From NCBI RefSeq assembly GCF_029207565.1, contig NZ_JANCMW010000015.1:1-64000 (forward strand): a stretch of 64,000 nucleotides of DNA, read 5' to 3'. The position numbers and the translations under genes were made by a program. Below, one piece after another: positions 1 to 64,000 of this stretch (position 1 is its first letter; the number at the start of each line of letters is the position of its first letter). Source of the stretch: Marinobacter iranensis. Its GTDB lineage: Bacteria > Pseudomonadota > Gammaproteobacteria > Pseudomonadales > Oleiphilaceae. The notes beneath the pieces are model-generated. The model was given only the letters and a program-made list of their open reading frames with translations, did not search any database and was not told the origin of the DNA.

Positions 1-126
1 CGGTTGTCTTTCGATTTCCGGCCCGCCTTACCGGCGTGCCCCTCGAGAGAGATGCGTATTCTACAGAGCTCACTTGAGGTGTCAACGATTCGTTATAACT
101 TTTTCGGGAAACCGACGAATTACCGT

Positions 127-1317
127 CTAAAGCTCGGTTTTTACCGCCGCTGCTGCGCGGGTTGCCTTTTCCCTCGCCTCGATAATTGTACTTCCGGTCG
201 CAAGGGCCACGCCCATCCGACGGCGGCCTTTCAGTTCCGGTTTCCCGAACAACCTAAGAAATATATCAGGCTCGGCCAGGGCTTTTTCAAGCCCTGAGTA
301 GGAAACGGCATCAGACTCTCCTTCAGGTAATATCACTGCGGAGGCCGATGGGCCCAGTTGGCGTATCGCCGGTATTGGCAGCCCCAGAATTGCCCGGGCG
401 TGTAATGCAAATTCCGACAGATCCTGGGAAACGAGGGTTACCAGCCCGGTGTCATGGGGGCGCGGCGACACTTCGGAAAACCACACCTTGTCACCCTGGA
501 CAAACAACTCTACCCCGTAAACCCCATAGCCACCAAGATTGTCGGCAACCGCCTCGGCAATTTCCCGCGAACGGGCCAGCGCTTTTTCACTCATTGGCTG
601 GGGTTGCCAGGACTCACGGTAATCCCCGTCTTCCTGCCGGTGTCCGATCGGGTCGCAAAAGGAAATACCATCGCGATGTTTCACGGTCAGCAAGGTGATT
701 TCGTAATCGAAGTCCACGAACCCTTCAACAATCACCCTGCCCTTACCGGCCCGACCACCCGTCTGGGCGTATTCCCAGGCAGCTTCAACATCATCGCGGG
801 ACTTGACCGTGCTCTGCCCTTTACCGGATGAGCTCATCACCGGCTTCACCACAAGAGGCAACCCGATGGCCTCGACCGCCGCGAGATATTCCTCTTTTGA
901 TTCTGCAAACCGGTACGGCGATGTGGCGAGCCCAAGCTCCTCAGCCGCCAGGCGACGGATGCCTTCCCGGTTCATGGTCAGATTCACGGCCCTTGCCGTG
1001 GGAATGACGTGATAGCCTTCCTGCTCGAGCTTGACCAGTTCCGGCGTGGCAATGGCCTCTATCTCCGGCACGATCAGATTCGGCTTTTCCATCTCGATAA
1101 TGCGGCGAAGGGCTTGCCCATCCAGCATATCGACAACGTGGCTGCGATGGGCAACCTGCATGGCCGGCGCATTGGCGTACCGATCAACCGCGATCACCTC
1201 AACGCCGAAGCGCTGGAGTTCAATGACGACTTCCTTGCCTAGCTCTCCGGAGCCACAAAAGAGAACCCTGAACGCGTTTTCTTTAAGTGGAGTACCAATT
1301 CGAACTGTGTCAGTCAT
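127..1317 (-). CDS. purT: Formate-dependent phosphoribosylglycinamide formyltransferase
   Basis: PurT (396 aa) makes formyl-GAR from GAR, formate and ATP, the folate-independent third step of purine synthesis. The N-terminal pre-ATP-grasp domain opens with the glycine motif [10 protein letters not shown]. The ATP-grasp core follows, with [14 protein letters not shown] as the nucleotide loop and the metal-binding segment [12 protein letters not shown]. Length fits the E. coli enzyme (about 392 aa). It is the last gene of the minus-strand run after DUF1289, with a 54-bp gap. purL also lies in this window but is unlinked. Bases 1-126 downstream show nothing I recognise. Confidence 0.95.
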
Positions 1318-1371
1318 GATGTTCTCTGCCCTGTGTGGGATCGATGAGCGCCTGATTTACGCCGAGACACC

Positions 1372-1554
1372 CTAGATCAAAACCCTGCTTTCACGCTCGG
1401 CAACGTTTCGCAGTACCTCCCGACGTTCTTCGTTGCTCATCTGAGACCACCGCGTAATTTCATCACCACTACGATAACAGCCAACGCAAATGTCATTGTC
1501 ATCCAGCGCACAAATGCTCACACAGGGCGAGCGTACCTTATCAGCGACTTTCAT
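1372..1554 (-). CDS. DUF1289 family small cysteine-rich protein
   Basis: This 60-aa protein has four cysteines in a compact pattern (C11, C15, C23, C26), followed by a Trp/Glu-rich tail (WSQMSNEERREVL). That is the layout of DUF1289 proteins, which are thought to bind a metal or Fe-S cluster but have no settled function. It begins 33 bp downstream of bluB on the same strand and is probably co-transcribed with it. No functional claim is made beyond the family. Confidence 0.85.
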   Translation of the reverse strand: MKVADKVRSPCVSICALDDNDICVGCYRSGDEITRWSQMSNEERREVLRNVAERESRVLI

Positions 1555-1587
1555 CCTGCAACCTCATCCAACTTCCTGGCCGTTACT

Positions 1588-2310
1588 TTAACCTTTCCTG
1601 ATCTGCGCTTCTAATGCCTGCTCCGTCAGCGGCTCGCCCCACGTGTTCCCGTGGACCAGCTCGGACAATGGCAACCGCGAGCGCCAGCCTTTTTTCTCCA
1701 GCTCGGGCTGGTCAAGAAATTCGCTCACATAGCCAAGACACAGGTACGCCAATGGGTACACATGCTCTGGCAGGTTTAGCGTACGGGCGAGTTTATCCTG
1801 ATCCAGGATGCTTACCCAACCCACACCAATCCCCTCCGCTCGCGCTGCCAGCCAGAAGTTCTGTACCGCCAGGCAGGTGCTGAACAGATCCGTCTCCACA
1901 ATCGAATTGCGCCCCAGAACGTGTGTGCCGCCGCGGCTGCGGTCGCAGGTTATGCAGAGATTCACGGGGCTTTCGAGGATGCCCTGAAGTTTCAGGCTTT
2001 TATAGCGTGTATTGCGGTCTCCCTGGTAGTTTTCTGCCGCTTTGCGGTTCTCTTCCTCAAAAATCGAGAGGACCGTCTGGCGCACTCCAATGCTGTCAAT
2101 CACGATAAAATCCCAGGGCTGCATGAAGCCGACGGAAGGCGCATGATGCGCTGCGCTGAGCAGCCGGGTAAGAACGTCCGGAGGAATCGGGTCGGAAAGG
2201 AACTGTGAACGCACATCCCGCCGCTCATGGATAGCGCGATAAAGCCCTTTGGTTTCCTCGCCACTGAAGGGACGATTGTGGTCAGTCCTGTGTGTTTTAT
2301 TGTCGGTCAT
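1588..2310 (-). CDS. bluB: 5,6-dimethylbenzimidazole synthase
   Basis: BluB (240 aa) cannibalises reduced FMN with oxygen to give 5,6-dimethylbenzimidazole, the lower ligand of B12. The protein is a nitroreductase-fold enzyme with the diagnostic N-terminal RRDVR motif (residues 30-34, including Asp32, the position reported as essential in BluB) and the downstream APSVGFMQPWDFIV flavin-binding segment. It lies 18 bp after cobQ in the same operon, which favours BluB over a generic nitroreductase. Its presence implies that the cell can make its own lower ligand under aerobic conditions. Confidence 0.92.
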   Translation of the reverse strand: MTDNKTHRTDHNRPFSGEETKGLYRAIHERRDVRSQFLSDPIPPDVLTRLLSAAHHAPSVGFMQPWDFIVIDSIGVRQTVLSIFEEENRKAAENYQGDRNTRYKSLKLQGILESPVNLCITCDRSRGGTHVLGRNSIVETDLFSTCLAVQNFWLAARAEGIGVGWVSILDQDKLARTLNLPEHVYPLAYLCLGYVSEFLDQPELEKKGWRSRLPLSELVHGNTWGEPLTEQALEAQIRKG

Positions 2311-2328
2311 TCTTTGTCCCCAATGCCT

Positions 2329-3786
2329 TCAGGTCAGGCCCAGCTGCTTCTTCAGGAAATCAGTGTCCAGACAATCCTCCACATGGTCCGCCAGCCGATC
2401 CAACTGCTGCAAACGGTGTTTCTGATAGTCCACGGCCTGGCCCTGTGATCGCAGACCCGCCCACTGCAGTATTTCGCTGGCAGCTTCGGCCTCGTCGAAA
2501 ATGCCGTGTACATAGGTGCCCATCACCTGGCCATCATCGCTGATCGCGCCATCAGGGCTCCCATCCAGCATTGCCAGCGGGCGCTCCAGGGCGGGACCAG
2601 TGGTAACGCCATTATGCATTTCATAACCCGTAAACCGGGTTTTACCCGCCCCAAGCCTGAGCACACCGGCCACGTCCTGCAATTGCTTGCCAGCAACCAT
2701 ACGTGTGGCCATATCCAGCAGACCCAGCCCTTCGGTACTGCCCACCTCGCCTTCCAGGCCGTCAGGGTCCAGTACTTCCCGGCCCAACATCTGGAAACCT
2801 CCGCAGATGCCAAATACCTTGCCGCCATAACGCAGGTGTTTGCGGATTGCCTCGGGCCAACCCTGGGAGCTCAGCCATTGCAGGTCATGACGGGTACTTT
2901 TACTGCCGGGCAAAACGATCAGGTCGGCCGGGGGAATGGGCTGGTCCGGGCCGATGAACCGAAGGTTGACTCCAGGGTGCAGGCGCAGGGGATCAAAGTC
3001 GTTGTGGTTACTGATGCGGGGCAGTACCGGGACGATCACATTCAGCGCGCCGGCTTCACTGCTACCGCTGATGCCCACGCTGTCTTCGGCATCGATCACC
3101 AACCCGTGCAGGTACGGCAGCACACCCGCCACCGGTTTGCCGGTGCGTTCGGCCAGCCAGTCCAGCCCCGGTTCCAGCAGGGCGATATCGCCCCGGAAGC
3201 GGTTGATGATAAAGCCTTTGGTACGAGCCCGCTCGCTGTCGGAGACCAGTTCCAGAGTGCCTACCAGTTGCGCAAAGACGCCCCCCTTATCGATATCGCC
3301 GACAAGCAGCACCGGACAATCTGCCGCTTCGGCGAAACCCATGTTGGCTATATCATTAGTGCGCAGATTGATCTCGGCCGGGCTGCCGGCGCCTTCGGCG
3401 ATGATCACGTCATAACGGGCGCTCAGTGCACGCCAGGCGTCCATCACCGAGGCCATCGCCTGGGCTTTGTAGGCATGGTAATCCAACGCGTCCATGTTGC
3501 CATGGACCTTGCCCCGCAGGATCACCTGGGCGCCGCAGTCGCTCTGGGGCTTTAGCAGCACCGGGTTCATGTCGCTATGGGGCTCCAGTCCGCAGGCCAA
3601 AGCCTGAAGCGCCGTGGAGCGACCAATTTCACCGCCATCCACAGTGACTGCGCTATTCAGGGCCATGTTCTGGGGCTTGAACGGCGCCACGGAAACACTC
3701 TGCCGCGCCAGCCACCGGCACAGGGCAGCCACCACCGTAGTCTTGCCGGCGTCAGAGGTTGTACCCTGAATCATCAATGTGGTCAT
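2329..3786 (-). CDS. cobQ: Adenosylcobyric acid (cobyric acid) synthase
   Basis: CobQ (485 aa) amidates four side chains of adenosylcobyrinic acid a,c-diamide using glutamine and ATP. The N-terminal dethiobiotin-synthetase-like domain starts [14 protein letters not shown] (P-loop). The C-terminal class I glutamine amidotransferase domain shows the nucleophile motif [11 protein letters not shown], and a late His lies in [10 protein letters not shown]. Length is typical. The gene starts 13 bp after cobO ends, so cobB-cobO-cobQ-bluB form one unit. Confidence 0.95.
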
Positions 3787-3799
3787 GGGGTCCTGTCCG

Positions 3800-4411
3800 T
3801 TAAAGCTCTACGCCTTTCTGGGCCTTGATGCCCTGATCCTTGAAGGCGTGTTTCACCACACCCATTTCCGTCACTGTATCTGCCAGATCAACCAGCTCCG
3901 CTGGCGCAGAACGGCCGGTGATGACCACGTGCTGCATTTCCGGCCGGCCCTGCAGGTCATCCAGCACCCGGTCCAGGTCAATGTAGTCGTACTTCAGGGC
4001 GATGTTGAGTTCGTCCAGCAGGATCAGGCCGTAGCTGTTGTCTTTCAACATGGCGGCCGCCACATCCCAGGCGGCGTTGGCGGCTTCCACATCCTGCTCC
4101 CGGTTCTTGGTGTCCCAGGTATAGCCCTGACCCATCACGTGGTAGTCCACATTGGGCAGGTCCCGGAAGAAGGCTTCCTCACCGGTGCTGAACGCACCCT
4201 TGATGAACTGGACAATGCCCACTTTCATGCCATGGCCCAGAGCCCGGGCGACCATTCCGAAGCCGGAGCTGCTCTTGCCCTTTCCGGGGCCGGTCAACAC
4301 CAACAACACACCCTGCTCTTTCTGGGCGCGGGCAATGCGCTCCTGCATGATTTTCTGTTTGGCATCCATGCGGCGTGCATGGCGTTCGGGGTCTTTGGCG
4401 CGTTCACGCAT
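3800..4411 (-). CDS. cobO: Cob(I)yrinic acid a,c-diamide adenosyltransferase (BtuR/CobO type)
   Basis: CobO/BtuR (203 aa) attaches the 5'-deoxyadenosyl group of ATP to reduced corrinoids. The P-loop GPGKGKSS (residues 41-48) and the later [10 protein letters not shown] segment are family signatures. The start overlaps the end of cobB by 8 bp, indicating translational coupling. The window encodes a second, unrelated adenosyltransferase of PduO type at 16050-16607, so two non-homologous enzymes for this chemistry are present. This one belongs to the synthesis and salvage operon. Confidence 0.93.
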
Positions 4412-5732
4412 GGTCAGGCTCCTTATCGATGAGCGGGCGAATGGCCTGCCCGCGAAAAATTCCAGCCACCAACTCAGGGGCCGAAGGGAAATAACCGTGG
4501 AAATAACTGGCCACCAGGCCGTTTTGGCAGAAGACTGGCTCAGCTTCCGTACCCGCCAGCTTTCGGGTTCGAGCCAGGGGTTGCCAGTCGGTCTCCAGGC
4601 GGGAGTGGTGATAGGTGTGGCCCCGCAGCTGCCCCTGCTCGGTGCTCAGGCGCTGCAGACCCAGCGCCTGCAGGCGGCCGGCCATGCTGGCACGCCCAGG
4701 CATCAGCCCCAGTAATTTATGGATCTGGCCATCATGATCCATCAGTTCGTCCACGCAGGCCATCAAACCACCGCATTCCGCCAGCATCGGCTTGCCAGCG
4801 GCGTAATGGGTGCGAATGGCATCCAGCATCGGCTGGTTGCCAGCCAGGGTAACGCCGTGCAGTTCCGGATAACCGCCCGGCAGCCAGATCGCATCGACTT
4901 CGGGTAATGTCGAATCCGCCAGCGGCGAAAAAAACTCCAGCTTCGCGCCCATGGCCCGCAGCAGGTCCAGGTTGGCGCGGTAGATAAAGCTGAAAGCCGC
5001 GTCCCGGGCAATGGCGATGCGCACACCCGTCAGTAACGGTGGCGGGGGCTCCGGGGCATCAGCTTCCAGCGTCACAGGAAGCGGCAGACCATCCAGACCC
5101 GCCTCGGCCAGGACATCGGCGGCGGCATCCAGGCGCTGGTCCAGATCATTCATCTCCCCGGCCTGCACCAGGCCCAGGTGGCGGTCCGGAATGTTCATGG
5201 CCTCGTTGCGGGGGATCGCCCCCAGCAGTTCTATACCCTCCGGTAAACTTTCCCGCAGCATGGCACCGTGGCGGGGACTACCAATGCGGTTCGCGATCAC
5301 CTGGCGAACCGGCAGCTCCGGATCGAAGCTAGCCAACCCCAGGGCCACCGCACCAAATGTCTGGGCCATACCACGGGCGTCGATTACCGGCAGAGCGGGA
5401 ATACCCATTAGCTTGGCCAGGTCTGCACTGGAGGGGTCGCCATCAAACAAGCCCATGGAGCCTTCCACCAGGACCAAATCGGCGTCTTGGGCCGCTTCTG
5501 TTAACCGCCAGCGGCATTCCGCTTCTCCGGTCATCCACGGATGCAACTGGTACACCGGTTGGCCAGAGGCGACTTCCAGCACCATAGGGTCCAGATAATC
5601 CGGTCCATGTTTGAACACCCGAACCTTGCGACCAGCATTCCGATGTAATCTCGCCAGGGCAGCGGTCACCATGGATTTCCCCTGGCCGGAGCCGGGAGCG
5701 GTAATCATTGCAGCTGCTACGGTTGCTTTCAT
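4404..5732 (-). CDS. cobB: Cobyrinate / hydrogenobyrinate a,c-diamide synthase
   Basis: CobB (442 aa; CbiA in anaerobic pathways) amidates the a and c side chains of the corrin ring. The N-terminal P-loop domain has APGSGQGKS, and DGDPSSADLAKLMGIP follows. The C-terminal glutaminase domain carries LPGGYPELH and the Cys motif LAECGGLMA. Whether the natural substrate is cobyrinate or hydrogenobyrinate cannot be read from the sequence, and no ring-synthesis genes (cobI, cobJ, cobM and so on) lie in the window. It heads cobB-cobO-cobQ-bluB, separated from btuD by the inverted repeat at 5774-5885. Confidence 0.92.
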   Translation of the reverse strand: MKATVAAAMITAPGSGQGKSMVTAALARLHRNAGRKVRVFKHGPDYLDPMVLEVASGQPVYQLHPWMTGEAECRWRLTEAAQDADLVLVEGSMGLFDGDPSSADLAKLMGIPALPVIDARGMAQTFGAVALGLASFDPELPVRQVIANRIGSPRHGAMLRESLPEGIELLGAIPRNEAMNIPDRHLGLVQAGEMNDLDQRLDAAADVLAEAGLDGLPLPVTLEADAPEPPPPLLTGVRIAIARDAAFSFIYRANLDLLRAMGAKLEFFSPLADSTLPEVDAIWLPGGYPELHGVTLAGNQPMLDAIRTHYAAGKPMLAECGGLMACVDELMDHDGQIHKLLGLMPGRASMAGRLQALGLQRLSTEQGQLRGHTYHHSRLETDWQPLARTRKLAGTEAEPVFCQNGLVASYFHGYFPSAPELVAGIFRGQAIRPLIDKEPDHA

Positions 5733-5773
5733 ATCGTATGTAGATCCAAAGTTAGCCTATCTCGGAATCCGGG

Positions 5774-5885
5774 CGACCGGGGGCGGGTAACGCCGTCCGG
5801 GACCGTCAAAAACATGGATGTTTTTGTCGAGCGTACAGGGACGTATTCACAGCGTGTCCCGGACGGCGTTACCCGCCCGCGGTCG
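5774..5885. repeat. Long inverted repeat with nested hairpin between btuD and cobB
   Basis: Two 30-bp arms (5774-5803 and 5856-5885) are reverse complements with a single mismatch; the inner 23 bp (5781-5803 and 5856-5878) pair perfectly. The 52-bp centre holds a second, smaller hairpin with 9-bp arms (CAAAAACAT at 5807-5815, ATGTTTTTG at 5818-5826). It fills the 165-bp gap between two same-strand genes and encodes nothing convincing. It looks like a REP/MITE-type dispersed element or a strong RNA structure that could attenuate or protect the btu-cob transcript. Only one copy was noticed in this window. Confidence 0.9.
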
Positions 5886-5897
5886 ATGCTCCCAAGT

Positions 5898-6668
5898 TCA
5901 ATGCTTAACAGGCACAAATAGTGGCGCACCATCTACCTCCACTGTCAGCAATTCCTGGTCGTAAAGTCGTTCGAGTGCTGCTGGCACGAGCATTCGCTTG
6001 GCGGGGCCCCAGCATGCTTCGCCGTTTGGGAAGAGTAATAACAAGTGGTCACACCAGCGGGCAGCCAGATTCAGATCGTGCAAGCACATAAAAACGGAAC
6101 GCCCAGCACGGGCTTGTTCGGTCAGTAACTGCAGTACCGATACCTGATGATGCAAATCCAGATGATTGGTGGGCTCGTCCAATAGCCAGGTATCAGGTGC
6201 CTGTGTCAGGACTGTCGCAATGGCGACGCGCTGGCGCTCGCCACCGGAGAGGGTATTCACCAGGCGATCGCTCAGATGAGCTACATCCAACTGTTCGAGA
6301 GCGCGGCGGGCGATGCGTTCGTCAGCCCCCGTTTCCATCTGCCAGGGTGACAGCCAGGGGTGGCGGCCGATCAGCGCGGTTTCCAGGACTGTGGCGGGAA
6401 ATCCATCCTGGCGGTCCTGAAACACCAGTCCCAGTTGCCGGGAAATTTGCCGGCGTTTTAACTCGTTCAGCGAATTCTCGCCAAGGAAAACAGCACCCTG
6501 ACGTGGCTCCAGCAGGCCGGCAAGGGTATGGAGCAAGGTTGTCTTGCCAGCGCCATTCGGCCCCAGAACGCCCCATATCTGCCCGGGTTGTACCGAGAAG
6601 TTCAGCGCCTCCCCGTCGTCCCGCCCGGGAATATCGATCACCAGTTCTTGCGCCTGTAACGGGTTCAT
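5898..6668 (-). CDS. btuD: Corrinoid ABC transporter ATP-binding protein
   Basis: This 256-aa ABC ATPase of the FecE/BtuD group powers uptake of vitamin B12 across the inner membrane. Walker A is GPNGAGKT (residues 36-43), the signature LSGGE is at 140-144 and Walker B WLLDEP is at 161-166. The start codon overlaps the btuC stop (TAATG), so the two are translationally coupled. B12 specificity is inferred from the btuB-btuF-btuC neighbourhood and the upstream cobalamin riboswitch; by sequence alone iron-siderophore or heme ATPases look alike. Confidence 0.9.
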   Translation of the reverse strand: MNPLQAQELVIDIPGRDDGEALNFSVQPGQIWGVLGPNGAGKTTLLHTLAGLLEPRQGAVFLGENSLNELKRRQISRQLGLVFQDRQDGFPATVLETALIGRHPWLSPWQMETGADERIARRALEQLDVAHLSDRLVNTLSGGERQRVAIATVLTQAPDTWLLDEPTNHLDLHHQVSVLQLLTEQARAGRSVFMCLHDLNLAARWCDHLLLLFPNGEACWGPAKRMLVPAALERLYDQELLTVEVDGAPLFVPVKH

Positions 6669-7639
6669 TAGCGGCTCCGGTACAGCAGGTAAAGGAAGGT
6701 TGGCACACCCAGCAGAGCGGTAATCACCCCTACCGGCAACTGCTCTGGCGCAATGACCACCCGCGCCAGGGTATCCGCCAGTACCAGCAGTGTGCCGCCG
6801 GCCAGGGCACAGGCAGGCAGGATCAGCCGCTGGTCGTTACCCAGCACCAGCCTCAGCATGTGGGGCACCACCAGACCAACAAACCCGATGCTGCCGGCCA
6901 TGGTCACTGCAGTGGCCGTCAGCAGGCTGGCAAGGATATAGATCATCCATTCCAGGGGCCGCACTGAAACTCCAAGAGCCGCGGCCTGCATGGGGCCGCG
7001 GGCCAGTACGTTAAGGCTGCGGCCCAACGGCACCACCAGAAGGCACACCAGAAAAAGAAGCACCAACGCCGGCCAGGGTGAACGGGCGTAGGACACGTCA
7101 CCCATCAGCCAGTACAGCATGCCCGGCAGACGCTGGGCGGGGCTGATGGCCAGCATCAGAGTGATCACCGCGCCCCAACCCGCTGCGACAACCACGCCGG
7201 TCAGCAGCAAACGTGATGGCGTCCAGCTGCCGGTACCATGGGCGAGCCCGAATACCATTAATGTCGCCAACATGGCACCGGCAAAGGCCGAACCGGAAAC
7301 GATCAAGCCACCCAGGCCCGCCAGCATCGCCAACAGCGCGCCCACCGCGGCGCCGCCTGAAAGACCAAGTACATAGGGATCTGCCAGCGGATTGCGGAGA
7401 AGCACCTGCATCAGCGCTCCAGCCACCGCCAAGAGGCCACCCGTTGCGAAGGCCGACAGCGTGCGGGGTAGTCGCAGTTCCAACACCAGGGTTTGCTGCA
7501 GGTGGCTACCCTCACCGAGGATGACCGCCGCGACCTCCCCTGGTGTCACGCTGACACTGCCGATGCCCACGGACAACACCATGGCAGCCAGGCTGGCCAG
7601 AGCCAGAATCAACAACGGCATGGTCAGTGGTCTGCTCAC
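6668..7639 (-). CDS. btuC: Corrinoid ABC transporter permease
   Basis: This 323-aa, very hydrophobic protein of the FecCD/BtuC family is the inner-membrane channel for corrinoid import. Family landmarks are the early LRLPRTLSAFATGGLLAVAG segment, RNPLADPYVLGLSGGAAVG, and GFVGLVVPHMLR near the C-terminus, which forms the ATPase-coupling loop. Many transmembrane helices are evident (about ten are expected for the family). It lies 15 bp after btuF and overlaps btuD by one base. Confidence 0.92.
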   Translation of the reverse strand: MSRPLTMPLLILALASLAAMVLSVGIGSVSVTPGEVAAVILGEGSHLQQTLVLELRLPRTLSAFATGGLLAVAGALMQVLLRNPLADPYVLGLSGGAAVGALLAMLAGLGGLIVSGSAFAGAMLATLMVFGLAHGTGSWTPSRLLLTGVVVAAGWGAVITLMLAISPAQRLPGMLYWLMGDVSYARSPWPALVLLFLVCLLVVPLGRSLNVLARGPMQAAALGVSVRPLEWMIYILASLLTATAVTMAGSIGFVGLVVPHMLRLVLGNDQRLILPACALAGGTLLVLADTLARVVIAPEQLPVGVITALLGVPTFLYLLYRSR

Positions 7640-7654
7640 GTGGCTGACCTCGCA

Positions 7655-8551
7655 CTAGCGTTTGGCACGGGCATCGTCCAGTTTCTCGCAGAACAGTTGT
7701 GAGCCTTCCAGCATGCGCGGTGTCGGGCGCTGGACCAGTGAAGGCGGAATGAAGTACAGGTTTTCCCTGGCGGTGGCATCAATACTGGGAAATGCCTCCC
7801 ACCGGGCCAGCCAGTGCCGGTTTTCTTCCCCCATGCCACCCGCCAGGATGGCTTCGGGATTGGCGCCGATCACCGCTTCGGCGCTGATCCTGGGTACCAG
7901 GCGTTCAAGGTCGCCAAACACATTCACCCCGCCACAGAGGGAAATAACCTTGCCGATCAGATGTTCGTCATTCACCGTCATCAAGGGTTCGTCCCAGACC
8001 TGATAGAACACCGATACCGGCTCGGCATCACGATACTGGCGTTCCAGAGCGGCAATGCCCTGGCGGAACCGATCCGCTTCGGCAAAACCTTCTTCATCGG
8101 TACCGGCCAGGAGCGACAGCCGTTCAATCGTATGTGATACATCCTCAAAGCTGCGGGGCTCGATTGAGAATACGGGCAGGCCCAGATCCCTCAACGCCTC
8201 AATCTGCTCCGGGGGATTGCCGGTCACCCAACCGATCACCAGGTCCGGCTGCAGTTCCATCAAGCGCTCCAGATCCATGCGGGTATGGCTACCTACCGAG
8301 GGAACTTCCTTTGCTTGATCCGGATAGTCGCTGAAGGAGACCACAGCCACCACCTTGTCACCGGCACCTGCCGCCCAGACCAACTCGGTAGCCCCCGGAG
8401 ACAAGGCCGCAATACGGGTGGCCGGCTGCTCAAGGCAGACCTCCCTGCCGGTATCATCGGTTGCGCATACTTCGGCAACCACTACGGCAGCCTGCCCAAT
8501 GGCAAGCAGGGACACACCCAGGGCGATGAGATACCTGAACGAATTCAACAT
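7655..8551 (-). CDS. btuF: Periplasmic corrinoid-binding protein
   Basis: BtuF-type class III binding protein delivers cobalamin to BtuCD. I place the start at the ATG at 8551 (MLNSFRYLI...), not at an in-frame upstream codon. This gives a clean signal peptide and an ATGTTGA overlap with the stop codon of the upstream CobN-like gene. The mature part has the usual IAALSPGATELVWAAGAGD opening and VSFSDYPDQAKEVPSVG. Length is about 298 aa. Substrate is inferred from context (btuB, riboswitch); a heme or siderophore ligand cannot be excluded from sequence alone. Confidence 0.88.
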   Translation of the reverse strand: MLNSFRYLIALGVSLLAIGQAAVVVAEVCATDDTGREVCLEQPATRIAALSPGATELVWAAGAGDKVVAVVSFSDYPDQAKEVPSVGSHTRMDLERLMELQPDLVIGWVTGNPPEQIEALRDLGLPVFSIEPRSFEDVSHTIERLSLLAGTDEEGFAEADRFRQGIAALERQYRDAEPVSVFYQVWDEPLMTVNDEHLIGKVISLCGGVNVFGDLERLVPRISAEAVIGANPEAILAGGMGEENRHWLARWEAFPSIDATARENLYFIPPSLVQRPTPRMLEGSQLFCEKLDDARAKR

Positions 8552-11500
8552 GACACCTTCTGGCTCTTCTGGTTCTGGCAATTGTCATTGGCCGCACGCA
8601 TGGAGGGATAATCCGCAGCGCCACCCTTTCGGGCGGATTCGAAGGCCTCCCTTTGACGTGGATCCAGTTGATCCGCAACCCAGTCCATCAAGGGGTGATC
8701 CGGGCGAGTGTGCCCGCTGCCGGGCAGGCCATGGTCAATGATATTCCCCGCGAAGTCACGCGCCAGCGCCTTCCGGGTGAACACGTCCGCCTGCCAGAAT
8801 CCGCGCTTGGCTGCCAACAGTGCAATCGCCTGCATATGCGTCTTGACGTGAACATTGTGGCCTTCTGCCAGGAAGTCATCCAGGCCCAGCCCGTGGCGGT
8901 CCTGGAAGTAGACTTCGTTGACCTCATCCCAGACACTGGAACGAAGCACCTGGGGACTGGTGATCTGCCAGCCCCACAGGTTATCGAGGAAGTCGCTTCC
9001 CATGGTACGTGCCCCGGCGTAGCCATGCTCCATCAACGGTGCCAGCCACTGTGGATTGAGGTTGCGGGCGCGCAGCTCCACCTGCAGCGCACGCTGGAGG
9101 GAGTCCACCCGCGGGTTTTTCGGATCCGCGTACTGCAACACCCGGTTCTGCGGGGGCTCGCCGCGCAGATGTTCCACGGCATTGGACAAGCCACCCTGGA
9201 AATCAAAACCGTCATCGTTATCCAGCAGACCGTAGAGATGGCTGGCCCGCCCAAGGTACGTGTGATTCACGGTGTTCAACTGGCGGTCAAACGCCTGATG
9301 AGCCGGGTCTCCCCGGGAACCCTTGCCATAGACATGCCCCATGCGGCGGCGGTAGGCATCGCCCAGTTGGGCCCGATCCTCCCAGGCGCCGGTGCGGGTA
9401 GCCAGGCGGTTAACGCCGGCGCCATAGGCCCCCGGCGCAGTACCAAAGACCCGATAAGCGGCCTGGGCACCGGCATCCCGCGCAGAAGCACCCGCAGCCA
9501 GCAACACCCGGGTGTCCGCAACCCAGCGTACAGCAACCCCATTGGTTGCCAGGGATTCATTGCCGGGTTCACGCATATTGGCGGGCAGTACCGACAACGC
9601 CTGCTCCAGCGCCTGCTCCAGTTCCGGGTGCTCCACCCTGATGGATTCCGCAGCACCAGCCAGGGCATAGCGGGAGGCCATATCCAGCCATTCAAGCTGG
9701 CTTTCATAAAGATCCCGGAACAGCCCGGAGGTGGTGAACACCACATTACGCCGCACCGGTGTATCGGTCCCCGGCCCGGCGGGCAGGCGCTCCAGGCCCT
9801 TCACGATACCCCGGCTGTTCCATACCGGGCGAATCCCCAGCAGCTTCATGCCGAAGGCAATCATCACGCCTTCGTCCCGCACCGTGTCCGAGGCCCAGAG
9901 CACCAACGCGTCGCTCTGCTCCGGTGTGCTGTCTTTTTCGGCCCTGGCCTCTTCCACCAGTTCGGTGGCCAGCGACCAGGCAACCCTGGTTGGAATCAGG
10001 TCATCGGACAGGGCGTGGAAATTGCGCCCCGTTGGCAATGCAGCCGGCGTGCGCAATGGGTCGTTACCCTGCCCTGGCGCCACGAAACGGCCATCCAGCG
10101 CCGCGAGAAAACTATCGCGTTCAGACGCTGGAGAGGCTTCGAGATGTTTACGCCAGACTGGCTCGGGAGTACCGGCCTTGCCGGCCATGGAGTCCAGCAT
10201 GGTATCCACCATCTCGGCACTCCAGTCCCGGCCAAACACGTGTAGCCCCAGGGGCATGAAATGCTCCTGCATATCAGTCACGTAGTGACCAGCCTCGTGA
10301 ACCAGAAGATCCGGTGACAATTCATCCAGGGAGACCTCTTCCACGGACAGCCCCATCTCACCGGCGATTTCCTGCTCCAGGTCGTCGGAAATATCCAACA
10401 CCTGGATTTTCTCCCGCAGCATCTCCAGGGCCCGCTCCCGGGTAGGGCTGTCCGGTTCGTTGGCGGACTCCCAGGTTTCCACGAGCTGCCGGAGTTCCAG
10501 CAGTTCATCGTAGAGCTCCGTGGCCGCCAGAGGCGGCGTCAGATGGCTGATCATTACTCCCAGGGCCCGCCGCTTGGCCTGGATGCCCTCGCCCACACCG
10601 TCCACGATGTAGGGATAGATCAACGGCAGGTCACCCCCCAGCAGGTCCGGGTAGTCATCCCCCGTCAATCCGGCCCGACGGCGTGGCAGGAATTCCCTGG
10701 TGGAGTGGCGTCCCACATAGACCAGCGCATCCGCCTGATAGTGATCCCGCAGCCAATGGTAGAACCCCACGTATTGGTGGGTAGGCGGGAAGGTCAGGTT
10801 GGCGTGCAGCAGTTCCTCGTCCACTTCCCAGCCCCGGGGTGGTTGTGGGCCGATATAGATGTTGCCGAAACGAAGGCCGGGGAAAATCAACCGGTCGTCC
10901 ACCACCATCGACTGCCCGGGTGCTGCGCCCCACCCCTTGAGTCCGGGGATCCTCGTGTCGGCCAGGGCAACCCGGCTATCTTTCAGTTCGTCCTTGTGAC
11001 CACCTTCATCAAGACGCCTTTGCCAGAGCGCCTCATACTCATCCAGCCGAACCAGCGCGGCCCTGCGATTGGGATGCTGGAGGTGTTCGATCAGGTGCCG
11101 CAGGTCACGGATGCCGCGGCTCAGCAACCCCGTTGCCAGATCTTTCTCGCCCATTGCATGGGCCTGCTCAAGACGCTCGTGCAGATACCCCAACGGCCCA
11201 TGAACCATTTCCTGCCGGACAACCGCCGGCAAGGTTTCGAAGTAGCTTTGGTAGGTGTCACTGGACATGGAGGCAACCTCACCCGCCATATCACGCAAAG
11301 CGCGGGGGTCATCCGGCAGGCTTACGCCCCGTTGCTGTAGCAGGTCGGTGAGAGCCTTGGGGCTGTCCGGCAGCGGGCCGGTGTCATAACCTTCGGCCTT
11401 GAGCCAGGTCAGCATTTCGTAGAGGGAGGCTGGCACATCCAGGTTATCCGCGCCGATGTTCTGCCGGCCCGGAGGGTGGTTGTAGTAGATGATGGCGACG

Positions 11501-12759
11501 CGCTTGTCGGCGTTGTCCCTGGCCTGCAGTGCATGCCAGCGCTTGAGTCGGTCAGCAACCGCCTCCACCCGTTCCGGCACCGGCTGGGTCAGGGTCAGGG
11601 CCACACCGGTGCGCTCATCAATCACCTTCGGTTCCGCCGTCGCCAGTACCATGGGCTGGCTGACGCCCTGAAGTTCCGGCATCGCCAGCTTGTAATGCAC
11701 TTTATCCGAAGGGATGCCGTCGACCGACAATTGCCATTGATTGGCTGTTCGGGACGCCAGTCGCAGGCCTTTGATGACCGGCACATCCAGCCGGGTGAGC
11801 GCTTCGGTAACCTGGCGCCGGCCCTCGCCACCGCCGATAGTAAAGTCCTGCAGACTGACAATGCCGGAAAGGCTCGCCGGGCCAACCGTTTCATCCAGGG
11901 AACGAATCGCCTCCAGGCTGGCACCGCCCCACCGGGACAAAATGGCAAAGCACTGGATGCCGCGGGATTCCAGGGCCGCGCAGGTTGCGTCCAGCAACGC
12001 CCGATCGCCCGGGCGGTCGCCGCTGTCCAGGTCCAGGAGCGTTACGACCGGGCCAGAGCGCAGGTTCAAGTCCGCCGGATCATCCATGGCCTCACCATCG
12101 CGGTAATAGCGAATCAGCGCCCGGGGCGGCAGATCCGGCACGTTCATATCCTCGCCTGCCTGCGCCAGCAACCAGCGCAATACCCCATCCAGGTGTTGCG
12201 GGGTGCGGCCCTGGTAGAGAGCCCTGCCCTCAAGCCAGGGTTCCTGATCGGGAAACCGACCTTTCAATCCCTCCAGATGGGCTTTCAGATCCTCTCCGGG
12301 ATCCGGAGCTTTCATGAGGTTATTGAGGGCCGTGGCATCGAGCCTTTCCAGAACGGCGCGTCCTTCCAGCCGCGACAGTACGGTCAGGGCCCTGTCGCCG
12401 TTCACGGCCAGTATCGGAAAGTCACGCACGGAAGCCTGTTCGCGCACGGCCCGCTCGATCCGCCCAACCTGTTCGCCGAAAACCGCTGCCATCAGCAGTG
12501 CGTCGGCCTGCCCCACAAGATCATCAAGGGCCTTGTTGTCCAGTTTTGCCAACTGCTCCGGGGTTCGCAGGATAACCCGGTGCTCCGGGTGGGCGGCCAG
12601 GAAGTGCTCCGCGCCTGCGGCCATCTCTGCAGCCGATCGTTCCGAGATCACGCCGAATACCGTGGCACCAAACACCGGGGGCGAGAACAGCATTACCAGA
12701 CCCAAAAAAAAAGCAAACACCGGGCGGTTCCTATCTCGACCTGGACGTGTGTGGTTCAT
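8545..12759 (-). CDS. Exported CobN-like tetrapyrrole metal chelatase/dechelatase protein
   Basis: This is a 1404-aa protein of the CobN/BchH large-subunit family. Recognisable CobN blocks include GRHSTREFLP near residue 680, FTTSGLFRDLYES near 1010, FGTAPGAYGAGVNRL near 1105 and DNDDGFDFQGGLSNA near 1180. Unlike classical cytoplasmic CobN it begins with basic residues, a hydrophobic stretch (PVFAFFLGLVMLF) and a small-residue cleavage region, i.e. a signal peptide. No CobS/CobT or ChlI/ChlD ATPase partner is in the window. It sits between btuB and btuF, with a good ribosome site (GGAGAGG) and a coupled downstream gene. This suggests a periplasmic role in corrinoid or other metallo-tetrapyrrole handling, perhaps metal removal as described for the related HmuS. 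The function is inferred, not shown. Confidence 0.8.
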   Translation of the reverse strand: MNHTRPGRDRNRPVFAFFLGLVMLFSPPVFGATVFGVISERSAAEMAAGAEHFLAAHPEHRVILRTPEQLAKLDNKALDDLVGQADALLMAAVFGEQVGRIERAVREQASVRDFPILAVNGDRALTVLSRLEGRAVLERLDATALNNLMKAPDPGEDLKAHLEGLKGRFPDQEPWLEGRALYQGRTPQHLDGVLRWLLAQAGEDMNVPDLPPRALIRYYRDGEAMDDPADLNLRSGPVVTLLDLDSGDRPGDRALLDATCAALESRGIQCFAILSRWGGASLEAIRSLDETVGPASLSGIVSLQDFTIGGGEGRRQVTEALTRLDVPVIKGLRLASRTANQWQLSVDGIPSDKVHYKLAMPELQGVSQPMVLATAEPKVIDERTGVALTLTQPVPERVEAVADRLKRWHALQARDNADKRVAIIYYNHPPGRQNIGADNLDVPASLYEMLTWLKAEGYDTGPLPDSPKALTDLLQQRGVSLPDDPRALRDMAGEVASMSSDTYQSYFETLPAVVRQEMVHGPLGYLHERLEQAHAMGEKDLATGLLSRGIRDLRHLIEHLQHPNRRAALVRLDEYEALWQRRLDEGGHKDELKDSRVALADTRIPGLKGWGAAPGQSMVVDDRLIFPGLRFGNIYIGPQPPRGWEVDEELLHANLTFPPTHQYVGFYHWLRDHYQADALVYVGRHSTREFLPRRRAGLTGDDYPDLLGGDLPLIYPYIVDGVGEGIQAKRRALGVMISHLTPPLAATELYDELLELRQLVETWESANEPDSPTRERALEMLREKIQVLDISDDLEQEIAGEMGLSVEEVSLDELSPDLLVHEAGHYVTDMQEHFMPLGLHVFGRDWSAEMVDTMLDSMAGKAGTPEPVWRKHLEASPASERDSFLAALDGRFVAPGQGNDPLRTPAALPTGRNFHALSDDLIPTRVAWSLATELVEEARAEKDSTPEQSDALVLWASDTVRDEGVMIAFGMKLLGIRPVWNSRGIVKGLERLPAGPGTDTPVRRNVVFTTSGLFRDLYESQLEWLDMASRYALAGAAESIRVEHPELEQALEQALSVLPANMREPGNESLATNGVAVRWVADTRVLLAAGASARDAGAQAAYRVFGTAPGAYGAGVNRLATRTGAWEDRAQLGDAYRRRMGHVYGKGSRGDPAHQAFDRQLNTVNHTYLGRASHLYGLLDNDDGFDFQGGLSNAVEHLRGEPPQNRVLQYADPKNPRVDSLQRALQVELRARNLNPQWLAPLMEHGYAGARTMGSDFLDNLWGWQITSPQVLRSSVWDEVNEVYFQDRHGLGLDDFLAEGHNVHVKTHMQAIALLAAKRGFWQADVFTRKALARDFAGNIIDHGLPGSGHTRPDHPLMDWVADQLDPRQREAFESARKGGAADYPSMRAANDNCQNQKSQKVSC

Positions 12760-12781
12760 GTCTTTACCTCTCCGTGGCCGG

Positions 12782-14593
12782 TCAGATGTCGTAACGTATA
12801 GTCAGCATTGTGGTGCGGCCCGCGGCTATGTAGGCATCTCCACCCGAGCGCAATGCCGTGGCGTATTCCTTGTCTAACACATTGTCCAACGTCACATTGG
12901 TGGTCCAATGATTGTCGATACGCCATTTCGCCCGCAAATCCCAAGTGGTAAAGCCAGCGATGCGGTCCTCATTTTCAGCATCGTCGTAGCGATAGCCCTG
13001 GCCTTTAACCGTGGTGCCCACAGAAACGCGGCCAAAGGCCCGGTCGACATCAACCCGGAACTGTTTGGCGCTGCGACGACGAATGCGATTGTCAGTCTCC
13101 CGGTCACGGGGGTCGGTTACTGACGCGGCAGCCTTTACGGTCCATTCGTCCAGTTCCAGGCCAGCACTCAGCTCGGCACCCCGGATACGCGCCTCGTTGA
13201 CATTAAACGGGGCCGCCCGTCCGTCTATTGTGGTGAACACGATCAGGTCATCTGCGTCGGTCTGATAAATAACAGCATCCCAGAACCAATGGGTGTACTG
13301 GCCGCCAATACCAAGTTCCACGCTACCTGCGGTTTCCGGCTGCAGGTCTGCATTGCCAAAGTTGGGGAAATAAAGATCGTTGAAGGTCGGCGCGCGGAAA
13401 GACGTGCTGTAGCTCACCCTGGCGCGATGGTTCCGGTCCAGATCGACGCCCATAGCCACCGCCCCTGTTTCTTCGCGACCAAATGCCTCGTTGTCGTCCG
13501 CCCGCAAGCTCAATTGAAAGTCTGTAGGACCGAAGTTCAGTAGGGCCTGACCAAAAACGGCAGCGTTGGTGCGGCTGGTTTCGTCGAAATCAGTGGTGCT
13601 CTCCACTTCGTCCACCAGGAGTTCACCGCCCACGATGTACTCATGGCGCCCCGCACTGATCTGATTCTCCCAGCGAGCGCTACGAGTCTTGGTGTCGAAG
13701 GTGCTATTGCCGAAGGAATCGCGAGTGTCCTGCTCGTCAAGGGATTCCGCCAGCAGAATGCGGCTGCGCCAGTAATTGCTTATGGGTGCGTCCAGACGGA
13801 AACCTAGAGTCTGGATGGCAAAATCGGTGTCACCACCCTCAAATTCGGTGTTGCCCTGGGCACGCATGAGTACAACCCCGGCTTCCCCGCCCGAGTCAAA
13901 CTGGTGAGCAACGGACGCCAGGGCTGATGTATTACGGAAACCTTTGTCTTCACCGCCCTCCACGATGGCGGTGCCGTCCGTTTCCAGGTGGCTTGCACTC
14001 AGGCTGTATTTCATCCGACCTTCAGTACCGGCTGCACCCGCCACATACTCCTGAGTGTTGAAATTGCCGCCTCCCGCCTGGACCCAGCCTTCGTGGCCGG
14101 TTTCAGCGCTGTGGGTGAAAGCCTGGATGACACCACCCACGGCATCGGCACCGTAAAGGTTACTGCGGGAGCCACGGACAATTTCTACCCTCTCCACCAT
14201 TTGCGGTGGGAAATACTGCCAGGCTGCACTACCGCTGGTGGCCGAGCGCAAGCGGATGCCATCCACTAGGAACACCGTGGATTCGCTACCGGTGCCCCGG
14301 GTATACACACTGGTATTCTTTCCGAAAGAGCCGTTACTGGTGATATCAAGGCCCGGCTGGCCCACCAGCAGCTCCTCGAATGTCTGGGGCTGCAAACGTT
14401 CGATAGCCTGTTCATCAATCACTGTTACTGACGAATCGCTTTCGCCCCGCGTCTTCGGACCAAGCGTGGCCGTAACAACAATGGGATCCAGCGCCGAGAC
14501 AGTAGTCTCTTCGGCGGCTAACGCATCGGAAACTGGCAGGAAAACAAGGGGGAGACCGGACAACAGGACCGGCACGGACTTCGAATAACCCAT
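12782..14593 (-). CDS. btuB: TonB-dependent outer-membrane cobalamin receptor
   Basis: BtuB-type receptor (about 603 aa from the ATG at 14593; an in-frame TTG lies 18 bp upstream). A signal peptide is followed by a TonB box-like segment (DPIVVTATLG), then the plug domain (FEELLVGQPGLDI, VFLVDGIRLRSATSG, VERVEIVRGSRSNLYGADA) and a beta-barrel ending in TTMLTIRYDI. The size matches BtuB (about 600 aa) and is smaller than most siderophore receptors. A cobalamin riboswitch lies directly upstream, which makes B12 the likely ligand. The next gene, the exported CobN-like protein, starts 22 bp downstream. Confidence 0.93.
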   Translation of the reverse strand: MGYSKSVPVLLSGLPLVFLPVSDALAAEETTVSALDPIVVTATLGPKTRGESDSSVTVIDEQAIERLQPQTFEELLVGQPGLDITSNGSFGKNTSVYTRGTGSESTVFLVDGIRLRSATSGSAAWQYFPPQMVERVEIVRGSRSNLYGADAVGGVIQAFTHSAETGHEGWVQAGGGNFNTQEYVAGAAGTEGRMKYSLSASHLETDGTAIVEGGEDKGFRNTSALASVAHQFDSGGEAGVVLMRAQGNTEFEGGDTDFAIQTLGFRLDAPISNYWRSRILLAESLDEQDTRDSFGNSTFDTKTRSARWENQISAGRHEYIVGGELLVDEVESTTDFDETSRTNAAVFGQALLNFGPTDFQLSLRADDNEAFGREETGAVAMGVDLDRNHRARVSYSTSFRAPTFNDLYFPNFGNADLQPETAGSVELGIGGQYTHWFWDAVIYQTDADDLIVFTTIDGRAAPFNVNEARIRGAELSAGLELDEWTVKAAASVTDPRDRETDNRIRRRSAKQFRVDVDRAFGRVSVGTTVKGQGYRYDDAENEDRIAGFTTWDLRAKWRIDNHWTTNVTLDNVLDKEYATALRSGGDAYIAAGRTTMLTIRYDI

Positions 14594-14699
14594 ATCAACA
14601 CTCGCTGGCAAACCATGCGCACCCGCATGGTGATTGTTATGTTGCGGAGCTTGAGAGTGAGACTGGGGGAGGCAGGATACGAGTCAGGGTACGGGTGTG

Positions 14700-14935
14700 A
14701 GACCGACACAACTCTCCCACCGCCGTCGCCCTCCGCAACTTCCGGTGTGTATTCAGGCCGGTCTCCGGGCTTGCGAGTGGGGCAGCCTGTTGGGCTGGTC
14801 CGGGGCAATCACCTTCCCATGCATGACGCACAGTGGTTTTTACGATTGCCTTTAGCTCACTTACCGTTGCGGGGGCAGCGTCGGACTTTAACCGACTTCC
14901 CGTTTTAAGCTTTCCTGCGGGGATACCGCGAAAAA
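14700..14935 (-). promoter_or_regulatory. Cobalamin (AdoCbl) riboswitch upstream of btuB
   Basis: Read on the minus strand, the leader contains the ordered conserved blocks of the cobalamin riboswitch: a GGGAAGTCGGT...AAGTCCGACGC region, the GCCCCCGCAAC core (plus-strand about 14866-14876), an ACCACTG box (about 14829-14835), ATGGGAAGG, and the AGCCCGGAGACCGGCC element (14756-14771). A GCGGAGGGCGAC tail follows that could form the kissing loop. Outer boundaries are approximate. It lies 100-340 nt before the btuB start, so B12 is expected to repress btuB and the downstream transport genes. The rest of the 405-nt gap between btuB and the next gene shows nothing else certain. Confidence 0.95.
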
Positions 14936-14998
14936 AGCGTTACCTGAATACGGTGTTCATTTAATCGGGGGCCAAACTAGCAGCCCCTATGTGCTAAA

Positions 14999-16015
14999 TC
15001 AATAAAGACGACTTAAATACAGTGCCCGCTCAAACCGGGCCCATTCCGGCTCGGAGCCGGGCAACCCAAACCTCAGGGCCGCGGGATCCTCGAACTCCCG
15101 GACAAGGATCCCCTGGCGTGCCAACGCCGTTGCGATATCCGCGGCCCGGCTATCGCGAACGTATCGAAACAGCGCTGTACCGGTGGAACCATCAAGACCA
15201 TGGCGCGACAGGCATTCCGACAGTCGTCGGCTTTCGCTGTTTAATCGCTCGGCGGTCGCGGCGCGCCATGGATGGTCCGCCAGTACCCGGCTCATCACAA
15301 ATCGCGCTGGGCCACTGACAGACCAGGGCCCCAGGACCTGTCCGAGCCGGCCCACAATATCGGGATCACCCGCAACCGCACCTGCCCGCAGACCCGCGAG
15401 GCCAAAAAACTTGCCCAGGGACCTCATCGCCGCAAGCCCTGGCCGGTCGGTCGCGAAGCCAACGCTGAATTCCGGCGAGGCATCGATGAACGCCTCATCC
15501 ACGATCAGCCAGCCGCCCCGGCGTTGCAGCCGATCATGCCAGCCCAATAACCGATGTGGGTCGATGAGCTGGCCGGTCGGGTTGTTCGGGTTGATCAACA
15601 CCAACACATCCAGTTCGTCCAGCCAGGTCTCATCATTACTGACGAGTTGCTCACCGGTAATGCCTGTCACCCAATGGCCCCCAGCGACCCAACAATGCCC
15701 ATGCTCCTCGTAACCGGGCGAAGGCACCCCCACCCGGCACGGTGACCTCAACCGTGGCAGGGCCATAATCGCTGCCTGGCTGCCGGCAATAGGCATACAG
15801 GCGGAAGCATCCGGCGCACCAAGCCACTGCCTGATGCGTTGTTCCAGGCCATCATCAGGCTCCGGCAGGCGACGCCAAACCTCCTCGGGAATCACCGGCA
15901 CGGGCCAACCCAGCGGGTTGATGCCAGTGGAAAGATCCAGCCACTGCTCCAGCGGGATATCCCATTTCCTGGCGGCGGCGCGCAGCCGGCCGCCGTGCTC
16001 CGGAGGTAACATCAT
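14999..16015 (-). CDS. cobD: Threonine-phosphate decarboxylase (aminopropanol-phosphate branch of B12 synthesis)
   Basis: This PLP enzyme of the histidinol-phosphate aminotransferase fold (338 aa) converts L-threonine phosphate to (R)-1-amino-2-propanol phosphate. It is called CobD in Salmonella and CobC in Pseudomonas denitrificans. The opening EHGGRLRAAARKW...DLSTGINPLGWP is diagnostic for this family. NPNNPTG lies at 142-148, the cofactor Asp in IVDEAF near 173, and the PLP lysine is Lys202 in SLGKFFGLAGLR. It follows pduO by 34 bp and precedes the riboswitch. Partner genes cbiB, cobU/P, cobS/V and cobT/U are not in the window. Confidence 0.9.
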   Translation of the reverse strand: MMLPPEHGGRLRAAARKWDIPLEQWLDLSTGINPLGWPVPVIPEEVWRRLPEPDDGLEQRIRQWLGAPDASACMPIAGSQAAIMALPRLRSPCRVGVPSPGYEEHGHCWVAGGHWVTGITGEQLVSNDETWLDELDVLVLINPNNPTGQLIDPHRLLGWHDRLQRRGGWLIVDEAFIDASPEFSVGFATDRPGLAAMRSLGKFFGLAGLRAGAVAGDPDIVGRLGQVLGPWSVSGPARFVMSRVLADHPWRAATAERLNSESRRLSECLSRHGLDGSTGTALFRYVRDSRAADIATALARQGILVREFEDPAALRFGLPGSEPEWARFERALYLSRLY

Positions 16016-16049
16016 CTACCCTCAGCACCTGCTTCGCGGCGGGACGACA

Positions 16050-16607
16050 TCATTCGCCGGGCACCCACAGAACATCATCTTTTCCCTTGCCATTGGCGTG
16101 CCTGGCAAGCACGAACAACAGGTCAGACAAACGATTCATGTACTCCAGCACCGACTGGCTGATGTCCTGGTCCTGCTTCAACTGAACGATGATCCGCTCA
16201 GCCCGGCGCGTTACTGTGCGGGCATGATGGAGATGGGTTGCGGCAGGATTGCCCGCCGGAAGAATAAACGACCGCAACGATGGGATATCCGCATTGAACC
16301 GGTCAATTTCCTGTTCAAGCTCAAGGGTTTTCGAATCCGCCAGCCTGAGTGGTGGGTATTTCGGGCTCTCCTCGAACGGCGTACAAAGATCCGCACCAAC
16401 GTCGAACAGATCGTTCTGGATGCGCGCCAGTATCCCATCCAGTTCCTCGTCCACATGGAGCCTCGCAAGCCCGATCACGGCATTGGCTTCGTCTACAGTG
16501 CCATAGGCCTCCACGCGCAGATCGTACTTGGCAACCCGGCTGCCATCACCCAGGCCGGTGTCGCCCTTGTCTCCGGTTTTCGTGTATATCTTGGTGAGCC
16601 TAACCAT
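16050..16607 (-). CDS. pduO: PduO-type cob(I)alamin adenosyltransferase
   Basis: PduO/MMAB-type ATP:corrinoid adenosyltransferase (185 aa) makes coenzyme B12 from cob(I)alamin. Visible signatures are the N-terminal ATP-binding TKTGDKGDTGLGDG (from residue 9), RRAERIIVQL, and the C-terminal EYMNRLSDLLFVLAR. It starts 42 bp downstream of the acyl-CoA mutase large subunit gene. In other organisms such enzymes load AdoCbl directly onto a neighbouring mutase, so its role here is probably to serve the HcmAB-type mutase. It is unrelated to the CobO enzyme at 3800-4411. Confidence 0.93.
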   Translation of the reverse strand: MVRLTKIYTKTGDKGDTGLGDGSRVAKYDLRVEAYGTVDEANAVIGLARLHVDEELDGILARIQNDLFDVGADLCTPFEESPKYPPLRLADSKTLELEQEIDRFNADIPSLRSFILPAGNPAATHLHHARTVTRRAERIIVQLKQDQDISQSVLEYMNRLSDLLFVLARHANGKGKDDVLWVPGE

Positions 16608-16649
16608 TCATTTCTCCCGCGAACCGGTTCGGTCAGTTTACGAAGCCGG

Positions 16650-18347
16650 TCAGATTACAGGTTTTTCGCGATAGGTTCCCCAAATGCCTTTCAGGGTTTC
16701 AACAATGTCACCCATTGATGCCCCTTCTTTCACCAACTCGATGGTGATAGGCATCAGGTTGACCGACTCGTCCTCGGCCTGCTCTTTAAGCTGCCGGAGC
16801 AGCCTCTGGACCTTTTCCTCATCGCGATTGTCCTTGACCCGGTTCAGGCGCTCAATCTGACGGCGCTCGGTTTCCGGGTCATGGGGATGGGTTTCAATTT
16901 CAACGTCCTCTTCCTCCTGGACGAACATGTTCACTCCGATCACCGGCCTTTCCCCGCTGGCCTTGCGCAGCGCAAAATCGTAGGCGGAATCGGAGATGCC
17001 TCGCTGGAAGTAGCCGTCGTCGATACATTGGAGTGTGCCGCCGAGTTCTTCAACCTCATCAAGGATTTTCCACACTTCCCGCTCAATTTCATCAGTGAGA
17101 TTTTCCACGTAGTAGGAACCGCCCAGTGGGTCCACCACCTGGGTAATGTTGGTTTCGTAGGCGATGATCTGCTGGGTACGCAAGGCTATCCGCATTGCTT
17201 CCTCGGTAGGAATGGCGAATGCCTCGTCCATGCCGTTGGTGTGCAACGACTGCGCACCACCGAGTACGGCAGACAGTGCCTGAAGCGCGGTGCGAATCGG
17301 GTTGATGGTGTACTGCGGCTTGGTCAGGGTTGCCGCTGCGGTCTGGGCGTGGAAACGCAACCGACTGGCTTCGGGTTTGGTGGCACCGAACTTCTCACGC
17401 ATGATCTTGGCATAGACGCGTCTGGCCGCCCGGAACTTGGCAATTTCCTCGAAAAAGTCCGCCTGGCTCACAAAGAAGAACGAGAGCCGGGGGCCGAACT
17501 CATTCACATCCACCCCTGCGTCGATGGCCGTTTTGACGTATTCCATGGTAGTGGCCATGGTGTATGCCACTTCCTGGACAGCGGTCGAGCCGGCTTCCGA
17601 GATGTGATACCCGGAAATATTGATGGCGTTATACCGCTTCATGTTCTCGGAGCCGTACTGGATACAGTCACGGACCAGGCGAACCGAAGGCCGCACCGGG
17701 AATATCCATTCCTTCTGGGCGATGTACTCCTTGAGAATGTCGTTCTGGATGGTGCCCGACAGGTCATTGAGGTCATACCCGCGTTTCTGCGCCAGGGCAA
17801 TGTACATGGCGTAGAGAATCCAGGCTGACGGATTGATGGTCATGGACACGGAGATTTTTGTCAGGTCGATATCGTCAAACAGCTCCTCCATGTCCGCCAG
17901 TGTATCGATGGCGACGCCCTCGCGGCCCACCTCACCCTGGCTCATGGCATGGCTGGAGTCATATCCCATCAGTGTGGGCATGTCGAAGTCGATGGACAGA
18001 CCGGTCTGGCCCTGGGCGATCAGGTATTTGAAACGCCCATTGGTTTCCCTGGCCGTCCCGAAGCCCGCAATCTGGCGCATTGTCCAGTTCCTGCCCCGAT
18101 ACATGGTGGGGTACGGTCCACGGGTGAACGGGTATTGACCGGGGAAGCCAATATCCTCGAAGGCAGTATCTTTAACGTCCAGTGGCGTATACGTGCGCTT
18201 CGTCGGCATGCCGGAGGCGGTGGTGTACTCTGACTGGCTTTCCGGTGCCCGCTTGATAAAAGACGACACTTCGTTCTTTTCCCACTGATCGAACTCTTTT
18301 TCAATATGCTTGAGTGCAGCGGGGTCATACTGGTCAGTGCGATTCAT
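16650..18347 (-). CDS. hcmA: B12-dependent acyl-CoA mutase large subunit, 2-hydroxyisobutyryl-CoA mutase type
   Basis: This 565-aa substrate-binding subunit has the methylmalonyl-CoA mutase TIM-barrel fold but no C-terminal B12 domain, which is encoded separately at 20813-21238. Family blocks include WTMRQIAGFGTA (88-99), GQTGLSIDFDMPTLMGYDS and GGAQSLHTNGMDEA. The substrate-determining positions are Ile93 (Tyr in methylmalonyl-CoA mutase, Phe in isobutyryl-CoA mutase), Gln211 in EYIAQKEW (Arg in methylmalonyl-CoA mutase) and Asp120. These match, with a constant +3 offset, Ile90, Gln208 and Asp117 of Aquincola HcmA as I remember it. The predicted reaction is 2-hydroxyisobutyryl-CoA to 3-hydroxybutyryl-CoA. 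It overlaps the GTPase gene by 14 bp. Other branched acyl-CoA substrates remain possible. Confidence 0.85.
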   Translation of the reverse strand: MNRTDQYDPAALKHIEKEFDQWEKNEVSSFIKRAPESQSEYTTASGMPTKRTYTPLDVKDTAFEDIGFPGQYPFTRGPYPTMYRGRNWTMRQIAGFGTARETNGRFKYLIAQGQTGLSIDFDMPTLMGYDSSHAMSQGEVGREGVAIDTLADMEELFDDIDLTKISVSMTINPSAWILYAMYIALAQKRGYDLNDLSGTIQNDILKEYIAQKEWIFPVRPSVRLVRDCIQYGSENMKRYNAINISGYHISEAGSTAVQEVAYTMATTMEYVKTAIDAGVDVNEFGPRLSFFFVSQADFFEEIAKFRAARRVYAKIMREKFGATKPEASRLRFHAQTAAATLTKPQYTINPIRTALQALSAVLGGAQSLHTNGMDEAFAIPTEEAMRIALRTQQIIAYETNITQVVDPLGGSYYVENLTDEIEREVWKILDEVEELGGTLQCIDDGYFQRGISDSAYDFALRKASGERPVIGVNMFVQEEEDVEIETHPHDPETERRQIERLNRVKDNRDEEKVQRLLRQLKEQAEDESVNLMPITIELVKEGASMGDIVETLKGIWGTYREKPVI

Positions 18348-19314
18348 GAATCGTCTCCTTCATGGCTTTTAACAAGGTCACCGCGGCTCCATGGGGATCC
18401 AGTTCGCGTTGGGTAACCTTCTTGAGCAGCTCTTCGGTTTGCGACCTGCTGTCACGTACAAAATTGTCCCGGACGATTTCTTCGGCCACTTTCACCACCC
18501 GGGTCAATGCAATCTGGCGTCGGCGTTCGGTGATTTCGCCACTGCGTTCCAAGTGTTCCGCGTGGCGATCAATCGCAGCCATCAGTTCGCCGAAACCGGT
18601 GTGCTTTTCAGAACTGGTGGGCACCACCGGTACCCGCCAGATGCCCTCACCCGGCTCCAGGCTCATCATCAGCATGGCCTTGAGTTCCTGGATGGTTCTG
18701 TTGGAGTCCGGCCGGTCCGCCTTGCTCACCACATGGACATCGGCAATTTCCAGCACCCCAGCCTTGATGGCCTGAATGTCGTCGCCCAATCCAGGCGCGT
18801 TGACAACCACGGTGGTGTGGGCAGCGCGCACGATATCGACTTCGTCCTGGCCCACCCCGACTGTTTCGATGAGGACCACGTCGAACCCGCCCGCATCCAG
18901 CAGATCCACCGCATCCAGGGCCGGCCTGGCCAGACCACCCAGGGTTCCCCGGGTGGCCATGCTGCGGATGAACACCCCGGGGTCGGAAACCAGGTCACCC
19001 ATGCGGATGCGGTCGCCGAGGATCGCACCGCCGGAAAACGGGCTTGAGGGGTCGATGGCAACAACGCCCACGGTGCGGCCACTTTTCCGGTATTCATGAA
19101 CCAGTTGTGTAACGAGGGTCGACTTCCCGGCCCCTGGAACACCGGTAATGCCCACCACGTGAGCATTACCGGTGCTCTTGTAGAGTTCGGCCAGGGCCTG
19201 GCGTACATCGGGGTCGCCGCCACTTTCAACCCGGGTGATGAGCCGGGCAATTGCGCGAAGGTGGCCTTCCCGCACCCGTTCAGCCAGTTTCATCGAAGGT
19301 ATGCGGTTAATCAT
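18334..19314 (-). CDS. meaB: MeaB/ArgK-family GTPase chaperone of the acyl-CoA mutase (MeaH)
   Basis: This 326-aa G3E P-loop GTPase protects and reloads B12-dependent mutases. The P-loop is GVPGAGKST (58-66), followed by VAIDPSSPFSGGAILGDRIRM, the DxxG-like ETVGVGQDE and the guanine-specificity motif SKAD. It is embedded in the mutase operon: its end overlaps hcmA and its ATG begins immediately after the ligase stop. Its partner is therefore almost certainly this mutase. The copy linked to HcmAB has been called MeaH in the literature. Confidence 0.92.
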   Translation of the reverse strand: MINRIPSMKLAERVREGHLRAIARLITRVESGGDPDVRQALAELYKSTGNAHVVGITGVPGAGKSTLVTQLVHEYRKSGRTVGVVAIDPSSPFSGGAILGDRIRMGDLVSDPGVFIRSMATRGTLGGLARPALDAVDLLDAGGFDVVLIETVGVGQDEVDIVRAAHTTVVVNAPGLGDDIQAIKAGVLEIADVHVVSKADRPDSNRTIQELKAMLMMSLEPGEGIWRVPVVPTSSEKHTGFGELMAAIDRHAEHLERSGEITERRRQIALTRVVKVAEEIVRDNFVRDSRSQTEELLKKVTQRELDPHGAAVTLLKAMKETIHESH

Positions 19315-20736
19315 CTAGCCTCCCCGCTTCTGGTTGAGGCTCTGGTAAAGGTCCCTGTCGTCAACGACACGCTGCGCCTTGAAGTCGGTACGCGGAAAGG
19401 TATCGGGATCAACCATGACAACCAGAGCACGCACACCCAGCACCCGGCTGAGCTCGGCTTCCACCTTTTCTCCCAGCGCCCTTACGGCATCCGGGCCCTG
19501 GCGTGCGATTTCCCCGTTAAATTCCGCCTGCACAGCCAGCTCGTCCATGGAGCCACCCCGTGAAATGATGATCCGGTGCTCGCCGCCATAACCGGCGAGA
19601 CCTTCGAGCACTTCAGCGATGGCACTGGGATACACATTTTCACCGCGGATCTGGAACATGTCGTCGATCCGGCCGTAGATGCCTTTGGGCAGCCTTGGAT
19701 AGGTGCGACCACAAGGATTGTCTTCCATCACCCAGTGGGTGAGATCGCCGGAGACCATGCGGATCATCGGCTGGGACGTTCGCTCGAGGTGGGTATAAAT
19801 CGGGGTGCCCTGCTCACCATAGGGAACACGGCGGTTGGAATTCGGGTCCGCCACTTCGGTGTAAACGATGTCCTGCCACAACAGCATACCCTCAGTGTCC
19901 GCACTGCCGGAGGCGTGCATCCAGGGCGTCAGTTCGGCCATGGTTCCGCAATCAACCACCTTCGCACCGTAGATATCCTGAATTTTGTCCCGGATGGACG
20001 GAATAGAACCGCCCGGCTCGCCGGAGAAGAACAGCACCTTGATACCGAACTCCCTGGGATCGACCCCTTCCTCTCGGGCCACCTCCGCCAGCCGGAGCGC
20101 ATAGGAGGGCGTGGAATAGAATCCGGCGGGCTTCATCATCCCCAGCCAGGTGACCGCGCGCGCCGTCATGCCGGGAGCGCCAGCGCCAAAGGGAAAAGCT
20201 TTGCAGCCTAAACGTTCGGCGCCGATCAGTGCCCCCCAGGATCCCATGTAAAGACTGAGAATGGCAGCCACAAACACCGTATCACCAGGCCGCAGGCCCA
20301 TGCCCCACATGATGCGGGCATGGTTGTTGGCAATGGTTTCCCAGTCACGGCGGGAAATGCCAAAGGCGGTGGGCCGGCCGGTTGTGCCGGAGGTGCCGTG
20401 GATATGATGGATATCGCTTTCCGGGCAACACAGGTAATCCCCGAATGGCGGGTTTTTAGCCTGGGAATCACGCAACTCCTGTTTGGTAACGACAGGAACC
20501 TCTTCGAAGTCTGCAAGGGTACGGATGTCGTTGGCCTTTATACCGGCCTTGTCCCATTTGCGTTGGTAGAATGGAGAGTGATCGTACGCATAAGCCATCA
20601 CATCCCGGATGCGGGCAACAATCAGCTCATCCCGCTTTTCCGGGTCCATTGTTTCACGGTCCCGGAACCAGTAGGGGCTGGCCGGCTCAGGAAAATAGTC
20701 GTTGCTGTACTTCGGGGGAAAATTCCACTCTTCCAT
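19315..20736 (-). CDS. hcl: Acyl-CoA ligase (AMP-forming), probable 2-hydroxyisobutyrate-CoA ligase
   Basis: This 473-aa adenylate-forming enzyme resembles phenylacetate-CoA ligase in fold. The N-terminal SPFYQRKWDKAGI region, the phosphate loop HGTSGTTGRPT (113-123), YGRIDDMFQIRGENVYPS (hinge and A8 region) and a C-terminal FPRTDFKAQRV lysine are visible. It sits inside the mutase operon, between the small-subunit gene and the GTPase gene. This strongly suggests it makes the mutase substrate; in Aquincola an equivalent ligase activates 2-hydroxyisobutyrate. A phenylacetate role is unlikely because no paa genes are nearby. Substrate is inferred. Confidence 0.82.
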   Translation of the reverse strand: MEEWNFPPKYSNDYFPEPASPYWFRDRETMDPEKRDELIVARIRDVMAYAYDHSPFYQRKWDKAGIKANDIRTLADFEEVPVVTKQELRDSQAKNPPFGDYLCCPESDIHHIHGTSGTTGRPTAFGISRRDWETIANNHARIMWGMGLRPGDTVFVAAILSLYMGSWGALIGAERLGCKAFPFGAGAPGMTARAVTWLGMMKPAGFYSTPSYALRLAEVAREEGVDPREFGIKVLFFSGEPGGSIPSIRDKIQDIYGAKVVDCGTMAELTPWMHASGSADTEGMLLWQDIVYTEVADPNSNRRVPYGEQGTPIYTHLERTSQPMIRMVSGDLTHWVMEDNPCGRTYPRLPKGIYGRIDDMFQIRGENVYPSAIAEVLEGLAGYGGEHRIIISRGGSMDELAVQAEFNGEIARQGPDAVRALGEKVEAELSRVLGVRALVVMVDPDTFPRTDFKAQRVVDDRDLYQSLNQKRGG

Positions 20737-20812
20737 CGGAGACTCCTGATCTTGTTATTGGTTGTCGTCTGAGGAAATCTGTCATGAATGCCCGGCCATT
20801 ACGGTGCCGCAG

Positions 20813-21238
20813 CTATCGGGCACCCCGGTCCGCGACCAATTGCCGGAACGAATCGATGATTTCCTGGGGAGGAGTGTCCTGGAGAAGAATCTTGTGGACG
20901 CCCATCTGGTAGAGCTCTTTGACATCGTCGTCCGGGATTACACCGCCACCGGCAACGATCATGTCTTCGGCTTCCTTCTGTTTCAGGAGCTCCAGTACCT
21001 TGGGGAAGATGTGCATATGCGCGCCCGAGAGCAGGCTGATTCCCAGGATATCCACGTCTTCCTGGATAGCGGCGTCTACTACCTCCTCTGGCGTGCGATG
21101 CAGCCCGGTATAGACCACGTCCATGCCGGCATCCCGCAGCGCACGCGCAACAACCTTTATGCCCCGGTCGTGACCGTCCAGACCGATTTTTGCCAGCATT
21201 ACCCGAATCACAGCTGCGTTATTGTCATTGTTTTGCAT
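20813..21238 (-). CDS. hcmB: B12-binding small subunit of the acyl-CoA mutase
   Basis: This 141-aa stand-alone cobalamin-binding domain carries the lower-axial-ligand motif GLDGHDRG (residues 19-26, with His23 expected to coordinate cobalt). SLLSGAHMHIFPKV and the nucleotide-tail loop VAGGGVIPDDD follow. It is the small partner of the 565-aa large subunit four genes downstream in the same operon. The split arrangement is typical of 2-hydroxyisobutyryl- and isobutyryl-CoA mutases rather than fused methylmalonyl-CoA mutase. It starts 15 bp after the GntR gene, while a 76-bp gap separates it from the ligase gene. Confidence 0.9.
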   Translation of the reverse strand: MQNNDNNAAVIRVMLAKIGLDGHDRGIKVVARALRDAGMDVVYTGLHRTPEEVVDAAIQEDVDILGISLLSGAHMHIFPKVLELLKQKEAEDMIVAGGGVIPDDDVKELYQMGVHKILLQDTPPQEIIDSFRQLVADRGAR

Positions 21239-21253
21239 CGCATTCTCCTTGGT

Positions 21254-21946
21254 TTAGATCGTTGCGCTGCCGCTTCTTTTAAGCGGTTCACGTGAGCTCT
21301 GAATTTCCTGCTGAAGCCACTTTGATGCAGTCTCCACATGCTGCCTCGCAAGCGTTTCAGCGTTCTGCACGTCGCCGGCCAACACCGCGTTGAGTATTGC
21401 CTCGTGCTCTTCCCAAATCTGTTGCTGGTTTTTCTCAACGATGAGAATGTCGCTCATCACTCGTCTTACGTGATTCCAATGGGCTTCCATCGAATCCAGG
21501 ATGAAGGTGTTTCCCGCCAGCTCGTAGATGAAACCGTGAAAGCGCATGTCGGCGTCGATGAGCGCGGGAAGGTCATGAGCCTTTCCTGCCGCGTATCCGT
21601 CAGCAATGATCTCCTCTCCACGCTTCCGCGCTCCGGCATCCGCCCGCCGGGCAGCGAGCCCGGCACTGACCAGGTCGATCCCGCACCGGAATTCGTACAA
21701 CTGCGCCACAAAGCTCTCATCAAGCACCGACACCATCAGGCCCCGACGCCCTACGGCGGACAGGAAGCCATCATCGCGAAGGCGCTGCATGGCCTGGCTC
21801 ACCGGTAATCGTGAGACATCCAGTCTCTCGGCCAGTGTTTCCTGGGTAACCCGCTCACCGGGCTTGAGCAGACCTTCAACGATGGCGTTCACTACCGAAT
21901 CGTAAATAAGCTCCGGCAGATTCTTCTCGGCTTGTATTTTTTTCAT
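21254..21946 (-). CDS. GntR-family (FadR/FCD) transcriptional regulator
   Basis: This 230-aa regulator has an N-terminal winged helix (residues about 10-70; recognition region ETLAERLDVSRLPVSQAMQRL) and an all-helical FCD effector domain. Candidate metal ligands are Asp/His in DADMRFHGFIYELAGN and His in WEEHEAIL and ARQHVE. FCD regulators usually sense organic acids. It is the first gene of the mutase operon, so it probably autoregulates and responds to 2-hydroxyisobutyrate or a derivative. A palindrome overlaps the likely promoter just upstream. Confidence 0.9.
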   Translation of the reverse strand: MKKIQAEKNLPELIYDSVVNAIVEGLLKPGERVTQETLAERLDVSRLPVSQAMQRLRDDGFLSAVGRRGLMVSVLDESFVAQLYEFRCGIDLVSAGLAARRADAGARKRGEEIIADGYAAGKAHDLPALIDADMRFHGFIYELAGNTFILDSMEAHWNHVRRVMSDILIVEKNQQQIWEEHEAILNAVLAGDVQNAETLARQHVETASKWLQQEIQSSREPLKRSGSATI

Positions 21947-22017
21947 TGATCAAACTCCACGACGCATCTCCCTGATTGTCGTTTGCATACAGTATTCACC
22001 ATGTAATACCTGATCAG

Positions 22018-22046
22018 TTTATAATCACATTAGACTTTCGTCTAAT
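22018..22046 (-). promoter_or_regulatory. Candidate promoter and operator of the mutase operon
   Basis: Upstream of the GntR gene the minus strand shows TTAGAC (complement of 22040-22045), a 16-bp spacer and TATAAA (22018-22023), a plausible sigma-70 promoter. A perfect 7-bp palindrome, ATTAGACTTTCGTCTAAT (22029-22046), spans the -35 hexamer. This is a good position for repression by the adjacent GntR protein. The remaining gap to the next gene (22047-22150) shows nothing recognised. Confidence 0.5.
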
Positions 22047-22150
22047 ATTTGAGCATTTCTGCGGCAAAGGGATATTGGCGAGCCCGAGATGACACGGGCC
22101 GTTAGCGAGGGAGAAAGAAGAAAAAGCGGGTTGGAATCAGGAAGCGCTGA

Positions 22151-22738
22151 TCAGTCGCCGCGGGGAGGCTCGAGCAAGTCGATGCCGGCGTCGTAGACCG
22201 CGTTCAGGAAATCCACCAGTACCACGGCAGACAGCCCCCAGATCTGATATCGCTCCCAACGGTAACAAGGAACGTAGAAGGTGTTGTTGAGGAAGTTGAG
22301 TGGGTCCGTGCGCTCGCGATTGTCCTCCAGGAAGAACTCGACCGGCACCCGGAAAATACTTTCGATTTCAGCTGGGTTGGCTGTCAACGGGTGATCGCCG
22401 GGTATAACTCCAACGTATGGAGTTACCAGGATCTGGTGCAATGACATAACCTGGCTGAGGGGAGCAATCAGTTGCACCTGCTCCGGCGGCAACCCGATTT
22501 CCTCATGGGTCTCACGCAAGGCCGTCTCGCCCAGCGAGTGATCTTCCGGATCCCTCCGGCCACCGGGAAAAGACACCTGGCCACGGTGAGTGTTCAGGTT
22601 GGCTGATCTCAGGGTGAATATGATTTCAGGATTTTCGTGATTATCGGTCACGGGTACCAGTACGGCGGCCTCGGGATAATCCAGTGTCAACAAACGGGGT
22701 ACATAACCTGACAGGCGTTTGGTGAGAAGGTCGCGCAA
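22151..22738 (-). CDS. nudL: Nudix hydrolase, CoA pyrophosphatase type
   Basis: This 195-aa Nudix protein of the NudL/YeaB group probably cleaves coenzyme A to phosphopantetheine and 3',5'-ADP. The CoA-specific segment preceding the box reads LNTHRGQVSFPGGRRDP, and the Nudix helix follows (ALRETHEEIGL, ending near residue 83). It is transcribed away from the second Nudix gene, from which a 102-bp divergent region separates it. Confidence 0.9.
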   Translation of the reverse strand: MRDLLTKRLSGYVPRLLTLDYPEAAVLVPVTDNHENPEIIFTLRSANLNTHRGQVSFPGGRRDPEDHSLGETALRETHEEIGLPPEQVQLIAPLSQVMSLHQILVTPYVGVIPGDHPLTANPAEIESIFRVPVEFFLEDNRERTDPLNFLNNTFYVPCYRWERYQIWGLSAVVLVDFLNAVYDAGIDLLEPPRGD

Positions 22739-22840
22739 AACACGGCTCCGTTATGGCTTCTGACTGTTGAATGAGACACAGGTAGCGCAGATAGTTACAC
22801 TTGCTACCATTACACAATTGTCCAGTATACGGTGAAATAG

Positions 22841-23398
22841 ATGAAATACTGCAGCACATGCGGCCACCCTGTCGAACAGCGCATCCCCCAGGGCGACAAT
22901 CGCCATCGCTATGTGTGCACCCGTTGCGAAGCCATACACTACCAGAATCCCCGGATCGTCGCCGGTACCGTCCCGATCTGGGAAGGCCGGATTCTGTTGT
23001 GTCGCAGAGCCATCGAACCCCGTTACGGTTACTGGACACTGCCCGCCGGGTTCATGGAGAACTCGGAAACCACACTCGAAGCCGCCACCCGGGAAACCTG
23101 GGAAGAAGCACTGGCGGAAGTGACAGTGGACAACCTCTACACCATTATTCATGTACCCCACATTGACCAGGTGCACATGTTCTATCGCGCCGCCCTCACC
23201 AACGGGGAATTCGGGGCTGGTGAAGAGTCACTGGAAACGCAGCTGTTTGCGATTGAAGATATCCCCTGGGACGAACTTTCGTTCCCCACCGTTCGCCGCA
23301 CCCTTGAACTGTATGTCGAAGACGTGCAAAAAGAGCACTTCCCGGTGCATGTGGATGACATTCGCTATCGTATGGGCTCCGCAACCGAACGGCGCTAA
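22841..23398 (+). CDS. Nudix hydrolase with N-terminal zinc ribbon
   Basis: This 185-aa protein has a four-cysteine zinc ribbon (C4, C7, C26, C29) followed by a Nudix domain (G70, E76, R84-E85, E88-E89). The last glycine of the canonical box is leucine (WEEALAEV). The arrangement resembles NudC-like proteins but is shorter than NADH pyrophosphatase; substrate is unknown. Its stop overlaps the stop of the convergent NIF3-like gene by 4 bp. Confidence 0.88.
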   Translation: MKYCSTCGHPVEQRIPQGDNRHRYVCTRCEAIHYQNPRIVAGTVPIWEGRILLCRRAIEPRYGYWTLPAGFMENSETTLEAATRETWEEALAEVTVDNLYTIIHVPHIDQVHMFYRAALTNGEFGAGEESLETQLFAIEDIPWDELSFPTVRRTLELYVEDVQKEHFPVHVDDIRYRMGSATERR

Positions 23399-23706
23399 AG
23401 CTCCTCCATCCGGAACACTTCGTAGGCAGGCTCTTCGTAGGGGTGCGCTTTCTTCAAGGCCCGAAGAGCGGCCTGTATAAGGTCGTCCTTACACACCAGT
23501 TCAACGCGGAATTCCTCAACCCGCTCGACCTCTCCGGTCTGGCCGAGAAAAGGCTGACTGCCATCAAGCGGTCGAAACTGGCCCTGGCCCTTACATTGCC
23601 AGGCACAACAATCATAATCCCCAATGCGACCGGCCCCCGTTTCGAACAGGGCGTTCTTGGTGGCTTCGAGATGGCTTTCCGGAACGAAATAACACATCTT
23701 GTACAT
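23395..23706 (-). CDS. Small NIF3/YqfO-like domain protein
   Basis: This 103-aa protein corresponds to the insert domain of YqfO/NIF3 proteins as a stand-alone unit. It has MCYFVPESHLEATKNALFE, GAGRIGDYDCCAW, a QFRPLDGSQPFLG segment and the end KKAHPYEEPAYEVF. I chose the ATG at 23706 because AGGGAG lies 10 nt upstream; the longer open frame adds 31 unlike residues. Function is unknown. Confidence 0.85.
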   Translation of the reverse strand: MYKMCYFVPESHLEATKNALFETGAGRIGDYDCCAWQCKGQGQFRPLDGSQPFLGQTGEVERVEEFRVELVCKDDLIQAALRALKKAHPYEEPAYEVFRMEEL

Positions 23707-24102
23707 GGTCTCGAGTCTCCCTGAAACACCGTCGTGCCAGAACGAATTCCTACGCTTCCAGCATCTGCCTGACGGATATTTTTTGTACAGATTAAGCATT
23801 TAGCTACTTACCCACAGAATCTGTGGATAACTCTGGGGAAAGATTTTGGGAACATGCCTCCATCCCCCGGAATTACTGCACTTTCGTTAAATTGGCGACA
23901 AATTCACCTACTTCATTAAATTCTTTTATTTCAATAAGTTATGGTTGTCGAGCAAAAAATGAACCCAAACCCAGCGCTTTGTTCACAGAACACACAGCAA
24001 GGCACCAGGAATGTGCATAAACCGTTTGAGTCAAGGGGATTTTCGCACTTATAAACAAAAATTTCCCTTGAAAACCGCTGAAAACTCCCGTCACCAAAAA
24101 CA
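23707..24102. other. AT-rich intergenic region with one DnaA-box-like site
   Basis: This stretch of almost 400 bases between the NIF3-like gene and the purL terminator is clearly more AT-rich than its surroundings and has no convincing gene. It contains a 6-bp palindrome CCACAG-AAT-CTGTGG (23812-23826) whose right half is part of CTGTGGATAA (23821-23830), a consensus DnaA box on the minus strand. No cluster of further DnaA boxes was seen, so an origin is not claimed. Promoters or small RNAs could be hidden here. Confidence 0.5.
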
Positions 24103-24155
24103 AAAAAGCCGGCCCGGGAACAGTCACCTTTATGGTGCATCCGGGCCGGCTTTTT
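24103..24155 (-). terminator. Intrinsic terminator downstream of purL
   Basis: A perfect 15-bp inverted repeat (24103-24117 and 24141-24155) has a GCCGGCCCGG stem and flanking A and T runs on both sides. It therefore ends in a U-run whichever strand is transcribed. It lies 15 bp beyond the purL stop codon. The 23-nt loop contains a smaller CACC/GGTG pairing. Confidence 0.93.
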
Positions 24156-24170
24156 GTCTCTGGTTAAGGC

Positions 24171-27100
24171 TTAACCGAACCAGCGCCTTGCGTTGCGGAA
24201 CATCCGGATCCAGGGAGCATCTTCTCCCCACTCACGAGGATGCCAGGAAAGCTGGGAGGTACGGAATACCCGCTCGGGATGGGGCATCATGATAGTGACC
24301 CGGCCATCCCTTGTGGTAACGCCGGTAATGCCCGCCTCCGAGCCATTGGGATTGTAGGGATAACGCATGGTGACCTCACCGCGGTTATCCACGTAGCGCA
24401 GGGCAACCAGTTCGCTATCGTTTAGTTGGTCTGCAGACGTACCGGCCGGGAACTCAACCCTGCCCTCGCCATGGGCAACTGCAATCGGCATCCTGGAGCC
24501 CGCCATACCGTCCATAAAGGCCGACGGAGAAGCAGGCACCTCGGCCATCACCAACCGGGCCTCGAACTGCTCCGACTGGTTGCGCACGAACCGTGGCCAA
24601 CCCTCACTGCCTGGGATCAGTTCATGCAGGTTGGACAGCATCTGACAGCCATTGCAGACGCCCAGGGCCAGGGTATCCTGGCGATTGAAGAAGGCTGCGA
24701 ACTGGTCGCGGACCCGGTCACTGAACAGGATGGACTTGGCCCAGCCCTCACCGGCGCCCAGCACGTCCCCGTAGGAGAAGCCGCCACAGGCTACCAGGCT
24801 GTTGAACCCTTCCAGGGAGACACGGCCGGACAGCAGGTCGCTCATGTGCACATCCACGGATTCGAAGCCGGCACGATCAAAGGCGGCGGCCATCTCAACC
24901 TGGCCATTAACGCCCTGCTCCCTCAACACCGCCACCCGCGGCCTGGTGCCTTTATTAATGTACGGTGCGGAGATATCGTCGCCGATGTCGAATGTCAGCT
25001 CTGCATGAAGACCGGGGTCATCGTTATCCAGAAGGTTGTCGAACTCCTCCTGGGCGCAGTCGGCGTTGTCACGGAGAGATTGCACCCGATAGCTGGTCTC
25101 GGCCCAAAGACGCTGAAGCTCGGAGCGCGGCCGGGAAATGACTTCCTGACCTTCAAAACTGTAGCGGATACGGTCATCCTGATTAAGCGTACCGATGACC
25201 GACGTGTGATCGCCAAGCCCCGCTGCCGAGAATTGCTGAAGAACGAAAGGGGTTTCCTCACGGCGCACCTGGATAACGGCACCAAGTTCCTCGTTAAAAA
25301 GTTCACGAGGGAGCTGGGAGGTATCTTCAGCAAAGCCATCCAGCTTGATGTCGATACCGGTGTGCCCTGCAAAGCTCATCTCCGCCAGCGTTACAAACAG
25401 GCCGCCGTCCGACCGATCGTGGTACGCCAGCAGTTTGCCGTCCCCGTTCAGGCCCTGGATTACCGCGAAAAACGCCTTGATATCTTCCGGGTCGTCCAGG
25501 TCCGGGGCCACCGCGCCCACCTGTCGGTAAACCTGCGCCAGTGCGGAACCCCCCAGGCGATTCTGGCCCGCCGCCAGATCAATCAGGATCAGGTCCGTCT
25601 CGCCGGCATCGGTGGCCAGTTGCGGCGTCAATGTGCGGTCCACATCGGTCACCGGCGCAAAGCCACTGATAATAAGCGATAACGGAGCGGTGACACTCTT
25701 CTGCTCACCGCCATCCTCTTCCCAGACGGTTTTCATGGACATGGAATCCTTGCCCACCGGGATGGTAATCCCCAGGGCCGGGCATAGCTCCATGCCGACA
25801 GCACGGCAGGTTTCGTAGAGGTTTTCGTCTTCACCCGGATGCCCCGCAGCCGCCATCCAGTTGGCGGACAGACGGATATCCGACAGCCTGGCAATGGGTG
25901 CCGCCGCCAGGTTGGTGATGACCTCGCCAACCGCCATACGGCCAGACGCCGGCGCATCAATCACCGCAACCGGCGTGCGCTCACCCATAGCCATGGCTTC
26001 GCCCGTTTTCACATCGAACGACGAGGAGGTTACTGCCACATCACTGACCGGTACCTGCCAGGGGCCCGCCATCTGGTCGCGGGCGACAAGACCGGTAATG
26101 GTGCGATCGCCAATGGTAATCAGGAAGTTCTTGGAGCCCACGGATGGCAACCTCAGAACCCGGCCTACCGCTTCGTTGAGATCGATTTTGGTGGAATCGA
26201 AAATGGGTTTGGTGAACGATGAACGCGAAACACTGCGGTGCATACGAGGCGGCTTGCCGAACAGAACGTCCATCGGGAGATCAACCGGACGGTCGTCGAA
26301 ATAGGAATCCCCGAGCTCAAGATGATGGGCCTCGGTGGCTTCGCCGATCACCGCATAGGGACAACGCTCACGGCGGCACAACGCATCAAACTGCTCCAGG
26401 TTCTCCGGCGCAACCGCCATCACGTAACGTTCCTGGGACTCGTTACACCAGATTTCCAGGGGCGACATGCCCGGCTCGTCGCTGGGAATGTCCCGCAGCT
26501 CAAAACGGCCACCACGGCCGCCGTCTTTAACAAGCTCCGGCATGGCATTGGACAGGCCACCGGCCCCAACGTCGTGGATAAAGCAGATGGGGTTGTCGTC
26601 GCCCATCTGCCAGCACCGATCAATCACTTCCTGGCAGCGGCGTTCCATTTCCGGGTTATCCCGCTGAACCGAGGCAAAATCCAGGTTTTCGTTACTGGAG
26701 CCGGAATCCATGGACGAGGCCGCGCCACCACCCAGACCAATCAGCATGGATGGGCCGCCAAGGACAATCAGCTTGGCACCCACAGGAATGTTGCCTTTTT
26801 CCACATGGCTGGCCCTGATATTACCGAGGCCGCCGGCAATCATGATGGGCTTGTGATAGCCGCGCACTTCGTCGCCATCGGCACCGGGCACTATTTCCTC
26901 AAAGGTACGGAAATACCCCGTCAGGTTCGGGCGCCCGAATTCATTGTTAAAGGCAGCGCCACCGATCGGCCCTTCAATCATGATGTCCAGCGGCGAGGCA
27001 ATCCGGTCAGGCTTGCCATAACGCAATTCCCATGGCTGCGGGTCATCCGGAAGGTTGAGGTTGGACACCGTAAACCCGGTAAGACCTGCCTTGGGCTTTG

Positions 27101-28076
27101 AACCGCGACCGGTCGCACCCTCATCGCGAATTTCCCCGCCGGAACCGGTTGCCGCCCCCGCTGCCGGAGCAATCGCCGTAGGGTGGTTATGGGTTTCCAC
27201 TTTCATCAGGATGTGGATATCTTCCTCATGATAGCGATACACTCCGGACCCGGGTTCCGGGAAGAAACGGCCACCACGGCTGCCGGCAATCACCGACGCA
27301 TTGTCCTTGTAGGCCGAAAGCACGCCTTCGCTGTTCATCTCGAAGGTGTTTCGGATCATCGCGAACAGGGATTTTTCCTGGCCCTCGCCATCGATATCCC
27401 AGGAGGCGTTAAAAATCTTGTGACGGCAGTGCTCCGAGTTGGCCTGGGCGAACATCATCAGTTCAACGTCGGTGGGGTCCCGCTCCAGGTCCGAGAACGA
27501 CTTGACCAGGTAATCAATTTCGTCTTCCGCCAGTGCCAGACCAAGTGAACGGTTGGCATCAGCCAATGCCTGCCGGCCTCCAGACAATATCGGTATGCGG
27601 TTAAGGGTGCGGGGCTCATCGGTGTGGAACAACAATTCCGCGCCGCCCATCTCGTGAAACACCTTCTGGGTCATTCGGTCATGAAGCAGCGCCGCGATCT
27701 TCTCTCGTTGCTCAAGGCCAAGCTTGCGGCTGGCTTTCACGTAGTAGGCTATGCCGCGCTCAATACGACGAATCTGCCGTAGACCGCAGTTACGCGCTAT
27801 ATCCGTTGCCTTGCTTGACCAGGGCGACAGGGTCCCCGGACGTGGCACCACCAGGAACAGCACGCCGTCCGGCTCTTCCGCAGGGACACTGGGGCCGTAT
27901 GTCAGCAGGCGGTCAAGAACAGCCTGATCCGACTCGGAAAGCGGAAACTCCAGATCCGTGAAGTGCATGAACTCGGCGTACACATGGTCCACTTCAGGCA
28001 CGATGGCCTGAATACGGGAGTGCAGCTTGCGGGAGCGGAAGGGCGAGAGCGCAGGAGCGCCGCGAAGTTCAAGCAT
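24171..28076 (-). CDS. purL: Phosphoribosylformylglycinamidine synthase
   Basis: The large single-chain PurL (1301 aa from the ATG at 28076, close to the 1295 aa of E. coli) converts FGAR, glutamine and ATP to FGAM. The start is set at [15 protein letters not shown] because the 45 upstream in-frame residues do not resemble the family. Visible parts are the N-terminal PurS-like domain, [27 protein letters not shown], and the C-terminal glutaminase with [11 protein letters not shown] as nucleophile and [10 protein letters not shown]. It is monocistronic, with its own terminator. Confidence 0.96.
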
Positions 28077-28228
28077 GATCAAAACCTGTACGCGCGAAAC
28101 TGGGAGCCGAGGCACGCATCCTGTGGCGCCGGAGCGTCTGGTAACAGGAAAATGCCGGCCATCTGAAAGGCCGCAATGATACTTGAAACGGGCACCGGGA
28201 TACAGCGCCAAAAGGTTATAAACCGTCC

Positions 28229-28257
28229 ACTATAATTTACATTGTTTTGCACATTAA
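28229..28257 (-). promoter_or_regulatory. Candidate purL promoter
   Basis: On the minus strand TTAATG (complement of 28252-28257), 17 bp and TATAGT (28229-28234) form a weak sigma-70-like promoter about 150 nt before the purL start. No PurR-type palindrome was recognised. The whole divergent gap 28077-28475 between purL and mltF shows no gene; this is the only candidate signal I could pick out. Confidence 0.3.
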
Positions 28258-28475
28258 TTGAGCAGATTCATTGACCGTCCAGGCATGAGCGGGGATCATT
28301 ACAGATGGGCCAGGGAGGCTCCGTAATGAGTGAACATCGGTTAGACTTCTCGCAACCGCGCTGACATGCAAGTGGCCGCAAGGTGACAGGGTGCGAGTGA
28401 GGGTAATTGAGGGTGATCGGTCACCCGGGGATTCACCGTAACACTCAGCGTCCTGCATCAAGGGAGTTCAGGAAT

Positions 28476-29996
28476 TTGCCAAAACACCGTCATCAGCCGT
28501 TTACGGCCATAGCAAAATACAGCTGCCTGCTGGCATTTGCCCTGGCAGCCGTTGGATGCTCAAGGCCCAGCACCCTCCAGGAAATCCGCTCCGAGGGTGT
28601 GCTCCACGTCATCACCAGGAATGCCCCGTCGGTCTACTTTGAAGGTCGCGATGGTCCCACCGGTTATGATTACGAACTGGCGCGTCTGTTTGCAAAGGAT
28701 CTGGGTGTCGAACTCAAGGTACGTGTTGCGGAAGATAACACCAGTGTGCTGTCGGTACTCGATCAGGACTATGCTCACATTGGCCTGGCCGGGCTGTCCT
28801 CCCGTCCCGATTTCCAGCAACGTTACCACAAGGTTCCCAATGGCATCGAAGCCGAATCCGTGGTGATCTACAACCGCGAGATTGATCGACCGGAATCCCT
28901 GGAGGACCTTGCGGGACGGACCCTTCACCTGGTGGCAGACAGCAACCACGAACATCAGTTGGAGCAGCTCCGAGCCCAAAACGGCGGCCTGGAGTGGACA
29001 GTGCATGCCGGGCTGGACGCAGCGGGCATACTCGCCCGTGTTGAATCCGGTGAGTTCCCACTGGCCATTGTCTCCTCCAACGAGTTGGAGCTGAACCACG
29101 TCTTTTTCCCCATGGTCAAGAGCACCTTCAGCCTTGGAGAGCCGGAGCCACTGTTGTGGCTGTTCCCCGATGAGCAGGACCGAAGTCTGGCGCGGGCGGC
29201 AAAGCAGTTCATCGACAAGCTACGGAAAAACGGCACTCTCGCGCATATTTCCGAGCGTTTCTATGGGCACCTCGACCGGTTGGATTATGTCGGCGCGCGG
29301 ACATTCGTCCACCATGTAGAGAACCGCCTGCCCAAATACGAAAACCTGTTCCGAGATTATGCCGCTGCCTACGACCTGGACTGGCGACTGCTGGCGGCCA
29401 TGGGCTATCAGGAGTCCCACTGGCGTCCCAACGCCGTCTCCCCCACCGGAGTTCGCGGCCTGATGATGTTGACACGGAACACCGCCAGCCATATCGGTAT
29501 CAACAATCGCCTCGACGCCGAGGAGAGTATTCAGGGCGGAGCCAAGTACTTCACCATCGTCCACCGGAGAGTACCCGACCACATCCCGGAACCAGACCGC
29601 ACCTGGTTTGCCCTGGCTTCCTATAACGTTGGTTGGGGCCACGTTCAGGATGCCCGCAGGCTGACCGAAGATGCCGGCAAGAATCCGGACCGTTGGATGA
29701 ACGTCAAGGAATTCCTGCCATTGCTGACCCAGAAGGAGTGGTACTCCAAGACGCGGTTCGGCTACGCCAGGGGCCACGAGCCGGTGATCTACGTTCAGAA
29801 TATACGCCGCTACTACGACTTCCTGGCCTGGCTGACAGAGCCCACCGAGGTGGCTGAAACCCCGGAGAAGCCCTGGTTCAAGGAACTGGAAGGCATGGAA
29901 AAGATTATCGGACCCGTCAGCGGTGAGGGAACGGAGGAGGAGGAGGCCAGAGCGTCGCTGCCGAAGGAGCTTGGCTTCGTTCCGCCAACGCTATAG
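28476..29996 (+). CDS. mltF: Membrane-bound lytic murein transglycosylase F
   Basis: MltF is a lipoprotein with a periplasmic solute-binding-like regulatory domain followed by a lytic transglycosylase domain that cleaves peptidoglycan. I favour the TTG start at 28476: AGGGAG lies 9 nt upstream and the protein then begins with a short basic segment and a lipoprotein signal ending AAVGC (lipid-carrying Cys28). An in-frame ATG at 28407 would add 23 unrelated residues. The catalytic glutamate is Glu313 in MGYQESHW, followed by SPTGVRGLMML. It overlaps the convergent recX gene by 6 bp. Confidence 0.92.
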   Translation: MPKHRHQPFTAIAKYSCLLAFALAAVGCSRPSTLQEIRSEGVLHVITRNAPSVYFEGRDGPTGYDYELARLFAKDLGVELKVRVAEDNTSVLSVLDQDYAHIGLAGLSSRPDFQQRYHKVPNGIEAESVVIYNREIDRPESLEDLAGRTLHLVADSNHEHQLEQLRAQNGGLEWTVHAGLDAAGILARVESGEFPLAIVSSNELELNHVFFPMVKSTFSLGEPEPLLWLFPDEQDRSLARAAKQFIDKLRKNGTLAHISERFYGHLDRLDYVGARTFVHHVENRLPKYENLFRDYAAAYDLDWRLLAAMGYQESHWRPNAVSPTGVRGLMMLTRNTASHIGINNRLDAEESIQGGAKYFTIVHRRVPDHIPEPDRTWFALASYNVGWGHVQDARRLTEDAGKNPDRWMNVKEFLPLLTQKEWYSKTRFGYARGHEPVIYVQNIRRYYDFLAWLTEPTEVAETPEKPWFKELEGMEKIIGPVSGEGTEEEEARASLPKELGFVPPTL

Positions 29997-30458
29997 CCGC
30001 TGTTCCAACGCGTTTTCCACCTGCTCCGCAGAAAACCCCCTTCTGGCCAGAAACCGGGCCTGACGCGCTTTTTCGTCCCAGTCGTCGCGGATATCGCCAA
30101 GCCCGAACCGTTTTTCACGTAGCAATGTGGCCCTGTCAGACCAGTCCGCGTCAGTCATCTCCCGGACACAGGCGGGCGTCTCATGAATACCCCTTTGCTG
30201 GAGATCAGACAGGATTCTTAACGGCCCGTAGCCAAGATCGATCCGCTGCCGGGCATAGATATCCGCGAATCGTTCATCACTCAGCCAGCCCTCGGTTTCA
30301 TAATCGTCCAGAACCTGTTCAATCACATCGGACTCTATCTTTCGTTGCCTCAGTTTCAGGGCGAGCTCCAGGCGGCTGTGCTCCCTTCGGGCAAGCAGAC
30401 GCAATGCCGCGGAACGGGCCTTCTGTTCCTGATCTTCCTGATTTGTTTCTTTTCCCAT
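29991..30458 (-). CDS. recX: RecX regulatory protein
   Basis: RecX (155 aa) limits RecA filament growth. It shows the three tandem helical repeats of the family, with ALRLLARREHSRLELALKL, ETEGWLSDERFADIYARQR, and GPLRILSDLQQRGI. recA is not beside it in this window, although the two are adjacent in many gammaproteobacteria. Bases 30459-30642 up to the next gene hold nothing definite. Confidence 0.88.
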   Translation of the reverse strand: MGKETNQEDQEQKARSAALRLLARREHSRLELALKLRQRKIESDVIEQVLDDYETEGWLSDERFADIYARQRIDLGYGPLRILSDLQQRGIHETPACVREMTDADWSDRATLLREKRFGLGDIRDDWDEKARQARFLARRGFSAEQVENALEQRL

Positions 30459-30642
30459 TCAGACTCTTCCCGCAAATGCCGACAAAACGCTAGACTAGCC
30501 TCCACCTGATACAGCTGCCTGTTAAATCAGGGGATCAATCAGCTGACGCACCCGGCATCCGGAATACCGGATAAGGCCGATGGTCGGTGCCTGAGTACTT
30601 TGCCGGCACCGGGAACTGGTTTCAATATCAAAGGATAACCCG

Positions 30643-33108
30643 ATGGCTGCATTCATCCAGAAACTGTTTGGAAATCGCAAGGCGACCGCGACCGCCGCCC
30701 CCGCGCGCAAGGAGCCCACGCCCGAAGACACTGAAAAGCTGAACAAACAGGATGATCAGCGTGAACAGCAGCAAAAGGCGCTGAAGTCTGACCCAAGCCA
30801 GGGGATCCTTGAGGAACTGGCCACGGGCGGTCTGACTGCCGGGATCCGCAACGAAGCGGCCGAAGCACTCAGTGACAAAGCCGCCCTTCAGCGTGTCCAG
30901 AAGATCGCGAAAGGCAAGGACAAAAGCGTCTATCAGGCCGTCCGCCAGAAACTACAGCGGATACGTGAAGAGGAAGAGCGGCAACAGAGGCTGGCCGAGA
31001 ACATTCAGACCATCGTACGCAACGCCGTTGAACAGGCCCGCAGCGACGATACCAAACTCTTTGAGGCGCGGCTGGAGGCCCTGTTGCAAAAGTGGGCCGA
31101 GGTAGAGTCGAAGGCCTCCCAGGACCAAACCACCGAGTTTCTACAGGCTGTCCACCAGTGCCGCGAGCGCCTCCGCGAGATGCAGGCGGAAAAAAACCAG
31201 CTCAGACAGCAGCAGGAACAGCGCAATCAGCGCGCAGAGACCCTCACTCTGCTGGAAAACACCCTCGACGAACTGAAGAACCAGGATCCGGACCTGGACC
31301 CGTCGCTCTCCTCCCTGGATGCGCTGCAGAAAACCCAGGAAAACCGCTGGCTGGAGGCAACCCACGACACTCAGGTAGACAAGCAGGAGCAAAAATCCTA
31401 CGAAAACCTGATGCAATCGCTGCGGGCCTATATCTCGGCCGTCAAGCGCCTGGGACAACATCGGGAGGACATCGCCGCTCTGCAGAATCCCACTGAAGAC
31501 GACACCGACGACGGCACGGCCAACAAAGCCAGAGAAGTTCTCGAAGCGATAGATTGGCCCCGGGATTTCCGGCGCCCAACCATGCTCGATGCCCTGAACC
31601 GCATCGCCGGCAAGCCTCGCCCCGCGCGCGCCGAAAAGCCGGACACCGAGGAACAGAAAAAGCTGGCCGACACGCTGCGGCAAACCCTTGATAAGCTGGA
31701 ATCCGCCCTGGAAGCCAAACAGTTGAAGGAATCCCGCCAGCTTTTCAAGACCGCCCAACAGCAGGCCAAGGCTCTTGACCATCGCCACGGTAAAGCCTTG
31801 CAACCAAGGATGCACCTGCTGGGAGGGCAACTTCGCGAACTGACTGATTGGCAGGGCTTTGCCACACGCCCGAAGCAGGTTTCCCTGTGCGAGCAGATGG
31901 AATACCTGGCAAACCAGCCCATGGAACCGGAAGCCAAGGCCGAGCGCATCAAGGAATTCCAAAACGAATGGCGAGACCTGGGCGGCTCCTCTGATCGCGA
32001 CTTGTGGTCGCGGTTCAAGCAGGCCTCGGACCTGGCCTATGAGCCCTGCAAGGCCTATTTCTCCGCCAAATCCGGACTGAAAACCGCGAATCTCGAAACC
32101 CGCAAGGCTATTTGCGAGCAACTGAGCACCTTTCTCGAGAATGCGGACTGGAGCAGCATGGACTGGAAAACGGCGGAACGCATCCACCAGACCGCCCGGG
32201 AAGAGTGGAAAGCGGCCTGGCCCGTTGAATTCCGCGACAATCGCCCGGCTCAGAAGCAGTTCGACGATCTGCTCAAACAGATTGAGGAACCACTGGACAC
32301 CGAGCGCAGGAAAAACGAAGCCCTCAAACAGGACATCGTTGAACGGGCGGAAACCCTGGTGGACCATGAGCCTCTGGGTGAAGCCATGAACCAGGCCAAG
32401 TCACTGCAGGCGGAATGGACCAGCATTGGCATCACTCGTCACCGCGAGGACAGGAAGCTTTGGCAGGCGTTCCGCAAAGCTTGCGATCAGATCTTTGCGA
32501 GACGGGACGCCCGCAAGAACGAGCAGGAACAGCTTGCTCGGGAAGCGGATGAAAAGGCGGAACCCGTAATCGCCAGTAGTAAATCCGCGAGTAGTGAGAA
32601 CAGCCTGGAAGACCTGGAAGGTACCCTGGCTGAACTCAGCACACTGAGCAGCGAGCCGATGTCTGCAGGTATCCGGGAGCAGGTCAACAACGAGCGCAAC
32701 CGTCTCTCAGGGCTTATCTCCAATCGTAAACTGGAGGAGCAGATCGAAACCTGGAAAAGCTGGATTGCAGCCAGAGGCACAAGCACCCTGGACAGCAATG
32801 CCCTGCCCGACCACTGGGCTGACCTGGCCGCAAACGTAGGCCAGCCGGATCCAGTGGAACTGGTTATCCGGGCGGAGATCCTGGCGGAAGTAGCGTCTCC
32901 GGCTGAAGACCAGGGCCGTCGCATGGAAATCCAGGTACAGCGACTGGCCGAGGGTATGGGCAATGCCTCCTCCGGTCACGACAAGTCACGGCAACTGGAA
33001 ATGCTGGTTGCCAACTGGTGCCTGGTGCAACCGGTGGATGTGGTGAGCGAGCCCCTGGCCCGGCGACTTGGCCTGGCACTGGAGGCTGTTCTGGGGCGTG
33101 AGCGTTAA
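30643..33108 (+). CDS. DUF349 domain coiled-coil protein
   Basis: This 821-aa, strongly charged protein consists mostly of predicted helix rich in Gln, Glu, Lys and Arg. Repeated DUF349-like units can be recognised by a W-R-D/W-K-x-A pattern (FQNEWRDLGGSSDRDLWSRFK, AREEWKAAWPVE, LQAEWTSIGITRHREDRKLW). No enzymatic motif was seen. Family function is unsettled. The gene is apparently monocistronic and ends in an intrinsic terminator that lies within the convergent comFB coding region. Confidence 0.85.
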   Translation: MAAFIQKLFGNRKATATAAPARKEPTPEDTEKLNKQDDQREQQQKALKSDPSQGILEELATGGLTAGIRNEAAEALSDKAALQRVQKIAKGKDKSVYQAVRQKLQRIREEEERQQRLAENIQTIVRNAVEQARSDDTKLFEARLEALLQKWAEVESKASQDQTTEFLQAVHQCRERLREMQAEKNQLRQQQEQRNQRAETLTLLENTLDELKNQDPDLDPSLSSLDALQKTQENRWLEATHDTQVDKQEQKSYENLMQSLRAYISAVKRLGQHREDIAALQNPTEDDTDDGTANKAREVLEAIDWPRDFRRPTMLDALNRIAGKPRPARAEKPDTEEQKKLADTLRQTLDKLESALEAKQLKESRQLFKTAQQQAKALDHRHGKALQPRMHLLGGQLRELTDWQGFATRPKQVSLCEQMEYLANQPMEPEAKAERIKEFQNEWRDLGGSSDRDLWSRFKQASDLAYEPCKAYFSAKSGLKTANLETRKAICEQLSTFLENADWSSMDWKTAERIHQTAREEWKAAWPVEFRDNRPAQKQFDDLLKQIEEPLDTERRKNEALKQDIVERAETLVDHEPLGEAMNQAKSLQAEWTSIGITRHREDRKLWQAFRKACDQIFARRDARKNEQEQLAREADEKAEPVIASSKSASSENSLEDLEGTLAELSTLSSEPMSAGIREQVNNERNRLSGLISNRKLEEQIETWKSWIAARGTSTLDSNALPDHWADLAANVGQPDPVELVIRAEILAEVASPAEDQGRRMEIQVQRLAEGMGNASSGHDKSRQLEMLVANWCLVQPVDVVSEPLARRLGLALEAVLGRER

Positions 33109-33371
33109 TCCTCCCGCTTATGGCTTTTAACGAATGCCCTGGCCTCCCGAACGGCGGCCAGGGCGTTTTTTTTCATGGTTTCGAGTTCACCGTCAGCAAG
33201 ATAGAACATCATATCGATGCTGTGCCGATAATATTTGGCAGGTAGTCTGTTCAGGGCCACGCACATCACATCGGTCAGGTAATCCTGACTGTCACCATCT
33301 TCCTTCGATTCATCAATGGCTTCCGCAACCAGCGGCTCGTAAAAGTTATCAATGGCATCTCTCAGGGACAT
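33105..33371 (-). CDS. ComFB-family late competence protein
   Basis: This 88-aa protein resembles ComFB: LRDAIDNFYEPLVAEAI, then DYLTDVMCVALNRLPAKYY, which contains the family's D-x-x-x-A-L-N-x-L-P-x-x-Y core. The ATG at 33371 is chosen over a longer frame because CAGGAG lies just upstream. ComFB domains have been linked to competence and c-di-GMP binding in some bacteria; no such claim can be made here. The last codon region overlaps the DUF349 gene by 4 bp. Confidence 0.8.
   Translation of the reverse strand: MSLRDAIDNFYEPLVAEAIDESKEDGDSQDYLTDVMCVALNRLPAKYYRHSIDMMFYLADGELETMKKNALAAVREARAFVKSHKRED
33136..33173 (+). terminator. Intrinsic terminator inside the comFB coding region
   Basis: GCCCTGGCC (33136-33144) and GGCCAGGGC (33156-33164) form a perfect 9-bp stem with an 11-nt loop, followed by eight T residues (33166-33173) in the plus direction. 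It begins 28 nt after the DUF349 stop codon. Because comFB runs the other way over the same bases, the hairpin also encodes part of the Ala-rich C-terminal helix of ComFB. Confidence 0.9.
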
Positions 33372-33559
33372 CGTATTGCTCCTGCTTGTGATGGGTACCT
33401 GACTACACCATAGAACCACCACCCCGAAATGTCATGACCTGAGTGAGCAGTTTCGCCAATTCGATTGGCAGCGCACGTCATTACCCACCCCGGCCGCAAA
33501 CCGCTATGGTTACCCTTTGGAATGCTATTCCCGAGTCAACGACAAACAGAGGACAGGAA

Positions 33560-34768
33560 ATGACCACCGAAGCCTATATCTTCGATGCGGTTCGCACGCC
33601 GCGCGGGCGCGGCAAGAAAGACGGTTCCCTTCACAGCGTCAAGCCCATCACGCTGCTGACCACCGTTCTGAAAGCACTGCAGGAGCGGAACAGCCTGGAC
33701 ACCGCCCAGGTGGACGACATCGTTATGGGCTGCGTCACCGCCGTTGGTGACCAGGGAGCGGATATTGCCAAGACCGCGGCCCTGGCAGCGGACTGGGACG
33801 AAGTGGTGGCCGGCGTCACCCTTAACCGCTTCTGCGCCTCTGGCCTTGAAGCAGTCAACCTGGCGGCCATGAAGGTACGCTCCGGCTGGGAAGACCTGGT
33901 GGTTGCCGGTGGCGTCGAGTCCATGTCCCGGGTACCCATGGGTTCCGACGGTGGCGCCTGGGCAACGGACCCTGCCACTAACCTGCACACCGGATTCATG
34001 CCCCAGGGGATCGGCGCGGACCTGATCGCCACACTGGAAGGCTTTAGCCGGGAAGATGTGGACGGATTTGCTGTGAAATCCCAGCAAAAAGCCGCCAACG
34101 CCTGGGAAAAGGGCTACTTCGCCAAGTCCATCATCCCTGTCACCGACCAGAACAGCGTGATGATCCTCGATCGCGACGAGCATGTTCGCGGCAATACCAC
34201 GGTGGAATCCCTGTCCGGCCTCAAGCCCTCTTTCCAGATGATGGGGGAAATGGGCTTCGATGGCGTCGCCCGTGAAAAGTACCACTACGTGGAGAAAATC
34301 AACCACGTACACCACGCCGGCAACTCCTCCGGCATCGTAGATGGGGCCACCGCCCTGCTGATCGGCAGCGAAGCCAAGGGCAAGGCCATGGGGCTCAGAC
34401 CCCGCGCCCGCATCCTGGCAACAGCGGTCACCAGCACCGACCCCACCATCATGCTGACAGGCCCTGCCCCGGCCGCCCGCAAGGCGCTGGAAAAAGCCGG
34501 TATGACAGCGGGCCAGATCGACCTGTTTGAAGTGAACGAAGCCTTTGCTTCCGTGGTGATGCGTTTCCAGCGGGAATTGTCGGTTCCCGACGAGAAAGTG
34601 AACGTCAACGGCGGCGCCATCGCCATGGGGCACCCCCTGGGAGCCACCGGTGCCATGATCCTGGGCACCCTGCTCGACGAACTGGAGCGGAGAGAACTGC
34701 GTTACGGCCTGGCCACCCTGTGTGTGGGTGGCGGAATGGGTATTGCCACCATCATCGAGCGCGTCTGA
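33560..34768 (+). CDS. Acetyl-CoA C-acyltransferase (thiolase)
   Basis: This 402-aa thiolase has the nucleophilic Cys92 in [12 protein letters not shown], the general-base His358 in [11 protein letters not shown] and Cys388 in TLCVGGGMG. The ATG at 33560 follows AGGA; the frame is open further upstream but without family resemblance. It lies 32 bp before a multifunctional hydratase/dehydrogenase gene, forming a beta-oxidation pair. FadI-like by order and pairing, although substrate chain length cannot be told. It could also cleave acetoacetyl-CoA produced from the mutase pathway. Confidence 0.92.
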
Positions 34769-34800
34769 GCCGACCATTGATTCTGAGAGGAGAACCGAAC

Positions 34801-36951
34801 ATGAGCGCCATTCGTTACGACCTGGGGTCAGACCAGATCCTGACCCTGACCATCGACATGCCCGGCCAGTCCGCCAACACCATGAACGCCGATTTCCGCG
34901 CAGCGCTGACGGAGACGGCGGGCAAGGTAAAAAGCGATGTCGACAACATTCGCGGCATTATCGTCACCTCCGCCAAGAAAACCTTCTTCGCCGGCGGCGA
35001 CCTGAAAGAGCTCTTCAAAGTAACCCGCGAGGATGCCGGCTCCTTTGAAGACATGGTCAACAGCATGAAGGCCGAGATGCGGGCCCTGGAAACCAGCGGC
35101 AAGCCCATTGTGGCAGCAATTAACGGCTCGGCCCTGGGCGGCGGCCTGGAAATCTGCCTGGCCTGCCATCACCGGGTGGTAATGGACGACGACAGGATCC
35201 AGCTTGGCCTGCCGGAAGTCACCCTGGGCCTGTTGCCTGGTGGCGGTGGTACCCAGCGCCTGCCCCGTATGATCGGCCTGGAGGCGGCCTTCCCCTACCT
35301 GATGGAAGGCAAAAAGGTAAACCCGAAGGCGGCACTCAAGGCCGGCATTGTTGATGAACTGGCCTCTTCCACCGACGACATGATGGCCAAGGCCCGGGCC
35401 TTTATTGAAGCCAACCCGAAAAGCCAGCAACCCTGGGACCTGAAAGGTTTCAAGTTCCCCCGCGGCGCACCCCATCACCCGGCCATGGCCCAGAAGCTGG
35501 CGATTGCCCCGGCTATGCTCAAACAAAAGACCAAGGGCTGCTATCCCGCGCCGGGGCGTATCCTCTCCGCCGCCGTGGAAGGGGCCCAGGTGGACTTTGA
35601 TAACGGCAGCCTGATCGAAACCCGCTATTTCGCGGAACTGGTGACCGGCCAGGTCGCCAAGAACATGACCGGCACTTTCTGGTTCCAGCTCAACGCGGTG
35701 AACGCGGGTGAAAGCCGTCCCACAGGTGTGGAAAAAGAAAACTTCCGGAAGGTGGGGGTTCTGGGTGCCGGCATGATGGGCGCGGGCATCGCCTACTCTA
35801 CTGCAACGCGGGGTCTTGAGGTGGTACTCAAGGACGTATCCACGGAAAATGCCGAAAAGGGCAAAGCCTATTCCGAGAAACTTCTGGCGAAGAAAGTCAG
35901 CCGCGGACGCATGACAGAAGAGCAGAAAGCCGAGGTGCTGAACCGCATCAAGGCCACCGGTTCCGCCGACGACCTTGAAGGCTGTGACCTGGTCATCGAA
36001 GCCGTCTTCGAAGACAGCGACCTGAAAGCAAAGGTGACCCGGGAAGCGGAAGCGATGCTGATTGAGAACGGCATCTTTGCCTCCAACACTTCCACTATTC
36101 CAATTACACAACTTGCGAAAGCCTCGGCCAGACCGGAGAATTTCATCGGCCTGCATTTCTTCTCTCCGGTGGACAAGATGCAACTGGTGGAAATCATCGT
36201 AGGCAACAAGACCTCCGATGCTACCCTGGCCCGCGCCTTCGACTATGTTCAGCAGATCGGCAAGATCCCCATTGTGGTGAACGACAGCCGCGGCTTCTTC
36301 ACTTCCCGCGTGTTCGGCACCTTTGTGAACGAAGGCATCGCCATGCTGGGTGAAGGCATCCATCCGTCCAGCATCGAGAACGCCGGCGTTCTGGCCGGCA
36401 TGCCGGTGGGCCCGCTGGCGATTTCCGACGAAGTCAGCATGACACTGATGCAGCATATCCGTGACCAGAGCCGGAAAGACACCGAAGCGGCGGGCAAAAC
36501 CTGGAACGCGCACCCGGCCGAGGCAGTGATCGACCAGATGGTGGGCAGCCACAACCGCAAAGGCAAGGCTGCCGGCGCAGGTTTCTACGAGTACCCGGAA
36601 TCCGGCAAGAAATACCTGTGGCCGGAACTGGAAAACCTGTTCGTGGACCAGGAAAAGGCCCGGGCCACGGAGCTTCAGGACCTGAAAGACCGAATCCTGT
36701 TCATCCAGGCCATTGAAACCGTGCGCTGCCTTGAAGAAGGGGTGCTCCGCACCGTTGAAGATGCCAACATCGGCAGCATTTTTGGTATCGGCTATGCCCC
36801 CTGGACCGGCGGTGCCATCCAGTTCATCAATCAGTACGGTGTGAGGACCTTCGCAGAACGGGCAAAGACCCTTGCGAAGCGTTTCGGTGAACGCTTCAAC
36901 CCGCCCCGCCTGTTGCTCGAAAAAGCTGAAACCAACGCTATTTTCAAATAG
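34801..36951 (+). CDS. Multifunctional enoyl-CoA hydratase / 3-hydroxyacyl-CoA dehydrogenase
   Basis: This 716-aa fusion (FadJ/FadB class) starts at the ATG after GAGAGGAG. The N-terminal crotonase domain (residues about 1-200) shows the oxyanion hole AGGDLKELFK, NGSALGGGLE and the Glu-containing PEVTLGLLPGGGGT. The dehydrogenase domain begins with the NAD loop GVLGAGMMGAGIA (about residue 317), continues with FIGLHFFSPVDKM and NDSRGFFTSRV, and is followed by a second C-terminal helical domain. It carries out the second and third steps of beta-oxidation, with the preceding thiolase as the fourth. Confidence 0.93.
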   Translation: MSAIRYDLGSDQILTLTIDMPGQSANTMNADFRAALTETAGKVKSDVDNIRGIIVTSAKKTFFAGGDLKELFKVTREDAGSFEDMVNSMKAEMRALETSGKPIVAAINGSALGGGLEICLACHHRVVMDDDRIQLGLPEVTLGLLPGGGGTQRLPRMIGLEAAFPYLMEGKKVNPKAALKAGIVDELASSTDDMMAKARAFIEANPKSQQPWDLKGFKFPRGAPHHPAMAQKLAIAPAMLKQKTKGCYPAPGRILSAAVEGAQVDFDNGSLIETRYFAELVTGQVAKNMTGTFWFQLNAVNAGESRPTGVEKENFRKVGVLGAGMMGAGIAYSTATRGLEVVLKDVSTENAEKGKAYSEKLLAKKVSRGRMTEEQKAEVLNRIKATGSADDLEGCDLVIEAVFEDSDLKAKVTREAEAMLIENGIFASNTSTIPITQLAKASARPENFIGLHFFSPVDKMQLVEIIVGNKTSDATLARAFDYVQQIGKIPIVVNDSRGFFTSRVFGTFVNEGIAMLGEGIHPSSIENAGVLAGMPVGPLAISDEVSMTLMQHIRDQSRKDTEAAGKTWNAHPAEAVIDQMVGSHNRKGKAAGAGFYEYPESGKKYLWPELENLFVDQEKARATELQDLKDRILFIQAIETVRCLEEGVLRTVEDANIGSIFGIGYAPWTGGAIQFINQYGVRTFAERAKTLAKRFGERFNPPRLLLEKAETNAIFK

Positions 36952-36973
36952 GAGGCACAGCCCTTGTAATAGT

Positions 36974-37010
36974 CCTTGCCGGAGCGGGGCATTCGCGCCC
37001 TCCGGCAAGG
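36974..37010. terminator. Hairpin downstream of the beta-oxidation pair (possible terminator)
   Basis: CCTTGCCGGAG (36974-36984) and CTCCGGCAAGG (37000-37010) form a perfect 11-bp stem with a 15-nt loop, 23 bp after the stop codon. There is no strong T-run, so it may be a transcript-stabilising hairpin rather than an intrinsic terminator. The rest of the gap 36952-37245 holds no clear gene. Confidence 0.6.
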
Positions 37011-37245
37011 CGCTTCCCCGCCTTCCAACCTGCCCGCACAGTCACAAACCTGACGACTTCATGGACAGATTGTCACGAATCGAAACTTCCCCGCTATGGC
37101 AACCGGTCCGGTGCTTGCCTACAATAAAACCATGAGCCAATCCGGCGATATACAGAAAGCGTATGATCAACCGTCAGCGACCGCGCCTCAGTGGTCCCTC
37201 TCCGTAGCGCCCGGTATCGCCACACACCGTCAGGTAACAAAGCTT

Positions 37246-39420
37246 ATGAGCATCGCGGAACGAATGATCACCCGTCACATCATGACAAGGGGTGTGTTTA
37301 CGCCAGGCAAGAAGACGTTTGCCCTGGCTCTCATGCTTGCTCTTGCCGTACCGGTCTCGGCCAAGCTGGACACCGACAAGGTCTACGAGCCGGTGTCGCC
37401 GACGGTGGAGCAGGCCCGCGCTAATATACTGATAGCGCGCCAACTGCAATTCACCCATTTCCGCGATATGAGCATCAACGACTCGCTGTCAGGCGACGTG
37501 TTTGATGCCTACCTCAATTATCTGGATGGTCAGCGTATTTACCTGACACAAAAAGACATCGACAAAATCAGTGCGGTTCGTTCAGGGCTTGGCTCGGCAC
37601 TCAAAACCGGACAACTGCAACCCGGCTTTGACATCTACAACCTTGTTCAGCAAAGAATCATTGAACGCCTGGAATTCGCCCTTGCCCTGATTGATGACGG
37701 CATCGACAAACTCGACTTCAGCGCTGACGAACGCATCCTGCTGGATCGCTCCGATGCTGACTGGGAGGCCGACAGGGAAGCCCTCGACGCCCTCTGGGTA
37801 AAAAGGATCAAGAACGCCGTTCTCGCCCAGCGCCTCAATGATTCCGACGACGGTTCGATTAAGGAGGCCCTGCGCCGCCGCTACGAAGGTCAGTTAAAGC
37901 GCGCCTACCAGGCCCGTAGTGAAGACGCATTCCAGGCCTACATGAATGCCTTTACCGGCATGTGGGACCCGCACACCTCCTATTTCTCCCCTCGCACCTC
38001 CGAGAACTTCAACATCAACATGAGCCTCTCGCTCGAGGGTATCGGGGCGGTACTGCAGTCAGACAACGAGTACACCAAGGTGGTACGCCTGGTGCCGGGT
38101 GGGCCCGCCTCCAAGCAGGGTCAGCTTGAGCCGGCGGACCGCATTGTGTCCGTCAAACAGGAAGACGAGGAAAAGCCCGTCAACGTTATAGGCTGGCGTC
38201 TTGACGAGGTGGTGGACCTGATACGCGGCCCCCGCGAGTCAACCGTGACCCTGGAAGTCATCCCCGCTGATGCCCCGGATGAAACCGTCACCGAAACCAT
38301 TGCCATCACGCGCGACAAGGTAAAACTTGAGGAACAAAGTGCCAGCAAGGAGGTCATCGAGTTCGAGCGAGACAACGACACCTATCGTATCGGCGTGATC
38401 AACATCCCCACGTTTTATGCCGACTTCAAGGCCATGCAGGCTGGCGACCCCAACTACAAGAGCACCACCCGTGACGTTCGCAAGCTGATCGACGAGCTCA
38501 AGGCAGAGGAGGTCGACGGCGTGGTGATCGACCTGCGAAATAACGGAGGCGGTGCGCTCCATGAGGCCAATGACCTGGTCGGACTGTTTATCGAGGAAGG
38601 ACCTACCGTACAGATTCGCAACTCCAACAACGATGTCCAGGTCCTTAACGACGAGGACCCGTCCGTGGCCTATGACGGGCCACTGGTTGTGCTGGTCAAT
38701 CGCATGAGTGCTTCTGCATCCGAGATCTTTGCCGGTGCCATCCAGGATTATGGCCGGGGCCTGGTTGTCGGGTCCCAGACCTTTGGCAAGGGTACCGTCC
38801 AGGCCGTCCGCCCCCTGAACCATGGTCAGTTGAAAATCACCCAAAGCAAGTTTTACCGGGTATCTGGTGGCTCTACCCAACACAAGGGCGTGATTCCCGA
38901 TATCGAGATTCCCTCCCGCGTGGACAAAACCCGTATCGGTGAGGATGCCCTGGACCGCGCCCTGCCCTGGGACCAGATCGAAGCAGTTCCCCATGCGCGC
39001 TACTTCGATTTCAGCGGCATTATCGACGAACTTCGCAAACGCCACGACAACCGGTTTGAAGAGCATCCGGAGTTCAGCCTGCTGCAGAAGGAAATCGAAT
39101 TCCTCAAACAACAGCGCGAGCGGGAATACGTCAGCCTTAACCTGGAAAAGCGCAAGGAACACCACTCACAAATTGAACGCACCCGGCTGACCATTGCCAA
39201 CGCCCGCCGCGACATTCACGGCGAAGAGGCCTTCGAAAGCCTGGACGAGTTGGACGACTGGCAAGACCAGCAAGCTGCGGAACCGGACAATGCCGATGAC
39301 GAGCTGGACTTTATTATCCGGGAAGGTGGCAACATCATGGCGGACATGCTGGAGCTGGATCAGCGCATGGCGTCCATACTGAATCCGAAACAGATCACCG
39401 CTCAGGCTCAGGCGCGCTGA
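37246..39420 (+). CDS. prc: Carboxy-terminal (tail-specific) processing protease
   Basis: Prc/Tsp-type S41 protease (about 724 aa) trims periplasmic proteins from the C-terminus. Domains are a signal peptide (KKTFALALMLALAVPVSAK), an N-terminal helical domain, a PDZ domain (IGAVLQSDNEYTKVVRLVPG), the catalytic core and the C-terminal DUF3340-like region. The catalytic pair is Ser490 (in SASASEIFAG) and Lys515 (FGKGTVQ), with Asp501; the 11- and 25-residue spacings equal those of E. coli Ser430/Asp441/Lys455. The start is uncertain: ATGs at 37246, 37264 and 37282 are all possible. Confidence 0.93.
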   Translation: MSIAERMITRHIMTRGVFTPGKKTFALALMLALAVPVSAKLDTDKVYEPVSPTVEQARANILIARQLQFTHFRDMSINDSLSGDVFDAYLNYLDGQRIYLTQKDIDKISAVRSGLGSALKTGQLQPGFDIYNLVQQRIIERLEFALALIDDGIDKLDFSADERILLDRSDADWEADREALDALWVKRIKNAVLAQRLNDSDDGSIKEALRRRYEGQLKRAYQARSEDAFQAYMNAFTGMWDPHTSYFSPRTSENFNINMSLSLEGIGAVLQSDNEYTKVVRLVPGGPASKQGQLEPADRIVSVKQEDEEKPVNVIGWRLDEVVDLIRGPRESTVTLEVIPADAPDETVTETIAITRDKVKLEEQSASKEVIEFERDNDTYRIGVINIPTFYADFKAMQAGDPNYKSTTRDVRKLIDELKAEEVDGVVIDLRNNGGGALHEANDLVGLFIEEGPTVQIRNSNNDVQVLNDEDPSVAYDGPLVVLVNRMSASASEIFAGAIQDYGRGLVVGSQTFGKGTVQAVRPLNHGQLKITQSKFYRVSGGSTQHKGVIPDIEIPSRVDKTRIGEDALDRALPWDQIEAVPHARYFDFSGIIDELRKRHDNRFEEHPEFSLLQKEIEFLKQQREREYVSLNLEKRKEHHSQIERTRLTIANARRDIHGEEAFESLDELDDWQDQQAAEPDNADDELDFIIREGGNIMADMLELDQRMASILNPKQITAQAQAR

Positions 39421-39448
39421 GCGGCAAAGGACAGCCAGCGCGGCGAGT

Positions 39449-39471
39449 GCCCTGTCAGGGATAGACAGGGC
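39449..39471. terminator. Hairpin between convergent prc and mtnA
   Basis: GCCCTGTC (39449-39456) and GACAGGGC (39464-39471) form a perfect 8-bp stem with a 7-nt loop in the 52-bp gap between the two convergent stops. T-runs are absent, so termination strength is doubtful, but the position suits a shared transcript end. Confidence 0.5.
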
Positions 39472-39472
39472 C

Positions 39473-40537
39473 TCAGCTGAACAGCGACTTCATACCGGTC
39501 ACATTCGGCGTACTGACAATCCCCTTCTCAGTCACGATGACGTCAATCAGGCTTGCCGGTGTCACATCGAATACCGGGTTGAATACCTTCGCCCCCGCCG
39601 GTGCGATCGACACACCCCGAATCTGTCTTAGCTCCGTGCCCTCCCGCTCCTCAATGGGAATGTCCTTACCGGATGCCAGAGCCATATCCACGGTACTGGA
39701 CGGAGCGACGACCATGAATCCGACTTTGTGGTGCCGCGCCAGGACAGCGAGGCTGTACGTACCGATCTTGTTAGCCACATCGCCGTTGGCGGTGATCCGG
39801 TCGGCGCCCACGATCACCCAGCGCACATTGCCGGCCGCAAGAATGGAGGCCGCCGCGCCATCTGCATTAAGCGTGACCGGAATGCCGTCCTGCGCCAGCT
39901 CCCAGGCGGTCAACCGGCTGCCCTGAAGCCATGGCCGGGTTTCATCAGCGAAAACGTCTTTCAACAGCTTCTTTTCATGCAAGCGGCGAATAACACCCAG
40001 GGCAGTACCATAACCACCGGTCGCAAGGGCACCGGTATTGCAGTGGGTCAGCACTGAAAACGGCTTTTCCGCCGCCATATGGGCCAGGGCGTTGTCCGCC
40101 ATGGCCAGATTGGCAGCAAGGTCTTCTTCGTGAATCTGAACCGCCACTTTGGCAAGGCGCTTCACCGCCTCATCCAGGGAATGGCATCCGGCAAACTCCT
40201 GTTCCATTTTCTGGAGCGCCCAGAACAGGTTCACTGCCGTTGGCCGGGAGGCCGCCAGCTCGCGAATGGCCTGCTTGATTTCAGCCTTCCAGTCGCCACC
40301 ACCGGCATGGCGGGCAGCCAGCGCAACACCATAGGCGGCACTGATGCCAATGGCAGGAGCACCACGTACCACCATTTCCCGAATACACTGGGCCACACCG
40401 GAAGCACCCTCCAGAGTAATCCAGTGTTCCTCATCCGGCAGCAGCCGCTGGTCCAGTAGCTCAAGGCTGCCACCGTGCCACCGCATGGCCACGGTGCCAA
40501 CAGAACGTTCTCGAGCTGAAACAGGGGTACGACTCAT
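39473..40537 (-). CDS. mtnA: Methylthioribose-1-phosphate isomerase
   Basis: MtnA (354 aa) converts 5-methylthioribose 1-phosphate to the ribulose form in methionine salvage. The IF2B-like fold shows [34 protein letters not shown] (with the catalytic Cys), [19 protein letters not shown] (with the conserved Asp) and the end [23 protein letters not shown] precedes the ATG. It is divergent from the MTA deaminase gene across 160 bp, as I recall for Pseudomonas aeruginosa. Confidence 0.95.
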
Positions 40538-40697
40538 TCATTAACTCCTGATGGATTACAAAACAGTAGTATACCTGTGTTGATGCCCTAAACTCAGCCC
40601 CCAGGGTAGTTCTCGGCCGGGCCGGTCGCTATACTTCCGGGCTACATTCCCAGGCAACGTGGCCCCGTTCCAGGTTGTACGTACAAAGGCAGGGTAA

Positions 40698-42038
40698 ATG
40701 ACGGCAGATACCATCACCGCAGCGGACATCCGTATCAACGCACGCTGGCTGATTCCAATCGAACCCGCGGACGTGGTTCTGGAATACCAGGCTTTGCTTG
40801 TTCAGGGTGACCGTATTGCCGCCATCGTATCGCAAAGCGAGGCGGACTCCCGCTTCCGTGCCAAGGAAACCATCGACCTCCCCAGCCATGTAGTGCTGCC
40901 AGGCCTCATCAATATGCACGGCCACGCCGCCATGTCACTGTTTCGTGGCCTGGCCGATGACCTGCCCCTGATGACCTGGCTTAACGATCATATATGGCCA
41001 GCGGAAGGTGCGTTTGTCAGTGAAGAATTCATTGCCGATGGCACGCAGCTCGCCATGGCGGAAATGCTTCGCACCGGCACCACCACGTTTTCCGATATGT
41101 ATTTCTTTCCGGAAATCGTTGCCCAGCTTGCCCGTGATGCCGGTATGCGGGCCCAGATCTGCTTCCCGCTACTGGACTTCCCCACACCCTGGGGTGCCGG
41201 GCCGGTGGACTACCTGACCAAGGGCGAAGCCTTTATCCGCCAGTGGCACGGCGACCCGTTCATCATGCCTGCCATCGGCCCCCATGCGCCCTACACGGTC
41301 TCGGACGAGCCACTGAAAAAAGCCGTGGCGTTGTCCCGGGCAACCGGCGCGCGTATCCAGATTCACCTGCACGAAACCGCCTTCGAGGTGGCCGACGCCC
41401 TGGAGAAATCCGGCAAGCGCCCCACCCAGCGCCTGGTCGAACTGGAGGTACTGGGGCCCGAAACCCAGTGCGTGCACATGACACAGATCGACGATACCGA
41501 CTTGTCACTGCTGCAGAAAGCCGGCGCCCACGTTATCCACTGCCCGGAATCCAATTTGAAACTGGCCAGTGGCCTGAGCCCGGTGCAGAAGTTCCGCAAC
41601 GCCGGAATCAACGTCGCCATTGGCACCGACGGCGCCGCCAGCAATAATGATCTGGACCTGTTCGGCGAGCTCAGTACCGCAGCCATGCTGGCCAAGGTGG
41701 TGGCTGACGATGCCTCCGCGCTGTCTGCCCACGAAGCGCTGGCAATGGCGACCATCCAGGGCGCAAAGGCGCTGGGGCGGGACCATGAACTGGGCACACT
41801 GGAAGCCGGAAAACTGGCGGACATCATTGCCGTCGACCTGGGCGATCCGTTCCTGCAGCCGGTGTATGATCCCGCCTCACACCTGGTTTACAGCAACCAT
41901 GGCCGCCAGGTAAGCCATAGCTGGATCAACGGCGTACCCCAGGTACAGGAAGGCAAATTGACCCGTATTGACGTACCAGACCTGATGCTCCGCGTCCGGG
42001 GCTGGGCAGACCGAATTCGCGAACAGCAATCCAGCTGA
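40698..42038 (+). CDS. mtaD: 5-methylthioadenosine / S-adenosylhomocysteine deaminase
   Basis: This 446-aa amidohydrolase of the TRZ/ATZ group has zinc ligands His74 and His76 in NMHGHAAMS, then HLHET, a later His in QCVHMTQ and the metal Asp in [10 protein letters not shown]. It deaminates methylthioadenosine to methylthioinosine. Its place between mtnA and ubiG matches the Pseudomonas locus, where MTA is degraded through the inosine intermediate rather than by MtnP or Mtn/MtnK. The phosphorylase needed for the middle step is not in this window. Activity on S-adenosylhomocysteine is also plausible. Confidence 0.9.
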
Positions 42039-42072
42039 CGATCAACATTTCAGCGACCAGGCAGAACGGCAC

Positions 42073-42801
42073 ATGAGCAACCACAACGTAGACCAGAACG
42101 AAATCGCCAAGTTCGAGGCACTGGCCAGCCGCTGGTGGGACCCCACCAGCGAGTTTCGCCCTCTGCACGACATCAACCCCCTGCGCCTCAATTACATCGA
42201 TGAGCTCGCGCCCCTGGAGGGCAAACGCGCGCTGGACGTGGGCTGCGGTGGCGGCCTGCTCTCCGAGGGCATGGCACAACGCGGCGCCCATGTCACTGGC
42301 ATCGATATGGGCGAAGCCCCCTTGTCGGTGGCCCGGCTCCATGGCATGGAGAGTGGTATCAAGGTGGATTACCGCCAGATCACCGTGGAGGAACTGGCTC
42401 GGGACCCGGAACACGCCGGCCAGTACGATGTGGTGACCTGCCTGGAAATGCTGGAGCATGTTCCCGACCCGGCATCAGTGATCAGTGCCTGTGCGGCCCT
42501 GCTCAAACCCGGCGGGCATCTGTTTGTGTCCACCATCAACCGCAACCCCAAATCCTTCCTGTTTGCCATCATCGGCGCTGAATATGTGCTGCGGCTGCTG
42601 CCCAAGGGCACCCATGAATGGCGCAAGTTTATCCGGCCGTCGGAAATGTCGGACCACCTGCGCCACGCCGGACTGGAGATCCGCGATCTGACGGGTATGA
42701 CCTACAACCCGGTCACCAAAGTCTACCGGCTGGGGCGGGATGTGGACGTGAACTATATGATGCACGCCATCGACACCCGCGAGGAAGACGCGCAATCGTG
42801 A
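42073..42801 (+). CDS. ubiG: Ubiquinone biosynthesis O-methyltransferase
   Basis: UbiG (242 aa) performs both O-methylations of ubiquinone synthesis. It begins [20 protein letters not shown], a strong UbiG hallmark, and has the SAM loop [13 protein letters not shown] followed by [11 protein letters not shown]. Its stop overlaps the GTG start of gph (GTGA), so the two are translationally coupled. Confidence 0.96.
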
Positions 42802-43469
42802 CTACAGCTCTCTCGTCCGTACCCTCTACCGTCCTGTTTGATCTGGACGGCACACTGATTGATACAGCACCGGATTTCATTCGCTGCCTGAATGAGTTGC
42901 GCCAGAGCCACGGGCTTCCGCCATTACCGGCGCCCCATATCCGGCGCTCTGTCTCCAACGGCGCCCGTGCCATGATCCGGGTGGGCTTTGGCCTTGAGCC
43001 GGACCACCCGGACTACCTTGAGAAACACACTGCCTTTCTCGACCTGTATGAAGCCGGTGTCGCCGTGGAAACCACCCTGTTCGAGGGCATGGACGACATC
43101 CTGAAAAGCCTGGAGGCCCGCCGCATTCCCTGGGGCATTGTCACCAACAAACCGGTTCGCTTTGCCGTGCCCCTGGTCGAGGCGCTGGGGCTTGCCAGCC
43201 GCTGTGCGGTTGTGATCTGCCCAGACCACGTTACCCACCGTAAGCCCCACCCGGAGGCACTGCTGCTCGCCTGCAGGGAAATGGGTGCCGAACCGGACAC
43301 TGCCATATACGTGGGCGACCACGAGCGCGACATTGAGGCCGGACGCAACGCAGGCATGACAACCATCGCCGTACGTTACGGTTATATCGAACAGCCAGAG
43401 ACGGTTGACCTGTGGCAAGCTGACCTCATCGCGGACACCGTCAGCGACCTGGCAAAACTGTTACAATAA
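42798..43469 (+). CDS. gph: Phosphoglycolate phosphatase family HAD hydrolase
   Basis: This 223-aa HAD hydrolase has nucleophile Asp15 and acid Asp17 in [10 protein letters not shown], motif II in VTNKP and motif IV in [13 protein letters not shown] chose the GTG at 42798 because it overlaps the ubiG stop by 4 bp and brings the DxD motif near the N-terminus, as usual. Position after ubiG matches Pseudomonas gph. MupP-like N-acetylmuramate phosphatase, a close relative in Pseudomonas, is an alternative and is encoded at the same place there. Confidence 0.88.
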
Positions 43470-43513
43470 TACTCGTAACAGCGTCATTAGCACTTCCCAT
43501 ATGGAGATTCAGT

Positions 43514-44263
43514 ATGCAGGACTACCAAGCACCGGCCGACTTGCTGAAGGAACGCATTATCATGGTGACCGGTGCCGGCAGCGGGATCGGCCGTACTGCG
43601 GCAAAAGCCTATGCCGCCCATGGCGCCACTGTCATCCTCGTCGGTCGCACCGTCGCCAAACTGGAATCCGTCTACGATGAAATTGAAGCCGCCGGCTACC
43701 CCAAGCCCGCCATTGTGCCGCTGAATTTCGAAGGCGCCGCGGTGAAGGAATACGAAGAGCTGGCAATGACCATCGAAGACAACTTCGACCGCATCGATGG
43801 CCTGCTCCACAACGCGGCTATCCTCGGTACCCGCAGCCCGATCGAGCTCTACGACCCGGAAATCTGGAACAAAGTGATGCACGTGAACGCCACCGCGCCG
43901 TTCCTGCTCAGCCGGGCCATGGTCCCTTTGCTGCGCAAGTCTGACGATGCCTCGGTGATCTTCACATCCTCCGGCGTCGGGCGTCGGGCCAAGCCTTACT
44001 GGGGCGCCTATGCCGTCTCCAAGTTTGCCATTGAGGGCCTGAGCCAGATGCTGGCAGAGGAACTTGATGATGACCGCCATAATGTCCGGGTGAATAGTCT
44101 TAATCCGGGCGCTACCCGTACCAATATGAGAGCCACCGCGTATCCGGCCGAGAACCCGGACCAGAATCCGACGCCGGAAGAGCTGATGCCGGTGTACCTG
44201 TACCTGATGGGCCGGGACAGCCAAGGCGTGAATGGCCAGCAGATAGACGCACAGCCGAAATAA
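43514..44263 (+). CDS. yciK: YciK-family short-chain oxidoreductase
   Basis: This 249-aa classical SDR has the cofactor loop TGAGSGIGRT (19-28), the HNAAILG motif, and the catalytic SSGVG...YAVSK pair. The conserved C-terminal VNSLNPGATRTNMRA is typical of YciK. Substrate is unknown. It follows gph by 44 bp, and its stop overlaps the next ATG by one base (TAATG). Confidence 0.9.
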   Translation: MQDYQAPADLLKERIIMVTGAGSGIGRTAAKAYAAHGATVILVGRTVAKLESVYDEIEAAGYPKPAIVPLNFEGAAVKEYEELAMTIEDNFDRIDGLLHNAAILGTRSPIELYDPEIWNKVMHVNATAPFLLSRAMVPLLRKSDDASVIFTSSGVGRRAKPYWGAYAVSKFAIEGLSQMLAEELDDDRHNVRVNSLNPGATRTNMRATAYPAENPDQNPTPEELMPVYLYLMGRDSQGVNGQQIDAQPK

Positions 44264-44496
44264 TGGAATTGACGTTCTACACCACATCCCAATGCCACCT
44301 GTGCGAACTGGCGGAAGCATTGCTGGTAAACACGCCAATGCCCGAGCCGGTTCCCGTGGACGCTGTGGACATTGCCCAGTCCGAACAACTGGTGAAGCTG
44401 TACGGCACCCGGATTCCGGTACTGCGCCGCAACGACACCAGCGAGGAACTGGACTGGCCATTTACCAGGGACCAGTTAATAAACTTTCTTCGATGA
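44263..44496 (+). CDS. Glutaredoxin-like (DUF836) thioredoxin-fold protein
   Basis: This 77-aa protein starts MELTFYTTSQCHLC, with a CxxC pair (C11, C14) at the position of the glutaredoxin active site, and has the cis-Pro segment GTRIPVLRR. Such small proteins are common but uncharacterised disulfide reductases. Translationally coupled to yciK. Confidence 0.85.
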   Translation: MELTFYTTSQCHLCELAEALLVNTPMPEPVPVDAVDIAQSEQLVKLYGTRIPVLRRNDTSEELDWPFTRDQLINFLR

Positions 44497-44508
44497 GGAC
44501 TGCCTGAC

Positions 44509-45279
44509 ATGTTGATGGTCATTTCGCCCGCCAAGACACTGGACTACGACAGCCCGCTGGCGACCAGAAAAGCAACTCAGCCCGATTTTCTGGATGACGC
44601 CTGCGAGTTGGTGGACCAGTTGAAGGAGCTGGACCCCCATGACATCAGCAACCTGATGGGCATCAGTGACAAGCTCGGACAGCTCAACGCGGAGCGTTTT
44701 CGTACCTGGCACACCCCCTTCACGCCCGACAATGCCCGGCAGGCGGTGCTGGCGTTCAAAGGGGATGTCTATACCGGCCTGGATGCGGAAAGCTTCAGCG
44801 AGAAAGAGTTCGAGATTGCCCAGAAGCGCCTGAGAATTCTGTCCGGCCTCTACGGCGTGCTAAAACCGCTGGACCTGATGCAGCCCTACCGTCTTGAAAT
44901 GGGCACCAGGTTCGAGAACCGCCGGGGCAAGGACCTCTATGCGTTCTGGGGCAGCAAAATTACCGACGAGCTCAACCGCCTGTTGAAAACAGACGATGGC
45001 GTGCTGGTAAACCTGGCCTCCAACGAATACTTCAAGAGCGTACACAAGAAGGAACTGGACGGTCGCCTGGTGACCCCCCAGTTCAAGGACTGGAAAAACG
45101 GCCAGTACAAGATGATCAGTTTCTATGCCAAGAAGGCTCGGGGCCTGATGTGCCGCTACGCCATCCAGAACAACATCACCCAGGCCAGCGACCTGAAAGG
45201 CTTTGACCTGGAAGGCTATCGGTTCAGCGACGAACAGTCCGACGCCGACAACTGGGTGTTCCTGAGGAACGAACAGTAA
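44509..45279 (+). CDS. yaaA: YaaA-family peroxide stress protein
   Basis: This 256-aa protein of the DUF328 family has the unmistakable [17 protein letters not shown] start and the [20 protein letters not shown] core. YaaA is reported to limit Fenton damage by lowering free intracellular iron under peroxide stress in E. coli. It lies 12 bp after the glutaredoxin-like gene. Confidence 0.95.
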
Positions 45280-45305
45280 ACCTTTCACAGAATCCGGAGC
45301 CATTA

Positions 45306-45506
45306 ATGAGTGAAGCCGTATTTTCCCAGCTCGCCATGCTGGTCCTTCTCACAGGCCTGATTGTCTGGATGGGATTCATCGTGTGGGACCTGGCCAAGAA
45401 GTCCCAGGCCGGCCGGTTTGGCACCATCGCGCTGTTTACCATTCTGGGCGCCGGTGTGGTGGGATTCATCATCAAGACTGTGATGGTGGAAATCATGCAG
45501 CTCTGA
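45306..45506 (+). CDS. DUF2788 small membrane protein
   Basis: This 66-aa protein has two hydrophobic helices (about 8-28 and 40-62), separated by a basic loop with DLAKKSQAGRFG. It matches the DUF2788 family by length and layout. No function is known. It follows yaaA by 26 bp with an AATCCGGAG ribosome site. Confidence 0.82.
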   Translation: MSEAVFSQLAMLVLLTGLIVWMGFIVWDLAKKSQAGRFGTIALFTILGAGVVGFIIKTVMVEIMQL

Positions 45507-45567
45507 GTTATCATCCCTCCCCTTTTTCAATATCGACATCATCCAATAGCCAACAAGGACCCGGACC

Positions 45568-46497
45568 ATGTGGTTTCGTAATGCCCGCGTATTCCGTTTT
45601 ACCAAGCCATTCGAGATAACCGCCGAAGCACTGGAAGAAAAGCTCCAGGCAGATGCCTTCAAGCCCTGTGGTCCCCAAGAAACCTCTCGCCAGGGCTGGG
45701 TATCGCCCATGGGCAAACACAGCGACCTGCTGGTTCACAGCGCCGGCGGGTACCACCTGATCGCCCTGCGCAAGGAAGAGAAGCTGCTGCCGGCATCGGT
45801 TATCAAGGAACTGGTGGACGAGAAGGCGGAAGTGATCGAGGCCGAACAACACCGTAAGGTGCGGCGCAAGGAAAAAGACGAACTGAAAGAAGAAGTGATG
45901 CTGGAGATGTTGCCCCGGGCCTTTTCCAAGAACCGTCGCTGTTACGCCTATCTGGCGCCTGCGGATGGCGTTCTGGTCGTTGATGCCGGCTCTTCCAAAC
46001 AGGCGGAAGACCTGGCCTCCACTCTTCGCAAGAGCCTGGGCTCCCTGCCCGTTCGCCCGCCCGCGGTGGAACAGGCGCCCACGTTTACCTTTACCGGCTG
46101 GCTGAACGAATCCATCGACCTGCCCGCAAGCATCGAGCTGGGCACCGAATGTGAGCTCAAAGATACCTCGGAAGACGGTGGTGTGGTGCGCTGCAAGGGC
46201 CTGGACCTTCAGGGCGATGAAATTCGCAGCCATCTGGATGCCGGCATGCAGGTGACCAAGTTGTCCGTCACCTGGGATGATAACCTTTCGTTCGTGGTGG
46301 ATGAGGAACTGGGCATCCGCCGCCTGAAATTCGGCGACACCCTGCAGGAAAAACTGGACGACGTGGATGCAGACGATGCCGCTGCCCGCTTCGACGCGGC
46401 CTTTTCACTGATGACGCTGGAACTGGCCAGGCTGATCCCCGGTCTTCTGGAAGCCCTGGGCGGGGAAGACCGCTCTGCCATTGTGGAAGAAGGCTGA
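45568..46497 (+). CDS. rdgC: Recombination-associated protein RdgC
   Basis: RdgC (309 aa) forms a DNA-encircling ring and moderates RecA-dependent recombination. The start MWFRNARVFRFTKPFE, the QGWVSPMGKHSD segment and the YHLIALRKEEKLLPASVI core are diagnostic. Length agrees with the family (about 300 aa). It converges with the Pat-type gene with a 10-bp gap. Confidence 0.95.
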   Translation: MWFRNARVFRFTKPFEITAEALEEKLQADAFKPCGPQETSRQGWVSPMGKHSDLLVHSAGGYHLIALRKEEKLLPASVIKELVDEKAEVIEAEQHRKVRRKEKDELKEEVMLEMLPRAFSKNRRCYAYLAPADGVLVVDAGSSKQAEDLASTLRKSLGSLPVRPPAVEQAPTFTFTGWLNESIDLPASIELGTECELKDTSEDGGVVRCKGLDLQGDEIRSHLDAGMQVTKLSVTWDDNLSFVVDEELGIRRLKFGDTLQEKLDDVDADDAAARFDAAFSLMTLELARLIPGLLEALGGEDRSAIVEEG

Positions 46498-46507
46498 TAC
46501 CCGGCAA

Positions 46508-49252
46508 TCAGTGGGACGTCTGCTCCAGGCGCTCCCGCTGCCAGTCTTTCTCCGGCTCGTTCAGCACCAGGGTAAGGTCCATGACCTCCTCTTCCGGGTT
46601 GTAATGGATCTCAAAACCCAGGTGCTCCGCAAGTTGCAGCATCGGGCGATTATCCGGTAATACATCGCCCACCATCTCCACTGTGCCCTTGGCACGGCAG
46701 TAATCAATCATCTTCTGCATCAGGGCCACACCCAATCCCTCGCCCTTCATCCTGTCGTGCACCATCACCGCAAACTCGCAGCGCAGGTTGTCGGCGTCTG
46801 TCCAGGTTCGCACCGTTCCCAGGGTTTCCTCGCCTTCGCCATCTTCCCTCGGTGCATTGGCGATAAAGACCATTTCACGGTCATAGTCGATCTGCACCAT
46901 CTGGGCCACGTCTTCACGGGAGAAGTGCTTGCGGTACTGGAAGAAGCGGTAACGGATGGATTCCGGTGACTGGAGCTCGTGGAACGCCCGGTGCGCCGGC
47001 TCGTCTTCCGCCAGTACCGGGCGGATAATCACCCGGCGCCCGGATTTCGGCAACACAATCCACTCTTCCAGCTCCCTGGGGTAGGGCTGGATGATAGGCC
47101 GTCCGGGCTTGTCTGCCAGATCAATCGCTACGTTCACCGCCACCGTGCCCTGATCGTTGAACAACAGCGGCGAGATTTCCAGCCCACGGATCTCCGGGAT
47201 ATCAATCACGATCTGGGACAGGGTGACCAGAGTTTCAGACACCGCACGGATGTCTTCCTCGGGTTTCAGGCTGTTTTCTTTCAACAGCTTGTACATATAG
47301 GTACGCCGCAACAGTTCCCGGGCCAGCACCATGTTCAGTGGGGGCAAGGCTATCTGGCGGTCTGTCATTACGTTGATATGTGCACCTGAAGCACCGCAGA
47401 CCACCAGCGGCCCGAACAGCTTGTCTCGAGTGATACCCACACTGAACTCAATACCCCCCACGTGTTGATAGGAGCGTTGAACGGCAAATCCGAGGAAACC
47501 ACTGTCAGGGTAATGCTTCTGGTATTCCTCCATCAGGAAACGGCAGGAGTCCATAATGGCCCCTTCGCTGTTCAGCTTCTGCACCGTGCCCTTGTACCGG
47601 CGCTGACCAGGACTGAGTTCAACCAGCGGGTGACAGGCTCGCTCATGAATAAGGGTAATGTCCACCGGCCGTCGCTCCACCGCAAACGCCTCCAGCACCT
47701 CTTCCACATCGTCGCAGTAGATAGTGTCCACGGTGCTAATGCCGTAGTCGCGAATCACATCCCGGGCTTCCCGGTTGGACAGGTGGTTTCGTCCATTACG
47801 AATGGCGCTGACCACCACCCGGCGGGTCTGTGTTCGGTCGGCCAGGTGGTCGGTAAACGATTCCGGCGTTTCCGTCAGCAGCCGCTGCACACGCTGGTGG
47901 CGCACATGCTGCATGAACGCCATCACCGCCTTTTCGGGGTTGAAGAACGAGGGCACGCCGGCTCGGTAGAACTCGTCGCGAGCATCCAGTACCGTGCTCT
48001 GTCCCAGCCAGCAGGTGAACACGTTCAAGCGTGTTCCTTTAGCTGCCTGCACCACGGCATCGGCAATCTGCAGGCTATCCTGGGTCAGGCTGGGCGCGTA
48101 CATCACCAGCACATTGGCCACTTCCGGGTCCCTGGCGAGAACCTTTATTGCCTGGGCGTAGCGCTCCGGCGAGGCATCGTAGCCGAGATCGATCGGGTTT
48201 TTACGTGTCCAGTACGGGGGCAGCAACTCCGCCAGGGAATCAATCGACTTGCCAGACAGTTCCGCCAGTTCCCCTCCCAGATAGGCCAACCGGTCCACCG
48301 CCAACACGCCGGGGCCAACACCGTTGGCCATAATCGCCAGGGTTTCCCGCCGCAACGGGCGCATTCGTGTCAGGGTTTCCAGGGCATCGAACATCTGCCC
48401 CAGCCCGTCCACACGCAGCACACCGGCACGCTGCAGCATGGCGTCGTATATCGGGTCGCTTCGGGTCAGTCCGGCAGGCAATTCGTGCGGAAACCATTCG
48501 GATTCCGGCACCCGGCCGCTTTTCACCGCAATCACCGGTTTGGTGCGTGAAGCCACCCGCACGGCGGACATGAAACGGCGCGGATTGGGAATATTCTCGA
48601 TGTGAAGCAGGATAGCGCGGGTCTGGCTGTCCTGGGCGAGATAGTCGATCAGGTCGTCGTGGTCGATATCCATGCCATCGCCCAGTGTCAGGAAATAGGA
48701 GAACCCCACCCCACGAGCAAACGCCCAATCAATCACCGAACTGGCGATGGTACCGGACTGGCCCACAAACGCGACCTTGCCGGGAATGGCCCCCATATGG
48801 GCGTAGGTGGCATTCAGGCTGCGAGCAGGCACCATCAGGCCAATCGTGTTGGGCCCAAGTACCCGGATACCGGTTTCCCGGGCGGCATCGCGGACCGAAT
48901 ACATCAACGGCTGGCCGGTTTTACTGTGACTCCGGGACATGCCCCCGGTCATCACAATCGCGGTTCGTACGCCGGCCTCCCCCAACCGTTTGATCATCTT
49001 CGGCACGGTGTCCGGGGGCGTACAGATAATCGCCAGGTCGGGGCTGAACCCCATGCGGGAGACTTTCTTGGCGCAAGGCACGCCGTGTACGTTGTCGTAA
49101 TCGTTCTGGTTAACCACCATCAACCGGCCAGGATAGCCACCGCCCAGCAGGTTCCGGAGCACCATGCCACCCAGGTTATCCGCCCGTTCCGAGGCGCCGA
49201 TAACCACTATGGAAGAGGGATTGAAAAGGCTTTCCAGATAACGGGTGCTCAA
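46508..49252 (-). CDS. Pat-type protein lysine acetyltransferase (ADP-forming acyl-CoA synthetase/GNAT fusion)
   Basis: This 914-aa fusion joins an ADP-forming acyl-CoA synthetase module (CoA-binding domain from residue 8, succinyl-CoA-ligase-like domain, ATP-grasp domain) to a C-terminal GNAT domain of about 160 aa with the acetyl-CoA loop HDRMKGEGLGVALM. In enteric Pat/PatZ this architecture acetylates and silences acetyl-CoA synthetase. The phosphohistidine motif of active synthetases (SHTGxLAG) is altered here (FPHELPAGLTR), as in regulatory Pat proteins. This makes a regulator more likely than a working ligase. Monocistronic. Confidence 0.87.
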   Translation of the reverse strand: MSTRYLESLFNPSSIVVIGASERADNLGGMVLRNLLGGGYPGRLMVVNQNDYDNVHGVPCAKKVSRMGFSPDLAIICTPPDTVPKMIKRLGEAGVRTAIVMTGGMSRSHSKTGQPLMYSVRDAARETGIRVLGPNTIGLMVPARSLNATYAHMGAIPGKVAFVGQSGTIASSVIDWAFARGVGFSYFLTLGDGMDIDHDDLIDYLAQDSQTRAILLHIENIPNPRRFMSAVRVASRTKPVIAVKSGRVPESEWFPHELPAGLTRSDPIYDAMLQRAGVLRVDGLGQMFDALETLTRMRPLRRETLAIMANGVGPGVLAVDRLAYLGGELAELSGKSIDSLAELLPPYWTRKNPIDLGYDASPERYAQAIKVLARDPEVANVLVMYAPSLTQDSLQIADAVVQAAKGTRLNVFTCWLGQSTVLDARDEFYRAGVPSFFNPEKAVMAFMQHVRHQRVQRLLTETPESFTDHLADRTQTRRVVVSAIRNGRNHLSNREARDVIRDYGISTVDTIYCDDVEEVLEAFAVERRPVDITLIHERACHPLVELSPGQRRYKGTVQKLNSEGAIMDSCRFLMEEYQKHYPDSGFLGFAVQRSYQHVGGIEFSVGITRDKLFGPLVVCGASGAHINVMTDRQIALPPLNMVLARELLRRTYMYKLLKENSLKPEEDIRAVSETLVTLSQIVIDIPEIRGLEISPLLFNDQGTVAVNVAIDLADKPGRPIIQPYPRELEEWIVLPKSGRRVIIRPVLAEDEPAHRAFHELQSPESIRYRFFQYRKHFSREDVAQMVQIDYDREMVFIANAPREDGEGEETLGTVRTWTDADNLRCEFAVMVHDRMKGEGLGVALMQKMIDYCRAKGTVEMVGDVLPDNRPMLQLAEHLGFEIHYNPEEEVMDLTLVLNEPEKDWQRERLEQTSH

Positions 49253-49423
49253 GCGTCGCTCCTTGCTGAGGTTGGACCGGGCGTATGTACACCTATCTTA
49301 GGCGCTTGTTTACCGATGTAAAACGGCTATCACCGCCATAAGACCAAAGAAACGCAGAAACACGTCAGTATCCCTGATAATATTGGGCAAAATACAAGCA
49401 CAACCAGAGCGTTCGGGACCAGC

Positions 49424-50350
49424 ATGACGACGGGATTCTTCTCTCACGACGACTGCATGAAACACGATATGGGGGCGGAGCATCCTGAGTCCCCGGAGCG
49501 GCTTGCAGCCATTACCAGTTACCTGGCCGACACTGGCCTGGCGCAGGACCTGGACTGGGTAAGGCCGGATGAAGCCACCCGGGACCAGTTGCTCACCGTT
49601 CACCCCGAGCGCTACCTGCACCAACTGGACCTGATGCAACCGACCAGGGGGCGCGTGTACACCGACCCTGACACCGCCATGATGCCGGATACCCTGAGGG
49701 CAGCACGCCTGGCCGCTGGCGCCAGCATCGAAGCGGTGGACATGGTGCTCTGCAGCCAGCTGACCAATGCCTTTGTCTGTGCCCGGCCACCGGGGCACCA
49801 CGCCGAACGCAGCAAGTCCATGGGCTTCTGCTTCTACAACAACATTGCCCTGGCCGCCATGCGGGCCCTGAATTTCCACCATCTGGAGCGGGTAGCCATC
49901 ATTGATTTCGATGTGCACCAGGGCAATGGCACCGTGGATATCGTGGGCGGCGATGAGCGTATCCTGATGTGCTCCAGTTTCCAGCACCCGTTCTACCCGC
50001 ACTCCCACGTACATCGGCAAGCCGAGAACATCATCAATACACCGATCCAGGCGGGTACACCAGCGAATGAGTACCGCAAAACAGTGGAGGCGGCCTGGCT
50101 GAAACGGCTGCAGGACTTCCGCCCCCAGTTGGTACTGGTTTCCGCCGGTTTTGACGGCCACCGGCTGGACCCGATGGCGGAACTGAACCTGGAAGTGGAA
50201 GACTATCGCTGGTTGACGGAAATGATCACCAGCGTGGCCAGAGACTCTGCCAACGACCGGGTAATCTCAACCCTTGAAGGCGGCTATCACCTCAGGGCGT
50301 TGGCCGAGAGTGTGAACGCCCACCTGGAAGTGCTCAGCGCGATCCGCTGA
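49424..50350 (+). CDS. Histone-deacetylase-family amidohydrolase
   Basis: This 308-aa zinc deacetylase-fold protein has RPPGHHAERSKSMGFCFYNN (with the tandem His) and the metal motif IDFDVHQGNGT, then AGFDGHRLDP and LEGGYHL near the end. Bacterial members include acetoin-utilisation-like proteins and acetylpolyamine amidohydrolases; the substrate is not readable. It is divergent from the Pat-type acetyltransferase gene across 171 bp, so an acetylation/deacetylation pairing is a tempting but unproven idea. Confidence 0.88.
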   Translation: MTTGFFSHDDCMKHDMGAEHPESPERLAAITSYLADTGLAQDLDWVRPDEATRDQLLTVHPERYLHQLDLMQPTRGRVYTDPDTAMMPDTLRAARLAAGASIEAVDMVLCSQLTNAFVCARPPGHHAERSKSMGFCFYNNIALAAMRALNFHHLERVAIIDFDVHQGNGTVDIVGGDERILMCSSFQHPFYPHSHVHRQAENIINTPIQAGTPANEYRKTVEAAWLKRLQDFRPQLVLVSAGFDGHRLDPMAELNLEVEDYRWLTEMITSVARDSANDRVISTLEGGYHLRALAESVNAHLEVLSAIR

Positions 50351-50367
50351 AGGCAACCGCTGGCACA

Positions 50368-51282
50368 TCAGGTGTTGGGCATTGCGGCATCGTAGCCGTT
50401 AGCCTGTTGCAGATCCGGCCGTTCACCTTCCCGCTGCAGGCGGATAGTGGTGCGCCGGTTGTCCGCCGGCTGGCGTGATACCGGGTACTGGTCCGCATGG
50501 GCCCGGACGGTCAGTATATCGGCATTGATGCCCTGACCGATCAGGTAATCCGCCACCACATTGGCTCGTTCCTCCGACAACGCCCGGTTGTCGATACGGC
50601 TGCCGCTGCTGTCGGTGTGCCCGTCCACGAAAACTCGCTCCACAGTGGAATCCGCCTGCACGTAAGTCACAATATTATCCAGAAACCGCATATCGGCTTC
50701 GGAAAGACTCGTGCTGCCTGAACTGAAAGGAATGCGGGAGCGCTTGATCTGATCGTAGTTGACCGGCAACAGCCCCGCCGTGCAGGTGCGATAGCCGGAA
50801 AACTGGCCGGCGAAGTTAATGTTGGAAACCTTCACCCGAACCGGACTGCCGTCATACCAGGACTCACGGGTGACCGTTGGATCCATCCCCTCCAGCAACC
50901 CCTGAACCAGTACCATAGCCTGGCGGGAGTCCAGTGACACCGGCCGCCGGCTGTCATTCACGTTCACCCGGCCCAGCGGACGGGGCGCAGTTCCCGGGCG
51001 CCACGACGGCGCCTCTACGATCAGCATCCCCTGGCCCGGCCGCATCAATGGCGTTTCCGATTCCAGGTAGAAAGACAGAGACTCCCCCGCTTTGTGCCGA
51101 AACACAGCACGTCCATAGCCCGGAACCTGGTGCACCAGGGTGCATTCGAACACGGATTCCGACAGATACCACTGGCTGTTTTCAATACCGGCACCATAGG
51201 TGGCAGCCTGTGCCGCCACAGGAGCGGCCATCAACGCACTGAAAGCGACTGCGCCACGAAGGAAGGCGGGGATTCGTGCCAT
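50368..51282 (-). CDS. motY: Flagellar sodium-motor protein MotY
   Basis: This 304-aa periplasmic protein has a signal peptide (cleaved near AAQA), an N-terminal MotY domain ([23 protein letters not shown] and onward) and a C-terminal OmpA-like peptidoglycan-binding domain (VDGHTDSSG...[10 protein letters not shown]). MotY forms the T-ring that holds stator units in polar flagella. Position next to pyrC and rnt matches Pseudomonas motY. No other flagellar genes are near. A 163-bp region separates it from divergent pyrC. Confidence 0.9.
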
Positions 51283-51445
51283 ACCATTAACCCGTCAAAG
51301 AAGATTCACTACCCTCGTAACGGCCGAAACAGGCCTTTCTTTAGGGCGCCGGCCAAAACAATCGCTAGCGGCTTCTGATATAATTCCGCCAGAATTTATC
51401 AGGGGCACCAGTACATCTGGCCCCGGTACACTCCGGAAATCGCAC

Positions 51446-52477
51446 ATGACCGAGCAGATCACCATTACCCGCCCCGACGACTGGCACCTCCATGTCCGGG
51501 ACGGCGACATTCTCAAAGACGTAGTGCCTGCCACGGCCCGCTGTTTTGGCAGGGCCATCATCATGCCCAACCTGGTGCCACCGGTGACCGACGCCGAGCA
51601 GGCCCTGGCCTACCAGCGCCGGATCCTGGCCGCTTCCGGTGACAGCGGGTTTGACCCCCTGATGACGCTGTACCTGACCGAAACCACCACACCGGAACAG
51701 ATCCGGGAGGCCAGGGCCGCAGGTGTGGTTGCCGCCAAATTGTACCCGGCCGGCGCCACCACCAACTCCGCATCCGGTGTGACCGATATCCGCAATATCT
51801 ATCCAGTGCTGGAGGCGATGAGTGACTGCGGCATGCTGCTGCTTGTCCACGGCGAGGTAACCGACCCGGAAATCGATATCTTTGACCGGGAGAAAGTGTT
51901 CCTGAAGCGGGTGCTGGCCCCAACCCTGGAAGCCTTCCCGGCGCTGAAGGTTGTCCTTGAGCACATCACCACGGCGGATTCCGCCGGGTTTGTGCGTGAC
52001 CACGATGGCGATAACCTGGGCGCCACCCTTACCCCCCAGCACCTGATGTACAACCGCAACCACATGCTGGTTGGCGGCATACGCCCCCACCTCTACTGCC
52101 TGCCGATCCTGAAGCGTAACCGGCACCAGCAGGCCCTGCGGGATGCCGTGGTCAGCGGAGACCGGCGTTTCTTCCTGGGCACCGACTCGGCACCGCACTC
52201 GAAAGACCGCAAGGAAACAGCCTGTGGTTGTGCCGGTTGCTATTCGGCGTACAGTGCCATATCACTGTACGCCGAGATCTTCGAAGACCTGGGCGTGCTG
52301 GACAAACTGGAAGCCTTTGCCAGCTTCAATGGCGCCGATTTTTATGGCCTGCCCAGAAACAGCGACACCATCACGCTGGTGAAAGAAACCTGGGAAATGC
52401 CCGGCGAACTGCCACTGGCTGACAGCACGATTGTACCGCTCAAGGCCGGCGAAAGCCTGAGATGGCGGCTTGCCTGA
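51446..52477 (+). CDS. pyrC: Dihydroorotase
   Basis: PyrC (343 aa) closes carbamoyl-aspartate to dihydroorotate in pyrimidine synthesis. Zinc ligands His14 and His16 lie in [10 protein letters not shown], the carboxylated Lys98 in [13 protein letters not shown], a His in LVHGEVTD and the catalytic Asp in [10 protein letters not shown]. This is the E. coli-type (class II) enzyme. The ATG at 51446 gives the standard length; the frame stays open upstream without family resemblance. Confidence 0.96.
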
Positions 52478-52543
52478 CAACCACTCTGAACAACTGTTCC
52501 TTTACCAGGCCTGCGACCCTGGCCAGACACCCCGGGAGTTTAA

Positions 52544-53200
52544 GTGACTGACGAAAATAAAGAACCGCATCCCATGTCCCGCCGTTTTCGCGGCTTCCTG
52601 CCGGTGGTGGTGGACGTGGAAACCGGCGGATTCAATCCTGAGAAGGATGCCCTGTTGGAAATCGCTGCGGTCATATTGACCATGGACGAAGACGGCTGGC
52701 TGAGGCGCTCCGAAACCCACCTGCAGCAGATTGACCCGTTTGAAGGCGCCAACCTGGAACAATCAGCCCTGGATTTTACCGGCATCGACCCCTGGAATCC
52801 GGAACGGGAAGCCGTTCCCGAGCGCGAAGGCCTGAGTGAAATTTTCGGGCCCATTCGCAAGGCAGTCAAAGAGCACGATTGCAAACGGGCGGTTCTGGTT
52901 GGTCACAATGCCACCTTCGACCACAATTTCGTGTTTGCGGCCGCCCTGCGCTCAGACATCCGCCGCAACCCGTTCCACCCGTTCTCCACCTTCGACACGG
53001 CAACCCTGGCAGGCCTGGCTTACGGCCACACCGTCCTGGCCCAGGCGTGCAAGCTGGCGGGCATTCCCTTCAGCAACAAGGAAGCGCATTCAGCAGCGTA
53101 TGACGCGGAGAAAACCGCCGACCTGTTCTGTGGCATCGTCAATCGCTGGCGGGAAATCGGTGGCTTTCCGCCACCGTCCATACCGGACATTGCTGAGTAA
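52544..53200 (+). CDS. rnt: Ribonuclease T
   Basis: RNase T (218 aa) is a DEDDh 3'-exonuclease that trims tRNA and other stable RNA ends. The four acidic residues and His are visible: VVDVETGGF, GHNATFDHNF and HSAAYDAEKTADLF. A GTG start at 52544 is preceded by GGGAG; an ATG 30 bp further in is an alternative. It follows pyrC by 66 bp, as in Pseudomonas, and ends at a bidirectional terminator. Confidence 0.94.
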   Translation: MTDENKEPHPMSRRFRGFLPVVVDVETGGFNPEKDALLEIAAVILTMDEDGWLRRSETHLQQIDPFEGANLEQSALDFTGIDPWNPEREAVPEREGLSEIFGPIRKAVKEHDCKRAVLVGHNATFDHNFVFAAALRSDIRRNPFHPFSTFDTATLAGLAYGHTVLAQACKLAGIPFSNKEAHSAAYDAEKTADLFCGIVNRWREIGGFPPPSIPDIAE

Positions 53201-53205
53201 CCCAC

Positions 53206-53236
53206 AAAAAACCCCGCTCCAAAGAACGGGGTTTTT
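53206..53236. terminator. Bidirectional intrinsic terminator between rnt and the acyl-CoA reductase gene
   Basis: AAAAAACCCCG (53206-53216) and CGGGGTTTTT (53227-53236) form a stem with a 10-nt loop. It is flanked by A and T runs, so it works for both convergent genes. It sits 5 bp after the rnt stop and 16 bp after the end of the reductase gene. Confidence 0.93.
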
Positions 53237-53252
53237 GTTTGCACCGGCATTT

Positions 53253-55238
53253 TTACCAGTAAATACCACGCATGATGGCAGCGAACGCTACCTGCTCTGA
53301 CGAGACCTTCGGCCTCTCCCGTGACCGGCTGCCAGCAGCTGACGGGGAGTCCGGGAACATACGGTAACCGGTGTTCATAACGATCTCGCCCATCTTCGGC
53401 GCCAGTGCCTGCAACACCTGGGCAAAAATGCCCAGTCGCGTGGCAATGCGCTTGGGCCGGTAGACAATGGCATCCACCACCATCTCGGCAGCTTCGTCCG
53501 GTGTCAGCGTGGGCACCGAGTCGTAGATCTTGGTAGGCGCAATCATTGGCGTCTTCACCAGCGGCATGTTGATGGTGGTGAAGGTCACATTGCGGTCCGA
53601 CCACTCCGCCGCCGCACAACGGCTGAAGGCATCCAGCGCGGACTTGGAAGCCACGTAGGCAGAGAACCGGGGCGCGTTGGTCAATACGCCAATGGACGAA
53701 ATATTCACCACGTGACCACGATTGCGCTCCAGCATGGCCGGTGCAAAGCCCATGATCAAACGCACGGAGCCAAAATAATTCAGCTGCATGGTGCGCTCGA
53801 AATCATGGAAGCGATCGAACGACAACGCCAGCGAACGGCGAATGGAACGGCCGGCGTTGTTGACCAGCACATCCACATGGCCATGGTTGTCGAGCACGGT
53901 TTTCACGAAGCGATCGGCATCTTCCATGTCGGCGAAGTCACACTGGTAGGCGTGAACATTGCCGCCACGAGCTTCCAGCTGGGCCGCCACTTCTTTCAGG
54001 CGCTCCTTCTTCCGTGCACCGATCACCAGAATGGCACCAGCATCCGCCAGTTTTTCAGCGGTCGCCAGACCGATGCCGGAAGTACCACCGGTAATCACAC
54101 ACACCTTGCCTTCCACTGTGCCCCGGAGGGTGCGATCCTTGAACAGGTCCGGGTCCAGATTGCGCTCCCAGTAGTCCCAGATCACTGCAGAGTAGCCCTC
54201 AAGGCGCGGCACTTCGATACCGGTGCCCTTCAGGACCCGCTCGGTTTCACGGGCATCAAACTTGGTGGGGTAATTGATGAACGACAGCACCGAGGGCGGA
54301 ATGCCCATATCGTCCAGCAACGCTGTTGTCAGGCGCTTGACCGGCGGCAGGTTCTTCAGGCTTTGGCGGATAAACGGCGGCACAAACCCGAACATCCGCG
54401 AGTCGATACGCATGGCCATGCGAGGCGCGTGGCCAGCCTCGGAGAAGATATTGAGAATCTCGCCCACTTTGTAGGGGTCGGAGTCCACCAGGTGGAAACA
54501 GTTACCGTCCTCACCTTCCAGGTGTGCGATGTGATCCATGGCGTTCACCACGAAATCCACCGGCACGATATTCAGGCGGCCACCCTCAACGCCAATGGTC
54601 GGAACCCACTGCGGCAGGGCATGGCGGATTTTCTGGATCATCTTGAAGAAATAATAGGGTCCGTCGACCTTGTCCATCTCACCGGTTTTCGAATGGCCGA
54701 TGACCATACCCGGGCGATAGATCCGGAACGGGATCTTGCAGCTCTGGCGAACCACCTTTTCCGACTCGTGCTTGGTTAGCAGGTACGGGTGGTCCAGCTT
54801 CTCTGCCTCTTCGAACATATCCTCGCGGAACGTGCCCTTGAACAGGCCAGCCGCGGCGATGGAAGAAACATGATGGAAACAACCGGCTTCCATGGCTGCG
54901 GCGGCGTCGACGGCACTATGAGTGCCCTCAATGTTGGTTGCCTGCTGGGACTTTTCGTCCGCCCCCATGTCATAAACCGCAGCAAGGTGGAAGAAATGAT
55001 CAATGTTACCCTTGAGCGATTTCATCGTCTTGGCGTCAATGCCCAGGTTTGGGCTGGTGAGGTCGCCGATCACTGCCTTTACCCGGGACTCGTCCGCTCC
55101 CCAGCGCTCCCGGAGGTGGTTCAGCTTGTCCTGTGATTGCTCGCGCACCAGCACATGCACTGTGCCGCCACGAGCCAGCAGTTTTTCAACGAGAAAACGG
55201 CCGATAAACCCGGTGCCACCCGTCAGAAAGTAATTCAT
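53253..55238 (-). CDS. Two-domain fatty acyl-CoA reductase (wax ester pathway, Maqu_2220 type)
   Basis: This protein (661 aa from the ATG at 55238) fuses two reductase domains. The N-terminal extended SDR/thioester-reductase-like domain has GGTGFIG (7-13), DHPYLLTKHESEK (YxxxK-type) and FRIYRPGMVIG. The C-terminal classical SDR domain has TGGTSGIGLATAEKL, NISSIGVLTNAP and YVASK. Both length and sequence match, from memory, the Marinobacter enzyme that reduces fatty acyl-CoA or aldehyde to fatty alcohol for wax esters. The in-frame TTG at 55265 is a weaker start. Monocistronic, with a terminator downstream and a duplicated palindrome upstream. Confidence 0.88.
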   Translation of the reverse strand: MNYFLTGGTGFIGRFLVEKLLARGGTVHVLVREQSQDKLNHLRERWGADESRVKAVIGDLTSPNLGIDAKTMKSLKGNIDHFFHLAAVYDMGADEKSQQATNIEGTHSAVDAAAAMEAGCFHHVSSIAAAGLFKGTFREDMFEEAEKLDHPYLLTKHESEKVVRQSCKIPFRIYRPGMVIGHSKTGEMDKVDGPYYFFKMIQKIRHALPQWVPTIGVEGGRLNIVPVDFVVNAMDHIAHLEGEDGNCFHLVDSDPYKVGEILNIFSEAGHAPRMAMRIDSRMFGFVPPFIRQSLKNLPPVKRLTTALLDDMGIPPSVLSFINYPTKFDARETERVLKGTGIEVPRLEGYSAVIWDYWERNLDPDLFKDRTLRGTVEGKVCVITGGTSGIGLATAEKLADAGAILVIGARKKERLKEVAAQLEARGGNVHAYQCDFADMEDADRFVKTVLDNHGHVDVLVNNAGRSIRRSLALSFDRFHDFERTMQLNYFGSVRLIMGFAPAMLERNRGHVVNISSIGVLTNAPRFSAYVASKSALDAFSRCAAAEWSDRNVTFTTINMPLVKTPMIAPTKIYDSVPTLTPDEAAEMVVDAIVYRPKRIATRLGIFAQVLQALAPKMGEIVMNTGYRMFPDSPSAAGSRSRERPKVSSEQVAFAAIMRGIYW

Positions 55239-55372
55239 TGATAGTCCACCCTGCTTGTTGCTCAATTGTTGTCTGTCCCTTTGTTGTCGACGGCCGCATT
55301 AGACCAAAGTCTTATACCGCCGCCGAACGCCGGCATTGTACTTAATTGCAACACTCATGTATCGAACTTTTT

Positions 55373-55421
55373 TAGAGCATTTACTCTGTAAGCCGTTGTT
55401 TTATTTAGAGTGTTTACTCTA
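55373..55421 (-). promoter_or_regulatory. Duplicated operator-like palindrome upstream of the acyl-CoA reductase gene
   Basis: Two related sites, TAGAGCATTTACTCTG (55373-55388) and TAGAGTGTTTACTCTA (55406-55421), lie 33 bp apart, close to three helical turns. The second is a perfect 6-bp palindrome around GTTT; the first is an imperfect copy. They lie 135-183 bp upstream of the reductase start codon and resemble TetR-type operators. A minus-strand TACAAT (near 55335-55340) could be the -10. The rest of 55239-55627 holds no gene. Confidence 0.55.
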
Positions 55422-55627
55422 GTCCGTGTCTGAAAAGCACGCCGGGGCCTGTTCGTTTAACCGGCACGCTGAAACTGAGACTAGCACAAGGTAGGCAGGC
55501 TGCCCGCAAATCCCTACCATTACCGGAAGGAAATGAAACCTGCCCGCGGCGGTGACATAATTGGAACCATCAACGGCAGTTTCTGTCTCTACACTCTCTA
55601 CATTTCCCGCACCCCGGAATCTGGAAC

Positions 55628-55927
55628 ATGCACAAAGACGACCCCAACGCCGAACGCTACATTGCCATTGCCCGTGCCTGCCTGAAGGCCATTAACGACA
55701 CGGCTGCCGACGCCGGCACCCGCGAACAGAAAATCCAGGCTGTCTATCAGGCAATTGATCACGCCTTCCAGGCCGAGTTTGCAGATTACCGCCAGTCTGT
55801 CGCGGTAATGGGTACGGTTCTTGAACGCATCGCCTCGGGCCAGCTTGACGCAGACGCCGCCGCCAGCCTGGCGAAGAAAACGCTGGACCAACAGCCCGAG
55901 AGCACCCGCAACGCCCTGATTCATTAA
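55628..55927 (+). CDS. Small conserved-looking hypothetical protein
   Basis: This 99-aa, soluble, helical-looking protein is acidic to neutral and has no signal peptide or known motif. Reasons to call it real are a start shortly downstream of a purine-rich stretch, codon use like its neighbours, and a 25-bp gap to the protease gene downstream on the same strand. It is transcribed divergently from the acyl-CoA reductase gene. Function unknown. Confidence 0.65.
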   Translation: MHKDDPNAERYIAIARACLKAINDTAADAGTREQKIQAVYQAIDHAFQAEFADYRQSVAVMGTVLERIASGQLDADAAASLAKKTLDQQPESTRNALIH

Positions 55928-55952
55928 CCGGCTCAACGCAAAGAGAGACTCT

Positions 55953-58805
55953 ATGCACCCAGGCATCCATGGATTTGCCAAAGGTTTCCCTGGCCTGAAG
56001 CAGGGATTTTTACTGTTGCTACTTCTGGCCTTCAGTTCGGTTGCACTGGCAAACCAGTCACCCGTAAAGAGCCCGAACGACGACAACGAGTACCGCTACG
56101 TTCAATTGGACAACCAGCTCAGGGTGCTGTTGATCTCCGCGCCGGAATCCGACAAGGCGGCCGCATCCATGAACGTCGCCGTGGGTAGCGGGGACGACCC
56201 CGGCAATCGTGAAGGTCTCTCACACTTCCTCGAACACATGCTTTTCCTGGGCACGGAAAAATACCCCGACCCGGGTGAATACCAACAGTTCATCAAAAGC
56301 CACGGTGGCAGCCACAACGCCTTCACCGCCTTCCAGGACACCAACTATTTCTTCGACGTACAGGCTGATTACCTTGGCGATGCCCTGGATCGCTTTGCGG
56401 AGCAGTTTTCGGCCCCACTGTTTACCCCCGAACTGGTCGACCGCGAACGCCGCGCCGTGCACTCAGAGTTCAGCGCTAAACAGAAAGACGACAGCCGCCG
56501 CTTCTACTCCGTGAAAAAGGCCGTCAGCAATCCCGACCATGCCTTCCACCAGTTTGCCGTGGGTAACCTGACAACCCTGGAGAACACCGAAGAGCGGCCA
56601 CTGCGCCCCGACCTGATTGACTTCTGGAAAGCCCATTATTCATCCAACCTGATGACTCTGGCGGTTTATGGCCCGCAATCGCTGGACGAACTGGAATCCA
56701 TGGTACGCGGGCGATTTGATCGCATCGAAAACCGTAACCTGACCCCGAAAGTCCACGACGAACCACTGTTCAGCCCGGGCACCCTGCCCGCCCGCCTGAA
56801 CGTGGATGCACTGAAAGACATCCGCAATCTGACACTGACTTTCCCTATTCCGTCGCAACAGGACCATTACCGCGACAAACCGGCCAACTACGTTGCCAGC
56901 CTGCTTGGCCACGAAGGCCCCGGCAGCCTCTTTGACGTTCTGAAGAAGGCCGGCCTGGTGGAAAGCCTGTCCGCGGGCAGCGGCATGGACACCGGCCAGG
57001 ACGCCACCCTGGAACTGAACATGGCGCTGACACCGGAAGGCTTGAAAAATCAGGAAACCATCCTGGAACTGACCTTCGCCTACATCGACAAGGTGCGCGA
57101 GCAGGGCATCGCCCGGCATCGTTTTGAAGAAATGAAACAGCTGGCGCAGATCGACTTCCGCTTCCGGGAAAAAGGCGAACCGGTGCAGGAAGTGATGCAC
57201 CTGTCCCAACAGATGCGGCATGTGGCACCGGAAGACGTGCTCCAGGCCCCCTGGATGATGGAAGACTACGCGCCGGAGAAGTACCGGGACATTCTGGAAA
57301 GGCTTACCCCGGACAACGTTCTGGTATCCGTCCTTGAGCCCGAACCGAACCTTGAAGACCCGAACCTCACCCAGTGGTACGACGCCGCCTGGAAGATGCG
57401 GCCCCTGGCTCCCCAAACGGTCGAGACGCGGGACGACAACCCCATGGTTGCCAGCCTGGCCCTGCCACTGGAGAACCCTTTTATTCCCGAAGAGCTGGGC
57501 ATGGTCACCGGACCGACCATGGAACAGCCTGTGTCCATGGGCACTGTCAGTGGCATGGAGGTGTGGTACGCACGGGATACCCGCTTTGATACGCCCAAGG
57601 CCAATGTCTACCTCAGCCTGCGCACCCCGGCTACCCGGGCCTCTGCCCGCAGCAACGTGCTGTCCACGCTGCTGGTGGATGCCATCAACACCAACGTGAA
57701 CGCCTGGGCCTACCCCGCCCAGTTGGCAGGCCTTGATTACAGCGTCTACCCGCACCTTCGCGGCATTACCATCCGGGTCGGCGGCTACAGCGACAAACTG
57801 CACACTCTGATGGCCCGCCTCCTGACCCAGGTTGCCGACCCCACGCTGACCGAACAACGCTTCCGTATTGCCCGTCAGAACATGATCGACCGGCTCCAGA
57901 ACGAGGCTAAGGAACGCCCGGTGCAACAGACCTCCGAGTTCATCCAGAGCCTGCTGATCGAAGGCGCCTGGAGTACCGAGGAGAAACTCCGTGCCGCCAG
58001 GGAAGTCACGCTGGAAGAACTCAGATCTTTCTCTGAGGCCTTTCTCTCAGAGGTTGATCCGGTCCTTCTTGTCCACGGCAACATGACCCAGGCTTCGGCC
58101 CTCAACCTCACCAACCGCATCCATGCCATGGTGCTGGATGAGAGCGAGATGACAACGGTAGAGCGAAGCCACGTTCGCGCGCTTCCAGAAAGTGAAACGG
58201 TGCTGCCGATAGAGGTAGAACATCCGGACACCGGCTACACCCTTTACGCGCAGGGCGACGACACCAGCTTTAAGGAGCGCGCCATTTTCCGGTTGCTGGG
58301 CCAGATTATCAGCAGCCCGTTCTATGAAGAGCTGCGCACCAACCGCCAGCTTGGGTACATCGTTTACGCCACGCCGTTCGAGATGCTGGAAACCCCGGCA
58401 CTCGGCTTTGTGGTGCAGTCTCCAGAAGCCAGCGGCGAAAAAATCGACCAGGCGGTACGCGAGTTTTCCACCGCGTTCAAAGAAACGCTGGCCAACCTGT
58501 CTGACCAGGAACTGGAGCGCGAGAAGCAGGCCGTGATCAGCAAGCTGATGGAACAGGAGAGGCGCCTGGGTGAGATTTCGGAACGCTACTGGCGAGAAAT
58601 CGACCGGGGCGCGACCGACTTCAACTCCCGCAAGAAGCTGGCAAAAGCGATTGACGGTGTCACCCGGGAAGCCCTGGTTGAAACCCTGCAGAACCAGGTC
58701 ATTGACCGGGAGCAGGCACTGCGCGTGTTCACCGTTGACGAGGCACAGGACAATACACCCATCGTTGAACGCCTGCTACAGCGCCCCGCCGTGCCGGACG
58801 CCTGA
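55953..58805 (+). CDS. Periplasmic pitrilysin-type (insulinase family) zinc protease
   Basis: This 950-aa M16 peptidase has a signal peptide (leucine-rich core ending SSVALA), the inverted zinc motif HFLEH (91-95) and the second Glu172 in AVHSEF, 77 residues after His95 as expected. Four M16 domains fit the length. The C-terminal substrate-binding pair is represented by EELRTNRQLGYIVYA. It resembles E. coli protease III (PtrA). It is preceded by a small gene with which it may be co-transcribed. Confidence 0.92.
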   Translation: MHPGIHGFAKGFPGLKQGFLLLLLLAFSSVALANQSPVKSPNDDNEYRYVQLDNQLRVLLISAPESDKAAASMNVAVGSGDDPGNREGLSHFLEHMLFLGTEKYPDPGEYQQFIKSHGGSHNAFTAFQDTNYFFDVQADYLGDALDRFAEQFSAPLFTPELVDRERRAVHSEFSAKQKDDSRRFYSVKKAVSNPDHAFHQFAVGNLTTLENTEERPLRPDLIDFWKAHYSSNLMTLAVYGPQSLDELESMVRGRFDRIENRNLTPKVHDEPLFSPGTLPARLNVDALKDIRNLTLTFPIPSQQDHYRDKPANYVASLLGHEGPGSLFDVLKKAGLVESLSAGSGMDTGQDATLELNMALTPEGLKNQETILELTFAYIDKVREQGIARHRFEEMKQLAQIDFRFREKGEPVQEVMHLSQQMRHVAPEDVLQAPWMMEDYAPEKYRDILERLTPDNVLVSVLEPEPNLEDPNLTQWYDAAWKMRPLAPQTVETRDDNPMVASLALPLENPFIPEELGMVTGPTMEQPVSMGTVSGMEVWYARDTRFDTPKANVYLSLRTPATRASARSNVLSTLLVDAINTNVNAWAYPAQLAGLDYSVYPHLRGITIRVGGYSDKLHTLMARLLTQVADPTLTEQRFRIARQNMIDRLQNEAKERPVQQTSEFIQSLLIEGAWSTEEKLRAAREVTLEELRSFSEAFLSEVDPVLLVHGNMTQASALNLTNRIHAMVLDESEMTTVERSHVRALPESETVLPIEVEHPDTGYTLYAQGDDTSFKERAIFRLLGQIISSPFYEELRTNRQLGYIVYATPFEMLETPALGFVVQSPEASGEKIDQAVREFSTAFKETLANLSDQELEREKQAVISKLMEQERRLGEISERYWREIDRGATDFNSRKKLAKAIDGVTREALVETLQNQVIDREQALRVFTVDEAQDNTPIVERLLQRPAVPDA

Positions 58806-58809
58806 AAAC

Positions 58810-59448
58810 TCAGCCTGAAGACTGGCCAGTAAACCTGCGCCAGTCTTCAGGCTCATCCACATCCCATTTTTGCGGCAACAGAGTGAACGATACGCCCGCT
58901 TGCGTGAGACGGGCGCAGGTTTGCTCCAGCGCCTTTTCCGTACCCCAGGCTACATCGGCCAGCATGTCAGGGATTACCCGGCGAGCGCCGATCAGAACGT
59001 ATCCCCCATCCTCCGACGGCCCCAGCACAACATCCACATCATCCAGCGCTGACACTGCCAGCCGCACGTAATCCGCATCCACTGACGGGCAATCACTGCC
59101 CACGATCATGGCCTTGCCAAACTCGCGCAATCCGGATTGCAACGCCTGCTGCATGCGTTCACCCAACACCTTACCCTGCTGCAGGGACTGCCCGACACCG
59201 TGGACTTCAAGCCGCTGCAATACCGGCAATGCGCCTTGCGGAGTTTCATCCACCGCCCGGTCCCACATAAAGCGCACGGTGTAGCCGCTGGCCACCAGGT
59301 TCTCAAGCACGGCGAGACTAAGCGTGACGTGCGCCTCCATCGCCCCGTTCGCCCCGAGCTCCGGCATCAGGCGGGTTTTCACATTGCCCGCTTCCGGCCA
59401 TTTGGAAAACTGCATGACCAGGGCGGAAACGTCAGGATTCAGAAGCAT
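58810..59448 (-). CDS. TIGR04282-family transferase (CofC-like nucleotidyl/glycosyltransferase fold)
   Basis: This 212-aa protein has MQFSKWPEAGNVKTRL at the start, IVGSDCPSVDADYV and GPSEDGGYVLIGAR, the hallmarks of TIGR04282. The start is the ATG at 59448, inside the end of the preceding glycosyltransferase gene (17-bp overlap); the longer open frame is not protein-like. Members are found beside TIGR04283 proteins and often near radical-SAM/selenocysteine-domain or arsenosugar genes. None of those partners are visible here, so function remains open. Confidence 0.85.
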   Translation of the reverse strand: MLLNPDVSALVMQFSKWPEAGNVKTRLMPELGANGAMEAHVTLSLAVLENLVASGYTVRFMWDRAVDETPQGALPVLQRLEVHGVGQSLQQGKVLGERMQQALQSGLREFGKAMIVGSDCPSVDADYVRLAVSALDDVDVVLGPSEDGGYVLIGARRVIPDMLADVAWGTEKALEQTCARLTQAGVSFTLLPQKWDVDEPEDWRRFTGQSSG

Positions 59449-60193
59449 CACGAACGTCCGATTGGTAGAGGCTGGCAAGGGTTTCCGGCGAGTCGCCGCG
59501 CCAATAACGCCAACGTAACCGCCACATAAACAGGATAGTGTGCCAGGTACCGTGCCGCTCCCAGCGCCGGCTGTCGGTAACGACGGGATCGGAAACACAG
59601 AACGGGCGGGAAACCAGCCGCAGCCGGGAAGACAGTTCCACATCCTCCATCAGCGGTATCTCTTCGAAGCCGCGCAAGGCTTCAAACACCGGTCGGCGCA
59701 CAAACAGTGCCTGGTCCCCTGTGGCGATACCCGTCAACCGGGACCGCTGGTTCATAAACCAGGCAACAACCCGAAACATCGGGCGCCGGCCACTGAGGCG
59801 CACATTAAAACGCCCCCAGGCTTTGCGGCTGACCCGGAACCGATCCAGTGCCGCCAGAGCCGAGCCTGGCAATCGGGTATCCACATGCAAAAACAACAGG
59901 ATATCGCCCTTGGCTACCTGCGCGCCGGCGTTCATTTGCACCGCCCGCCCGCGCCCGGATTGCATAACCCGGTCGCAATGCCCTGCCGCCAGCCGCGCGG
60001 TACCATCATCGCTACCGCCATCAACCACAATGACTTCATGGCCGGAGTCCCTCAGCGGCTGCAAATGCGCCAGGGTAGCGCCAATGGTGGCGGCCTCCCG
60101 CCATACGGGCACGATGCAACTCAGGTACAACGGATCGCACTGGGAATCGGAAGGGTGCTGTGTGGCCATGGTCAAATCTGCTGGTATCCCCAT
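59432..60193 (-). CDS. TIGR04283-family glycosyltransferase 2
   Basis: This GT-A fold glycosyltransferase (about 253 aa) has VPVWREAATIGATL at the N-terminus, VVDGGSDDGTARLA, the metal motif LFLHVDTRLP (HxD) and an IPLMEDVELSSRL acidic pair. The start is uncertain: ATGs at 60193 and 60169 are both possible; 60193 lies 8 bases beyond the DUF488 stop. It overlaps the TIGR04282 gene, and the two families are habitually paired. Confidence 0.85.
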   Translation of the reverse strand: MGIPADLTMATQHPSDSQCDPLYLSCIVPVWREAATIGATLAHLQPLRDSGHEVIVVDGGSDDGTARLAAGHCDRVMQSGRGRAVQMNAGAQVAKGDILLFLHVDTRLPGSALAALDRFRVSRKAWGRFNVRLSGRRPMFRVVAWFMNQRSRLTGIATGDQALFVRRPVFEALRGFEEIPLMEDVELSSRLRLVSRPFCVSDPVVTDSRRWERHGTWHTILFMWRLRWRYWRGDSPETLASLYQSDVRDASES

Positions 60194-60200
60194 TAACGGC

Positions 60201-60569
60201 TCAAATCGGTAGCTGCCCCGCCTCAATAAACTGCTTCAGGGCCAGCGCGTTATTATGCTCTGTATCCTTGGCCGCAAATACCAGCGTTATCCGGTCATGC
60301 TCTTCAAGATACTTCACCAGGATACCAAGGTCTCCATTCTCGCCGGATACCAGCTCCTGAAGATACCTCTCGCGGAAACCATCCCACCGGGACGAGTCGT
60401 GTCCAAACCACTTCCGAAGGTCGGTGGAAGGCGCCAGGCCCTTCAGCCACTCGGCCAGGCCCGCTTCTTCCTTCGAAATACCCCGTGGCCATACCCGGTC
60501 AACCAAAAGCCTCGGCCCATCCGAGCGGGCTGCCTTGTCATAGACACGCTTCAGTCGAATCTCAGTCAT
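60201..60569 (-). CDS. DUF488 family protein
   Basis: This 122-aa protein has RLKRVYDKAARSDGPRLLVD, RVWPRGISKEEAGLAEWLK and VFAAKDTEHNNALAL, all diagnostic for the YeaO-like branch of DUF488. The ATG at 60569 is preceded by a strong GGAGGT. Function is unknown. It heads the three-gene run with the two TIGR0428x genes. Confidence 0.88.
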   Translation of the reverse strand: MTEIRLKRVYDKAARSDGPRLLVDRVWPRGISKEEAGLAEWLKGLAPSTDLRKWFGHDSSRWDGFRERYLQELVSGENGDLGILVKYLEEHDRITLVFAAKDTEHNNALALKQFIEAGQLPI

Positions 60570-60692
60570 ATTAACCTCCTGAACCGGAGTATTTACGCAG
60601 AGCCCCTCTGTTTGCAAACGTCAGGCCTAAATCCCCACAGCCCCTTGAGACACATCACCTAGCCCGCTATCATACCCGCCTTCTGACGATCA

Positions 60693-60769
60693 GCCCCCGT
60701 AGCTCATCTGGATAGAGCGTCCCCCTCCTAAGGGGAAGGTAGCAGGTTCGAGTCCTGCCGGGGGTACCA
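60693..60769 (+). tRNA. tRNA-Arg (anticodon CCT)
   Basis: A complete cloverleaf of 77 nt has acceptor GCCCCCG pairing with CGGGGGT (the first pair is G-U), a D arm GCTC...GAGC, an anticodon stem TCCCC/GGGGA with loop CTCCTAA (anticodon CCT) and a T arm GCAGG-TTCGAGT-CCTGC. The discriminator is A and CCA is encoded (60767-60769). It reads the AGG arginine codon, rare in this genome's coding style. Confidence 0.95.
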
Positions 60770-60888
60770 ACCCGCCTCCCACCTGTCTTCACGGAAACAA
60801 ACAACCCATTACGCCCTGCGTGTTTCCGGCCTTCAGGCATTTGCCTGCCCTTCCCAAGCCACCCATCGGCTAACGCAAACTGACCATG

Positions 60889-60919
60889 TTGACCCTATAG
60901 TAGCTACAGGGTTTTAAAT
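60889..60919 (+). promoter_or_regulatory. MerR-family metal-responsive promoter of the efflux gene
   Basis: TTGACC (60889-60894) and TTAAAT (60914-60919) are separated by 19 bp, the over-long spacer typical of MerR-activated promoters. The spacer region holds a dyad (60892-60912) with arms ACCCT/AGGGT and inner TAG/CTA, very like the CadR/PbrR/ZntR-type operators. The CDF efflux gene starts 100 nt downstream. No MerR-family gene is present in the window, so the activator acts from elsewhere. Bases 60770-60888 hold nothing else recognised. Confidence 0.85.
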
Positions 60920-61019
60920 GACTATCACCAACGCGCGTACCGGAGTGTATCAGTGAGCAGGTAATCCTTGCGGCACTCGATGAGCACTGACAGACCCATG
61001 GCTACTGATAGAGGTATAG

Positions 61020-61919
61020 ATGCACAACCACAGCCACGACCACAGTCATCACTTCAACACCTACAACCGCTCCTTCGCCATTGCAGTGGTGCTCAACATC
61101 CTGTTTGTGGCTATTGAAGCGGTTTATGGCGTAGTGTCAGGATCTCTTGCGCTCCTTGCAGATGCCGGCCATAACCTTAGCGATGTCATGGGATTGCTCA
61201 TGGCCTGGGTGGCCAGTTGGCTTGCAGGCCGGGCAACCTCCTACAGCAAAACCTATGGGCTGAAGAAGACCACGATTCTGGCGGCGCTCTTCAACGCACT
61301 CATTCTTATTGCGGCTGTTGGCGGGATTGCCTGGGAGGCCATTCAGCGCCTGACAGCCCCTGCCGAGGTGGCGGGTTTGACCGTGGTTGTGGTTGCCGGC
61401 ATCGGTGTCCTTATCAACGGGGCAACAATGATGCTGTTTCTCAAGGGGCAGAAAGGAGATATCAATATCCGGGGTGCCTTTCTGCACATGGCCGCAGACA
61501 CCGCTGTATCGGTGGGGGTCGTCATCTCCGGCACAATCCTGATGTTTACCAACCTGAACTGGATAGACCCAGTGGTCAGTCTGGTGATTGCCACGGTGAT
61601 CTTCGTAGGTACCTGGCAACTGCTGAAGGAGTCTGTCAACTTGGCCGTGGATGCTGTACCCGGGGGCATTGACCCATCGACTGTTCAACAACGTCTCGAG
61701 AAGCTCCCGGGCGTACACTCCGCCCATCACCTTCACATCTGGGCCCTGAGTACGACCGAAAACGCGTTGACGGTCCACCTGGTAAAGCCAGATCCCGAGG
61801 GCGATGACCAGATCATCAATGATGCCTCGTTGATGCTGGCAAAGGAATTCAACATCCAGCACACAACCATCCAGTGGGAGCGTGGTGATAGCCACTGCCC
61901 GACAGAAACCTACTGTTAA
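61020..61919 (+). CDS. Cation diffusion facilitator (CzcD-type) metal efflux protein
   Basis: This 299-aa CDF transporter has a His-rich N-terminus (MHNHSHDHSHHF), about six transmembrane helices, the zinc-site motifs ADAGHNLSD in helix II and HMAADTAVS in helix V, and a cytoplasmic C-terminal domain with HHLHIWAL. It probably exports Zn, Cd or Co in exchange for protons. AGAGGT precedes the ATG. The MerR-type promoter upstream indicates induction by a soft metal such as cadmium, lead or zinc. Confidence 0.92.
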   Translation: MHNHSHDHSHHFNTYNRSFAIAVVLNILFVAIEAVYGVVSGSLALLADAGHNLSDVMGLLMAWVASWLAGRATSYSKTYGLKKTTILAALFNALILIAAVGGIAWEAIQRLTAPAEVAGLTVVVVAGIGVLINGATMMLFLKGQKGDINIRGAFLHMAADTAVSVGVVISGTILMFTNLNWIDPVVSLVIATVIFVGTWQLLKESVNLAVDAVPGGIDPSTVQQRLEKLPGVHSAHHLHIWALSTTENALTVHLVKPDPEGDDQIINDASLMLAKEFNIQHTTIQWERGDSHCPTETYC

Positions 61920-61975
61920 TCGCTACCTGCTGCGAGGAAGCTTCAGGGTGGTTATCTCTGGTAAGATTTCATCCT

Positions 61976-62872
61976 ATGGCCACCCGTGAAACCCTATCAA
62001 ACCAATCTCAACACTCTGCTGGCGAATTGAAAGCCCTTGTCGTCGAGGGCGGCGCCATGCGCGGCATCTTCGCTGCAGGTGTTCTCGATGCATTCCTTGA
62101 GTACAACTATCAGCCCTTCTGGCGAGCCTATGGCGTTTCAGCGGGTGCCACCAACCTGATTGGCTACCTGTCGGGAGACCATGGGCGTAACCGGAAAATC
62201 ATTACCGGACATGCCTGCCAACCGGAATTCATTGACTGGAAGCGGTTCGCCATCGGCGGGCACCTATGTGATGTGCGCTGGCTCTGGCACCAATCGTATA
62301 CCGACGTGCCGCTAAGCTTGGTGAACTTCCTGAATGGAAGCACAGAACTATGGGTAACGACGACATCAGCCCTGACCGGAAAAGCCTGTTACTTCAGGGT
62401 TGATGAACAAAACCTTCATGATGTTTTCACTGCATCATGCTCATTGCCTATCGCCTACCGTGACTATCCGCAGGTCAATGGCGAACCGATGACGGATGGC
62501 GGCCTGGCAGACGCCATTCCGGTGATCAAGGCGTACGAAGATGGTGCCCGTGACATTACCGTGGTGCTGTCACGCCCTCCGGGTTACCGTAAAAGGCCAC
62601 CAAAGTTCGCATTTATACCAAAGCGCCTGTTCCGGGACTATCCGGCACTTGCGGACGCATCGCTTCGCCGCGCCGAGCGTTACAATGCCACGCTTTCATT
62701 TATCGAAAACCCTCCCTGGGATTGCACGATTCATGTGATTGGCCCGCCCTCCGAATTTGCGGTTGGCCGATTAACACGGAAACCGGAGCTTCTGGAACAA
62801 GGTTATCAGGCAGGACATCGAGCAGGGCTGGCCTATCTTGACGAGGTGAGCCCACCGAAAACCAGACTGTAA
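61976..62872 (+). CDS. Patatin-like phospholipase
   Basis: This 298-aa protein has the oxyanion loop GGAMRG (25-30), the nucleophile Ser55 in GVSAG and the catalytic Asp in MTDGGLADAIP, i.e. a Ser-Asp dyad lipid acyl hydrolase of the YjjU/RssA type. No signal peptide is seen. It follows the CDF gene by 56 bp on the same strand, but a link to metal efflux is not obvious. Confidence 0.9.
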   Translation: MATRETLSNQSQHSAGELKALVVEGGAMRGIFAAGVLDAFLEYNYQPFWRAYGVSAGATNLIGYLSGDHGRNRKIITGHACQPEFIDWKRFAIGGHLCDVRWLWHQSYTDVPLSLVNFLNGSTELWVTTTSALTGKACYFRVDEQNLHDVFTASCSLPIAYRDYPQVNGEPMTDGGLADAIPVIKAYEDGARDITVVLSRPPGYRKRPPKFAFIPKRLFRDYPALADASLRRAERYNATLSFIENPPWDCTIHVIGPPSEFAVGRLTRKPELLEQGYQAGHRAGLAYLDEVSPPKTRL

Positions 62873-62914
62873 ACGTGTGGTGATACAGACCTTCTCTGAA
62901 AACGGGAGGCACTC

Positions 62915-63421
62915 ATGAGCAAGCAGGACCACGGTACCAAGCATTCATTTGTCATCCAGAAACATGACGCCAGTCAGCTGCATTACGATTTCCGCCTGGA
63001 GGTAGACGGTGTATTGAAGTCCTGGGCTGTTCCCAAGGGCCCTTCCACAGACCCTTCTGAAAAAAGGCTTGCGATTGAAGTGGAAGACCACCAACTGGGC
63101 TATGCTGACTTTGAAGGCGTGATCCCGGAGGGAGAATACGGCGCCGGCACCGTCATGATCTGGGACAGGGGCAGCTACGATAATCTCCGCGAAGACAACA
63201 TGGCTTCGTGCCATCGGGATGGCATGATCGAAGTCTGGCTGGAAGGCGACAAACTCCAGGGAGGTTATGCCCTGAAACGCTTCCGGGGCGGAAAGAAGCC
63301 CCAATGGTTGCTGATCAAAATGAGGGACGGTGCTGCGGACGGCAGGCGCAATCCGGTATCGACCGAACCTCATTCGGTAAAAACAGGCCGAGACCTGAAA
63401 ACCATCAGGGATGATCGGTAA
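62915..63421 (+). CDS. Stand-alone LigD-type 3'-phosphoesterase domain protein
   Basis: This 168-aa protein corresponds to the phosphoesterase domain of bacterial LigD, which trims 3'-phosphates and ribonucleotides at DNA ends. His17, His23, Asp25 and Arg27 (KHDASQLHYDFRLE) and His59/Tyr63 (EDHQLGY) are present. They show the same spacing as the Pseudomonas LigD metal and catalytic residues His42, His48, Asp50, Arg52, His84 and Tyr88. VLKSWAVPKGPS and GVIPEGEYGAGTV are also typical. No ligase, polymerase or Ku is beside it. A free-standing end-healing enzyme is likely. Confidence 0.9.
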   Translation: MSKQDHGTKHSFVIQKHDASQLHYDFRLEVDGVLKSWAVPKGPSTDPSEKRLAIEVEDHQLGYADFEGVIPEGEYGAGTVMIWDRGSYDNLREDNMASCHRDGMIEVWLEGDKLQGGYALKRFRGGKKPQWLLIKMRDGAADGRRNPVSTEPHSVKTGRDLKTIRDDR

Positions 63422-63478
63422 GAGTCCCATAGCCAGATGCCAATGCTCTGGCCATGGAATCTTTCCTTGCGTTACAGG

Positions 63479-63901
63479 TTAGTGATAATGCCGGGCGGCG
63501 CTGACCACTTTCTTGGCCAGGGCATCATCATTGCAGTGGTCAGCGATATCGCCCAAGGTGACAATGCCAACCAGATCTTTGCGATCAGCATTGTTCAGAA
63601 CCAGCAAACGTTGTACTTCCTCATTTGCCATATTCTGGAGGACATCATCTATACTTTCGTCTTCAAAAGTATACAGCGCCTTTCCAGTCGCTATTGAACT
63701 GGCCTTGTCGTCCGGGCTCTTGCCCTCGGCCACTGCCCGAACGGCAATGTCACGGTCGGTGATAACACCGGTAACCTTGCTACCGTCGCCCAGCGGCTCA
63801 AAGCCGGTACCATTCTCACGCATTGCATTTGCAACTTCACGAATGGTGAGATCGGCATCTAGATACTGCGGATGCTTTGTCATGACCTCTTTCACTTGCA
63901 T
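63479..63901 (-). CDS. CBS-domain pair protein
   Basis: This 140-aa protein is made of two CBS repeats (MQVKEVMTKHPQYLD..., GVITDRDIAVRAV; then VQRLLVLNN, GIVTLGDIADH). Such proteins sense adenine nucleotides or similar ligands; the target is unknown. The ATG at 63901 follows AGGAGG at ideal spacing. It converges with the phosphoesterase gene, and bases 63902-64000 hold no clear gene. Confidence 0.9.
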   Translation of the reverse strand: MQVKEVMTKHPQYLDADLTIREVANAMRENGTGFEPLGDGSKVTGVITDRDIAVRAVAEGKSPDDKASSIATGKALYTFEDESIDDVLQNMANEEVQRLLVLNNADRKDLVGIVTLGDIADHCNDDALAKKVVSAARHYH

Positions 63902-64000
63902 GATCAAGCCTCCTTGTCCTTACGCGAGAAATAAGAGCAAGAGATACGCTTTAATTCGCCTATCCCTTACCTGATACGAGTTGTGGCAATACCGACAATA

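Follow-up and report, generated by a model that had tools for sequence, protein, structure and literature searches.

The 64,000-nucleotide stretch of Marinobacter iranensis DNA that we analysed (the window) carries, in a cobalamin-riboswitch operon, the gene of a predicted exported CobN-like protein, which we read from sequence comparisons, with a probability of about 0.42, as a periplasmic corrin-metalating enzyme that would insert cobalt or correct the metal during the salvage of early corrinoids, and whose ancestral drive would have been a proton motor rather than an ATPase. Corrinoids imported by BtuB would then be acted on in the periplasm by this protein with its class I chelatase fold, which would insert cobalt into metal-free (hydrogeno)corrinoids or replace a wrong metal by cobalt, before BtuF and BtuCD carry the product inward and CobB, CobO, CobQ and BluB finish it. 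The ancestral form, as in Billgrantia and Thioalkalivibrio, would be anchored by a C-terminal helix and use an ExbB/DUF2149 proton motor replacing the AAA+ proteins CobST/ChlID, and the Marinobacter form would have lost anchor and motor to become a soluble, motor-free version.

Table 1. The gene of the predicted exported CobN-like protein, its conserved codons and the surrounding operon in the window.
Feature	Position	Strand	Remarks
Cobalamin riboswitch, ahead of btuB	14749..14951	-	RF00174 96.9 bits
BtuB-like TonB-dependent receptor	12782..14611	-	TIGR01779 441.9 bits, cut-off 599.7 not reached
Exported CobN-like protein, BtuS/HmuS side of PF02514	8545..12759	-	1404 aa
Predicted signal peptide, about residues 1-31	12667..12759	-	By eye and hydropathy
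Codon of His685, column of essential HmuS His538	10705..10707	-	His in 38/38 tree rows
Codon of Glu689, aligned with ChlH Glu625	10693..10695	-	Glu in 38/38
Codon of Glu724, aligned with ChlH Glu660	10588..10590	-	Glu in 38/38
Codon of Asp1183, column of HmuS His1209	9211..9213	-	Asp in CobN; His in HmuS, BchH
BtuF-like periplasmic corrinoid-binding protein	7655..8551	-	PRK03379 162.8 bits, under 234
BtuC-like permease	6668..7639	-	Profile match
BtuD-like ATPase	5898..6668	-	Profile match
CobB, (hydrogeno)cobyrinic acid a,c-diamide synthase	4404..5732	-	NF002204 424.3 bits, cut-off 254 passed
CobO/BtuR corrinoid adenosyltransferase	3800..4411	-	Profile match
CobQ cobyric acid synthase	2329..3786	-	Profile match
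BluB 5,6-dimethylbenzimidazole synthase	1588..2310	-	Profile match

A first-pass annotation of the window had described a CobN-family protein with a signal peptide, encoded between btuB and btuF, and this description held up. The minus-strand frame matches PF02514 with an E-value of 1.3e-238 in a profile search, three pieces covering most of the protein, and its N-terminus runs from a basic region through a hydrophobic stretch to a small-residue cleavage site, with a mature start near A32. The same signal-like layout, called by inspection and hydropathy for the Marinobacter protein and its orthologues alike, recurs in the full-length Marinobacter loci, in all three Billgrantia and in five of eight Thioalkalivibrio proteins, the other three being read with over-long starts that mask the signal region. 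We infer that the Marinobacter protein is periplasmic.

The dN/dS ratio of this gene ranged from 0.086 to 0.176 in five comparisons, close to the 0.041-0.163 of its operon neighbours, although these ratios are imprecise since dS was often above 1. Since 30 named loci (two of them partial) carry the gene and since dN/dS is low, the reading frame is not a product of chance, and the ratios show that it is under purifying selection. That it would be a non-functional remnant of a lost synthesis pathway, as the absence of motor and anchor and the broken frames in two of the ten cobN-bearing Marinobacter genomes might suggest, is thus very improbable, all the more so as one of these two genomes (L022) also has split btuF, btuC and cobQ genes, so that sequence errors are suspected there.

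The protein is encoded by the only PF02514 locus of the M. iranensis genome and scores under the cut-off of all six CobN equivalog models listed (562 against 1248; 494.9 against 822.05); it is not CobN proper. The lack of an ATPase partner, reported earlier for the window, extends to the whole genome with the models used (PF06213, TIGR02442 and PF01078): the genome-wide search for CobT (PF06213) gave no match, the best score for a ChlID-type ATPase (TIGR02442) was 33.4 bits, with none found, and PF01078 returned one ComM-like frame of 512 aa and five weak generic matches. A missing ChlID match is not fully diagnostic, since one genome with a cytosolic CobN, cobW and CbiC (G052) also scored at most 39.7 bits with TIGR02442 and gave no CobT match. 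The CobW marker was found at none of 34 loci of the Marinobacter-Billgrantia-Thioalkalivibrio clade versus 12 of 15 cytosolic CobN loci, four of these 12 having themselves supplied the CobW markers.

The proposed phylogeny against CobN, BchH and HmuS was built from 38 of 51 gathered CobN-family sequences (omitting L005, L007, L008, L017, L020, L026, which is a partial contig, L029, L030, L033, L069, L070, L077 and L128), with exported and cytosolic groups assigned beforehand from hydropathy and gene context. Outside the set of 51 were L004, L009, L012, L013, L015, L022, L023, L025, L028, L031, L073 and L074, of which L028 and L031 are Thioalkalivibrio and the rest, except L025, are Marinobacter loci or broken copies. 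The protein fell in a clade with Marinobacter, Billgrantia and Thioalkalivibrio sequences (support 100/100) that lies among the exported proteins, like HmuS, and apart from CobN and ChlH/BchH, and the exported/cytosolic division corresponded to a single change on the tree (branch support 99/98). In AU tests set after the tree had been seen, grouping the clade with cytosolic CobN was rejected (p 0.0048), and a single group of HmuS and the clade gave p 0.0535. The earlier view of a protein HmuS-like in kind rather than a classical cytosolic CobN is supported. An ordinary cytosolic CobN, with an N-terminus that is merely signal-like and an ATPase partner that was missed, would fit the PF02514 homology, the Asp at the corrin column described below and the presence of cobB and cobO in the operon, but it is disfavoured by the CobT and ChlID searches, by the tree test and by a signal-like N-terminus found in three genera, as well as by the missing CobW marker and by the absence of cobH/cbiC from the M. 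iranensis genome and from all 14 Marinobacter genomes tested, so that we regard it as highly unlikely.

The orthologues also speak against a cytosolic protein, since those of Thioalkalivibrio end in a C-terminal helix followed by an RRR tail. In Billgrantia and Thioalkalivibrio the protein has a C-terminal anchor and its gene has ExbB-like and DUF2149 neighbours, as in hmu operons, and all three are absent from Marinobacter, a distribution that is new. A hydrophobic C-terminal helix was present in all 21 measured exported proteins from outside Marinobacter, versus none of 12 Marinobacter and none of 18 cytosolic proteins, by a criterion (17-residue mean above 1.6) set after the values had been seen, the lowest positive being 1.61. 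Adjoining ExbB and DUF2149 genes were found at 21 of 23 exported loci outside Marinobacter versus 0 of 22 Marinobacter loci, the two exceptions being Cupriavidus and Aquisalimonas (the latter with just 1.2 kb downstream). By Pfam, ExbB and DUF2149 were both confirmed in Thioalkalivibrio, G055 and G051, and for each of two Billgrantia a single one of these families was confirmed. We infer that ExbB/DUF2149 is a membrane proton motor coupled to the exported CobN; Marinobacter is without it, a point against our preferred reading, and would either not need a motor or be served by another one.

Exported CobN-like proteins have already been published as BtuS/HmuS (PMC6460266, PMC12583661, PMC13227078), so that the first-pass suggestion of an undescribed activity has to be narrowed. 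BtuS, named by Rodionov et al. 2003 according to PMC6460266, is a third type, exported and apart from CobN and ChlH/BchH, and the Marinobacter protein occupies this position. By a criterion of our own, distinct from the published BtuS definition, namely anchor plus ExbB/DUF2149, the Billgrantia and Thioalkalivibrio orthologues fall inside and the Marinobacter protein outside. No description of a B12-linked exported clade was found in the literature searched; Rodionov et al. 2003 may have noted it.

The only characterised exported relatives, HmuS, take metal out, which counts against the metalating reading. The Bacteroidota heme de-chelatase HmuS (PDB 9D26) shares with the Marinobacter protein the exported side, the chelatase fold (Z 28.5, rmsd 23.1 and 863 residues aligned with our predicted model) and the catalytic His, and its C-terminal anchor and ExbB/DUF2149 genes are matched in the orthologues only. 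An HmuS-like de-chelatase, removing metal without ATP in the periplasm from wrong-metal corrinoids, heme or other metalloporphyrins, would therefore agree with the exported position, with the shared module, with an AU test that did not reject grouping with HmuS, and with His685, whose counterpart His538 is required in HmuS (PMC12583661). However, the second HmuS motif, LSLDHxxEFMGG (His1209, Glu1212), is not matched, Asp1183 and Asp1186 standing instead. At the His1209 column, Asp occupies all 12 clade members and all 12 CobN, versus His in 3/3 BchH and 2/2 HmuS; this Asp, as in CobN, is a new observation, and it also occurs in seven of nine other exported proteins, which counts against our preferred reading. 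The operon has a B12 riboswitch and corrinoid genes where HmuS has hmu genes: no hmuY or hmuTUV genes were found in it, the hmuYR-STUV arrangement is not matched, and in the tree HmuS falls in a separate clade. Corrins moreover hold cobalt very firmly, making the stripping of B12 unlikely. Filing the protein as HmuS was therefore dropped over the motif and operon mismatch, and a de-chelatase appears unlikely to us. Even the HmuS role has evidence against it, since B. fragilis mutated in both btuS1 and btuS2 continued to release protoporphyrin from heme (PMC6460266). The earlier idea of an action on incoming corrinoids gains from the placement in a B12-uptake operon, but its metal-removing step is less supported: insertion or correction fits better because of the Asp column, the B12 control, the cobB, cobO and cobQ genes and the orthologues lying in a corrin-synthesis cluster.

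The same operon also accommodates a periplasmic corrinoid-binding chaperone or filter, devoid of chelatase activity, that takes corrinoids from BtuB and passes them to BtuF. The gene lies between btuB and btuF, its 3' end overlapping the btuF ATG at 8551; the operon persists without cobN in six of 16 cobB-bearing Marinobacter genomes; no DUF2149 was found in Marinobacter; and at two columns otherwise invariant in the set the clade has other residues (Tyr681 for His, Ser686 for Gly), so that its catalysis may be changed or gone. Yet all 12 clade members in the tree retain His685, Glu689 and Glu724, in seven Marinobacter loci cobN has cobB and cobO, not btuF, as its neighbours, and the orthologues sit with the ExbB/DUF2149 pair. 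The gene was also found solely with cobB (10/10 Marinobacter genomes), a new link. We consider such a chaperone doubtful, if somewhat less so than a de-chelatase. A structure predicted for residues 215-1404 only, from 23 aligned rows (mean pLDDT 77.7, pTM 0.59), was weak at residues 471-482 and 959-969 of the folded piece, which contain the catalytic loops; active-site geometry was therefore dropped, and the fold comparison supports a class I chelatase fold and nothing finer.

Returning to the metalating reading, cobH/cbiC is present in five of eight Thioalkalivibrio genomes. These five have, next to the gene of the exported protein, a corrin cluster of the aerobic, late-cobalt (CobG) type, and a search for the CobN family (PF02514) gave no second locus in them, which is a new observation; another cobalt chelatase (CobST, CbiK or CbiX) may still be encoded there. 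This cluster contains cobG, with homologues at the other four loci, and an ABC-2 exporter-like pair between cbiD and cobG; no ChlID-type match above 43.0 bits was found in these genomes. We tentatively propose, as an idea only slightly less doubtful than the chaperone, that some bacteria perform the late cobalt step outside the cytoplasm, an anchored exported CobN with an ExbB/DUF2149 motor replacing ATP-driven CobNST. Thioalkalivibrio would make metal-free corrin inside, export it through the ABC-2-like pair, metalate it in the periplasm and re-import it, and Marinobacter, with its motor-free salvage form, would finish metal-free corrinoids that other cells have produced, at a step preceding CobB.

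Among other known systems, the catalytic subunit of the late-insertion cobaltochelatase, CobN of M. tuberculosis (7C6O; Z 33.0, rmsd 21.3, 802 aligned), resembles the Marinobacter protein in the fold, the Asp at the corrin column, the catalytic His and Glu and the co-occurrence with cobB and cobO. The Marinobacter protein differs from it by its predicted signal peptide and its separate clade, and neither an AAA+ partner (with the models used) nor a CobW marker beside the gene was found. The magnesium chelatase ChlH/BchH shares the fold (4ZHJ; Z 31.6, rmsd 19.9, 765 aligned) and the catalytic columns, but is cytosolic, acts on porphyrin, has His at the Asp1183 column and forms a separate clade. 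The plasmid CobN of Geobacter (Trichlorobacter) lovleyi is exported and CobN-like, with a TonB receptor, ExbB, DUF2149 and cobalamin riboswitches, yet belongs to a different exported clade, next to a Runella protein; the available part of PMC3403914 places it beside TonB genes, reports no CobST and calls its role unknown. In Pseudomonas aeruginosa, the operon PA1922-PA1925 joins a TonB receptor gene to a cobN-like and an ExbD-like one (PMC4542158, PMC8456098), but it is regulated by zinc starvation (Zur), and the likeness is one of described gene content.

If the proposal is true, cobalt insertion need be neither cytosolic nor ATP-driven, one and the same chelatase body can run on a proton motor in place of an AAA+ motor, and bacteria would share metal-free corrinoids as a common good. 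The proposal would also give a testable role to proteins annotated as "CobN" in databases (e.g., in Marinobacter sp. M3C and Trichlorobacter records), a label that can make a B12 salvager look like a producer. Altogether, these results suggest that part of B12 metal chemistry may take place outside the cytoplasm.

The open reading frame that the first-pass annotation assigned to a CobN-family protein is real, and it belongs to an operon of the order riboswitch, btuB, cobN, btuF, btuC, btuD, cobB, cobO, cobQ and bluB, in which btuF overlaps cobN (see table). PF02514, the CobN/chelatase family model, is the sole Pfam match of the encoded protein, which scores far below all CobN and BchH cut-offs listed in NCBIfam. 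Its 30 named relatives come from Marinobacter (18), Thioalkalivibrio (8), Billgrantia (3) and an Aquisalimonas contig (1), which makes the genome that holds the window Marinobacter-like.

Coordinates of the features discussed (in the window unless another locus is named)
Feature	Position	Strand	Remarks
cobN	8545-12759	minus	CobN-family protein, 1404 aa
Cobalamin riboswitch	14749-14951		heads the operon
Class I/II aminotransferase gene, probably CobD-like	14999-16015		directly upstream of the riboswitch; CobD annotated at the corresponding place in locus L077
B12-using cluster	16050-21238	minus	PduO-type adenosyltransferase, methylmalonyl-CoA mutase-like large subunit, MeaB, AMP-binding protein, B12-binding small protein
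Open reading frame	24171-28211	minus	1346 aa
ABC ATPase and ABC-2 permease genes	L027, 19348-21062		overlap cbiD and precede cobG; same-place homologues in four other Thioalkalivibrio clusters

Exported CobN-like proteins have been described before: Rodionov 2003, as cited in PMC6460266, counts BtuS as a third type related to CobN, and a strain mutated in both btuS genes showed poor growth with heme as iron source yet kept releasing protoporphyrin (PMC6460266). HmuS is a heme de-chelatase (PMC12583661), with localisation and heme work on the P. gingivalis protein (PMC13227078), and reliable annotation is said to be impossible for most other bacterial and archaeal superfamily members (PMC12583661). 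Also published are a plasmid CobN without CobST near TonB genes, its role stated as unknown (PMC3403914), and a Zur-regulated P. aeruginosa operon of a TonB receptor, a cobN-like and an ExbD-like gene (PMC4542158, PMC8456098, PMC8531726).

In an unrooted tree of 38 rows and 1125 columns, the exported proteins of Marinobacter, Billgrantia and Thioalkalivibrio formed a clade with 100/100 support on a long stem (1.48), and a 99/98 branch separated cytosolic CobN and BchH from all exported proteins. This phylogeny, proposed by the first-pass annotation, rejected a grouping of the clade with CobN (p 0.0048) but not with HmuS (p 0.0535), both tests having been chosen with the tree already in view; the branch uniting HmuS with the other exported group had a support of only 82/77. 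Ordinary CobN was rejected as the identity of the window protein. His685, Glu689 and Glu724 are invariant across the 38 rows; the two glutamates align with ChlH Glu625 and Glu660, and His685 corresponds to HmuS His538, whose alanine mutant is inactive (PMC12583661). The clade carries Asp at the position of HmuS His1209, as does CobN, while His is found in HmuS and BchH, porphyrin enzymes from opposite sides of the tree; the other exported proteins have Asp (7/9) or His (2/9). Tyr681 and Ser686 are found in the clade only, the remaining 26 rows having His and Gly. These residues and the operon led us to reject HmuS as the identity of the protein.

An ExbB-like gene and then a DUF2149 gene follow cobN in Billgrantia (3/3) and Thioalkalivibrio (8/8), and the pair also lies beside 8/9 other exported CobN-like genes and 2/2 hmuS genes; L078 (Cupriavidus) and the Aquisalimonas contig, a short one, are the exceptions. 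Published hmu operons share this composition (PMC10434189). None of the 22 Marinobacter loci, several of which lie on short contigs, had the pair, no PF09919 (DUF2149) match was found in 37 Marinobacter genomes, and the Billgrantia DUF2149 protein as query found none in 10 Marinobacter genomes and a match in 6/6 genomes outside the genus. With a threshold of 1.6 that was set once the values were known, a C-terminal hydrophobic helix was present in the non-Marinobacter orthologues measured (10/10), other exported proteins (9/9) and HmuS (2/2), and absent from Marinobacter (0/12) and cytosolic proteins (0/18). The simplest reading of the tree is that pair and helix were lost in Marinobacter. The CobW marker was found at 0/34 loci of the clade versus 12/15 cytosolic CobN loci, four of those 12 being the source of the markers; cobW usually adjoins cobN in aerobic clusters, according to PMC7689651. 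At L072, another exported locus, a weaker CobW match lies several kilobases off.

Cytosolic and exported CobN-like genes coexist in Cupriavidus campinensis and in genome G056 (L078, L071, L072). On a Runella slithyformis plasmid (L076), an exported CobN-like gene sits with a TonB receptor, ExbB and DUF2149 within a NiFe-hydrogenase maturation cluster, which suggests a nickel-linked form of the module. On a Trichlorobacter lovleyi plasmid (L130), two cobalamin riboswitches precede genes for a TonB receptor, DUF2162, ExbB, DUF2149 and exported CobN, then exbB/exbD/tonB; this is a second, separate B12-linked exported CobN.

The T. versutus cluster runs riboswitch, btuB, pduO, exported cobN, exbB-like, DUF2149, cobO, cobB, cobA, cbiD, ABC ATPase, ABC-2 permease, cobG, cobH, cobI, cobJ, cobL (with CbiE and CbiT domains) and cobM. 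Its corrin genes from cobA to cobM, and cobB, each exceed at least one curated NCBIfam cut-off, and CobG marks the aerobic, late-cobalt pathway. Clusters of this type recur at L024, L030, L031 and L032, and at L033 as far as cbiD; the ABC pair of L027 is a possible corrin exporter. CobH/CbiC was found in 5/8 Thioalkalivibrio and 0/3 Billgrantia genomes. In all 11 genomes the exported protein is the sole PF02514 locus, and none had a match above 43.0 bits to TIGR02442, the ChlID-type ATPase model. If CobS, CobT, CbiK and CbiX are absent, the exported protein would be the only candidate known to us for the cobalt step in Thioalkalivibrio.

The window's genome likewise has one PF02514 locus. The genome-wide cobT check that the first-pass annotation had called for did not find CobT there, nor was a ChlID-type ATPase found (top TIGR02442 score 33.4 bits), and CbiC/CobH was absent from the 14 Marinobacter genomes tested, this one among them. 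TIGR02442 scores peaked at 48.7 bits among the 10 cobN-bearing Marinobacter genomes, whereas five relatives at the order level scored between 330 and 454 bits. Since no study genome attained the model's 779-bit cut-off, which 1/14 control genomes reached, 300 bits served as a working line; the marker is not clean, as G052 has cytosolic CobN, cobW and CbiC yet no such match. Given these caveats, the host appears to be a salvager that lacks a classical cobaltochelatase.

Among 37 Marinobacter-genus genomes (G000 to G036), cobN is present in 10, with broken frames in two, and cobB exceeds its cut-off in 16, including all 10 with cobN. The probability of this nesting under independence is 2.3e-5, a value that overstates the case because the genomes are related. 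The six genomes with cobB and no cobN have an otherwise identical operon (bluB unseen in 2/6 stretches), and cobO and cobQ are kept in the 3/3 examined (L119-L121) of the 21 genomes without cobB. At seven Marinobacter loci cobN lies between cobB and cobO rather than between btuB and btuF. In the complete genome of Marinobacter salarius R9SW1 (L022), cobN, btuF, btuC and cobQ are all split, sequence errors being likelier than decay.

That cobN occurs only where cobB does suggests that the substrate it serves still needs CobB, and the exported protein perhaps acts upstream of CobB, an ordering we infer; in the classical pathway, according to PMC7689651 and PMC10206600, CobN acts on the a,c-diamide, after CobB. 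The window protein is a member of a B12-linked clade within the exported class. It may be a corrinoid chaperone or a de-chelatase, but the function best supported, with moderate confidence, would be periplasmic corrin metalation.
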